From a virus: a DNA stretch of 22,419 nt. The notes beneath the pieces are model-generated. The model saw only the letters and a list, made by a program, of their open reading frames with translations, had not been told where the DNA came from and did no database searches. The DNA is taken from IMG/VR virus record IMGVR_UViG_3300042482_000009, positions 1 to 22,419 of that record; one strand, written 5' to 3'. A program made the position numbers and the translations under genes. Below are positions 1 through 22,419 of the stretch, one piece after another (the first letter of the stretch is position 1; each line of letters opens with the position of its first letter).

Positions 1-617
1 GTGAAGTTGAACAAGGTACACCAGAATGGTTTGCACAGCGTTGTGGCAAGGCTACTGCTTCTCGTATCTCTGACATTGTTGCCAAAACAAAGACAGGCTA
101 CAGCACCAGTAGAGCAAACTATATGGCACAGTTGGTAGTCGAGCGCATGACTAACCAAGTGGCAGAGTCTTACTCAAATGCCGTTATGGAGTGGGGGACA
201 GAAAACGAACCCTTTGCCAGAGCCGCATATGAGGTTAAAACAGGCAATACAGTCGATCAGGTATCTGCTATTGACCATCCACGCATTGCCATGTCTGCCG
301 CCTCTCCTGATGGGCTTATTGGTGATGATGGGTGCTTAGAGATCAAGTGTCCCAACACTTCAACCCATATCGACACTATTCTTGGTGACGAGCCAGCAAA
401 GAAGTATTACGACCAAATGCAGTGGCAAATGGCGTGTACAAACAGAAAGTGGTGTGATTTCGTGAGTTTCGACCCACGGATGCCATCGCACTTACAACTG
501 TTTGTCAAAAGAATCGAGCGCAATGATGACTACATTGAACAACTCGAAAAAGAGGTAGTCCAATTCTTAATGGAAGTGGAAGACAAAGTTAAAAAACTCA
601 ATGAAATCAAGGTGTAA
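1..617 (+). CDS. YqaJ/lambda-exonuclease-type viral recombinase, 5' partial
   Basis: Likely 5'-3' double-strand DNA exonuclease that makes single-stranded tails for phage recombination and repair. The frame is open from base 3 through the window edge, giving 204 visible residues, so the gene starts upstream; an ATG at 123 is internal because residues before it ([17 protein letters not shown]) are the conserved N-terminal part of this family. Visible nuclease motifs: [11 protein letters not shown] at about residues 64-73, the aspartate of SPDGL at 101-105, the metal-binding EIK of LEIKCP at 112-117, and the glutamine-containing YYDQMQWQM at 136-143. The C-terminus is a charged helix. It is followed two bases later by a small protein with an SSB-like tail, a sensible partner. 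The family call is firm; the exact function in the phage is inferred from family knowledge. Confidence 0.9.
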
Positions 618-619
618 AT

Positions 620-862
620 ATGGAACAGCGTGACAACTCAGGTGTACTTTTTAAGAACGACAAGAAAGAAAAAGACAATCACCCAGACTATAAAGGCAAC
701 ATTCGTGTTGATGGACAGGATTTCTGGCTATCAGCATGGATTAAAGAGGGCAAGAACGGCAAGTTCATGGGACTAGCAGTCAGCCCTAAAGACGACCAAC
801 CACAGCCTCAAAGCAAGCCTAAAGCCAAGATTGAGGACATGGATTCAGATATACCGTTTTAA
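620..862 (+). CDS. Small protein with SSB-like acidic C-terminal tip
   Basis: 80 residues. The N-terminal part ([20 protein letters not shown], then a [17 protein letters not shown] stretch at about 36-52) looks like a compact beta-rich, lysine-rich domain of the kind common in phage recombination operons. A proline/glutamine/lysine linker at about 56-69 leads to a tail ending DMDSDIPF, which closely matches the acidic-aromatic tip that bacterial SSB proteins use to recruit partner enzymes. Starts two bases after the exonuclease stop, with an AAGGTG Shine-Dalgarno inside the exonuclease end, so the two are translationally coupled. A single-strand DNA-binding or exonuclease-accessory role is inferred from the tail and the neighbour; I do not recognise the N-terminal domain with certainty. 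Confidence 0.7.
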
Positions 863-917
863 TTAGAACGGAGGGGAAAGCGCAAGTGAGTACCCACTAA
901 CTTTGATAGGAGTTGAT
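863..917 (+). other. Short leader with strong Shine-Dalgarno and four-codon minigene
   Basis: The gap between two early genes holds GGAGGGG at 870-876 and, nine bases on, GTG AGT ACC CAC TAA at 886-900. No longer reading frame starts at this ribosome site. The spacing is a little long, so it may be a decayed start region rather than a working minigene. A second Shine-Dalgarno (TAGGAG, 907-912) serves the next gene. Confidence 0.3.
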
Positions 918-1214
918 ATGACTTTGAGTTTTGAAGAACGCAAGCAAATCTGGTGGGAATGGCATAAGGAAAACCCACAGGTTTGGCAGTATTTTGAGAA
1001 GTTTGCTCTAGAAGCAGTAGGACTAGGGCGCAAGAAGGTCAGTCACTGGCTGATAATCAACAGAATCAGGTGGGAAGTCACCATAGTCACAACAGGTTCA
1101 GACTTCAAGATCAGCAACGACTACATTGCTTTTTATGCTCGACTCTGGCAAGCTAAGTATCCTCAGTACAAGGACTTATTCAACACAAAACAGATGATTG
1201 GAGAGCCAAGATGA
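918..1214 (+). CDS. Conserved phage hypothetical protein, about 98 residues
   Basis: Start chosen at the ATG at 918, five bases after AGGAG; a TTG at 903 in the same frame lies before that ribosome site and is not needed. The protein is mostly helical and aromatic-rich: an N-terminal WWEWHKENPQVWQYFEKFA segment, a middle GLGRKKVSHWLIINRIRWE segment, then FKISNDYIAFYARLWQAKYP and an LFNTK end. I recall this pattern (aromatic helix, a G-R-K-x-S turn, an R-W-E element, F-K-I-x-N-x-Y, then YARL and YP) as a widespread phage family of about 100 residues without assigned function, often near recombination genes. No catalytic motif is visible. The aromatic and basic content could suit nucleic-acid binding, but that is speculation. 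Confidence 0.75.
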   Translation: MTLSFEERKQIWWEWHKENPQVWQYFEKFALEAVGLGRKKVSHWLIINRIRWEVTIVTTGSDFKISNDYIAFYARLWQAKYPQYKDLFNTKQMIGEPR

Positions 1215-1309
1215 TTGAAAATGTACTTAACATAATAATTCTTTTGGCATTTGGTGGAGCATTACTCGTACTAGGTGTTTGGGTAATACTCCACTTCTTT
1301 GACGATTAA
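1211..1309 (+). CDS. 32-residue single-span membrane peptide
   Basis: ATG at 1211 overlaps the previous stop (ATGA), a junction typical of translational coupling here. The product is MIENVLNIIILLAF... with one hydrophobic span at about residues 5-28 and an acidic end (FFDD). Too short to classify. Its stop codon TAA (1307-1309) overlaps the stop of the endolysin gene on the other strand. It could be a small membrane effector of the early region or chance coding; the overlap start and a clean hydrophobic profile favour a real gene. Confidence 0.5.
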   Translation: MIENVLNIIILLAFGGALLVLGVWVILHFFDD

Positions 1310-1917
1310 GCCATCAGAACATCAATGGCAGTCTGGGTTCGGGCAACCCTGTCATCCAAACCATGTGTACCGCCATTGATTCTCTTGGTCAGACCCGTCA
1401 TATCGTTGGCATCAGCATACTGATTTAGCTTATTCTTGTCCCAAAACCACCCTGCGGACAAGGCGGCATACTGAGGAGATGACACCAAGTCAGGGTTATC
1501 CAGTAGATCAACTCCCAAAGCCTCTCCACAAGCCCTGTAGTTGTCTTTGCCTGTCAACTGAATCAAACCCCTTCCACGGTACTTAAAACCCTCTCCAGAG
1601 GCTTCATTTCCATTGCCCATACGGTCAGCGTAGACCTTGTTGGCAATCTTCTCAGGATTGCGGTGGTAAGGCTGTGCAACATCCAAACTAGGGAATCGCT
1701 TAGGCCAAACCTTTGTCAAACCCTCTGCACTATAGTTCAGGTTTTCTTTGAGAGCAGTGAATCCACCGCTTTCATGAGCGCATTGCCCCAAGAAACAAGC
1801 TTGTCTCTCAGGCGTTGATATGTCGAAACGATCAAAAGTTTCATTGATTGCATCTATCCACTCCTCTGCCTTGATAGGCGTTATCTTTAATGCTTGGGCT
1901 AACTGTTCACTGTTCAT
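1306..1917 (-). CDS. Endolysin, glycoside hydrolase family 19 (chitinase-like)
   Basis: 203-residue muralytic enzyme that cuts the glycan strands of peptidoglycan at the end of infection. Family hallmarks: CAHESGGF with Glu49 as the expected general acid, ALKENLNYS with Glu58 as the second catalytic acid, the substrate-cleft motif YRGRGLIQLTG at about 113-123, NYRACGEALG just after it, and a C-terminal RINGG segment. No signal peptide or separate wall-binding domain, so export needs the holin. Length is normal for single-domain phage GH19 endolysins. Its ATG overlaps the Rz stop (ATGA) and has AGAAGGAG upstream. Last gene of the late operon; its TAA overlaps the stop of the convergent early gene. 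Domain call is secure. Confidence 0.93.
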   Translation of the reverse strand: MNSEQLAQALKITPIKAEEWIDAINETFDRFDISTPERQACFLGQCAHESGGFTALKENLNYSAEGLTKVWPKRFPSLDVAQPYHRNPEKIANKVYADRMGNGNEASGEGFKYRGRGLIQLTGKDNYRACGEALGVDLLDNPDLVSSPQYAALSAGWFWDKNKLNQYADANDMTGLTKRINGGTHGLDDRVARTQTAIDVLMA

Positions 1918-2402
1918 TTGCTCTCCTTCTGGTTAATCATCTCTCTGACTTGGTTGTAGGTGGCGATACAGGCGTTGAGCTTTCTGGCGGTGAGGTCGGC
2001 TTCGTCTGTGATGGCGAGAATATCTCTAGCAACCTCTGGCTGAAGTTCGGCTGTTGGGGGGTCAGATCGCTCGGCAATGGGGGCATCTGAGGAGGTTGGT
2101 AAGGTTGGGCAGGAGGGCGTTTTGACAGGAATCCGCAACCTGAGAGCACCAGAGTTGATGTCAGAATCACGCTTTTGAATAACGACTTTTGCATTCTTGT
2201 TTGCCTTTACAAGTTCATTTGCTTGATTTTGCACCGCAGTCACCAGTGCCTGTTCCTTTTGCCTAGCCTCTTGGTTAAGTCGGGCAATCTCCATCTGCTG
2301 TTTGGCAAACTCGTCTTGCCCACCCTTGTAATAACCACCGCCAAAGGCACTCAGCATCGCCACTACGATGCCAAGAAGCACATACGGGTTCAATACACTC
2401 AT
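1914..2402 (-). CDS. Rz: i-spanin (Rz-like inner-membrane spanin subunit)
   Basis: 162 residues. One N-terminal transmembrane span at about 6-24 (YVLLGIVVAMLSAFGGG), then a long charged helical periplasmic region at about 31-80 rich in Q, E, K and A, then SGALRLRIPV, a motif I associate with Rz proteins just after the coiled coil, and a C-terminal helical part. Together with the Rz1 lipoprotein encoded inside it in another frame, it would span the periplasm and fuse inner and outer membranes in the last step of lysis. ATG overlaps the holin stop (ATGA) and its own stop overlaps the endolysin start (ATGA). The gene order holin, Rz/Rz1, endolysin supports the call. Confidence 0.88.
   Translation of the reverse strand: MSVLNPYVLLGIVVAMLSAFGGGYYKGGQDEFAKQQMEIARLNQEARQKEQALVTAVQNQANELVKANKNAKVVIQKRDSDINSGALRLRIPVKTPSCPTLPTSSDAPIAERSDPPTAELQPEVARDILAITDEADLTARKLNACIATYNQVREMINQKESK
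1937..2194 (-). CDS. Rz1: o-spanin (Rz1-like outer-membrane lipoprotein), nested in Rz
   Basis: 85-residue product lying wholly inside the i-spanin gene in a different frame on the same strand. MQKSLFKSVILTSTLVLSGC is a signal peptide ending in a lipobox (LSGC), so Cys20 would be lipid-modified and sorted to the outer membrane. The mature part is very proline-rich (PPAQPYQPPQMPPLP), as expected for Rz1. An AAAGG Shine-Dalgarno sits before the ATG. Nested Rz1 inside Rz is the lambda arrangement. The two subunits should bind through their C-terminal ends in the periplasm. The combination of lipobox, proline content and nesting makes this a confident call despite the full overlap. Confidence 0.88.
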   Translation of the reverse strand: MQKSLFKSVILTSTLVLSGCGFLSKRPPAQPYQPPQMPPLPSDLTPQQPNFSQRLLEIFSPSQTKPTSPPESSTPVSPPTTKSER

Positions 2403-2728
2403 TCTTTGGCTTCCAGCTTTGGGTCGCTGTCAGCGTCAGCATCAGCCTTGGCAATTGCCTTGGCACTGGCTGAAACAGCACTACGACCAGCCACGCCACC
2501 CAAAACACCAGTGACAAACACCATAATGGTGCTGATTTGCTGTGTGTAAACCTTGTCAATCGGAGCCATGCCTGACATGGGTTGAGTTACATAGGTCACA
2601 GAGTACAAGAACATACCCATAGAACCCACCAAAACAATCAACAAGGCAAGAATCACCATTGCCCAAATCCTTACCTCAATTTCTTCAGCAGTCATGCGAG
2701 TGCTAGGCTTGTATCCAACTGTAGGCAT
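2399..2728 (-). CDS. Putative holin, two membrane spans
   Basis: 109 residues. A charged N-terminus (MTAEEIEVR) precedes a first span at about 21-46 (WAMVILALLIVLVGSMGMFL), then a loop with QPMSGMAPIDKVYTQQ, a second span at about 64-83, and a long charged C-terminal tail of alternating K, A and D residues. Size, two spans, charged tail and position directly before Rz/Rz1 and endolysin fit a holin that permeabilises the inner membrane to release the endolysin. I cannot name the holin family. Start ATG overlaps the previous stop as TAATG; stop overlaps the Rz ATG. Alternative: an unrelated small membrane protein, but context argues against that. Confidence 0.72.
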   Translation of the reverse strand: MPTVGYKPSTRMTAEEIEVRIWAMVILALLIVLVGSMGMFLYSVTYVTQPMSGMAPIDKVYTQQISTIMVFVTGVLGGVAGRSAVSASAKAIAKADADADSDPKLEAKE

Positions 2729-2901
2729 TATTTTTTCTCCGCTTCAGGTTTAACAAGTTGCTCAGGACAAGTTCCAGTTGCAACACAAACAGGGGGCTTG
2801 CAGTCCAAATTATCCCAATTGCGAGGGTCTTGGCAAGGATACCTAAACTTGTCATCGCAACCCATCAAAAGTGTCAACGCAATCAAACAAATTACTCTCA
2901 T
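2728..2901 (-). CDS. Small cysteine-rich lipoprotein, 57 residues
   Basis: Gene joined to both neighbours by overlapping codons: ATGA with the preceding gene (2898-2901) and TAATG with the holin (2726-2730). The product starts MRVICLIALTLLMGC, a short signal peptide with lipobox LMGC, so Cys15 would be acylated. The mature part begins CDDKFRYPCQDPRNWDN and carries four more cysteines (about 23, 34, 39, 45), enough for two periplasmic disulfides, then a KPEAEKK end. I recall similar CDDKFRYPCQDP lipoproteins near lysis genes in aquatic phages, function unknown. It is distinct from the Rz1 homologue. A role in lysis or in altering the infected cell envelope is inferred only from location and lipidation. 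Confidence 0.8.
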   Translation of the reverse strand: MRVICLIALTLLMGCDDKFRYPCQDPRNWDNLDCKPPVCVATGTCPEQLVKPEAEKK

Positions 2902-3062
2902 TTCTCTTTCTCCCTATCTTTTTGTTCAACTTGTCTTCTCAACTTCTCAACCTTTTCAACCTGAGTCTTAGCCTCATTCTTAGTCTCCAAGATGTCAAGA
3001 TAAAGAAATGCCATCAAAGGCAACAGCAAAGCAATCAGTACGCAAGCCGCAATCCAACCCAT
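2898..3062 (-). CDS. Short membrane protein with coiled-coil tail, 54 residues
   Basis: Start chosen at ATG 3062, which overlaps the previous stop as TAATG and follows a GGGGGAAG ribosome site. An upstream ATG at 3185 in the same frame would lie far inside the preceding gene and add about 41 residues that mirror that gene in another frame. The product has one membrane span at about 3-22 (WIAACVLIALLLPLMAFLYL) followed by a highly charged helix (KNEAKTQVEKVEKLRRQVEQ) with heptad-like leucine/valine spacing to the end. It resembles an i-spanin in outline but is much shorter, and a clear Rz lies downstream. Function unknown; it sits in the lysis-proximal membrane cluster. Confidence 0.75.
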   Translation of the reverse strand: MGWIAACVLIALLLPLMAFLYLDILETKNEAKTQVEKVEKLRRQVEQKDREKEK

Positions 3063-3757
3063 TACTTCTTCCCCCAATGGCTTACGAACAGGAACCACAT
3101 CCACAGGTAAAGGAGGAATATAAAAGTCGCTACCACTGCCGCTAGCTTTGCTTGTAGGTTTCTTTCTTCCTCTTTGCGTAGCCATGCCTCTTGCCTCTTG
3201 ATCGCCTCTTGCTTCAACCTTGCCTGAGTCTGCTCCTCCTCAATCTTGTCTTTCATGCTAAAGACCTCTGAGTACAGTGCGCCCATCTCAGGAGGGCTTT
3301 GATACACCATGCACTCACGAATCTGAACCACCAACGCATCCATCTCTTGCTGTGCCATCACCCTCTTTAGAGCCGCTTCCATGTGGTTTTGGTCAGGGTC
3401 ATAAACAGTCAGACTCTTTTCTTCTTCTTCTCTGATATGTGCCGCTAACTGCTCCTGAAGCCTGAAAAACTCAGTCAGATTCTTGACAATATCAACTTTG
3501 ACTTGGGTTTCGTCAACAGCAACGAACTTTTCCTTCTTTTTCGCCACAGGCTTGGGCGTTGACTGCTTTGCCTTGGGTTTGAAGAAGTTACTAAATTTAC
3601 TCCAAAATCCAGTAACTTCCTTATAAACGCCAGCAACCTCATCAACAGTTGACTTGACCTCCATGAAGGACTCTTTGGCTTGCTTGTACAGGTCACATCC
3701 AGCTTGAATCTGCTTGACAAGTCCTGCCGCAAGAAGGCAAATGCTAATCGGGTCAAT
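3062..3757 (-). CDS. Coiled-coil protein with C-terminal membrane anchor, probable ATT start
   Basis: The first ATG is at 3664 (200 residues), but the frame continues upstream with coding character to 3757. The extra 31 codons read (I)DPISICLLAAGLVKQIQA, then GCDLYKQAKESF. That matches my memory of homologues that begin MDPIS..., include an AGCDLYK segment and lead into VDEVAGVYKEVTGFW. The only plausible initiator is ATT at 3757, seven bases after TAAGGA, which overlaps the stop of the gene before; no ATG, GTG or TTG lies in frame. As a 231-residue protein it has a lysine/proline-rich segment at about 60-75, long helices, a charged coiled coil at about 162-203 (EEEQTQARLKQEAIKRQEAW) and one C-terminal span at about 204-226. 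Function unknown. Confidence 0.75.
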   Translation of the reverse strand: MDPISICLLAAGLVKQIQAGCDLYKQAKESFMEVKSTVDEVAGVYKEVTGFWSKFSNFFKPKAKQSTPKPVAKKKEKFVAVDETQVKVDIVKNLTEFFRLQEQLAAHIREEEEKSLTVYDPDQNHMEAALKRVMAQQEMDALVVQIRECMVYQSPPEMGALYSEVFSMKDKIEEEQTQARLKQEAIKRQEAWLRKEEERNLQAKLAAVVATFIFLLYLWMWFLFVSHWGKK

Positions 3758-3766
3758 TTTGTGTCC

Positions 3767-5425
3767 TTATCTAGTGCGTTCTGCTCTGTTGTATTGAAAA
3801 ACAGTGCTCGGGGCAAGAACAGCACCAGTTTGAGGGGCAGTTTGACTCATCAGACCACCAGCCCTTTTAACCAAATCAGGTCTTGAGCGCAACAAAGCAT
3901 CTAAGGCTTTTTGTCCAGCAGGACTGTACATTGTTGGGACACCAGTAACCAAACCAGCCGCAATAACTGGCTCTGTCAACATTCCATAACCACCCGCAAC
4001 CCTAGTGGCAATATTACCTTCTAGAGTTGCCTTTGATTGGTCGCCAAGGACTTGAACACCAGCATCAGAAATTTGTTGGCTTTTCGCTCTACCTTTTGCA
4101 AAAGCTGATTTGTTTCTTGTTTTATCAGCCTGTCGAACAGCAATTGAAAACTGTTTTGGAGTAAATACACCGCTAGGCGCACCAGAGTTTGCAGCCGCAA
4201 TGTTGATAACAGACAAATCACCATAAGCACTATCAATTCTGCGCAATTGCGGAGTTTGCTTGGGGTTTTGAAAGTAAAGTTCTTTCTTCAATACGCCTAA
4301 AACATCGCTTAAGGCTTCTCCAACTTCTCTTTCAGAAGCAGTAGTGCTGTTCAAATAATTACTAGCTTTTTTACGCAAATCTGACTCAATACCCTTGAAT
4401 GTTTGACCATCCAACTTTTGACCAGAAAATTTGCCTAACACTACATCATTGAGTGTTTGAGCAACTTCTTGTCTTTGACTTGGAGACAAATTAGTTTTCT
4501 TGCTTAAAGAAGAAAGAATATTGCTTGTAGTAGCAAAATCCAAGTCAAACGACATTTTTGACAACACTTCATCATATTTATTAGACACTTGGTCTGATGC
4601 GTATGAGATGGCATCTCTGCCAATTACATTGGCTGGAAGTTTGTCTTTGACTTTATCTAATGCCTTATTGATAACACCTTTATTAAAATCAAATAAGGTG
4701 CGTTGTCGTGCATTGCTTATGCTTTCTCCAATTAAAGGTAAGTTTTGTGCAAATTCTTCAAATGCACCAAATTGCCCACCAAGAGTCTGCCCTGTTGTTG
4801 GAGTGATTCCAAGATCACGCATGGTTTGTTCTGCTTTAGAAACAAGTGGATTCAACACCCTACCAGCACCAGCAACAACCTTTTCACCAATCGGAGCAGT
4901 CACAGCACCAATACCAACTTGCTCTGTTTTTTGTGCTCCAAAACTACCTTCACCTGTCACTGGTTGCATAGCGCCACCAGCCGCACCGCCAGCAACAGTT
5001 TGAGCCGTTGTTCCAAAACCTTTTGCACGAGCCAATTGAGTTGCTCTAGCGGCAGGAACAATGGTTGCAGGATTCAAAACATTGCCAGCCAATCTAGGAA
5101 CATCAAATCCTGTTTCACCACGAGCTTGTCGTTGTTGCTGATATGCCAATTCTTCAGCACGAGCAAGTTCATCCATTCGCTTTGCTTCGCTTGAAAAAAA
5201 TTCACTCACTGGATTTTCAAACGCACCAAAGCCAGAAGTTACTCCAGCTAATGCACGAGGCAACATTTGTGCGCCACCAGTAATAGGGTCTTTCAACCCC
5301 ATCATAAATCCTGACGATGGAGGAGTAACTTGAGGTTGACCAGAAATGACTTGAGCAATTTGCTCGTCAGTCATTCCATCTGGAAATTCAATTACATCAT
5401 TACCTACTTGTACATAGCTTGGCAT
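3767..5425 (-). CDS. Internal virion / DNA-ejection protein, large
   Basis: 552 residues. The N-terminus has VIEFPDGMTDEQIAQVI at about 11-27, a short element I associate with large phage ejection or tail-internal proteins. Then come glycine/alanine-rich, weakly hydrophobic segments (about 130-190; GTTAQTVAGGAAGGAM) of the type found in proteins that pass through the tail and enter membranes, followed by a long helical region (about 200-440) and another hydrophobic patch (YGMLTEPVIAAGLVTGVPTM, about 478-497). No lysozyme or transglycosylase motif was seen. Third of three consecutive ejection-type genes; starts one base after the previous stop. Role in forming the DNA-injection conduit is inferred from composition and position. 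Confidence 0.72.
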   Translation of the reverse strand: MPSYVQVGNDVIEFPDGMTDEQIAQVISGQPQVTPPSSGFMMGLKDPITGGAQMLPRALAGVTSGFGAFENPVSEFFSSEAKRMDELARAEELAYQQQRQARGETGFDVPRLAGNVLNPATIVPAARATQLARAKGFGTTAQTVAGGAAGGAMQPVTGEGSFGAQKTEQVGIGAVTAPIGEKVVAGAGRVLNPLVSKAEQTMRDLGITPTTGQTLGGQFGAFEEFAQNLPLIGESISNARQRTLFDFNKGVINKALDKVKDKLPANVIGRDAISYASDQVSNKYDEVLSKMSFDLDFATTSNILSSLSKKTNLSPSQRQEVAQTLNDVVLGKFSGQKLDGQTFKGIESDLRKKASNYLNSTTASEREVGEALSDVLGVLKKELYFQNPKQTPQLRRIDSAYGDLSVINIAAANSGAPSGVFTPKQFSIAVRQADKTRNKSAFAKGRAKSQQISDAGVQVLGDQSKATLEGNIATRVAGGYGMLTEPVIAAGLVTGVPTMYSPAGQKALDALLRSRPDLVKRAGGLMSQTAPQTGAVLAPSTVFQYNRAERTR

Positions 5426-5426
5426 T

Positions 5427-6887
5427 TCATTCTCCAGTTACAACTTCAAGTTTTTTTGTTTGTGGGTTGTATCTCTTAGTGGGTTTTGGTATTGCTGAAG
5501 GAGTTTCTATTGGCTCAATTGGCAATTGACTACCAGTTCCTCCAGCTTCAACTTGCTTTTGCAATCTAGCAATATTGTTTCTGATTTTCTTTTCAGCACT
5601 TGCCAAAATACGCTTCATGGATTCTGGTTCTATGCGTTGATCTCCAGCAACAACTTTTTGCAAGTATTTCAATTCCTCATTAGAGTCATTGCCTCCAAAT
5701 TGAATAAGCCTTGGAATAACAATTTCACCAATATTTGACATGAAAACTTCGGTGTTTTGAACCTTTTTAGAGTCTCCAATCACCCCACCAGAAAACTTTG
5801 CAATAAAGCCTTTTTCAGGGCCGTATGCGCCAGCATAAATGCCTTTATCTATCAATTTCAAAGCATCACCAACGCCAGTTAACAAAGAGTATTGGTTTTC
5901 AATATTTGCAACATTTTCGCCAACAATTTTCCCTGCCGCCTTACTTGCCGCGCCAGTATCAATTGTTATTCCTCCAATGGTGACATTACCAGTTCCCTTA
6001 CCAGCACCTTTGGTTTTTTCATTGATGTAATCAAGCATTCTTCGTTCAAATGGCTCAGTGCCGGGATTAAGTCCAGCATCTATGAGTTCTTGAGCAAATG
6101 CTGAATATTTTTCTGGTTTTTCTCCTTGGTAAATTGGTTTTCCTGTTGACTTGGAAACTAGAGCATTCCCAACAACAACAACATCATCTTTTACTTTTTC
6201 AATCAATTCCAAATCAGCAACATTGCCAGATGACTGATATTTAGCCAAACTTGCAGGAGTGTATTTTCCTGATCGAATAATTTGTTGAAATGGGTCAACT
6301 CCTTGTTTTTCACGAAGTTTTTGTGCAGTAGATGCCATTTGAAACTGCGCTTTACGAGCATTGTCTGCAATTTTTGCGGCTAACTCAGGAGCAGTTTGGG
6401 CATATTTCTGAGCAACTCTTAACTGTTGCTGAGGGTCACTTGGGTCAAGTTCACTCAAGATTTGCTGTTGCAAACCAATCATGCGTAACTGTGGGTCTTG
6501 TCCACCCAAAGCACCACCAACAACATCACCCAACTGTTGACCACCACGGTAAAAACCATAGTCTGCTTGTTGCATAGGAGATAACTGTGCAAATGCCAAT
6601 GCACGATCACGCATAGCCGCTTGACGCTTTTGCAAGTATTCCATCTCTGCCGCACGAGAGATTTCAGGACTAAACATTCCACCCACAATAGATGAAGGTT
6701 GGTTTGCCATCAATGGCTCAAATTGAAAAGGTTGCTGTATATCTGGATTAGGTGTTAACCCTAACATACCAGCATTGTTTGCCTGTTCAATAGCATCGTA
6801 TTGTCCATAAGGAGGAAGAACAGATGGAGTGGCTTCGACCATAGGAATCTGCATCCCAGATACTTCTTCAGAAAAAAGTGTTGCCAT
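5427..6887 (-). CDS. Internal virion protein
   Basis: 486 residues, preceded by a GGGGAG ribosome site. N-terminal 70 residues are proline/glutamine-rich and probably unstructured. A helical segment with YRGGQQLGDVVGGALGGQDP at about 113-132 and LDPSDPQQQLRVAQKYA at about 147-163 follows; I recall this glycine/DP pattern from internal virion proteins of podophages. The middle has a beta-like GKGTGNVTIGGITIDTGAAS segment, then helices (NEELKYLQKVVAGDQRIEPE, RILASAEKKIRNNIARLQKQ) and a proline-rich end. No enzyme motif seen. Sits between two other alanine/glutamine-rich ejection candidates. Probably packaged in the capsid and delivered with the DNA; that role is inferred. Confidence 0.72.
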   Translation of the reverse strand: MATLFSEEVSGMQIPMVEATPSVLPPYGQYDAIEQANNAGMLGLTPNPDIQQPFQFEPLMANQPSSIVGGMFSPEISRAAEMEYLQKRQAAMRDRALAFAQLSPMQQADYGFYRGGQQLGDVVGGALGGQDPQLRMIGLQQQILSELDPSDPQQQLRVAQKYAQTAPELAAKIADNARKAQFQMASTAQKLREKQGVDPFQQIIRSGKYTPASLAKYQSSGNVADLELIEKVKDDVVVVGNALVSKSTGKPIYQGEKPEKYSAFAQELIDAGLNPGTEPFERRMLDYINEKTKGAGKGTGNVTIGGITIDTGAASKAAGKIVGENVANIENQYSLLTGVGDALKLIDKGIYAGAYGPEKGFIAKFSGGVIGDSKKVQNTEVFMSNIGEIVIPRLIQFGGNDSNEELKYLQKVVAGDQRIEPESMKRILASAEKKIRNNIARLQKQVEAGGTGSQLPIEPIETPSAIPKPTKRYNPQTKKLEVVTGE

Positions 6888-6890
6888 GAT

Positions 6891-7955
6891 TTATAACTCC
6901 CCGTAATTCCGATAATAGCCAGACGATAAATTATTCACAGGAATAGACGCTTGGTAGGCATCAGAAAAAGCCTGTTGTTGCGTAGGTTTGAAATATCTCT
7001 CTAACCCTTGTTGAACATAAGGATTGTCAGCAAGTCCCATCAATGCTTTACCAAAACCACTACCAGCAGTGCTTTGAAGGGTTCTTGCCGCACCAAGTCC
7101 ACCAGTTAACAAGGCTTCTCCAACATTAGCACCAGCAGTAGCCGCACGACCTCCCAATGCAGAACCCATTTCCAAAGGCTGTTGTCCAAGAGATTCAATG
7201 GTAGAACCAGCACCCAAGTAAGTCGTAAATGGACTCAAAGCACCGACCTGACCAGCTTGATACTGACCAAGTAATCCAGCACCTTGGCCAAGCAATCCTG
7301 CGCCAAATGCCACATTCTGTTGACCAGCCTGTTGAGCTTGAGCCGCCAATTGCAAGTCTTGTTGAGCCAATGCGTTGTAATAAGCCTCCATCTCAGGAGT
7401 TGTTGCTCTTAAACCTTCTCCACCACCGGGGCGCAATCCTGTCGCACCTACTGACAAGCCACCACGACCTGTTTGGAACAACTGGTTTTGCAACTGAGCA
7501 TATTGACGCTCACGGCTAGGCGCAAGCAAATCTTGTTGCTGTCTCATGTATTGAGATGCCACTTGTTCAGGTGTCTGCTGTAGGTACTGCTGACCCAATC
7601 CAAACAATCCTGTAGCACTTTGTTGAAGCGGAGCATACTGTTGCTGTGCCATCTCCGCCTGAGTCAAAGCACCGCCTGTAAGAGCCTGTAAACGGTCTTG
7701 ATATGCCTTTAACTCAGGGCTGACTGTGTAACCAGCACCAGTTAAATAACCGCTAGGGTCAAACTGAAACTGCGATGAGCCATACCTAGTAGTAACCCCT
7801 ACAGGGCGAAACTTAGCCGCCTCAGCCGCAATTCGTGCCGCCTCTAGCTGTGCTCGTGCTGATTCTTGTGCGCCTTTTTCAAGGGCTTTACTTTGCATTG
7901 AACTGCCAAGCAGTGATGCACCTGCTCCAATTCCTGCCGCTATCATTACTGGCAT
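6891..7955 (-). CDS. Internal virion / DNA-ejection protein, Gln/Ala-rich
   Basis: 354 residues. The N-terminus MIAAGIGAGASLLGSSMQSK is a hydrophobic glycine-rich helix followed by an alanine-rich helix (ARAQLEAARIAAEAAK), an arrangement shared by P22 gp7-like and other podophage ejection proteins. The central part is very rich in glutamine and leucine (QQQYAPLQQSATGLFGLGQQ), with glycine-rich amphipathic stretches near 215-235 (FGAGLLGQGAGLLGQYQAG) that could insert into membranes. The C-terminus is tyrosine-rich. Starts after GGAG, two bases from the cupin stop. First of three ejection-type genes in this operon. The family is recognised by style rather than by a diagnostic motif. Confidence 0.75.
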   Translation of the reverse strand: MPVMIAAGIGAGASLLGSSMQSKALEKGAQESARAQLEAARIAAEAAKFRPVGVTTRYGSSQFQFDPSGYLTGAGYTVSPELKAYQDRLQALTGGALTQAEMAQQQYAPLQQSATGLFGLGQQYLQQTPEQVASQYMRQQQDLLAPSRERQYAQLQNQLFQTGRGGLSVGATGLRPGGGEGLRATTPEMEAYYNALAQQDLQLAAQAQQAGQQNVAFGAGLLGQGAGLLGQYQAGQVGALSPFTTYLGAGSTIESLGQQPLEMGSALGGRAATAGANVGEALLTGGLGAARTLQSTAGSGFGKALMGLADNPYVQQGLERYFKPTQQQAFSDAYQASIPVNNLSSGYYRNYGEL

Positions 7956-7956
7956 A

Positions 7957-8265
7957 TCAATCTCCCTTAATCAAAATTTCATCCACTTTTGACGGGTCTT
8001 TCTCGTCAGTGGCATGAATACAAAACCAAACACAATCTGTTATTGCTTTGACACCATGAGTCAACCCTGCTTTGATCTCAATACACGCTGGTGCTTCAAT
8101 AATGTCAATCTCATTCCCACGCAACACAGCAACCTTACCCTGAGCCAATATCGACAAATGGCTGAAGTCATGCGTATGCTTCAAGATAGCCATGCCAGCA
8201 GGAAAAAATGACTGCTTGGCGTAAAGCCCATCAGAGAAGTGATGCAATATCTCAGGGTTTTTCAT
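7957..8265 (-). CDS. Small cupin-fold protein
   Basis: 102 residues. Start set at ATG 8265 because it overlaps the previous stop (ATGA) and has GGAAAAG upstream; a GTG at 8280 in frame is possible but would overlap more. Cupin motif 1 is visible as GMAILKHTHDFSHLSILAQG (about 24-43) with His30, His32 and His36 as likely metal ligands. Motif 2 is IEIKAGLTHGVKAI (about 62-75) with His70. Ends with an acidic/lysine tail. No signal peptide. Single-domain cupins recur beside receptor-binding genes in phages; they might modify or bind a sugar, or act as a small structural protein, but the substrate cannot be read from the sequence. Confidence 0.83.
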   Translation of the reverse strand: MKNPEILHHFSDGLYAKQSFFPAGMAILKHTHDFSHLSILAQGKVAVLRGNEIDIIEAPACIEIKAGLTHGVKAITDCVWFCIHATDEKDPSKVDEILIKGD

Positions 8266-8942
8266 GCCGTTCTTTTCCACATATAGACAGTAATGTACGG
8301 TTGGTAGTTAGCATTTGTGCCACTTGAGCCTGTTGTGCTAACCGCCACACTGATGCCAGTAGTAGCCGTACCAGTATTTGCGCTAACGGCATTTACCCTT
8401 GCACCACCACCACCAGCGTTACCAATACCGGGTTGGTTGTATTCTGTTTGTGTGTGCAAGTGTCCGGGGTCTGTAACAGTTGCCGTGTGAGTGTGGCTGA
8501 CAGTGATTGCATCTGCACTACCACCAGTTTCTTCAGCAGTGTCAAACAACGCATTACCCGAATCAAAACCAACCATGACACGACCAGCACCAAATGCAGT
8601 CCATGTACCAAAGCCAAGCAAAGTTGCAGGGTTAGTGCTAACACTTGCATTCGTGTAAATAGAACCCACTGGATACAACAAAGCAATTGCCGCTTGAACA
8701 AAAGCAGTGGTAGCAATAGTGGTTGTGTTACTTCCATTAGCCTGAGTAACAGCAACCGTACCAGTTGGCAGTGTTGGCGTGCCAGTAAAGGTAGGACTTG
8801 CCAAATCTGCTTTAGTTGCAATGGCAGTGGCAATGTTGTTGAACTCAGTGTCAATCTCAGTACCCTTGACAATCTTCAAAGGGTTGCCAGAAGACAAATT
8901 GTCTTTGGTAGCAAAATTCGTACTCTTGGTATAGTCAGACAC
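8262..8942 (-). CDS. Short tail fibre / collar-domain receptor-binding protein
   Basis: 226 residues from a GTG start six bases after AAAGGAG. The N-terminal part (FATKDNLSSGNPLKIVKGTE, then a DTEFNNIATAIATKADL helix, to about 47) looks like the virion-attachment segment. A repetitive threonine/proline-rich region (about 48-85) follows, then a tail-collar-like domain: YPVGSIYTNASVSTNPATLL and FGTWTAFGAGRVMVGFD at about 90-127. The histidine pairs HTH at 150-152 and HLH at 161-163 are the kind of metal-binding HxH repeats seen in trimeric fibre tips. It ends YQPYITVYMWKRTA, a standard C-terminus of this family. Likely a trimer at the tail tip that contacts the host surface. Separate from the upstream fibre array, giving the phage at least two adhesin systems. 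Confidence 0.85.
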   Translation of the reverse strand: MSDYTKSTNFATKDNLSSGNPLKIVKGTEIDTEFNNIATAIATKADLASPTFTGTPTLPTGTVAVTQANGSNTTTIATTAFVQAAIALLYPVGSIYTNASVSTNPATLLGFGTWTAFGAGRVMVGFDSGNALFDTAEETGGSADAITVSHTHTATVTDPGHLHTQTEYNQPGIGNAGGGGARVNAVSANTGTATTGISVAVSTTGSSGTNANYQPYITVYMWKRTA

Positions 8943-8953
8943 AATACTCTCCT

Positions 8954-10513
8954 TTAACTCAGTTTGCCATTCTTGGCTTGAATTTCAATCTTCTGAATAG
9001 ACAATGCCGCACCATTGATGTCTGATTCATAACCTGTTTGAACAACCTTACCTGTGCCTGATGCCGAAACAGTCAAAGTCTGTAACGCAACACCATCAGA
9101 ATAGTAAGCAATCGTGGTGGCATTTGCACCATATTCGGCAATACCGTAATAGTAAACACCTTGCTCTGGGATGCTTGAATTGTCAGACAAATAGTTTGTC
9201 TTAAAGTCAAAACCCCACTTGAATGTCACGACTTGATTTGTTCCACCAATCACAACCGTAGACAACTTCTTCAGAATTGAAGTTACATTCTGGTCGCCAA
9301 GATCAGCATGATTGGTGTAGTACAACATACGGTAAGAAGCGTTGTAATCTTGGTATGTGTTGTAGTACCCAATGTATCCATTCTTGCCAATGTAAAGACT
9401 TCCATCTCTGCGAGACAAGAAAGACTTAGGCGTAATGGAATCCCATGTAGTCACCCTTGCAGAACCATCAGGCAAATAAGCCTTGGTATCAAAGCACCAA
9501 GTGGTATCAATGCTAGGGGTTGTCAACAAGTAAAAGGCTTCACGCTCTGAGTACACAGACTTGATGTTTGCCAATGTCTCACCAGCCACAGCACCCATCA
9601 AATCATTGCGAATATTCTTTGACAAGTCTCTCTCAGGTGCAGACTTCTCTTGAATTGTTCTCATCAACGATCTGACACCAGAGTTTGACAAGAACAACAC
9701 ATCAGTGCTTGTTGTCTGAATACTGTCTCTAGCAATGCAACCAATACCTTCAACAGTGTCACTGATAGACATGGTTGATGGTGCTGTTGCACCTTGATAG
9801 ACAAGAATCTGACGCTTACCAAAGATGAACAAGAAACCATTGTGAGCCGCTAAACCAGTAATCTGGTCAGCACCATTTACCCACACATTGTTCACATTCA
9901 ATGAGCCAGCAGTACCTGTTGACCACACATGACCTGAAATCAAGTCACTGAAGTAAACAGTGGCATTTACAGAGGTAGTGTTAGCCGCCCACAATCTACC
10001 AAACGCTGAAATCACAATGTCAGCATCAGGCGCAGTAGCTTGATAACCAGTTTTTTCTGAAACTCTACGGTATGTTGTAGTCGATACAGCAGGGTCATAG
10101 ATCAATGGATTGTGACCAGACTGAAAGAAGTAAGTAATGCCATTCAATGACGCACATTGCCAATTGCTTGCAGTGATGGTTGGTGCAGTACCCCCACCCC
10201 CATAGGTGAGTTCAGTCACAACATTTGTAGAACTCAACTTGAATATCTTGTTGTTTCCAGCAAACAAGACAGTCAATGTTCCATCAGCCAGCACCAATTC
10301 GTGAATGACTTTCACATCATTTGCGCCCAAGTCACCAGAAGAAGAATTGACCCTTGACCAACCTTTGCGTGAGCCAATACGACCATATTGGTCAATGATG
10401 CAATTAGTCGCAACCAAAGCAAAGCCAGCATTCAAATCAAGAGGCGAGTCTTGAGTATTCAGACCGTAGAACCCCGGTGCTGAGATGCTGAATGTCTGAA
10501 TTTGTTGGCTCAT
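8954..10513 (-). CDS. Tail hub / DNA-stabilisation protein (beta-rich, P22 gp10-like)
   Basis: 519 residues, almost entirely beta-strand in character, with repeated aromatic/glycine blade-like segments: GFYGLNTQDSPLDLNAGFA near the start, CIIDQYGRIGSRKGWSRV at about 38-55, NGFLFIFGKRQILVYQG in the middle, VLFLSNSGVRSL, and GSLYIGKNGYIGYYNTY. The NTQDSPLDL...A.NC.ID..G....R.G pattern is one I associate with the tail hub or packaged-DNA stabilisation proteins of podophages. It follows the head-tail adaptor with an ATGA overlap and precedes the receptor-binding gene, the expected order for a short tail. It would close the portal channel and carry the fibres. Confidence 0.8.
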   Translation of the reverse strand: MSQQIQTFSISAPGFYGLNTQDSPLDLNAGFALVATNCIIDQYGRIGSRKGWSRVNSSSGDLGANDVKVIHELVLADGTLTVLFAGNNKIFKLSSTNVVTELTYGGGGTAPTITASNWQCASLNGITYFFQSGHNPLIYDPAVSTTTYRRVSEKTGYQATAPDADIVISAFGRLWAANTTSVNATVYFSDLISGHVWSTGTAGSLNVNNVWVNGADQITGLAAHNGFLFIFGKRQILVYQGATAPSTMSISDTVEGIGCIARDSIQTTSTDVLFLSNSGVRSLMRTIQEKSAPERDLSKNIRNDLMGAVAGETLANIKSVYSEREAFYLLTTPSIDTTWCFDTKAYLPDGSARVTTWDSITPKSFLSRRDGSLYIGKNGYIGYYNTYQDYNASYRMLYYTNHADLGDQNVTSILKKLSTVVIGGTNQVVTFKWGFDFKTNYLSDNSSIPEQGVYYYGIAEYGANATTIAYYSDGVALQTLTVSASGTGKVVQTGYESDINGAALSIQKIEIQAKNGKLS

Positions 10514-11157
10514 ACCGCTACAAACTCCTGATTCTCAGGGTAGCGAGTGCCTTCCAATGCAATGTAATCAGACAACATTGACTTGTACAACAGATAAGCC
10601 TCAGATGAAGACAAACCACCATCTTCACCACGCTCTACCAATGCCCGAGCATAAGCATTCTGAGCCACCAACACATCAGGCACAGAGATGATTGTTGCAT
10701 CTGATGACAATGTAGCTTGTGGGACTGTCAGGCTAAATGGGATGCTATACACACCATCAGGGCGAGGATACAGCGTTACTTTGGTGTCATAGCTACCATT
10801 GACACCATCAAAGGCGTAATAAGCAGGGATTCCACTGACAGGTGTAGAGAAGTTCTGAAACCTGTTCATAGTGGCAAAGTCGATGTTCTTCATGCGAATG
10901 TTGCTTGTGACATTCAACACATCAAGAACTTGGAACTTCTGACCAGCACCTGTCAAAGCATAAGAGTATGTGCCTGAAGTGGTGCTCAGAGTGATTGTTG
11001 TGCCAAGAACATTCCAAGCAAAAGCATCTTCTACTTGACGCTTGGCATCATTGACAAACTTGCCAATGAGGGAAGAATATGTTGTTTCGGAAACAGTTGA
11101 AACAGTTGCTTCACGCAACCTAACTAAAACATCGTTTACAAGTTCTAAGTATGTCAT
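10510..11157 (-). CDS. Head-tail adaptor (tail tubular protein A / gp4-like)
   Basis: 215 residues. The N-terminal helices (YLELVNDVLVRLREATV, FVNDAKRQVEDAFAWNVL) followed by a beta segment (TTITLSTTSGTYSYAL), an RMKNIDF/MNRFQ region, a YPRPDGVYSI strand and a C-terminal helical bundle (VAQNAYARALVERGEDGG) match the layout of podophage adaptor rings that dock under the portal. ATGA overlaps at both ends tie it to the basic gene upstream and the hub gene downstream. The assignment rests on this recognisable N-terminal pattern plus synteny. Confidence 0.82.
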   Translation of the reverse strand: MTYLELVNDVLVRLREATVSTVSETTYSSLIGKFVNDAKRQVEDAFAWNVLGTTITLSTTSGTYSYALTGAGQKFQVLDVLNVTSNIRMKNIDFATMNRFQNFSTPVSGIPAYYAFDGVNGSYDTKVTLYPRPDGVYSIPFSLTVPQATLSSDATIISVPDVLVAQNAYARALVERGEDGGLSSSEAYLLYKSMLSDYIALEGTRYPENQEFVAV

Positions 11158-11459
11158 CTGCTTGCCTTCGCTTTGTTCCTTGCGGATATAGCTTTAGCTT
11201 TTGCCTTTGCGTCAGCCTTTGAGGATGCACCCCATGCTTTAAGCGAAAGAAGCAGTCTTGTCGGTTCACCATCCTTGTACTCTGCACCAGCCATATTGCC
11301 CATGCGAGCCAAGAAACTTGCTCTGCGAGGGTTATCCCCCGACTTTACTGGTGCTTTGAGTTCTCCACCAGTTTGCGCATTATAGGATGCTCTCCCCTTG
11401 GCATTCAACCCCCCTTTGGGATTTTTGCCCTCGGAGCGTTGCCAAGCTGGAGTTTTCAT
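11154..11459 (-). CDS. Basic conserved phage protein, DUF6321-like
   Basis: 101 residues. The opening PAWQRSEGKNPKGGLNAKGR, then LKAPVKSGDNPRRASFLARM, is the pattern I recall for DUF6321. A middle section (GNMAGAEYKDGEPTRLLLSL) is followed by a lysine/alanine helix (KADAKAKAKAISARNKAKAS) suited to nucleic-acid or capsid contact. Function not established to my knowledge. TAATG junction with the gene before, ATGA with the adaptor after. Its place in the structural block suggests a virion or assembly role, or simply a co-transcribed basic protein. Confidence 0.8.
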   Translation of the reverse strand: MKTPAWQRSEGKNPKGGLNAKGRASYNAQTGGELKAPVKSGDNPRRASFLARMGNMAGAEYKDGEPTRLLLSLKAWGASSKADAKAKAKAISARNKAKASR

Positions 11460-11617
11460 TACTTCACCTTTTTTGGTTTCTTTGCAGTCTTTGCCGCCTG
11501 TTTAAAGGCTTCAGCAGTAGGAGCACCTTTGCTACCTACCTTGCGCATCTTTTCGCCTGAACCAGCCTTGATTCTGGCTTGTTTGGCATGAATGTTGGCG
11601 TAGAGTCCTTGCTTCAT
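11459..11617 (-). CDS. 52-residue lysine-rich phage protein
   Basis: ATG at 11617 overlaps the previous stop (ATGA) and the TAA at 11461-11459 overlaps the next start (TAATG). Product begins MKQGLYANIHAKQARIKAGS and continues GEKMRKVGSKGAPTAEAFKQ, ending in a run of lysines. By count it has 13 lysines and 2 arginines against 2 acidic residues. I recognise GLYANIHAK...RIKAGSGEKMRK.GSKGAPT as a very common small phage protein of unknown function. Its charge would suit binding packaged DNA or scaffold, but this is speculation. Confidence 0.82.
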   Translation of the reverse strand: MKQGLYANIHAKQARIKAGSGEKMRKVGSKGAPTAEAFKQAAKTAKKPKKVK

Positions 11618-11781
11618 TTCATCTTCTTCTTTGGCTTAGACATCCCTGCCTCAGACAAAGCAATGGCAACTGCCTGTTTAGGATTCTTTACAACCTTGCC
11701 ACCCTTGCCTGAGTGCAATTCACCAGCCTTGTACTCACGCATGACTTTGCTGATTTTGGCTTGTGTTTTGGTCTTTTTCAT
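11614..11781 (-). CDS. 55-residue lysine-rich phage protein, DUF6496-like
   Basis: ATGA overlaps at both ends. The core KVMREYKAGELHSGKGGKVV followed by KNPKQAVAIALSEAGM matches my memory of DUF6496 (K-V-M-x-E-x-K-x-G-x-L-x-S-G ... K-Q-A-I-A-I-A-L-S-E-A), a short family common in phage genomes. By count 15 lysines and 1 arginine against 3 glutamates. No function known to me. Its order next to the other lysine-rich gene suggests the pair is kept together. Confidence 0.82.
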   Translation of the reverse strand: MKKTKTQAKISKVMREYKAGELHSGKGGKVVKNPKQAVAIALSEAGMSKPKKKMK

Positions 11782-11963
11782 TTGCCACGACCTGATTTCT
11801 TCATCATGTTAGTAGCAGTTCTGCCACCACGCATAGGCAAACCTTTTGGCTTTCCAATCGCAACCATGATGGTCACAGGAACGCCCTTTTTCTTGCCGTA
11901 CTCTTTGGCTTCTTTCTCGCCTTTTTCAGAGTAGGGAAACTTCTTTTTTCCGACCATTGGCAT
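11778..11963 (-). CDS. 61-residue basic phage protein
   Basis: Start set at ATG 11963, six bases after AAGGAG; the frame is open back to about 11999 but that part overlaps the preceding gene. Sequence MPMVGKKKFPYSEKGEKEAK continues with EYGKKKGVPVTIMVAIGKPK and ends GGRTATNMMKKSGRGK. The KKFPYxxKG opening is shared by many small phage proteins of unknown function. Its Shine-Dalgarno overlaps the stop of the gene before it, and its stop overlaps the next start (ATGA). Confidence 0.75.
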   Translation of the reverse strand: MPMVGKKKFPYSEKGEKEAKEYGKKKGVPVTIMVAIGKPKGLPMRGGRTATNMMKKSGRGK

Positions 11964-11973
11964 ACTGTTCTCC

Positions 11974-12177
11974 TTATTTCCAGATACGATCAGCAACAAA
12001 GGTCACGATACCGCCCATGAAAGAAGCGATAGTCATTCCCATCCAAAATCCACCTTTGCCCTTATTGGCAAGTTCAAGTAAGGCCTTTACATCTGAACTA
12101 AGTGTGTGCATCTCTTTTTGGAGAGCCTCTACTTGGGCTTCAAGTTTTCCAAAGTCTCTGGCATCAATGTCAGACAT
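11974..12177 (-). CDS. 67-residue coiled-coil protein with C-terminal membrane span
   Basis: The N-terminal two thirds form a charged helix with heptad spacing (LEAQVEALQKEMHTLSSDVK), then a glycine-rich turn (NKGKGG) and one span at about 45-63 (WMGMTIASFMGGIVTFVADR). This is a common outline for small phage proteins, some annotated as holin-like. Located among capsid-proximal genes rather than with the lysis set, so I would not call it a holin. Starts eight bases inside the end of the previous gene. Confidence 0.72.
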   Translation of the reverse strand: MSDIDARDFGKLEAQVEALQKEMHTLSSDVKALLELANKGKGGFWMGMTIASFMGGIVTFVADRIWK

Positions 12178-12394
12178 TTAAATCTACCTTTCTGGGTCTT
12201 CCCATACGCTTAATTGTGGGGATGACAGGCGCACGAAAGGCGGTATCTGTTCTAGTCTCTGATTCTACAGATTCTATGGTTACTTCTACATCGTCTACCC
12301 TCACATAACCCTGATGGCCTTTCATGGAATCAATGTCAACTTGATTGTGAAAGGAAACAAGATTGCCTGATTGCAGACACTTAAAAGTAGCCAT
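12170..12394 (-). CDS. Conserved phage hypothetical protein, 74 residues
   Basis: Begins MATFKCLQSGNLVSFHNQVD and contains MKGHQGYVRVDD, a short beta-rich domain, followed by an acidic stretch (VEVTIESVESE) and a basic C-terminus with IKRMGRPRKVDLNV. The GRPRK tail resembles an AT-hook-like minor-groove motif, which may be coincidence. Ribosome site AAGGGG lies between the upstream hairpin and the ATG. Function unknown; within the structural operon. Confidence 0.72.
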   Translation of the reverse strand: MATFKCLQSGNLVSFHNQVDIDSMKGHQGYVRVDDVEVTIESVESETRTDTAFRAPVIPTIKRMGRPRKVDLNV

Positions 12395-12404
12395 AAAACC
12401 CCTT

Positions 12405-12431
12405 AAATGAGAAAGGGGGGACTAGCCCCCC
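12405..12431 (-). terminator. Hairpin / weak intrinsic terminator after the decoration-like gene
   Basis: Six-pair G/C stem (12415-12420 with 12426-12431) and a five-base loop, followed on the - strand by TTTCTCATTT. The uridine tract is broken, so it may be a partial terminator or an mRNA end-protecting hairpin. The next gene starts only a few bases downstream, consistent with read-through. Confidence 0.55.
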
Positions 12432-12436
12432 TATCC

Positions 12437-12760
12437 TTAAACCATGCGAACGATAACGATGCGCAAGGTTGAAGATGCCAAATTCACGGTTGAACCTGAC
12501 TCGTTTTGAATGCGAAACTTGACTGTGTTTGCGGCACTGACATAGCCAGTGACTGTCAAACCAACCAAATCCACACCCAAAGATGCGCCAATTACCATGT
12601 CACCAAGGGCGACACCGGGAACTGTCACATCATCTGTCTCACCGACACCATCATCTAATGAGCCAGCATCAAGGGTTGCTTTTACAGCCCAAGTGTCAGA
12701 GAACAAACCACGAAACTGGTCATTGCCTCTGCGTGTCACAACTGCGGTTGCGCTTGCCAT
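12437..12760 (-). CDS. Capsid decoration-like / structural protein
   Basis: 107 residues of beta-strand character: MASATAVVTRRGNDQFRGLF, a DAGSLDDGVGETDDVTVPGV acidic loop, then VGLTVTGYVSAANTVKFRIQ and a final STLRIVIVRMV strand. Length, all-beta profile and position directly after the major capsid gene fit a head decoration or auxiliary capsid protein. No diagnostic motif names the family. Hairpins lie on both sides, so it may be expressed from its own transcript share. Alternatively a tail or virion surface protein. Confidence 0.68.
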   Translation of the reverse strand: MASATAVVTRRGNDQFRGLFSDTWAVKATLDAGSLDDGVGETDDVTVPGVALGDMVIGASLGVDLVGLTVTGYVSAANTVKFRIQNESGSTVNLASSTLRIVIVRMV

Positions 12761-12783
12761 TTTGATTTCTCCTAATTTAGTTT

Positions 12784-12815
12784 AAAAAAGACCCCCTACC
12801 ACTAGGGCAGGGGGG
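12784..12815 (-). terminator. Strong rho-independent terminator after the capsid gene
   Basis: On the - strand a nine-pair stem, CCCCCTGCC with GGTAGGGGG (one G-T pair), closes a five-base CTAGT loop and runs straight into TCTTTTTT. Lies 12 bases downstream of the major capsid stop. Likely limits read-through so that capsid mRNA is made in excess over the tail genes. Confidence 0.88.
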
Positions 12816-12825
12816 ACAACTGCAA

Positions 12826-13773
12826 TTAGGCTGGAACTGCCAAGGCAAACATGGATGAGGACTTAGCCGCACCCACAGAAGCGGCACTACGCAAGGCGGC
12901 AACGCCATACAAAGTGTCACTTGTGAACAGCGTAGCAAGGTACTCTTGCTTGTACTGTACTTGTGAACGCACACCAACTTGCTCAACCAAGACCATCGCA
13001 TCTTTGTGACCCATCAAGCACACACGAGCCGCACCAGAACCAGAAGTGGTATCAGCGTTGCTAGAGGTGAAGACAGGGATGCCATACAGGTTGCCAATTT
13101 CACCAGTGCGAATAGCGTCACCAGTACCGACAAATGCTTGTTCGGTGTAGCGAGCCAAACCCATCAGGGTGTTGCGGCTTGATGGAGGAATCAAGAAGAA
13201 ACGATTGTCCATAGGAGTATCGTTGTCATCCAAACGCTGAATGGTTCTGCGAATAGCGGCATCAGTCAGTGCTGATTCATTGTTGCTTGCGGCAACATAG
13301 GCAGTCGTACCGTCACCACCAATATAGGCGGCAGCGTATGCGGCTGTACCAGCACCACCGTTGGCTGAACGACCCAACTGCACCAAGTCTGTATCGACTT
13401 GACGAGCCAAGGCATAGCCAGCATCGGAGGTGTAGAACTGACGCATAGAGTTCAGAGCCTGTGCTTCCACGATGTCTTCAATCAAGCGGCTATATTCATA
13501 GTGCTTGTTGATTGACACTTGGACTTCAGACTCAGTGGCGGCAATCAAAGTGACTGCTGTCTCAGCGGCTTTGGCAGAAGCAGAACCACGGGTAGGTGCA
13601 GGAATGTGAACAGTGTCACCTTTCTTGCCCTTGAAGTTCATCTTCATAACCAAGTTGGCTAAAACTAGGTTTTTCTTGTAAGCCGCAACAATTTCATCAC
13701 TCCAAATTTCAGGAATGAATGTTGCGCCAGTGGTGGTAGTAACTGAGTTACTAGGGGAAAATGATGTTGCCAT
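12826..13773 (-). CDS. Major capsid protein
   Basis: 315 residues. Start set at ATG 13773, seven bases after TTGGAG; the upstream TTG adds residues (IFWSTQ) that encode the ribosome site. N-terminus MATSFSPSNSVTTTTGATFI leads to PEIWSDEIVAAYKKNLVLAN, a typical N-arm of HK97-fold capsid proteins. Then KKGDTVHIPAPTRG at about 52-65, the INKHYEYSRLIEDIVEAQAL segment at about 87-106, and a P-domain-like DDNDTPMDNRFFLIPPSSRN. The C-terminal part (RSQVQYKQEYLATLFTSDTL) is characteristic of capsid proteins that end by describing peripheral strands. It follows a scaffold gene and precedes a strong terminator, as expected for the most abundant virion protein. Fold family inferred from pattern. Confidence 0.88.
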   Translation of the reverse strand: MATSFSPSNSVTTTTGATFIPEIWSDEIVAAYKKNLVLANLVMKMNFKGKKGDTVHIPAPTRGSASAKAAETAVTLIAATESEVQVSINKHYEYSRLIEDIVEAQALNSMRQFYTSDAGYALARQVDTDLVQLGRSANGGAGTAAYAAAYIGGDGTTAYVAASNNESALTDAAIRRTIQRLDDNDTPMDNRFFLIPPSSRNTLMGLARYTEQAFVGTGDAIRTGEIGNLYGIPVFTSSNADTTSGSGAARVCLMGHKDAMVLVEQVGVRSQVQYKQEYLATLFTSDTLYGVAALRSAASVGAAKSSSMFALAVPA

Positions 13774-13803
13774 TTGTGTACTCCAAAAAATCAAAAGTTA
13801 GGG

Positions 13804-14565
13804 TTACTTGACACGCCCCTCTGCGTATGCCGCCATGATTTCTTCACTTAAGGCATCGTATCGGTTCGGGTCAGTCATCTTCAGCCGAATAAGGTCTGCC
13901 CTGCGATAGACTCGTTTTCCAGATTCACCAGTACCACCCACATCAACACTTGCCGCTTTAAGGTTCGACTTGCGTTGGGTTTCCCCTGCATCGCTAGTCT
14001 GTTTTGCCTTAACGCCCTTCAACTGCTTGTAGGTGCTCAACAATTCGTTTGCACTGTCATAATCGTATTCACCATCAGCTTTTGCATACAGACCAATGCG
14101 CACAGGTGAAGATTTCACCCAATTCACAAAGTCTGCATCTTGAACAATTTGACCGAAATCAGGGTGTTCTTGCGCCAACTTTTGCTGAATCTGCATCTTT
14201 TTGAACTCTTGACTCGCTTGACGAGCCGCAAGTACATCGGGATGGTTGTCAACAGTTTTACGAACAGCCGCCTGTGGATTCTCGAAAAAATCTACTTCAG
14301 GTTCTTCCTCTTTAATAGGTTGAGACTTTCCAGCAAGGTTTTGCTTGATGAGTTCATCAGCGAGCTTCCTAACTTCCCCAACTTCTTGAGCTTGCTTGCC
14401 AATCAGCTTTTCTGCCTCTTGGTGCATCTTGATAATGTCAGATAACTGTTTGCCCCGATACTTATCAGGAATATCATCTGACGCTGGCTCAATTGTTGAT
14501 TCAAGCTTTTTCTGCTCAACAATGTCTAACTCACTCTGCATCTCGTCTGGGTTATCAATCAACAT
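13804..14565 (-). CDS. Capsid scaffolding protein
   Basis: 253 residues. Start set at ATG 14565, five bases after AAAAGGA; the in-frame GTG at 14586 lacks a ribosome site. The protein is highly charged and helical: an acidic N-terminus (MLIDNPDEMQSELDIVEQKK), IPDKYRGKQLSDIIKMHQEA, EKLIGKQAQEVGEVRKLADE, an acidic EEEPEVDFFENPQAAV linker, and a basic C-terminus (SGKRVYRRADLIRLKMTDPN, ending EEIMAAYAEGRVK) that would bind capsid subunits. The PDKYRGK...D...MHQEAEKLIG pattern is one I know from podophage scaffolds. No protease motif. Position directly before the major capsid gene agrees. Confidence 0.87.
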   Translation of the reverse strand: MLIDNPDEMQSELDIVEQKKLESTIEPASDDIPDKYRGKQLSDIIKMHQEAEKLIGKQAQEVGEVRKLADELIKQNLAGKSQPIKEEEPEVDFFENPQAAVRKTVDNHPDVLAARQASQEFKKMQIQQKLAQEHPDFGQIVQDADFVNWVKSSPVRIGLYAKADGEYDYDSANELLSTYKQLKGVKAKQTSDAGETQRKSNLKAASVDVGGTGESGKRVYRRADLIRLKMTDPNRYDALSEEIMAAYAEGRVK

Positions 14566-14603
14566 ATTTTTCCTTTTTCCTGCCACTTTTGGGTTCTAGG
14601 ATA

Positions 14604-14629
14604 CACAACGGCATAATGCTTATGTTGTG
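14604..14629 (-). other. Bulged inverted repeat between zinc-ribbon and scaffold genes
   Basis: Outer arms CACAA/TTGTG and inner arms CATAA/TTATG, separated by a three-base bulge, close a three-base loop. No uridine tract follows, so it is not a typical terminator. It spans the end of the zinc-ribbon gene and the scaffold leader and could be an mRNA processing or stability element. Confidence 0.4.
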
Positions 14630-14847
14630 GCTTTGCGCTCTGCCACCAACTTTTCACGATGTTTCTTGTCAAATTTCATCCATGACGATGGAAAATGACC
14701 AGACCATCCTTCCAAGTTGACGCTTGGTGCGCTGATTGTGCGATTGGCTGAACCACCGCACTCACACTGAGTTTCCTGTGTCTCATAATCACAGTACCTC
14801 TCAATTCTGTGTCCACTTACGCAGACAAATTCATACATTCTTTTCAT
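14620..14847 (-). CDS. Small zinc-ribbon protein (FmdB-like)
   Basis: 75 residues from ATG 14847, five bases after GAGGA; a second ATG at 14838 is possible. MYEFVCVSGHRIERYCDYET with Cys9 and His13, then QCECGG with Cys28 and Cys30, gives a likely four-ligand zinc site in the manner of short FmdB-type ribbons. The C-terminal part (SVNLEGWSGHFPSSWMKFDK, then a basic helix) is seen in phage versions of this family. Role unknown; found beside capsid-assembly genes. Slight overlap with the gene before it. Confidence 0.75.
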   Translation of the reverse strand: MKRMYEFVCVSGHRIERYCDYETQETQCECGGSANRTISAPSVNLEGWSGHFPSSWMKFDKKHREKLVAERKATT

Positions 14848-15070
14848 TCAATTCCTCGTAGGCTCGTTCGCTGACCTCTCTCAAGGTTTTCAGCCAAGTC
14901 AAGATGGAAAGTTCACCTTTTCTGAACATCAAGGTCTTTTCATCAGGAATTACGCTTATATTATTGAGTGACTCTATCATATTGTCAATATCAATAATTA
15001 AATCCTTCCACCCCTGATTTCCCATCATCTCAAATCGGGATTCGTAATACTTTTGTAGGTCAGGACTCAT
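14831..15070 (-). CDS. Conserved podophage hypothetical protein, 79 residues
   Basis: Helical protein starting MSPDLQKYYESRFEMMGNQG followed by WKDLIIDIDNMIESLNNI, then DEKTLMFRKGELSILTWL and KTLREVSERAYEELNE. The combination SPDLQKYYESRF...GWKDL...K.L.FRKGEL.I..WL is one I recall from many podophages, with unknown function, near the scaffold gene. ATGA overlap with the upstream stop. No membrane span or catalytic motif. Confidence 0.78.
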   Translation of the reverse strand: MSPDLQKYYESRFEMMGNQGWKDLIIDIDNMIESLNNISVIPDEKTLMFRKGELSILTWLKTLREVSERAYEELNEKNV

Positions 15071-15288
15071 GGCATTGCCGCTTTGATCTCGTCAACCGTG
15101 GATGCTGAATCAATGGCAGTCTGCATAGCCGCATACTTCTCACGCACAGCTTGCCTTGCCGCTTCTGCCGCTGTTGCCTCTGAGGGAATGGTTGCCTTGA
15201 TGTCCAAGGGCGCAAACTCAGCAGACCTTGCTTCTCTGCGCTTGTCGTGGGCAATACCCTTGGCTTTGTCAATGTTGATGGTAATCAT
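15067..15288 (-). CDS. Small helical protein, possible fibre-assembly partner
   Basis: 73 residues. Start set at ATG 15288, which overlaps the previous stop (ATGA) and lies five bases after GGGAG; another ATG at 15300 lies further inside the previous gene. Sequence ITINIDKAKGIAHDKRREAR, then SAEFAPLDIKATIPSEATAA and an alanine-rich helix ending STVDEIKAAMP. The K.IAHDKRR..R..EF.PLD pattern is common next to fibre genes and resembles the C-terminal part of fibre-assembly proteins. Chaperone role is inferred from position and from the paired gene upstream. Confidence 0.7.
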   Translation of the reverse strand: MITINIDKAKGIAHDKRREARSAEFAPLDIKATIPSEATAAEAARQAVREKYAAMQTAIDSASTVDEIKAAMP

Positions 15289-15470
15289 GCGTACTCCCAT
15301 GCGTTACGGAATGTGCGGTCTGTTGGAATGTCAGCGACATCCACAATCTTGTAAGGCTTGCCAGCAGGGACATCCTTGGCGGCAATTTCCTCAATAGTTA
15401 AACCGCATTCAGGTGCTGGAACAATGATGGCTACACCATCGTCTGTTGGAAAAATTATTCTTTGGTTCAT
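15285..15470 (-). CDS. Small protein, possible fibre-assembly partner
   Basis: 61 residues after an AAGGA site. MNQRIIFPTDDGVAIIVPAP is a beta-hairpin-like start; then CGLTIEEIAAKDVPAGKPYK and IVDVADIPTDRTFRNAWEYA. The ending (I-P-x-D-R-T-F-R-N-A-W) is one I know from small phage genes beside tail-fibre genes, where a similar segment occurs in fibre-assembly or chaperone-like proteins. With the 73-residue gene after it, this looks like a split two-gene version of a single assembly protein. The family memory is fairly strong; the function is inferred. Confidence 0.72.
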   Translation of the reverse strand: MNQRIIFPTDDGVAIIVPAPECGLTIEEIAAKDVPAGKPYKIVDVADIPTDRTFRNAWEYA

Positions 15471-15482
15471 GGTTTATCCTTG

Positions 15483-15977
15483 TTAACGATGAAAAACAGC
15501 ACAAATGCTTACTGAATCATAGGATGATGTTGCGCTTTGACAATTAAATCTGAATGCACTTGTGGTTGGCGCAACAGTTTCGGAAGCAACAACAATAAAG
15601 CCATAACCTCCCTGTCCAGACTCAGACCGTCTTGATAATGTATAGCCATAATTAACATCAGGCATGGCAGTCGTGAAGTTCACCGAGTAATCACCAGTAC
15701 CGTTATCCGTAATACTAGTCACATTTCCACTTGCACGAATAGCCACAGTACCTGTGCCATTGAAGTTCACCCAAGCCCTTGCCATATACAAAGGTGCAGT
15801 GCCTGACACAGTAGCAATCTGTGCTGAATCAATGTTTGGTGTTGTCAGCGTTGGGCTTGTTATTGTCTTGTTTGTCAGCGTTTGTGTGTCAGTTGTGCCA
15901 ACCCCTGCGCCAGCAGTATTAGCCAAGCCACCTGCTGGATATGTAATTCCACTTGTTCCTGATATTGTTACAGGCAT
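15483..15977 (-). CDS. Fibre-like protein, type B C-terminal module
   Basis: 164 residues, after AAGGGG. N-terminus (ISGTSGITYPAGGLANTAGA, then TDTQTLTNKTITSPTLTTPN) is the repetitive threonine-rich stem common in phage fibres. From about residue 68 comes a module shared with the gene at 18604-19014: RAWVNFNGTGTVAIR, NVTSITDNGTGDYSVNFTTA, then M.D.NY. The last 50 residues differ from that paralogue. All-beta composition and the array context support a trimeric fibre or fibre-tip subunit. Probably one of several alternative or stacked adhesin parts. No self-cleaving chaperone domain seen. Confidence 0.8.
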   Translation of the reverse strand: MPVTISGTSGITYPAGGLANTAGAGVGTTDTQTLTNKTITSPTLTTPNIDSAQIATVSGTAPLYMARAWVNFNGTGTVAIRASGNVTSITDNGTGDYSVNFTTAMPDVNYGYTLSRRSESGQGGYGFIVVASETVAPTTSAFRFNCQSATSSYDSVSICAVFHR

Positions 15978-15988
15978 GGTTGTTCCCC

Positions 15989-16807
15989 TTATTCGTAAAG
16001 GATGTTGATTGAACCAGCATCAAAGGTGTCTGTGCCGTTAGCTGTGGTAATACGAACACGATCTAAAGTTGTTGACAGCGTTTTTGTAAATCCTGAGATG
16101 TGCGCGCTTCTATCCGTTGCGCTAAAAGCCACAATACCTGCGCTTATCCATGTATTACTTCCAACTAATGTTAATGTCACGTTCCCAGACATTGTTTGTG
16201 CAGCCAAGCATGAAACTGTTGCTGCCATATAAGTCGTAGGCCACAATCCTGCCCCTGTCTGAGCGCCTGATGTTCCAACACTACCAACATAACCTGTCGC
16301 CGATATAGAACCATCACCTATTTGAACAGCTAAAGGACTCGTGCCATTCGTACTCACCCCATTAAACATCACAGTAATCCGTTTTACCCAACTCGGTATA
16401 TCTGTAAAGTTAATGCTCGTACCCGATGTAGAGTTTTGAGACACTCCACTAACCAATTGCGACCCAGTGCCCGGCACTGTTTGCATTGGATACCAAGTTG
16501 TATTTGACAACCTATATACATACGATGCCGCTGTTTTTGCTGGCAAGAATGTCACCGCATTTGACATTGACTGCCCTGTATTACCTTGAACAGTCAGTGC
16601 GGTAATTTGCTGTGATGAACTAAAAGTAATTGTCATCCCATCCGCAGGGGATGCTGGCATTGTGATTGTGCCTGTTGCTAATGTCCCCGCAGGGTTCATC
16701 ACCAAAACATTTGTTCCAGCCGCAAAGGTATATGAAAACCCTGTTGTTGGGGCTTGGTAGTCGTACTGCTGAAGCAGTCCGTTTGTGCCGTCAAGTTTGG
16801 CTGTCAT
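15989..16807 (-). CDS. Fibre-like protein, type A C-terminal module, long N-terminus
   Basis: 272 residues. MTAKLDGTNGLLQQYDYQAP opens a region (to about 115) ending in AASYVYRLSNTTWYPMQTVP, a beta-rich capping domain common in aquatic-phage fibres. From about residue 129 comes the type A module: SGTSINFTDIPSWVKRITVM, FNGVSTNGTS, a variable centre, then TLDRVRITTANGTDTFDAGS and INILYE at the end. The same two blocks recur in the genes at 16971 and 17998, with the centre diverged. This looks like a fibre head with conserved framework and variable face. The start overlaps the previous gene by 17 bases. Confidence 0.8.
   Translation of the reverse strand: MTAKLDGTNGLLQQYDYQAPTTGFSYTFAAGTNVLVMNPAGTLATGTITMPASPADGMTITFSSSQQITALTVQGNTGQSMSNAVTFLPAKTAASYVYRLSNTTWYPMQTVPGTGSQLVSGVSQNSTSGTSINFTDIPSWVKRITVMFNGVSTNGTSPLAVQIGDGSISATGYVGSVGTSGAQTGAGLWPTTYMAATVSCLAAQTMSGNVTLTLVGSNTWISAGIVAFSATDRSAHISGFTKTLSTTLDRVRITTANGTDTFDAGSINILYE
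15992..16069 (-). repeat. Type A C-terminal block, copy 1
   Basis: Encodes TLDRVRITT-NGTDTFDAGSIN and the end of the gene. Paralogous to 16974-17051 and 18001-18081. Conserved at both protein and DNA level by eye; the centre of each gene is not. Confidence 0.8.
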
Positions 16808-16961
16808 TTGTTATCTCTTGAGGTTGTTCAGCTTGCGTCTCTATCAATGCTTGCTGTTCAGCTTGTGCTACAGCCGCATCATGGGCCGCCTGTTCTTCAG
16901 GTGTGTACTCAACTTGAGTGACTTCACCAGTTTGGACATTTACTACGATTCTGTGTGTCAT
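16791..16961 (-). CDS. 56-residue conserved phage protein between fibre genes
   Basis: From ATG 16961, after AAGGA. MTHRIVVNVQTGEVTQVEYT, then PEEQAAHDAAVAQAEQQALI and a glutamine/glutamate-rich end. The MT.RIVVNVQTGEV...EYTPEEQA pattern is one I recall from small phage genes next to fibre genes, function unknown. The first half is a likely beta-hairpin, the rest a charged helix. It may be a fibre-associated or assembly protein like the pair at 15067-15470. Confidence 0.75.
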   Translation of the reverse strand: MTHRIVVNVQTGEVTQVEYTPEEQAAHDAAVAQAEQQALIETQAEQPQEITNDSQT

Positions 16962-16970
16962 GGTGTTTCC

Positions 16971-17498
16971 TTATTCATATAGGATGTTTATACTGCCTGC
17001 ATCGAAGGTGTCAGTGCCGTTGACTGTGGTTATGCGTACTCGGTCGAGAGTGCCTGTCAAAGTTACGCCACCAGCACACCATTGAGCATTGTTAGCAGTA
17101 CCTCTTCCCAAAGCGCCAGTTTCTGTCCAGACATTACTACCAAAACTAGTAATAGTCATATTTCCGTACCATAAATTAGCGGCAGCATTTGCTGCTGTAA
17201 ATATAAATCCAGCAGTAGACCTTACTGAAGTTACGCTTGCGGCATTATCACCTTGAGCGGCTGTAGCATCGTAAGATGTTGTCTGTACTGAACCAGCTCC
17301 AATTTGTACTAAAAGATTGCTTGTTCCGTTGGTAGAGACCCCATTCAACATCACCGTAATCCGCTTCACCCAACTGGGTATGCCAGTAAAGTCAATGCTT
17401 GTACCTGATGTAGAGGCAACAGCAGTGCCAGAGGTAATCCCCAGCACCGCACCTGAGTTGATTGTTACGCTTGCTGAACCATCAATGACTGTTGCCAA
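16971..17498 (-). CDS. Fibre-like protein, type A module, TTG start
   Basis: 175 residues. The only standard start in frame is TTG at 17498, eight bases after AAGGAG, which itself overlaps the stop of the homing endonuclease gene. The N-terminus is short (MATVIDGSASVTINSGAVLG). The type A module follows: SGTSIDFTGIPSWVKRITVM at about 32-51, LNGVSTNGTS, a variable centre, and a C-terminus TLDRVRITTVNGTDTFDAGS-INILYE. It lacks the long N-terminal domain of the 272-residue paralogue. Either a short fibre-head protein or a paralogue reduced during array rearrangement. Confidence 0.78.
   Translation of the reverse strand: MATVIDGSASVTINSGAVLGITSGTAVASTSGTSIDFTGIPSWVKRITVMLNGVSTNGTSNLLVQIGAGSVQTTSYDATAAQGDNAASVTSVRSTAGFIFTAANAAANLWYGNMTITSFGSNVWTETGALGRGTANNAQWCAGGVTLTGTLDRVRITTVNGTDTFDAGSINILYE
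16974..17051 (-). repeat. Type A C-terminal block, copy 2
   Basis: Paralogous to 15992-16069 and 18001-18081, closest by eye to the 18001 copy (for example both contain the 10-base CGGTCGAGAG on the + strand). Confidence 0.8.
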
Positions 17499-17510
17499 AA
17501 TATATTCTCC

Positions 17511-17996
17511 TTATGCGTGAAACATTGGATGAAATTTACTTTTTGCAAGTAAATACGCATTCGATGCTTCTTTCAAGGTTTCAAATGTACCAAGGTGAAT
17601 TTGTTTTTTATTGCAAACAATCTTGGCTCGAAATCTTTCTCCATACTTATACACGCCACGACATTGCAAAGAACCATGCGATCTTGGCTTAATGTCATTT
17701 TGCATATTTTCTTGTTGTGTAGCTTCTCGTAAATTTCCCCAGCGATTGTCCATTTTGTTTCGATTGCAATGGTCAATATAGTTCTCTGGAAATTCACCAG
17801 TCATGTACAAGTAAGCTAATCTATGCAAAAGATAGCGTTTGCCATCAATGTCAGCTTCAAGATACCCTGCTTTTGTTTTGCTACCAAGAATAGCGCCTAC
17901 TTTTTTCGCACTGCCTTTGCGGTTTTTTGCAACAACAAAATCGCCTGTTGCAGGGTTGTATGTGAAAAGTTCCTTCAATCTAGCTTGCGTAAGCAT
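17511..17996 (-). CDS. Free-standing HNH homing endonuclease with AP2 domain
   Basis: 161 residues from ATG 17996, five bases after GGAAGG; the open frame further upstream is a shadow of the preceding fibre gene. The N-terminus (LTQARLKELFTYNPATGDFV) is the usual opening of phage HNH-AP2 enzymes. The HNH core shows LLHRLAYLYMTGEFPENYID at about 56-75, HCNRNKMDNRWGNLREAT at 76-93 (His76, Asn80, Asn88 as candidate catalytic residues). A C-terminal AP2-type DNA-binding domain spans about 112-155 (RGVYKYGERFRAKIV, then IHLGTFETLKEASNAYLLAK). It would cut unoccupied alleles and spread by repair. It sits neatly between two fibre genes without breaking either frame. Confidence 0.9.
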   Translation of the reverse strand: MLTQARLKELFTYNPATGDFVVAKNRKGSAKKVGAILGSKTKAGYLEADIDGKRYLLHRLAYLYMTGEFPENYIDHCNRNKMDNRWGNLREATQQENMQNDIKPRSHGSLQCRGVYKYGERFRAKIVCNKKQIHLGTFETLKEASNAYLLAKSKFHPMFHA

Positions 17997-17997
17997 A

Positions 17998-18594
17998 TTA
18001 ACCTTCCCATAACAGATTGATTGAACCAGCATCGAATGTGTCAGTTCCATTGACGGTGGTGATGCGGACACGGTCGAGAGTTCCTGAAAGTGTTTTACTA
18101 CCCGCAGCAAAGAACATTGTGTTTGCTCCCGCCTCTCTGCTAAAAGACCCTGACCCAACCCATGCGTTGCTGCCCAACAAAGAAAATACAATGCTTCCAT
18201 TAATGGTAGCAGCCGCACCATGATTGGCGGAAGTTGTAATAAAAAAACCTGTTGTTCCGCTTTGACTTGAAGCTGATGAACTTTGAATAGAAGTGCAAGA
18301 TGTAATGTAGGAGGCGGTATCAACAGAGCCTGCTCCAAGCTGTATTTGGTACGGACTTGTGCTGGTTGTACTCACCCCATTAAACATCACTGTGATTTTC
18401 TTCACCCAACTGGGGATGCCTGTGAAATCAATAGATGTCCCACTGGTAGAGTTAACAGCAGTACCTTGCGTAATCCTTTGCAACTGCGCCCGAGACGCAT
18501 TGCTGTCAGTCCCAAAGAACTGTCCGTTGTATTCAAGGTTGCCAGCGGCTGGTGTACCAATCAGCGTGTCAGAAGTTAAAACAAGTATTGACAT
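17998..18594 (-). CDS. Fibre-like protein, type A module, third paralogue
   Basis: 198 residues. The N-terminus (ILVLTSDTLIGTPAAGNLEY, then NGQFFGTDSNASRAQLQRI) is a recurrent fibre-stem cap in aquatic phages and differs from those of the other type A genes. The module follows: TSGTSIDFTGIPSWVKKITV at about 50-69, MFNGVSTTSTS, a variable centre, and TLDRVRITTVNGTDTFDAGS-INLLWEG at the end. Ribosome site is weak (AAAGAAC). Directly followed by the homing endonuclease, whose Shine-Dalgarno lies in the last codons of this gene. Confidence 0.8.
   Translation of the reverse strand: MSILVLTSDTLIGTPAAGNLEYNGQFFGTDSNASRAQLQRITQGTAVNSTSGTSIDFTGIPSWVKKITVMFNGVSTTSTSPYQIQLGAGSVDTASYITSCTSIQSSSASSQSGTTGFFITTSANHGAAATINGSIVFSLLGSNAWVGSGSFSREAGANTMFFAAGSKTLSGTLDRVRITTVNGTDTFDAGSINLLWEG
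18001..18081 (-). repeat. Type A C-terminal block, copy 3
   Basis: Third copy of the conserved fibre C-terminus; ends LLWEG rather than ILYE. Confidence 0.8.
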
Positions 18595-18603
18595 GGTGTT
18601 CTT

Positions 18604-19014
18604 TCAACGGAAGATGGAAGCATTGACAAAAGTTGTGTCTGTTGCGGTTGTTGTATTGCCGACGATTGTTTGGATATTACAATTTCCAGCAGCCATAGAA
18701 GCAATCCGTGTAACCCAACCTCCACTACCAGAAGTAGCAACAAACGAATAATTCGCATCCAGCATCGCAGTTGTGAAGTTCACCGTATAGTCACCCGTAC
18801 CGTTATCCGTAATGCTCGTCACATTAAATGAACCCCGAATAGCGACTGTACTTGTACCATTAAAATTCACCCACGCACGACACACACCCACAGTCGCATC
18901 ATTCAGCACAGTGCCTGTGGTAGCTGGCAAAGTTAGCGTGGTAGTCCCAGCAACAGCAGGGGCGGCAATAGTTACCTGTCCTGATGTGTCTCCTGTTAAA
19001 ACAAGGGAAGCCAT
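18604..19014 (-). CDS. Fibre-like protein, type B module, short
   Basis: 136 residues after AAGGA. N-terminus SLVLTGDTSGQVTIAAPAVA then GTTTLTLPATTGTVLND is a well-known phage fibre segment. From about 46 comes the type B module: RAWVNFNGTSTVAIR, NVTSITDNGTGDYTVNFTTA, MLDANY, shared with the gene at 15483. The last 40 residues are unique (GNTTTATDTTFVNASIFR). Its N-terminal pattern is also echoed in the next gene (19024), which carries a different C-terminal end, so modules seem to be shuffled. Confidence 0.8.
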   Translation of the reverse strand: MASLVLTGDTSGQVTIAAPAVAGTTTLTLPATTGTVLNDATVGVCRAWVNFNGTSTVAIRGSFNVTSITDNGTGDYTVNFTTAMLDANYSFVATSGSGGWVTRIASMAAGNCNIQTIVGNTTTATDTTFVNASIFR

Positions 19015-19023
19015 TTCAATCCT

Positions 19024-19317
19024 TTACAAAATTACCCATCTAGAACCAGATGGAAGTGTGACAGATACTCCAGCATTCAAAGTAATTGCACCTACAGAAT
19101 GAGCGCAAGAACCAGAAGTCACTGAATATGAAGTAGTCACTGTTTTTGTATTTTCATAGATTGGCGCACCAGTTATCAATGCTGTTGATGATGTGACAAC
19201 AGGGATTGTTCCTGATAAAGCTGATAGCGTTTGCGTGTAATTGCTACTTGTGTTGGGTGATGTAACAGTGACTGTTCCAGACCCTGCCGCATTTCCTGAT
19301 ATGGCTACTTGAGACAT
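19024..19317 (-). CDS. Short fibre-like protein, type C end
   Basis: 97 residues after AAAGGA. N-terminus QVAISGNAAGSGTVTVTSPN then a NYTQTLSALSGTIPVVTS segment parallels the stem of the type B gene before it in map order. The C-terminus (YSVTSGSCAHSVGAITLNAG, VSVTLPSGSRWVIL) resembles the last 45 residues of the 728-residue fibre (YTIAAGQNGMSSGAVSVATG, VTVTVSTGSAWTVV). Likely a small trimeric fibre-tip element. Confidence 0.77.
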   Translation of the reverse strand: MSQVAISGNAAGSGTVTVTSPNTSSNYTQTLSALSGTIPVVTSSTALITGAPIYENTKTVTTSYSVTSGSCAHSVGAITLNAGVSVTLPSGSRWVIL

Positions 19318-19326
19318 TGTTTTCCT

Positions 19327-21513
19327 TTACACCACAGTCCAAGCTGAACCAGTTGAAACTGTAACAGTTACACCAGTTGCAACAGAAACCGCACCAGAAC
19401 TCATACCATTCTGACCAGCCGCAATAGTGTAGTCTGCTGAAATTGTTTGGCTATTCACAAATATCCCATTTGATGCAATAACAACAGTTGATTGCAACTC
19501 GCCAGTGCTAGGCTTGTAAAGCAACTTGGTGTTACCAGTGTAAATCGTAGTTGGCGTACCTGATGTTGCATTTGCAAACAATGGGTAGACATTGGTTGAT
19601 GTACTTGTGTCGTTACTGATACTTGCGCCAGCAGTACCATTAGATGCTGATGTAATGCGACCATAAGCGTCAACAGTGATGTTTGCCGCTGTGTAACTTG
19701 CCGCTGTCACCCCACTGGTTGCTAACGCAACAGTGCCACTTGTCGTAATCGTTCCACCTGTCAAACCAGTACCAGCAGTGATAGATGTCACAGTGCCTGA
19801 ATACTGGTCATTCGATGTGATAGTGAAGTTAGGGTAAGTACCAGTAACAGAGGTAGTCCCTGCTCCTGTCAATGCAACCGTCTGATCTGGTGCTGAGTTG
19901 GTGATTGTGAAGTTAGGGTAAGTACCACTCGTACTAATACCAGTACCAGCAGTCAATACAACTGTCTGGTCAGGGGCAGAATTGGTAATAGTCACAGCAC
20001 CAGTAGCACCTGAGACTGAAATGCCTGTACCAGCCACTGCTGAAGTCACGCCTGAGTTGGCAATCGTGATAGAACCAGCACCTTCAGTAATGGTTATACC
20101 TGTACCATCAGTTAGCGTGTTCTTTTCCCACAAGTCAGTTGTTTCGTTGTAGATCAACACTTGACCATTGGTGGCATTCTGAGCAGACACATTGTGCAAC
20201 TCATCCATCTCATAGCCGTTTTGAATTCTGACCTCAATTGAGCCTTGATTCACATGGCTACGAGTTACAACGCCTATATAAACCAAGTGATTAGGTGCGT
20301 ATTGCTTGGTAGATGTGTATGCGCCAGCAGTTGTTGAACTCAAATACAACTGTGTGCCATTTGCAAATGCAGATGTATCTAATCCAGATAAATCACCAGC
20401 CAAAATTGCATAACCATTGTTATTATTTGAGATGTCAGCGAATACAACACCAAATGTTTGGGCAGAAGTTGAATCTGTTGTTGCCAATGCCTTAGATACA
20501 GTGGCTTTATTGCCTGATGCACCACTGATGTAGACAACAGTTCCTTTTGTAAGGGTTGCACCTGTTTCATTGCGTACCTGAGCAATCAATCTTGGAGAGG
20601 AGTAAACGGCAAGATCAGCAGTTGAGCCTGTTGTTGTGACTGTGACACTGGTATCAGCAGATGTGACAAATTGCAAAGTCTCTGATTGGTCAATCTTCTG
20701 CCAAACAGTTCCATTGAATAGCAACCAATCTCCTATCGCCCAATCAGTGATGCCGTTTAGATTGGTAGAGCCAGCAGTTGCAACAATGTAGTAGTAACCA
20801 TTGATTCCTGTACTGCTTGCCAATGTAGGCGTATTGGTAGAAGCATTCCATGTGCCTTGGTAACTCAAACCACCAGCAACAGAAGCCCAAGATGTGCTTG
20901 TTCCATTGGTAGTTAAGAACTTTCCTGAGTTTCCTGTTTGGCTAGGAATCAGGTTATTGATTTGGGTCTGTAGGGAGGCTAGAGTATCAAGAACAGACTG
21001 AGAAGTACCGCCACCATTAGTAATGACTTTGATGCGTTCTGCAAGGTCAGGAGCAACAACCTCACCAACATTGAGTTCAACACCACTAGACAGGACAATG
21101 ACAAGGCTACCATCAAAATCAATCCGAGCAGAGGTAACAGAAACACCATCAACACCATCCACTCCATCACGCCCATCTCTACCAGCGTCACCCTTATCAC
21201 CCTTTGCGCCATCTCGACCTGCTTTTCCATCTTTGCCATCCCTTCCATCTTTGCCGTCTTTACCATCACGACCATCTTTGATAGAAGCAACACGCTTTTC
21301 AATGGCATTGCCTACATCGTCATAGCGAGAACGAATGTCAGCTTCAATCTTCTTCAGGGCTTGAACAACTAGGTCAACATTCTCACCAATCTTGCGCTTT
21401 TGCACTTCTTTGGCTTGAGCAACTGATTGACGCACTGAATCCAAAACAGCCATCTGCTGTTCAGGAGTCATATTCTTAAGGATTAGCTCCTTGGCAAGGT
21501 TTTCTACATCCAT
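19327..21513 (-). CDS. Large fibre protein with collagen-like stalk
   Basis: 728 residues; its ATG overlaps the portal stop (TAATG). Residues 1-79 are helical and charged (ELILKNMTPEQQMAVLDSVR and on), a plausible virion-attachment part. Residues 81-125 are 15 uninterrupted G-x-y triplets rich in GRD, GKD and GVD, a collagen-like triple-helical stalk. Then beta-rich fibre domains: YQGTWNASTNTPTLA, NGYYYIVATAGSTNLNGITD, a GDWLLFNGTVWQKID unit, and LIAQVRNETGATLTKGTVVY. Two tandem 28-residue repeats lie at about 509-566 (SAPDQTV...GTYPNFTIT). The C-terminal 45 residues match the type C end of the 97-residue gene. Likely the main shaft of a trimeric side or tail fibre. No chaperone or lyase domain seen. 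Confidence 0.83.
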   Translation of the reverse strand: MDVENLAKELILKNMTPEQQMAVLDSVRQSVAQAKEVQKRKIGENVDLVVQALKKIEADIRSRYDDVGNAIEKRVASIKDGRDGKDGKDGRDGKDGKAGRDGAKGDKGDAGRDGRDGVDGVDGVSVTSARIDFDGSLVIVLSSGVELNVGEVVAPDLAERIKVITNGGGTSQSVLDTLASLQTQINNLIPSQTGNSGKFLTTNGTSTSWASVAGGLSYQGTWNASTNTPTLASSTGINGYYYIVATAGSTNLNGITDWAIGDWLLFNGTVWQKIDQSETLQFVTSADTSVTVTTTGSTADLAVYSSPRLIAQVRNETGATLTKGTVVYISGASGNKATVSKALATTDSTSAQTFGVVFADISNNNNGYAILAGDLSGLDTSAFANGTQLYLSSTTAGAYTSTKQYAPNHLVYIGVVTRSHVNQGSIEVRIQNGYEMDELHNVSAQNATNGQVLIYNETTDLWEKNTLTDGTGITITEGAGSITIANSGVTSAVAGTGISVSGATGAVTITNSAPDQTVVLTAGTGISTSGTYPNFTITNSAPDQTVALTGAGTTSVTGTYPNFTITSNDQYSGTVTSITAGTGLTGGTITTSGTVALATSGVTAASYTAANITVDAYGRITSASNGTAGASISNDTSTSTNVYPLFANATSGTPTTIYTGNTKLLYKPSTGELQSTVVIASNGIFVNSQTISADYTIAAGQNGMSSGAVSVATGVTVTVSTGSAWTVV
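19818..19990 (-). repeat. Two tandem 28-codon repeats in the large fibre
   Basis: A 21-base identical stretch recurs with an 84-base period (19823-19843 and 19907-19927, + strand). Protein units both contain SAPDQTV, LT and GTYPNFTIT. Confidence 0.75.
21139..21273 (-). repeat. Collagen-like G-x-y coding repeat
   Basis: Fifteen consecutive G-x-y codon triplets in the large fibre gene, mostly GRD, GKD, GKA, GDK and GVD. The DNA shows the matching nine-base near-repeats (CATCxxxxxx pattern on the + strand) and is prone to slippage. Confidence 0.85.
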
Positions 21514-22419
21514 TATTCAGTACCAGTTTGTGCAGAACTCAACTGCTTGGTCAATTGGTTGAGGAAATCTTCTTCCATGCCTGAAATCTTGTTGTTTTTC
21601 TCTGCCATTTGCAGTTCAACAATCTTAGACTTGTTCTTGATGTCTGCTTCTTTCAACATCAATTCGGCAATCTTAACTCTCTTGTCAAACTCTTTGGAAG
21701 CTAAATCGTCTTGATTTGGCAAGTTTTTGGTCAATGCACTGGCTGTTTTTGCCTGTACTTCTTGAGGCATTAACTGTGCTTCAACCAACAATTTCTGTGC
21801 TTCAGCCCTATTTTGCTCTGCCGCTGTAGTGTTTACAGCAATCTGAGCCTGTGCCGCTTGGATAGCCAACTGCTGTTGAGCCTGTTGCATCTGTTGTTGC
21901 TCAGGATTGGGTTGCATCATCTCATCCAACTTGGCAATCAACTCCATTCGGTTGCTCAAACTGGAGTTTGCAACGATTCCCTTTAGGATAATCGGCAAAA
22001 CAGGGGTTTCAGCACCCAAAGTCTGCAACAAACCAATGAATTGCTGTTGCTCATACTCTCTGGCAATGATGCCAAGAGTGGCAGTGGGGATGAAGTTCAT
22101 GTCTACAGAGGGATAACGCTCTGGGTCAAACTGCATGAACCTGAAAGCCGCTTTTTTGATGAATGGAATCAAAAAATCTTCTTGGAAATTCACCAAAGTA
22201 CGCTTGTATTTCTTAATGATGGAGGCAACAGCCATCGACATACCGCCACCAGCACCATCACGAGCCGCTTGGCTGACCATTCCTTGAGAATCCAGCGTAC
22301 CAGTGGCTTGCAAGAGCATTCTTTCAAAGGCTTGGGCAGTGGCAAGGTTATTCGGGTCACTCTGACCAAACTTGAATGGGTACAAAATCTCGCTAGGCGA
22401 GCCATTTGTCAGGATTGCC
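21513..22419 (-). CDS. Portal (head-to-tail connector) protein, C-terminal part
   Basis: The frame is open to the window edge, so the gene begins beyond it; a TTG near 22385 is internal, since GSPSEILYPFKFGQSDPNNL runs straight through it. Recognisable portal features: FGQSDPNNLATAQAFERMLL, a helical GTLDSQGMVSQAARDGAGGG loop, RTLVNFQEDFLIPFIKKAAF, RFMQFDPERYPSVDMNFIP and a REYEQQQFIGLLQTLG helix. The last 130 residues form an alanine/glutamine-rich, charged coiled-coil barrel-like extension (QQQMQQAQQQLAIQAAQAQI and on), as in podophage portals with a long C-terminal barrel. It forms the dodecameric DNA channel and docks the terminase, then the adaptor. Stop overlaps the fibre start (TAATG). 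Confidence 0.88.
   Translation of the reverse strand, partial: AILTNGSPSEILYPFKFGQSDPNNLATAQAFERMLLQATGTLDSQGMVSQAARDGAGGGMSMAVASIIKKYKRTLVNFQEDFLIPFIKKAAFRFMQFDPERYPSVDMNFIPTATLGIIAREYEQQQFIGLLQTLGAETPVLPIILKGIVANSSLSNRMELIAKLDEMMQPNPEQQQMQQAQQQLAIQAAQAQIAVNTTAAEQNRAEAQKLLVEAQLMPQEVQAKTASALTKNLPNQDDLASKEFDKRVKIAELMLKEADIKNKSKIVELQMAEKNNKISGMEEDFLNQLTKQLSSAQTGTE

Follow-up and report, generated by a model that had tools for sequence, protein, structure and literature searches.

The branched tailspike complex of Ackermannviridae phages (TSP1-TSP4) combines several receptor-binding proteins, whose conserved N-terminal parts have fixed roles in assembly and whose variable C-terminal receptor domains are exchanged by recombination (PMC11414711). 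In Limestonevirus, TSP4 retains structural domains only (PMC11414711). In T-even phages, according to Tetart 1998 as cited in PMC11414711, conserved motifs of gp37/gp38 flank hypervariable receptor-binding segments and are the crossover points. A fibre can move between unrelated phages together with its chaperone, as described for Alteromonas phages A5/V22 (PMC10579305) and for gp24/gp25 of Pam3 (PMC9608196), where gp25 has a beta domain at its N-terminus and a helical one at its C-terminus (PMC9608196). Domain mosaicism of receptor-binding proteins, with unrelated C-terminal heads on near-identical N-termini, has also been reported (PMC10684548). Here we describe an array of short fibre genes in the window, a stretch of 22,419 nucleotides (IMG/VR record IMGVR_UViG_3300042482_000009) from what is apparently a freshwater phage.

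Results

Organization of the fibre interval

The interval between the portal and scaffold genes holds seven fibre genes (F1-F7), an HNH endonuclease and three small helper ORFs (Table 1). All ORFs named in the original prediction are present on the minus strand with correct coordinates, and its count of six fibre genes becomes seven, as in its own list. Each fibre copy forms a complete ORF that includes a stem of its own, mostly behind a purine-rich, ribosome-binding-like stretch. F1 adjoins the portal gene directly, and its N-terminus comes first in every compared interval holding any fibre gene. The comparison set comprised 461 loci, nearly all from IMG/VR, and copies of F2 with 99% identity were found in two of them (L398 and L399). 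We note that F4 of the window was taken from its own coordinates; an overlapping TTG ORF misplaces it in the automatic ORF listing, including the listing for the second site.

Table 1 Features of the window.
Feature	Coordinates	Strand	Description
F1	19327..21513	-	Anchor fibre; conserved N-terminus, collagen-like stretch (Collagen PF01391), C tip
C tip of F1	19330..19464	-	Last ~45 aa
F2	19024..19317	-	Slot-2 stem and C tip
F3	18604..19014	-	Slot-3 stem and B head; phrog_11355 match
B head of F3	18607..18885	-
F4	17998..18594	-	Slot-4 stem and A head
A head of F4	18004..18474	-	Predicted beta-sandwich, pLDDT mostly >90
HNH gene	17511..17996	-	Predicted homing-type endonuclease, free-standing, between slots 4 and 5
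F5	16971..17498	-	Slot-5 stem and A head; TTG start
s16806	16791..16961	-	A-head helper ORF, 56 aa; apparent relative of tail-fibre assembly proteins
F6	15989..16807	-	Slot-6 stem and A head
F7	15483..15977	-	Slot-7 stem and B head
s15285	15285..15470	-	B-head helper, first half
s15067	15067..15288	-	B-head helper, second half; phrog_20196 match
Second fibre gene	8262..8942	-	D tip in the window
RecE/YqaJ-like exonuclease and single-strand DNA-binding protein	3..862	+	Candidate recombination functions

Head and tip modules

Protein sharing was assessed by BLASTP and composition-preserving shuffles. F4, F5 and F6 have head A in common (~156 aa, E<=1e-40), with identities of 58% over 158 aa between F4 and F5 (E 6e-50, Z 41), 48% between F4 and F6 (E 1e-43) and 53% between F5 and F6 (E 7e-41). 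F3 and F7 share head B (60% over 83 aa, E 6e-26, Z 21), and F1 and F2 share the C tip (33% over the last 54 aa, E 4e-7, Z 6.5), whose motif is VT[VL]xxGSxW, broader than the VTVxxGSxW end predicted for this pair. A DNA repeat search located repeats D1 (16338/17320/18356), D3 (16014/16996/18026) and D4 (15648/18748). The separate shared blocks that had been predicted are real, and each pair represents the two edges of a single domain with a diverging centre (A ~156 aa, B ~95 aa). Nearly all members carry head A or B at their C-terminus. Similarity far above chance confirms the proposed C-terminal modules, which had been understated, and the shuffles rule out low-complexity similarity as their source.

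The PHROGs family phrog_11355, tail fiber, matches F7 (4.5e-19) and F3 (2.3e-17), and head A corresponds to the C-terminus of phrog_29482, which names no function; neither Pfam nor NCBIfam names any of the A, B and C modules or the window's helpers. In its predicted fold, the B head is similar to the cyanophage Pam1 tailspike at its receptor-binding domain (7eea; prob 1.00, E 3e-3, 26% identity over 72 columns); H-type lectins and the fibre of R1 pyocin (prob 0.94) were matched as well. For the predicted A head, comparison with solved structures gave no match at E<=1e-3, and no solved relative was found by sequence; its matches in BFVD are phage proteins that are uncharacterised. A genome scan for A heads returned eight loci, mostly on MAG contigs, with no host found. 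We assign F1-F7 to the phage tail-fibre type, with receptor binding as a putative function suggested by the structural resemblance of the B head.

Stem order and head choice

The stem types of F2 to F7 follow one order throughout, with none of 129 ordered pairs reversed; the contigs compared are kin, so that these and the other counts given here are not independent events. The head class varies per slot while the stem order stays: the slots of the window read 2C 3B 4A 5A 6A 7B, and those of contig L174 read 2C 3A 4A 5A 6B 7B. The slot-3 stem type has an A head instead of B in L174 and many others, and the slot-6 stem type bears a B head in L174, L197, L025 and L226. Stem cluster 0 carries 47 A, 8 B and 4 C modules, and cluster 1 carries 25 A, 20 B and 2 C. 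Stem identity and head-centre identity show a correlation of -0.01. Stems and heads are decoupled, as originally proposed, and the likeness noted between the F2 and F3 stems holds as well (Z 4.6, same stem cluster). The proposed combinatorial adhesin cassette is modular, but its mixing is not free, since the stem order never changes and only the heads do.

Any slot can be missing, and stems differ strongly between slots. Low-complexity similarity and a fixed gene set in relatives had been named as findings that would contradict the cassette. Neither was found, because all-against-all alignment with shuffles shows that the similarity is not of low complexity and locus comparison shows that the gene set of relatives is not fixed.

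The fixed order and the frequent 3A-4A-5A triples could also be explained if neighbouring A-headed proteins (slots 3-4-5) made heterotrimeric rather than homotrimeric heads. We consider this very improbable, as A and B heads occur side by side in these slots (3B-4A-5A, 3B-4A-5B) and the centres of heads from one array, with no more than 40% identity, differ as much as random centres do.

Exchange of heads between genomes

Head centres with 93-99% DNA identity were found on unrelated stems, in comparison sequences that are mostly metagenomic contigs and may be chimeric. In L170 and L175, which have neighbouring sample numbers, 327 nt are common at 99.7% on stems only 11% alike, both ends of the shared stretch falling within the ITVM and LDRVR blocks. 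The breakpoints cluster near the start of the heads, within the first 120 nt for 27 of 32 independent ones in A and within the first 150 nt for 13 of 15 in B. Between the window and its nearest contig, L093, stems are 83-100% identical and head centres mostly 27-57%, and the ends of the A heads are similar again (62-90%) in F4 and F5. The exchanged stretches start and end at the conserved DNA edges of the heads, which bears out the idea that these borders permit recombination, though not shuffling inside one array: because in-array centres reach at most 40% identity and the longest exact matches between paralogues in the window are 9-23 nt, head exchange runs between genomes. Tandem duplication and within-array shuffling were rejected, as no two heads in an array are alike.

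These footprints also bear on the predicted reservoir, in which one head would be in use at any given time while the rest serve as spares that recombine into the active fibre. Several homologous tandem heads with conserved edges would fit such a store. Every copy, however, is a complete ORF with its own stem and usually a ribosome-binding-like stretch, the arrays carry head-specific helpers, in-array heads are never alike, exchange lies between genomes, and the window holds no invertase or reverse transcriptase. We regard a reservoir as very unlikely.

Other recombination systems were considered. A diversity-generating retroelement was rejected, with no match to reverse transcriptase PF00078 in the 22.4-kb record, itself a fragment. 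An invertible cassette (shufflon) was likewise rejected: recombinases PF00239 and PF00589 were not found in this fragment, the copies all lie on one strand, and there are no strong inverted repeats. The gene between F4 and F5 is a predicted HNH homing endonuclease, based on its HNH domain (PF13392, 1.4e-14; phrog_99, 7e-55) and the empty junction in L093, L169, L173, L174 and L166, where F4 and F5 are adjacent.

A and B heads occur in phage isolates too. The cultured phages Nsp-JY18 and Mel-JY33 carry an array of C anchor, B, B, B, helper, helper. They are 97.6% identical over the preceding 27 kb; the similarity breaks at 42887 inside the AWVNFNGT block of the first short fibre, and the two differ sharply from there to the helper start, where it resumes. 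A search of the literature collection used here found no paper on either phage.

Helper ORFs follow their head class

s16806 lies directly downstream of an A head in 69 of 76 cases and s15285 directly downstream of a B head in 140 of 145, so helpers travel with their own head class. In some relatives s15067 is fused to s15285. The helpers appear to resemble tail-fibre assembly chaperones: a relative of s16806 in L151 holds a Phage_tail_APC domain (PF16778, 2.6e-22), which the window's s16806 lacks, being too short to hold it, and phrog_20196 is matched by s15067 and, weakly, by the same L151 relative.

The position of the genes between portal and scaffold might suggest proteins that decorate the capsid or neck and do not bind receptors. 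We find this most unlikely, given the match of B to a tail fiber family and to the Pam1 and R-pyocin fibre heads, the likeness of the helpers to tail-fibre assembly proteins, and the presence of A and B heads in isolates and also as tips of single fibres behind tail genes.

The C tip and a second fibre site

A/B arrays occur only behind an F1 that ends in the C tip (9 of 14 such genes versus 0 of 48 other F1, p=1e-7); the other 5 of 14 have no A/B array within the contig stretch examined. The rule also holds at a second site, where A/B genes directly follow 6 of 6 C-tipped anchors and 0 of 34 others: in L044, L057, L171 and L286, the equivalent of the 8262-8942 gene ends in C and bears an array there instead. 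The association is thus found at two genomic sites, with about ten different anchor N-termini, and in cultured phages. The original prediction reported neither this rule nor the helper genes, the HNH gene and the putative second docking site at 8262-8942.

This genomic association suggests that the short fibres may dock on or through the C-tipped anchor. Alternatively, they could be independent homotrimers attached separately, with order and C tip reflecting inherited linkage and no docking hierarchy. The strong stem differences between slots, the dispensability of any slot and the finding of no known linking domain for F1-F7 in Pfam or PHROGs agree with this alternative, which we consider doubtful but not negligible; inheritance explains less well an association spanning two sites, some ten anchor N-termini and cultured phages. 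Going further along the docking reading, we tentatively entertain the possibility that the C tip is a general socket in unrelated phages and genome positions, onto which short fibres, as a portable set in strict order, assemble hierarchically via their stems into one multi-headed fibre. Because any C-tipped anchor would then take the ordered set, the array would be a transferable host-recognition cartridge with matched chaperones.

Discussion

We believe that the anatomy, order rule, head-helper linkage, C-tip rule and exchange footprints observed here are probably those of a receptor-binding module of a podovirus-type phage. F1 would anchor to the virion and end in the small C tip. The short fibres would come next, each built from a stem that belongs to its slot in the fixed order and from a receptor-binding beta-sandwich head, of which there are at least two kinds (A and B); helpers specific to the head would aid folding. 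All members would be made, so a particle would display several head specificities simultaneously; all fibres are presumably present on the virion, and the heads may bind surface glycans. New heads would come from other phages via homologous recombination, perhaps performed by the phage-encoded exonuclease and single-strand DNA-binding protein (3-862). Crossovers would fall within the conserved edges of the heads, or else within helper or stem sequence, so that the stem order is kept while head and helper change.

If this is true, the means of receptor binding in many environmental phages could be written down as a C-tipped anchor, ordered stems, head classes and helpers, and parts conserved for assembly could be told apart from parts exchanged for recognition. 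The unannotated small genes of Nsp-JY18 and Mel-JY33 would be explained, and these near-identical phages, whose structural regions differ mainly in heads, would be a natural experiment. Since two cultured phages have a similar layout, the array is testable now.

Modular receptor-binding proteins are already known as a kind, and the apparent novelty lies in the rules for slots, helpers and the C tip. Like the Ackermannviridae tailspikes, the array joins a slot-specific conserved N-terminus to an exchangeable C-terminal head, and its C-tipped anchor is comparable to Limestonevirus TSP4. Unlike that complex, the array has no Gp10-like XD/TD linking domains in F1-F7 by Pfam or PHROGs, its short fibres are much smaller proteins (97-272 aa) encoded between portal and scaffold, and its heads have their own helpers. 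As in T-even gp37/gp38 adhesin exchange, conserved edges flank a variable head and act as crossover points, but no glycine-rich gp38-type adhesin was seen, and several slots per genome exchange two head families. s15285 and s15067 together may match the Pam3 gp25 layout split over two ORFs; in contrast to the Alteromonas A5/V22 and Pam3 modules, helper type follows the head class, not stem or slot. The B head shares its predicted fold with the Pam1 tailspike and R-type pyocin fibre heads, yet its identity to Pam1 is low and it sits on very short stems. To the mosaicism known from receptor-binding proteins, the array adds ordered multi-gene sets and the C-tip rule.

Organization of the fibre interval

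The window is a linear virus record of 22.4 kb whose minus strand carries, in order, the portal C-terminus, a fibre interval, small ORFs, the scaffold, the major capsid protein (phrog_267), tail proteins, and the endolysin. The kind of relatives found, rather than a record, suggests a freshwater origin. A small CxC zinc-ribbon-like protein (14620-14847) lies directly before the scaffold gene and is conserved in all relatives with the interval.

Fibre genes (F1 to F7), helper ORFs, and HNH gene of the interval; start positions of small ORFs are predicted
Feature	Position	Strand
F1	19327-21513	-
F2	19024-19317	-
F3	18604-19014	-
F4	17998-18594	-
HNH endonuclease	17511-17996	-
F5	16971-17498	-
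Helper s16806	16791-16961	-
F6	15989-16807	-
F7	15483-15977	-
Helper s15285	15285-15470	-
Helper s15067	15067-15288	-

Among ~40 distinct contigs that contain the portal as well as the capsid gene, the interval is 1.5 to 7.8 kb long, and identity of the flanking proteins is mostly 73-100%, dropping to 64-67% in the remotest contigs. The F1 N-terminus comes first in all contigs except L219, which has the shortest interval and no fibre gene; at the other end stand s14831, the zinc-ribbon ORF, and the scaffold. The original prediction of a combinatorial adhesin cassette had named a fixed gene set in relatives as counter-evidence; no such set was seen, and interval contents vary across these contigs. 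Contig L005 matches the window closely, at 97% identity across the region between s14831 and the capsid (both included) and at 94% in the part of F1 that it contains, and no DNA match to F2, F3, F7, or the F6 stem was found in it.

Stem types 2 to 7 (slots, named after F2 to F7) showed no reversed pair among 129 in 461 loci, a count that is descriptive because the stem patterns were drawn up post hoc, with the data already seen, and the contigs are related. By profiles built in this analysis, the same loci carry variable C-terminal heads (slot 2, 4 C, 8 A, 4 B; slot 3, 61 A, 8 B; slot 4, 23 A; slot 5, 45 A, 4 B; slot 6, 4 A, 6 B; slot 7, 7 B, 1 A; the remainder unclassified). The window array reads 2C 3B 4A 5A 6A 7B, and that of L174 reads 2C 3A 4A 5A 6B 7B.

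Head domains and their helpers

Head A is one ~156-residue C-terminal domain common to F4, F5, and F6 (E 6e-50 to 7e-41); B is common to F3 and F7 (E 6e-26), and C to F1 and F2 (E 4e-7). The two shared blocks originally reported for each A gene are the conserved edges of this single domain: mean identity across 106 A proteins is 68% at the first edge, 30% in the centre, and 78% at the end. AlphaFold2 predicts a confident beta-sandwich for A (pLDDT 87), with no relative found among the solved structures compared. For B, the model (pLDDT 83.5) is similar to the receptor-binding domain of the Pam1 tailspike, to the R1 pyocin fibre, and to H-type lectins; the E-value is weak (3e-3), but the Pam1 match has a probability of 1.00.

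Helper ORFs track head class. With contig-end cases left out, A heads precede s16806 in 69 of 76 cases and B heads precede s15285 in 140 of 145. In L057 and L170, whose slot 5 has a B head, an inserted pair of B helpers lies upstream of the A helper. The s16806 relative in L151 contains a Phage_tail_APC domain; some relatives have s15285 and s15067 as one fused ORF, an arrangement that may recall gp25, the two-domain chaperone of Pam3 (PMC9608196).

We note that in Pseudomonas phage AH02 (L251, 6068-7474) an A head is annotated as 'major tropism determinant protein' and is followed by an unrelated 49-residue ORF. Five further intervals (L086, L118, L130, L184, L033) contain a repeated pair, a fibre-like gene of ~334-372 residues and then a 49-56-residue ORF (u367+u54 and similar), which is probably another class of head together with a dedicated helper.

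Exchange of heads between genomes

Stems and head centres show no correlation in their identities (-0.01). Against the closest contig, L093, the F3, F4, and F5 stems are 83-100% identical in DNA, the head centres 13-57% per 30 nt save one 80% stretch, and the A-head ends again 62-90%. Of 32 independent A pairs whose stems are nearly identical and whose centres differ, 27 have their breakpoint in the head's first 120 nt; for B, 13 of 15 have it in the first 150 nt. The slot 4 stem of L170 and the slot 5 stem of L175 are joined to a common 327 nt (99.7%) with the ITVM block and the LDRVR block as its borders, at which identity drops to ~70%; further cases were recorded, and single ones may be metagenomic chimeras. 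Any two heads of one array share at most 40% centre identity, which places the exchange between genomes.

Phage recombinases tolerate diverged substrates (PMC3945230). The window encodes a RecE/YqaJ-like exonuclease and an SSB (3-862, plus strand); no strand-annealing protein was identified in the 22.4-kb fragment. The HNH gene is inserted at the F4|F5 junction (17487-17996), which lacks it in L093, L169, L173, L174, and L166 and holds a different HNH (29% identical) in L178. Other array junctions also hold HNH genes, and it is possible that the endonuclease drives cassette exchange. F5 starts with TTG in both the window and L178; in the window this codon stands behind AAGGAGAATATAT.

Two cultured phages, recorded from Nostoc (Nsp-JY18, PP438410) and Microcystis (Mel-JY33, PP438424), have an anchor ending in tip C, three short fibres with B heads, and then helpers; the short fibres are unannotated or labelled hypothetical or 'putative alpha amylase'. 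Their structural regions match at 97.6% identity over 15742-42887, and the sequence from 43920 onwards at 95.8%. Position 42887, where the match breaks off, is in AWVNFNGT, some nine codons inside the first B head, and similarity returns at the helper start. Identity is 90-97% in the stem of the first slot and mostly 23-73% per 30 nt in the heads, whose second halves go down to 17-47%; a few early-region genes are also unlike. Their 67% GC content looks high for cyanobacterial hosts, so these phages may in fact infect heterotrophs present in the cultures.

Tip C and the presence of an array

In the contigs retrieved through their portal or capsid, short fibres with A or B heads lie behind a C-tipped F1 in 9 of 14 cases and behind other F1 versions in 0 of 48 (Fisher p 1e-7). 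The second fibre gene (8262-8942) ends in tip D in the window; its C-tipped versions have A/B genes directly behind in 6 of 6 cases, other versions in 0 of 34. L044 and L057, of the same phage group as the window, carry the array behind the second fibre gene (9507-11950 and 11171-13519), and their F1 is short (288 residues). Slot-3 arrays stand behind some ten different anchor N-termini. A cupin-like ORF (7957-8280, 107 residues) adjoins the second fibre gene downstream, and most relatives have a ~100-residue ORF behind this gene.

Comparison with known systems

The linking domains of Ackermannviridae tailspikes were looked for in the window fibres and not found. In how it works, the fibre array is closest to the tailspike complex of Ackermannviridae and to adhesin exchange in T-even phages, and it appears from its sequence to be a variant, not previously known, of modular receptor-binding systems.

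Follow-up and report, generated by a model that had tools for sequence, protein, structure and literature searches.

A free-standing HNH-AP2 endonuclease gene in a phage tail-gene array and its probable link to conserved type A 3' ends

The viral record IMGVR_UViG_3300042482_000009 of IMG/VR, analysed here over a stretch of 22,419 nucleotides (the window), carries a small endonuclease gene inside an array of paralogous tail genes. The earlier note on this DNA held that homing endonucleases promote gene conversion of flanking DNA, and that one placed among fibre paralogues could drive exchange of receptor-binding modules between co-infecting phages. The locus thus raises the question of what kind of element the gene is, what ties it to this position and whether it has a part in the variability of the array around it.

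The endonuclease gene and its slot

The 161-residue protein matched PF13392 (HNH_3) with E=1.4e-14, exceeding the curated Pfam cut-off, and its best phage family was phrog_99, 'HNH endonuclease' (E=7e-55). In the alignment, D75, H76 and N97 correspond to the catalytic residues of I-HmuI (1u3e), whose numbering (D74, H75, N96) we took as quoted in the excerpted text of PMC12724721, and all three are invariant in 46 of 46 alignment rows. The loss of catalytic residues, which the earlier note had named as evidence against its reading, is thus not the case. An AlphaFold model built from the 46 aligned sequences reached a mean pLDDT of 91.6. In structure comparisons, residues 3-102 of the model matched I-HmuI (Z 9.2, rmsd 2.7, 90 aligned) and residues 107-161 matched plant AP2/ERF domains (TEM1, Z 8.7; WRI1, Z 8.2; AtERF1, 1gcc, Z 7.4). 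Pfam AP2 was not reported for the window endonuclease even at E<=10, and in its relatives the matches were weak (best 4.2e-7, under the gathering score). The HNH-AP2 assignment is borne out by the two family matches and the catalytic residues in place, and for the AP2 fold by predicted structure. I-HmuI is encoded in an intron of a Bacillus phage; the window enzyme has the same HNH fold and catalytic D-H-N, whereas its gene is free-standing and adds the AP2-fold C-terminal domain. Purifying selection was evident in the endonuclease pair from contigs L174 and L043 (dN 0.03, dS 0.32). The best reading is a selfish free-standing homing endonuclease of a known kind, with putative activity.

The position of the gene exactly between two type A paralogues was confirmed to the base by open reading frames and family assignment (Table 1), both neighbours, P0002 and P0003, belonging to one family (phrog_29482; type A HMM). 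Since P0002 ends in ...TGG GAA GGT TAA, one base before the endonuclease ATG (GGGAAGGTTAATATG), its last codons themselves form the Shine-Dalgarno-like GGGAAGG. At the other end the stop codon TAA merges into GGAG (TAAGGAG), followed after 8 nt by the TTG of P0003, so that the overlaps with both ribosome sites described in the earlier note are indeed seen in the sequence. Its term 'fibre array' stands as regards the array context; for the fold there are weak beta-sandwich matches. Fructofuranosidase, amylase-inhibitor and legume-lectin beta-sandwiches top the list for the type A fold with Z <=7.6 (best 7.6) and none clearly leading, so receptor binding by type A proteins is presumptive. P0003 is matched by 17 phage records (Rhizobium 9, Rhodobacter 2, Rhodovulum 2, unnamed Caudoviricetes 2, Pseudomonas 1, Aminobacter 1), and an NCBIfam search gave no family match for P0001.

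Table 1. Features of the endonuclease locus (window positions)
Feature	Position	Strand	Basis and remarks
HNH-AP2 free-standing endonuclease gene, lineage 1	17511-17996	-	ATG start, 161 aa; domain, family, tree and structure evidence
HNH_3 nuclease domain	17700-17834	-	residues 55-99; D75, H76, N97 aligned with I-HmuI D74, H75, N96
C-terminal AP2-fold DNA-binding domain (predicted)	17514-17678	-	residues 107-161; structure matches
Upstream type A tail-array gene P0002	17998-18594	-	last codons form the endonuclease ribosome site; phrog_29482, type A HMM
Conserved type A 3' end, coding ...GTDTFDAGSIN..EG	18001-18060	-	presumed homing-site side; lineage 1 always behind
GGGAAGG, Shine-Dalgarno-like, serving the endonuclease, within the upstream gene	18002-18008	-	sequence
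Slot, upstream stop to downstream start	17499-17997	-	499 nt; 2 bases (TC) in L034
Right-border motif AGGAGAATATATTTTG: ribosome site, spacer, TTG start	17496-17511	-	16-mer comparison
Downstream type A tail-array gene P0003	16971-17498	-	TTG start; ATG in endonuclease-free alleles

Endonuclease-free alleles were found among relatives of P0002 and P0003 from IMG/VR (the best 80 loci each, of more existing). At least 20 contigs have an empty junction: a mere 2-3 nt separate the stop of a full-length P0002 relative from the ATG that opens a P0003 relative, and in L027 and L037 the contig ends within the latter. Outside the array, contig L034 aligns with the window at 91.2% identity over 3698 nt and at 93.7% over 574 nt; its junction reads GAGGGT TAA TC ATG GCA ACA GTC, with 2 nt where the window has 499. 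Comparison of the window with such junctions places the insertion borders exactly between the genes. The nearest backbone among the matches listed, L026 (96.9% over 2992 nt, 93.8% over 817 nt), has in the slot of the endonuclease a 39-codon open reading frame (MTFEEWFDTLEGGYSSYEDLLRECWEAAQKAKDES..., L026:2903-3022) that gave no Pfam or PHROG family match, and the slot of L036 holds a different HNH gene, 29% identical to the window enzyme. The earlier note had taken the clean junctions to suggest an established insertion. The junctions are clean, with exact borders; that the insertion is established is doubtful, because the two nearest relatives among the matches listed are without the gene and its G+C content, 38.1%, is low beside the 45.0% of the window and the 46.1-46.5% of the two neighbour genes.

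HNH lineages at type A genes

To define the lineage of the enzyme, we scanned with A1, an alignment built from seven close relatives, and with a profile made from it. Twelve contigs including the window scored 267-288 bits and the next HNH gene 169, a gap that is in part by construction, as the profile was made from seven members; L168, L006, L174, L175 and L177, absent from the profile, still scored 267-285. L174 equals L175 wherever the two overlap and L043 matches L177 at 99.75% identity, leaving 10 distinct phages, among which L005 and L006 are close kin. This group (lineage 1) was monophyletic with support of 99/94 in one tree and 99/95 in another. Its members lie directly behind a type A stop in all 12 contigs (10 distinct phages), compared with 2 of 103 other HNH rows (L036 and L072, of other lineages), the 103 rows representing 93 loci with some contigs counted twice. 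A second scan with another alignment returned the same 11 non-window lineage-1 contigs and no new one; its 98 HNH rows comprised 10 of lineage 1 (L043 was not rescored there) and 88 others, 4 of which (lineages 2 and 3) lie behind type A genes and 84 do not. A genome-contig scan gave three HNH genes, 33-39% identical and none of lineage 1, and none of 2862 records with an HNH match in a phage collection reached >=60% identity to the endonuclease.

The gene that follows the lineage-1 endonuclease varies: a type A gene comes next in the window and in L043, a type B gene in L002, L003, L005 and L006, and others elsewhere. Because the position stays constant while the downstream gene changes, the upstream 3' end is probably the relevant DNA. 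The earlier note had proposed the conserved DNA coding for DTFDAGSIN as a place to look for the recognition site, and the constant position behind type A genes in 12 of 12 contigs makes a link to this 3' end likely. Thus the lineage-1 enzyme is probably aimed at the conserved 3' end common to type A paralogues. The 3' end alone as the site would leave the P0003 and P0004 copies cuttable in the phage's own genome, so the site would have to span the junction or need sequence differences. In 4 of 10 lineage-1 flanks another residue stands in place of the tyrosine that precedes the last glutamate, compared with 12 of 205 free type A genes (p=0.003); three of the four lineage-1 cases in this post hoc comparison fall in one subclade and two further free genes were unscorable. 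Self-resistance through altered terminal codons is only a lead.

We also compared the backbones of the carriers, the upstream flank being at least 4 kb in 9 of the 11 other lineage-1 loci and the downstream flanks 0.3-6 kb, so that the position of the capsid genes was reached in some loci only. The window has portal and major head genes, and a weak internal-virion-protein match suggests that its phage is a podovirus. Within these limited flanks, the head and internal virion genes of the window had no match in the 11 other loci. The longest match there to the 728-aa gene that ends 1.3 kb upstream of the endonuclease covers about 45 residues. L004 carries a lambda-J-like tail gene, and L003 has its own terminase adjoining the array. 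Judged by gene content, the lineage-1 carriers are phages of different make-up. Common to lineage-1 loci are type A genes, type B genes and a 45-residue piece of a 97-aa gene, and the small genes beside the array at 15285-15470 and 15067-15300 have relatives in up to 7 of the 11; the array neighbourhood, beyond the endonuclease alone, is therefore common to these phages. The L004 endonuclease groups with those of L005 and L006, whereas its backbone is closest to L043 and L174. An AU test of horizontal movement of the L004 copy was mixed: it rejected grouping this copy with L174, L043 and L007 (p=0.0003), and no longer did so once L003 was added (p=0.083); the L004 grouping with L005 and L006 was supported in one tree (95/82) and not in two others. 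Some 1.3 kb away from its lineage-1 gene, L004 has a second and distant HNH gene (L004:7810-8361, 36% identical), encoded on the other strand.

Scans in which the enzymes of L036 and L072 served as queries identified two further lineages, each monophyletic, from whose counts L254 (lineage 2, cut by the contig end) and the distant matches L255-L258 were left out. Lineage 2 (L036, L251, L252 and L253) is followed in 4 of 4 cases by a P0003-type leader (..IDG..), with the right border AAGGAGAATATATTTTG or a near variant in all four; its upstream neighbour is type A in L036 only. In lineage 3 (L072, L260, L261, L262 and L263) the next gene starts GTGTC in 5 of 5, L263 being less alike, and 3 of 5 lie behind type A genes. 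The window enzyme belongs to lineage 1, yet its right border is TAAGGAGAATATATTTTG. Among 342 sequences, exact matches to the 16-mer AGGAGAATATATTTTG are confined to the window (with its own copy L001), L251 and L252. A pattern search gave 30 distinct starts of the P0003-type leader, 2 of them TTG (window and L036), both with an endonuclease in front, and 28 ATG, none with one. Similarly, L174 of lineage 1 and L072 of lineage 3 are 94.6% identical over 204 nt, a stretch that begins at the very end of the endonuclease gene. From these borders we infer a succession of endonucleases, the simplest reading being that they replaced each other in the slots, or recombined, and kept the border of the former occupant. 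The window slot has probably changed occupant in this way, its right border apparently coming from the slot of a different HNH lineage.

Other HNH genes were seen at the arrays. A further lineage (100/98) lies directly in front of type A genes (L033:4875-5411, L126:3950-4480, L006:4832-5407), and in L006 one type A gene is flanked on both sides by endonucleases of different lineages. In L020 an HNH gene (L020:1031-1552) lies directly behind a type B array gene, and the P0002/P0003-type junction there is empty.

Tail-module exchange and the endonuclease

In type A proteins a variable middle part lies between conserved ends; their genes occupy 15989-18594 in the window and occur in 111 contig groups. 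To relate core replacement to the endonuclease, 170 type A open reading frames remaining after duplicate removal, 9 of them with an endonuclease behind, were split by motif, and 104 pairs from different contig groups with leaders >=88% identical over 90 nt were compared. In endonuclease-free pairs, core identity was <60% in 92 of 100, 60-80% in 8 and >=80% in none. Cores were likewise <60% identical in 3 of 3 pairs with one endonuclease, all involving the window, and in the single pair with two (L043 of lineage 1 and L072 of lineage 3), four pairs being too small a sample to detect a modest extra effect of the enzyme. L034 and L026, both endonuclease-free, differ in the cores of both flanking genes, with 75-97% identity per 20-codon window over the first 60 codons. 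The pairs with an endonuclease and the endonuclease-free set show equal replacement, so core exchange needs no endonuclease. Replacement of type A cores is near-total between the conserved ends.

A local identity peak around the insertion, which the earlier note had suggested looking for, was sought by blastn of the lineage-1 loci and by codon windows across the window, L034 and L026 and across L005 and L006. Among the relatives compared, no peak could be credited to homing, none being separable from mosaicism. The endonucleases of L005 and L006 have 3 differences in 495 nt, the type A genes ahead of them are unrelated, and the break lies 22 nt upstream of the start codon; much of the upstream block is also 99-100% identical. 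We set aside a Fisher p of 1e-7 for this pair (3/495 in the endonuclease against 54/914 upstream), since the upstream block is patchy with several windows at 99-100%. In L174 and L043 a block from -56 to +483 is 92% identical between replaced flanks. The breaks in both pairs lie at the conserved 3' end, 22-56 nt before the endonuclease, and so fall at the usual end of type A homology.

Probable homing, its alternatives and their bearing on phage arrays

Taken together, we consider it probable (about 0.7) that the window gene is an intron-less HNH homing endonuclease of a lineage specialised on type A 3' ends and copied into its slot by homing. In such a mechanism the enzyme would join an I-HmuI-type nicking or cutting domain to an AP2-fold DNA-binding domain. 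During co-infection it would cut an endonuclease-free allele, at the conserved type A 3' end or close to it, and the gene would be copied into the slot when the cut is repaired with the endonuclease-bearing genome as template; cutting, target site and transfer are steps that we infer from the comparison of loci. The cost to the host phage would be low, as the gene borrows upstream codons as its ribosome site and supplies one for the next gene. The right border of the window would derive from a slot once occupied by another HNH lineage. Against this explanation, the cut site may lie elsewhere, free-standing endonucleases of T4 being described in the excerpted review PMC2988022 as cutting hundreds or thousands of bp away. 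In its favour, the window encodes, at 123-862, a YqaJ-family exonuclease (PF09588, E=1.2e-22), followed by a single-strand DNA-binding protein (phrog_18154); these are recombination functions of the phage's own that homing repair could use.

The other objection is that lineage 1 might travel in larger tail cassettes by ordinary recombination. The gene would then be an ordinary passenger of whole segments, made up of a type A 3' end, the endonuclease and the next gene, that homologous recombination exchanges at the conserved ends of genes and at ribosome-site junctions, with a minor role for the nuclease today. Arrays are shuffled everywhere, two lineage-1 loci have the right borders of other lineages (lineage 2 in the window, lineage 3 in L174), and the other array-side genes common to lineage-1 phages slightly favour this explanation. 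It remains doubtful all the same, as a site-specific active mobile gene better explains the constant association with type A 3' ends across 10 of 10 distinct phages, the absence from the closest relatives among the matches listed, the catalytic residues in place and a dN well under dS. Domestication, in which the gene would be fixed and non-mobile with a phage role such as packaging or regulation, could account for the clean translational coupling on both sides; at least 20 related contigs without the gene at the junction, including the close relative L034, the short frame in its place in L026, another close relative, and the presence of lineages 2 and 3 in comparable slots of other phages make it very improbable.

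The proposal that the endonuclease drives receptor-binding module exchange, by cutting in the array of a co-infecting phage and causing gene conversion of type A cores, fits the co-conversion of flanking DNA by homing endonucleases of T-even phages (in the excerpts of PMC2988022), the near-identical endonucleases of L005 and L006 behind unrelated type A genes and the conserved block between replaced flanks in L174 and L043. We nevertheless judge it improbable: core replacement was equally complete without the enzyme (92/100 pairs <60%, 0/100 >=80%), both cores differ between the endonuclease-free L034 and L026, and the L005/L006 endonuclease forms no clear peak, the upstream sequence also being 99-100% identical in much of the block. 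The suggestion with which the locus was first singled out is thus not supported.

Homing by a specialised lineage has parallels in other phages. Free-standing HNN-AP2 genes in the Xanthomonas oryzae phages Xp10, OP1 and Xop411 have the same domain pair and vary in presence between related phages; in the excerpted account (PMC2248197) they are dispersed with no conserved flanks, whereas the window lineage is tied to the 3' end of one gene family. The I-HmuI-like HNH genes of lactococcal Skunavirus cluster by insertion location, distinct ones share a location, and marker exclusion occurs (excerpts of PMC12724721). The match of phylogenetic clusters with insertion locations, the use of one location by distinct enzymes and the variable presence are alike here, whereas the Skunavirus work concerns one genus with marker exclusion measured, and the present case differing phages and a tail-gene array, read from sequence alone. 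As excerpted from PMC2988022, the free-standing T4 mob and seg genes are intergenic, several of them being promoter-less cassettes that overlap the upstream gene, and in relatives different endonucleases target the same genes, as mobE and hef do with nrdB. The window gene resembles them in these respects; the T4 examples (Table 1 of that review, in the same excerpts) lie at other genes, compared with a slot at type A genes here, and the free-standing ones cut at a distance. In cryoconite phages, homing endonucleases and tail genes are among the commonest genes of variable islands (excerpts of PMC7468147), and a 2026 paper, also excerpted, describes SegB amplifying anti-defence genes (PMC13096335). 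In a search that covered few subscription papers, none of the titles or abstracts among the matches listed linked endonucleases to a family of tail paralogues.

The conserved ends of type A genes may, on a more tentative extension of the homing model, form a common landing strip for competing endonuclease lineages across differing phages, with lineage 1 reading the upstream 3' end, lineages 2 and 3 the downstream start, and mutual replacement leaving chimeric borders like that of the window; we think this less likely than not. If it were true, one enzyme could cut a rival array at several places and hop between paralogues, because the presumed target recurs behind each type A gene.

Overall, the gene is likely an ordinary kind of selfish gene whose limits are unusually clear; it has a probable target, and there are signs that endonucleases compete for the same slots. 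Free-standing homing endonucleases are common in phages; this one is useful as the empty allele, the borders, the position of the lineage and the neighbouring lineages are all readable, and the case defines a short testable target, made up of the junction and the type A 3' end before it. It also serves as a control against a tempting story, since the modules of hypervariable tail arrays recombine equally without the enzyme: the presence of an endonuclease in a probable host-recognition locus is by itself no evidence for host-range exchange.
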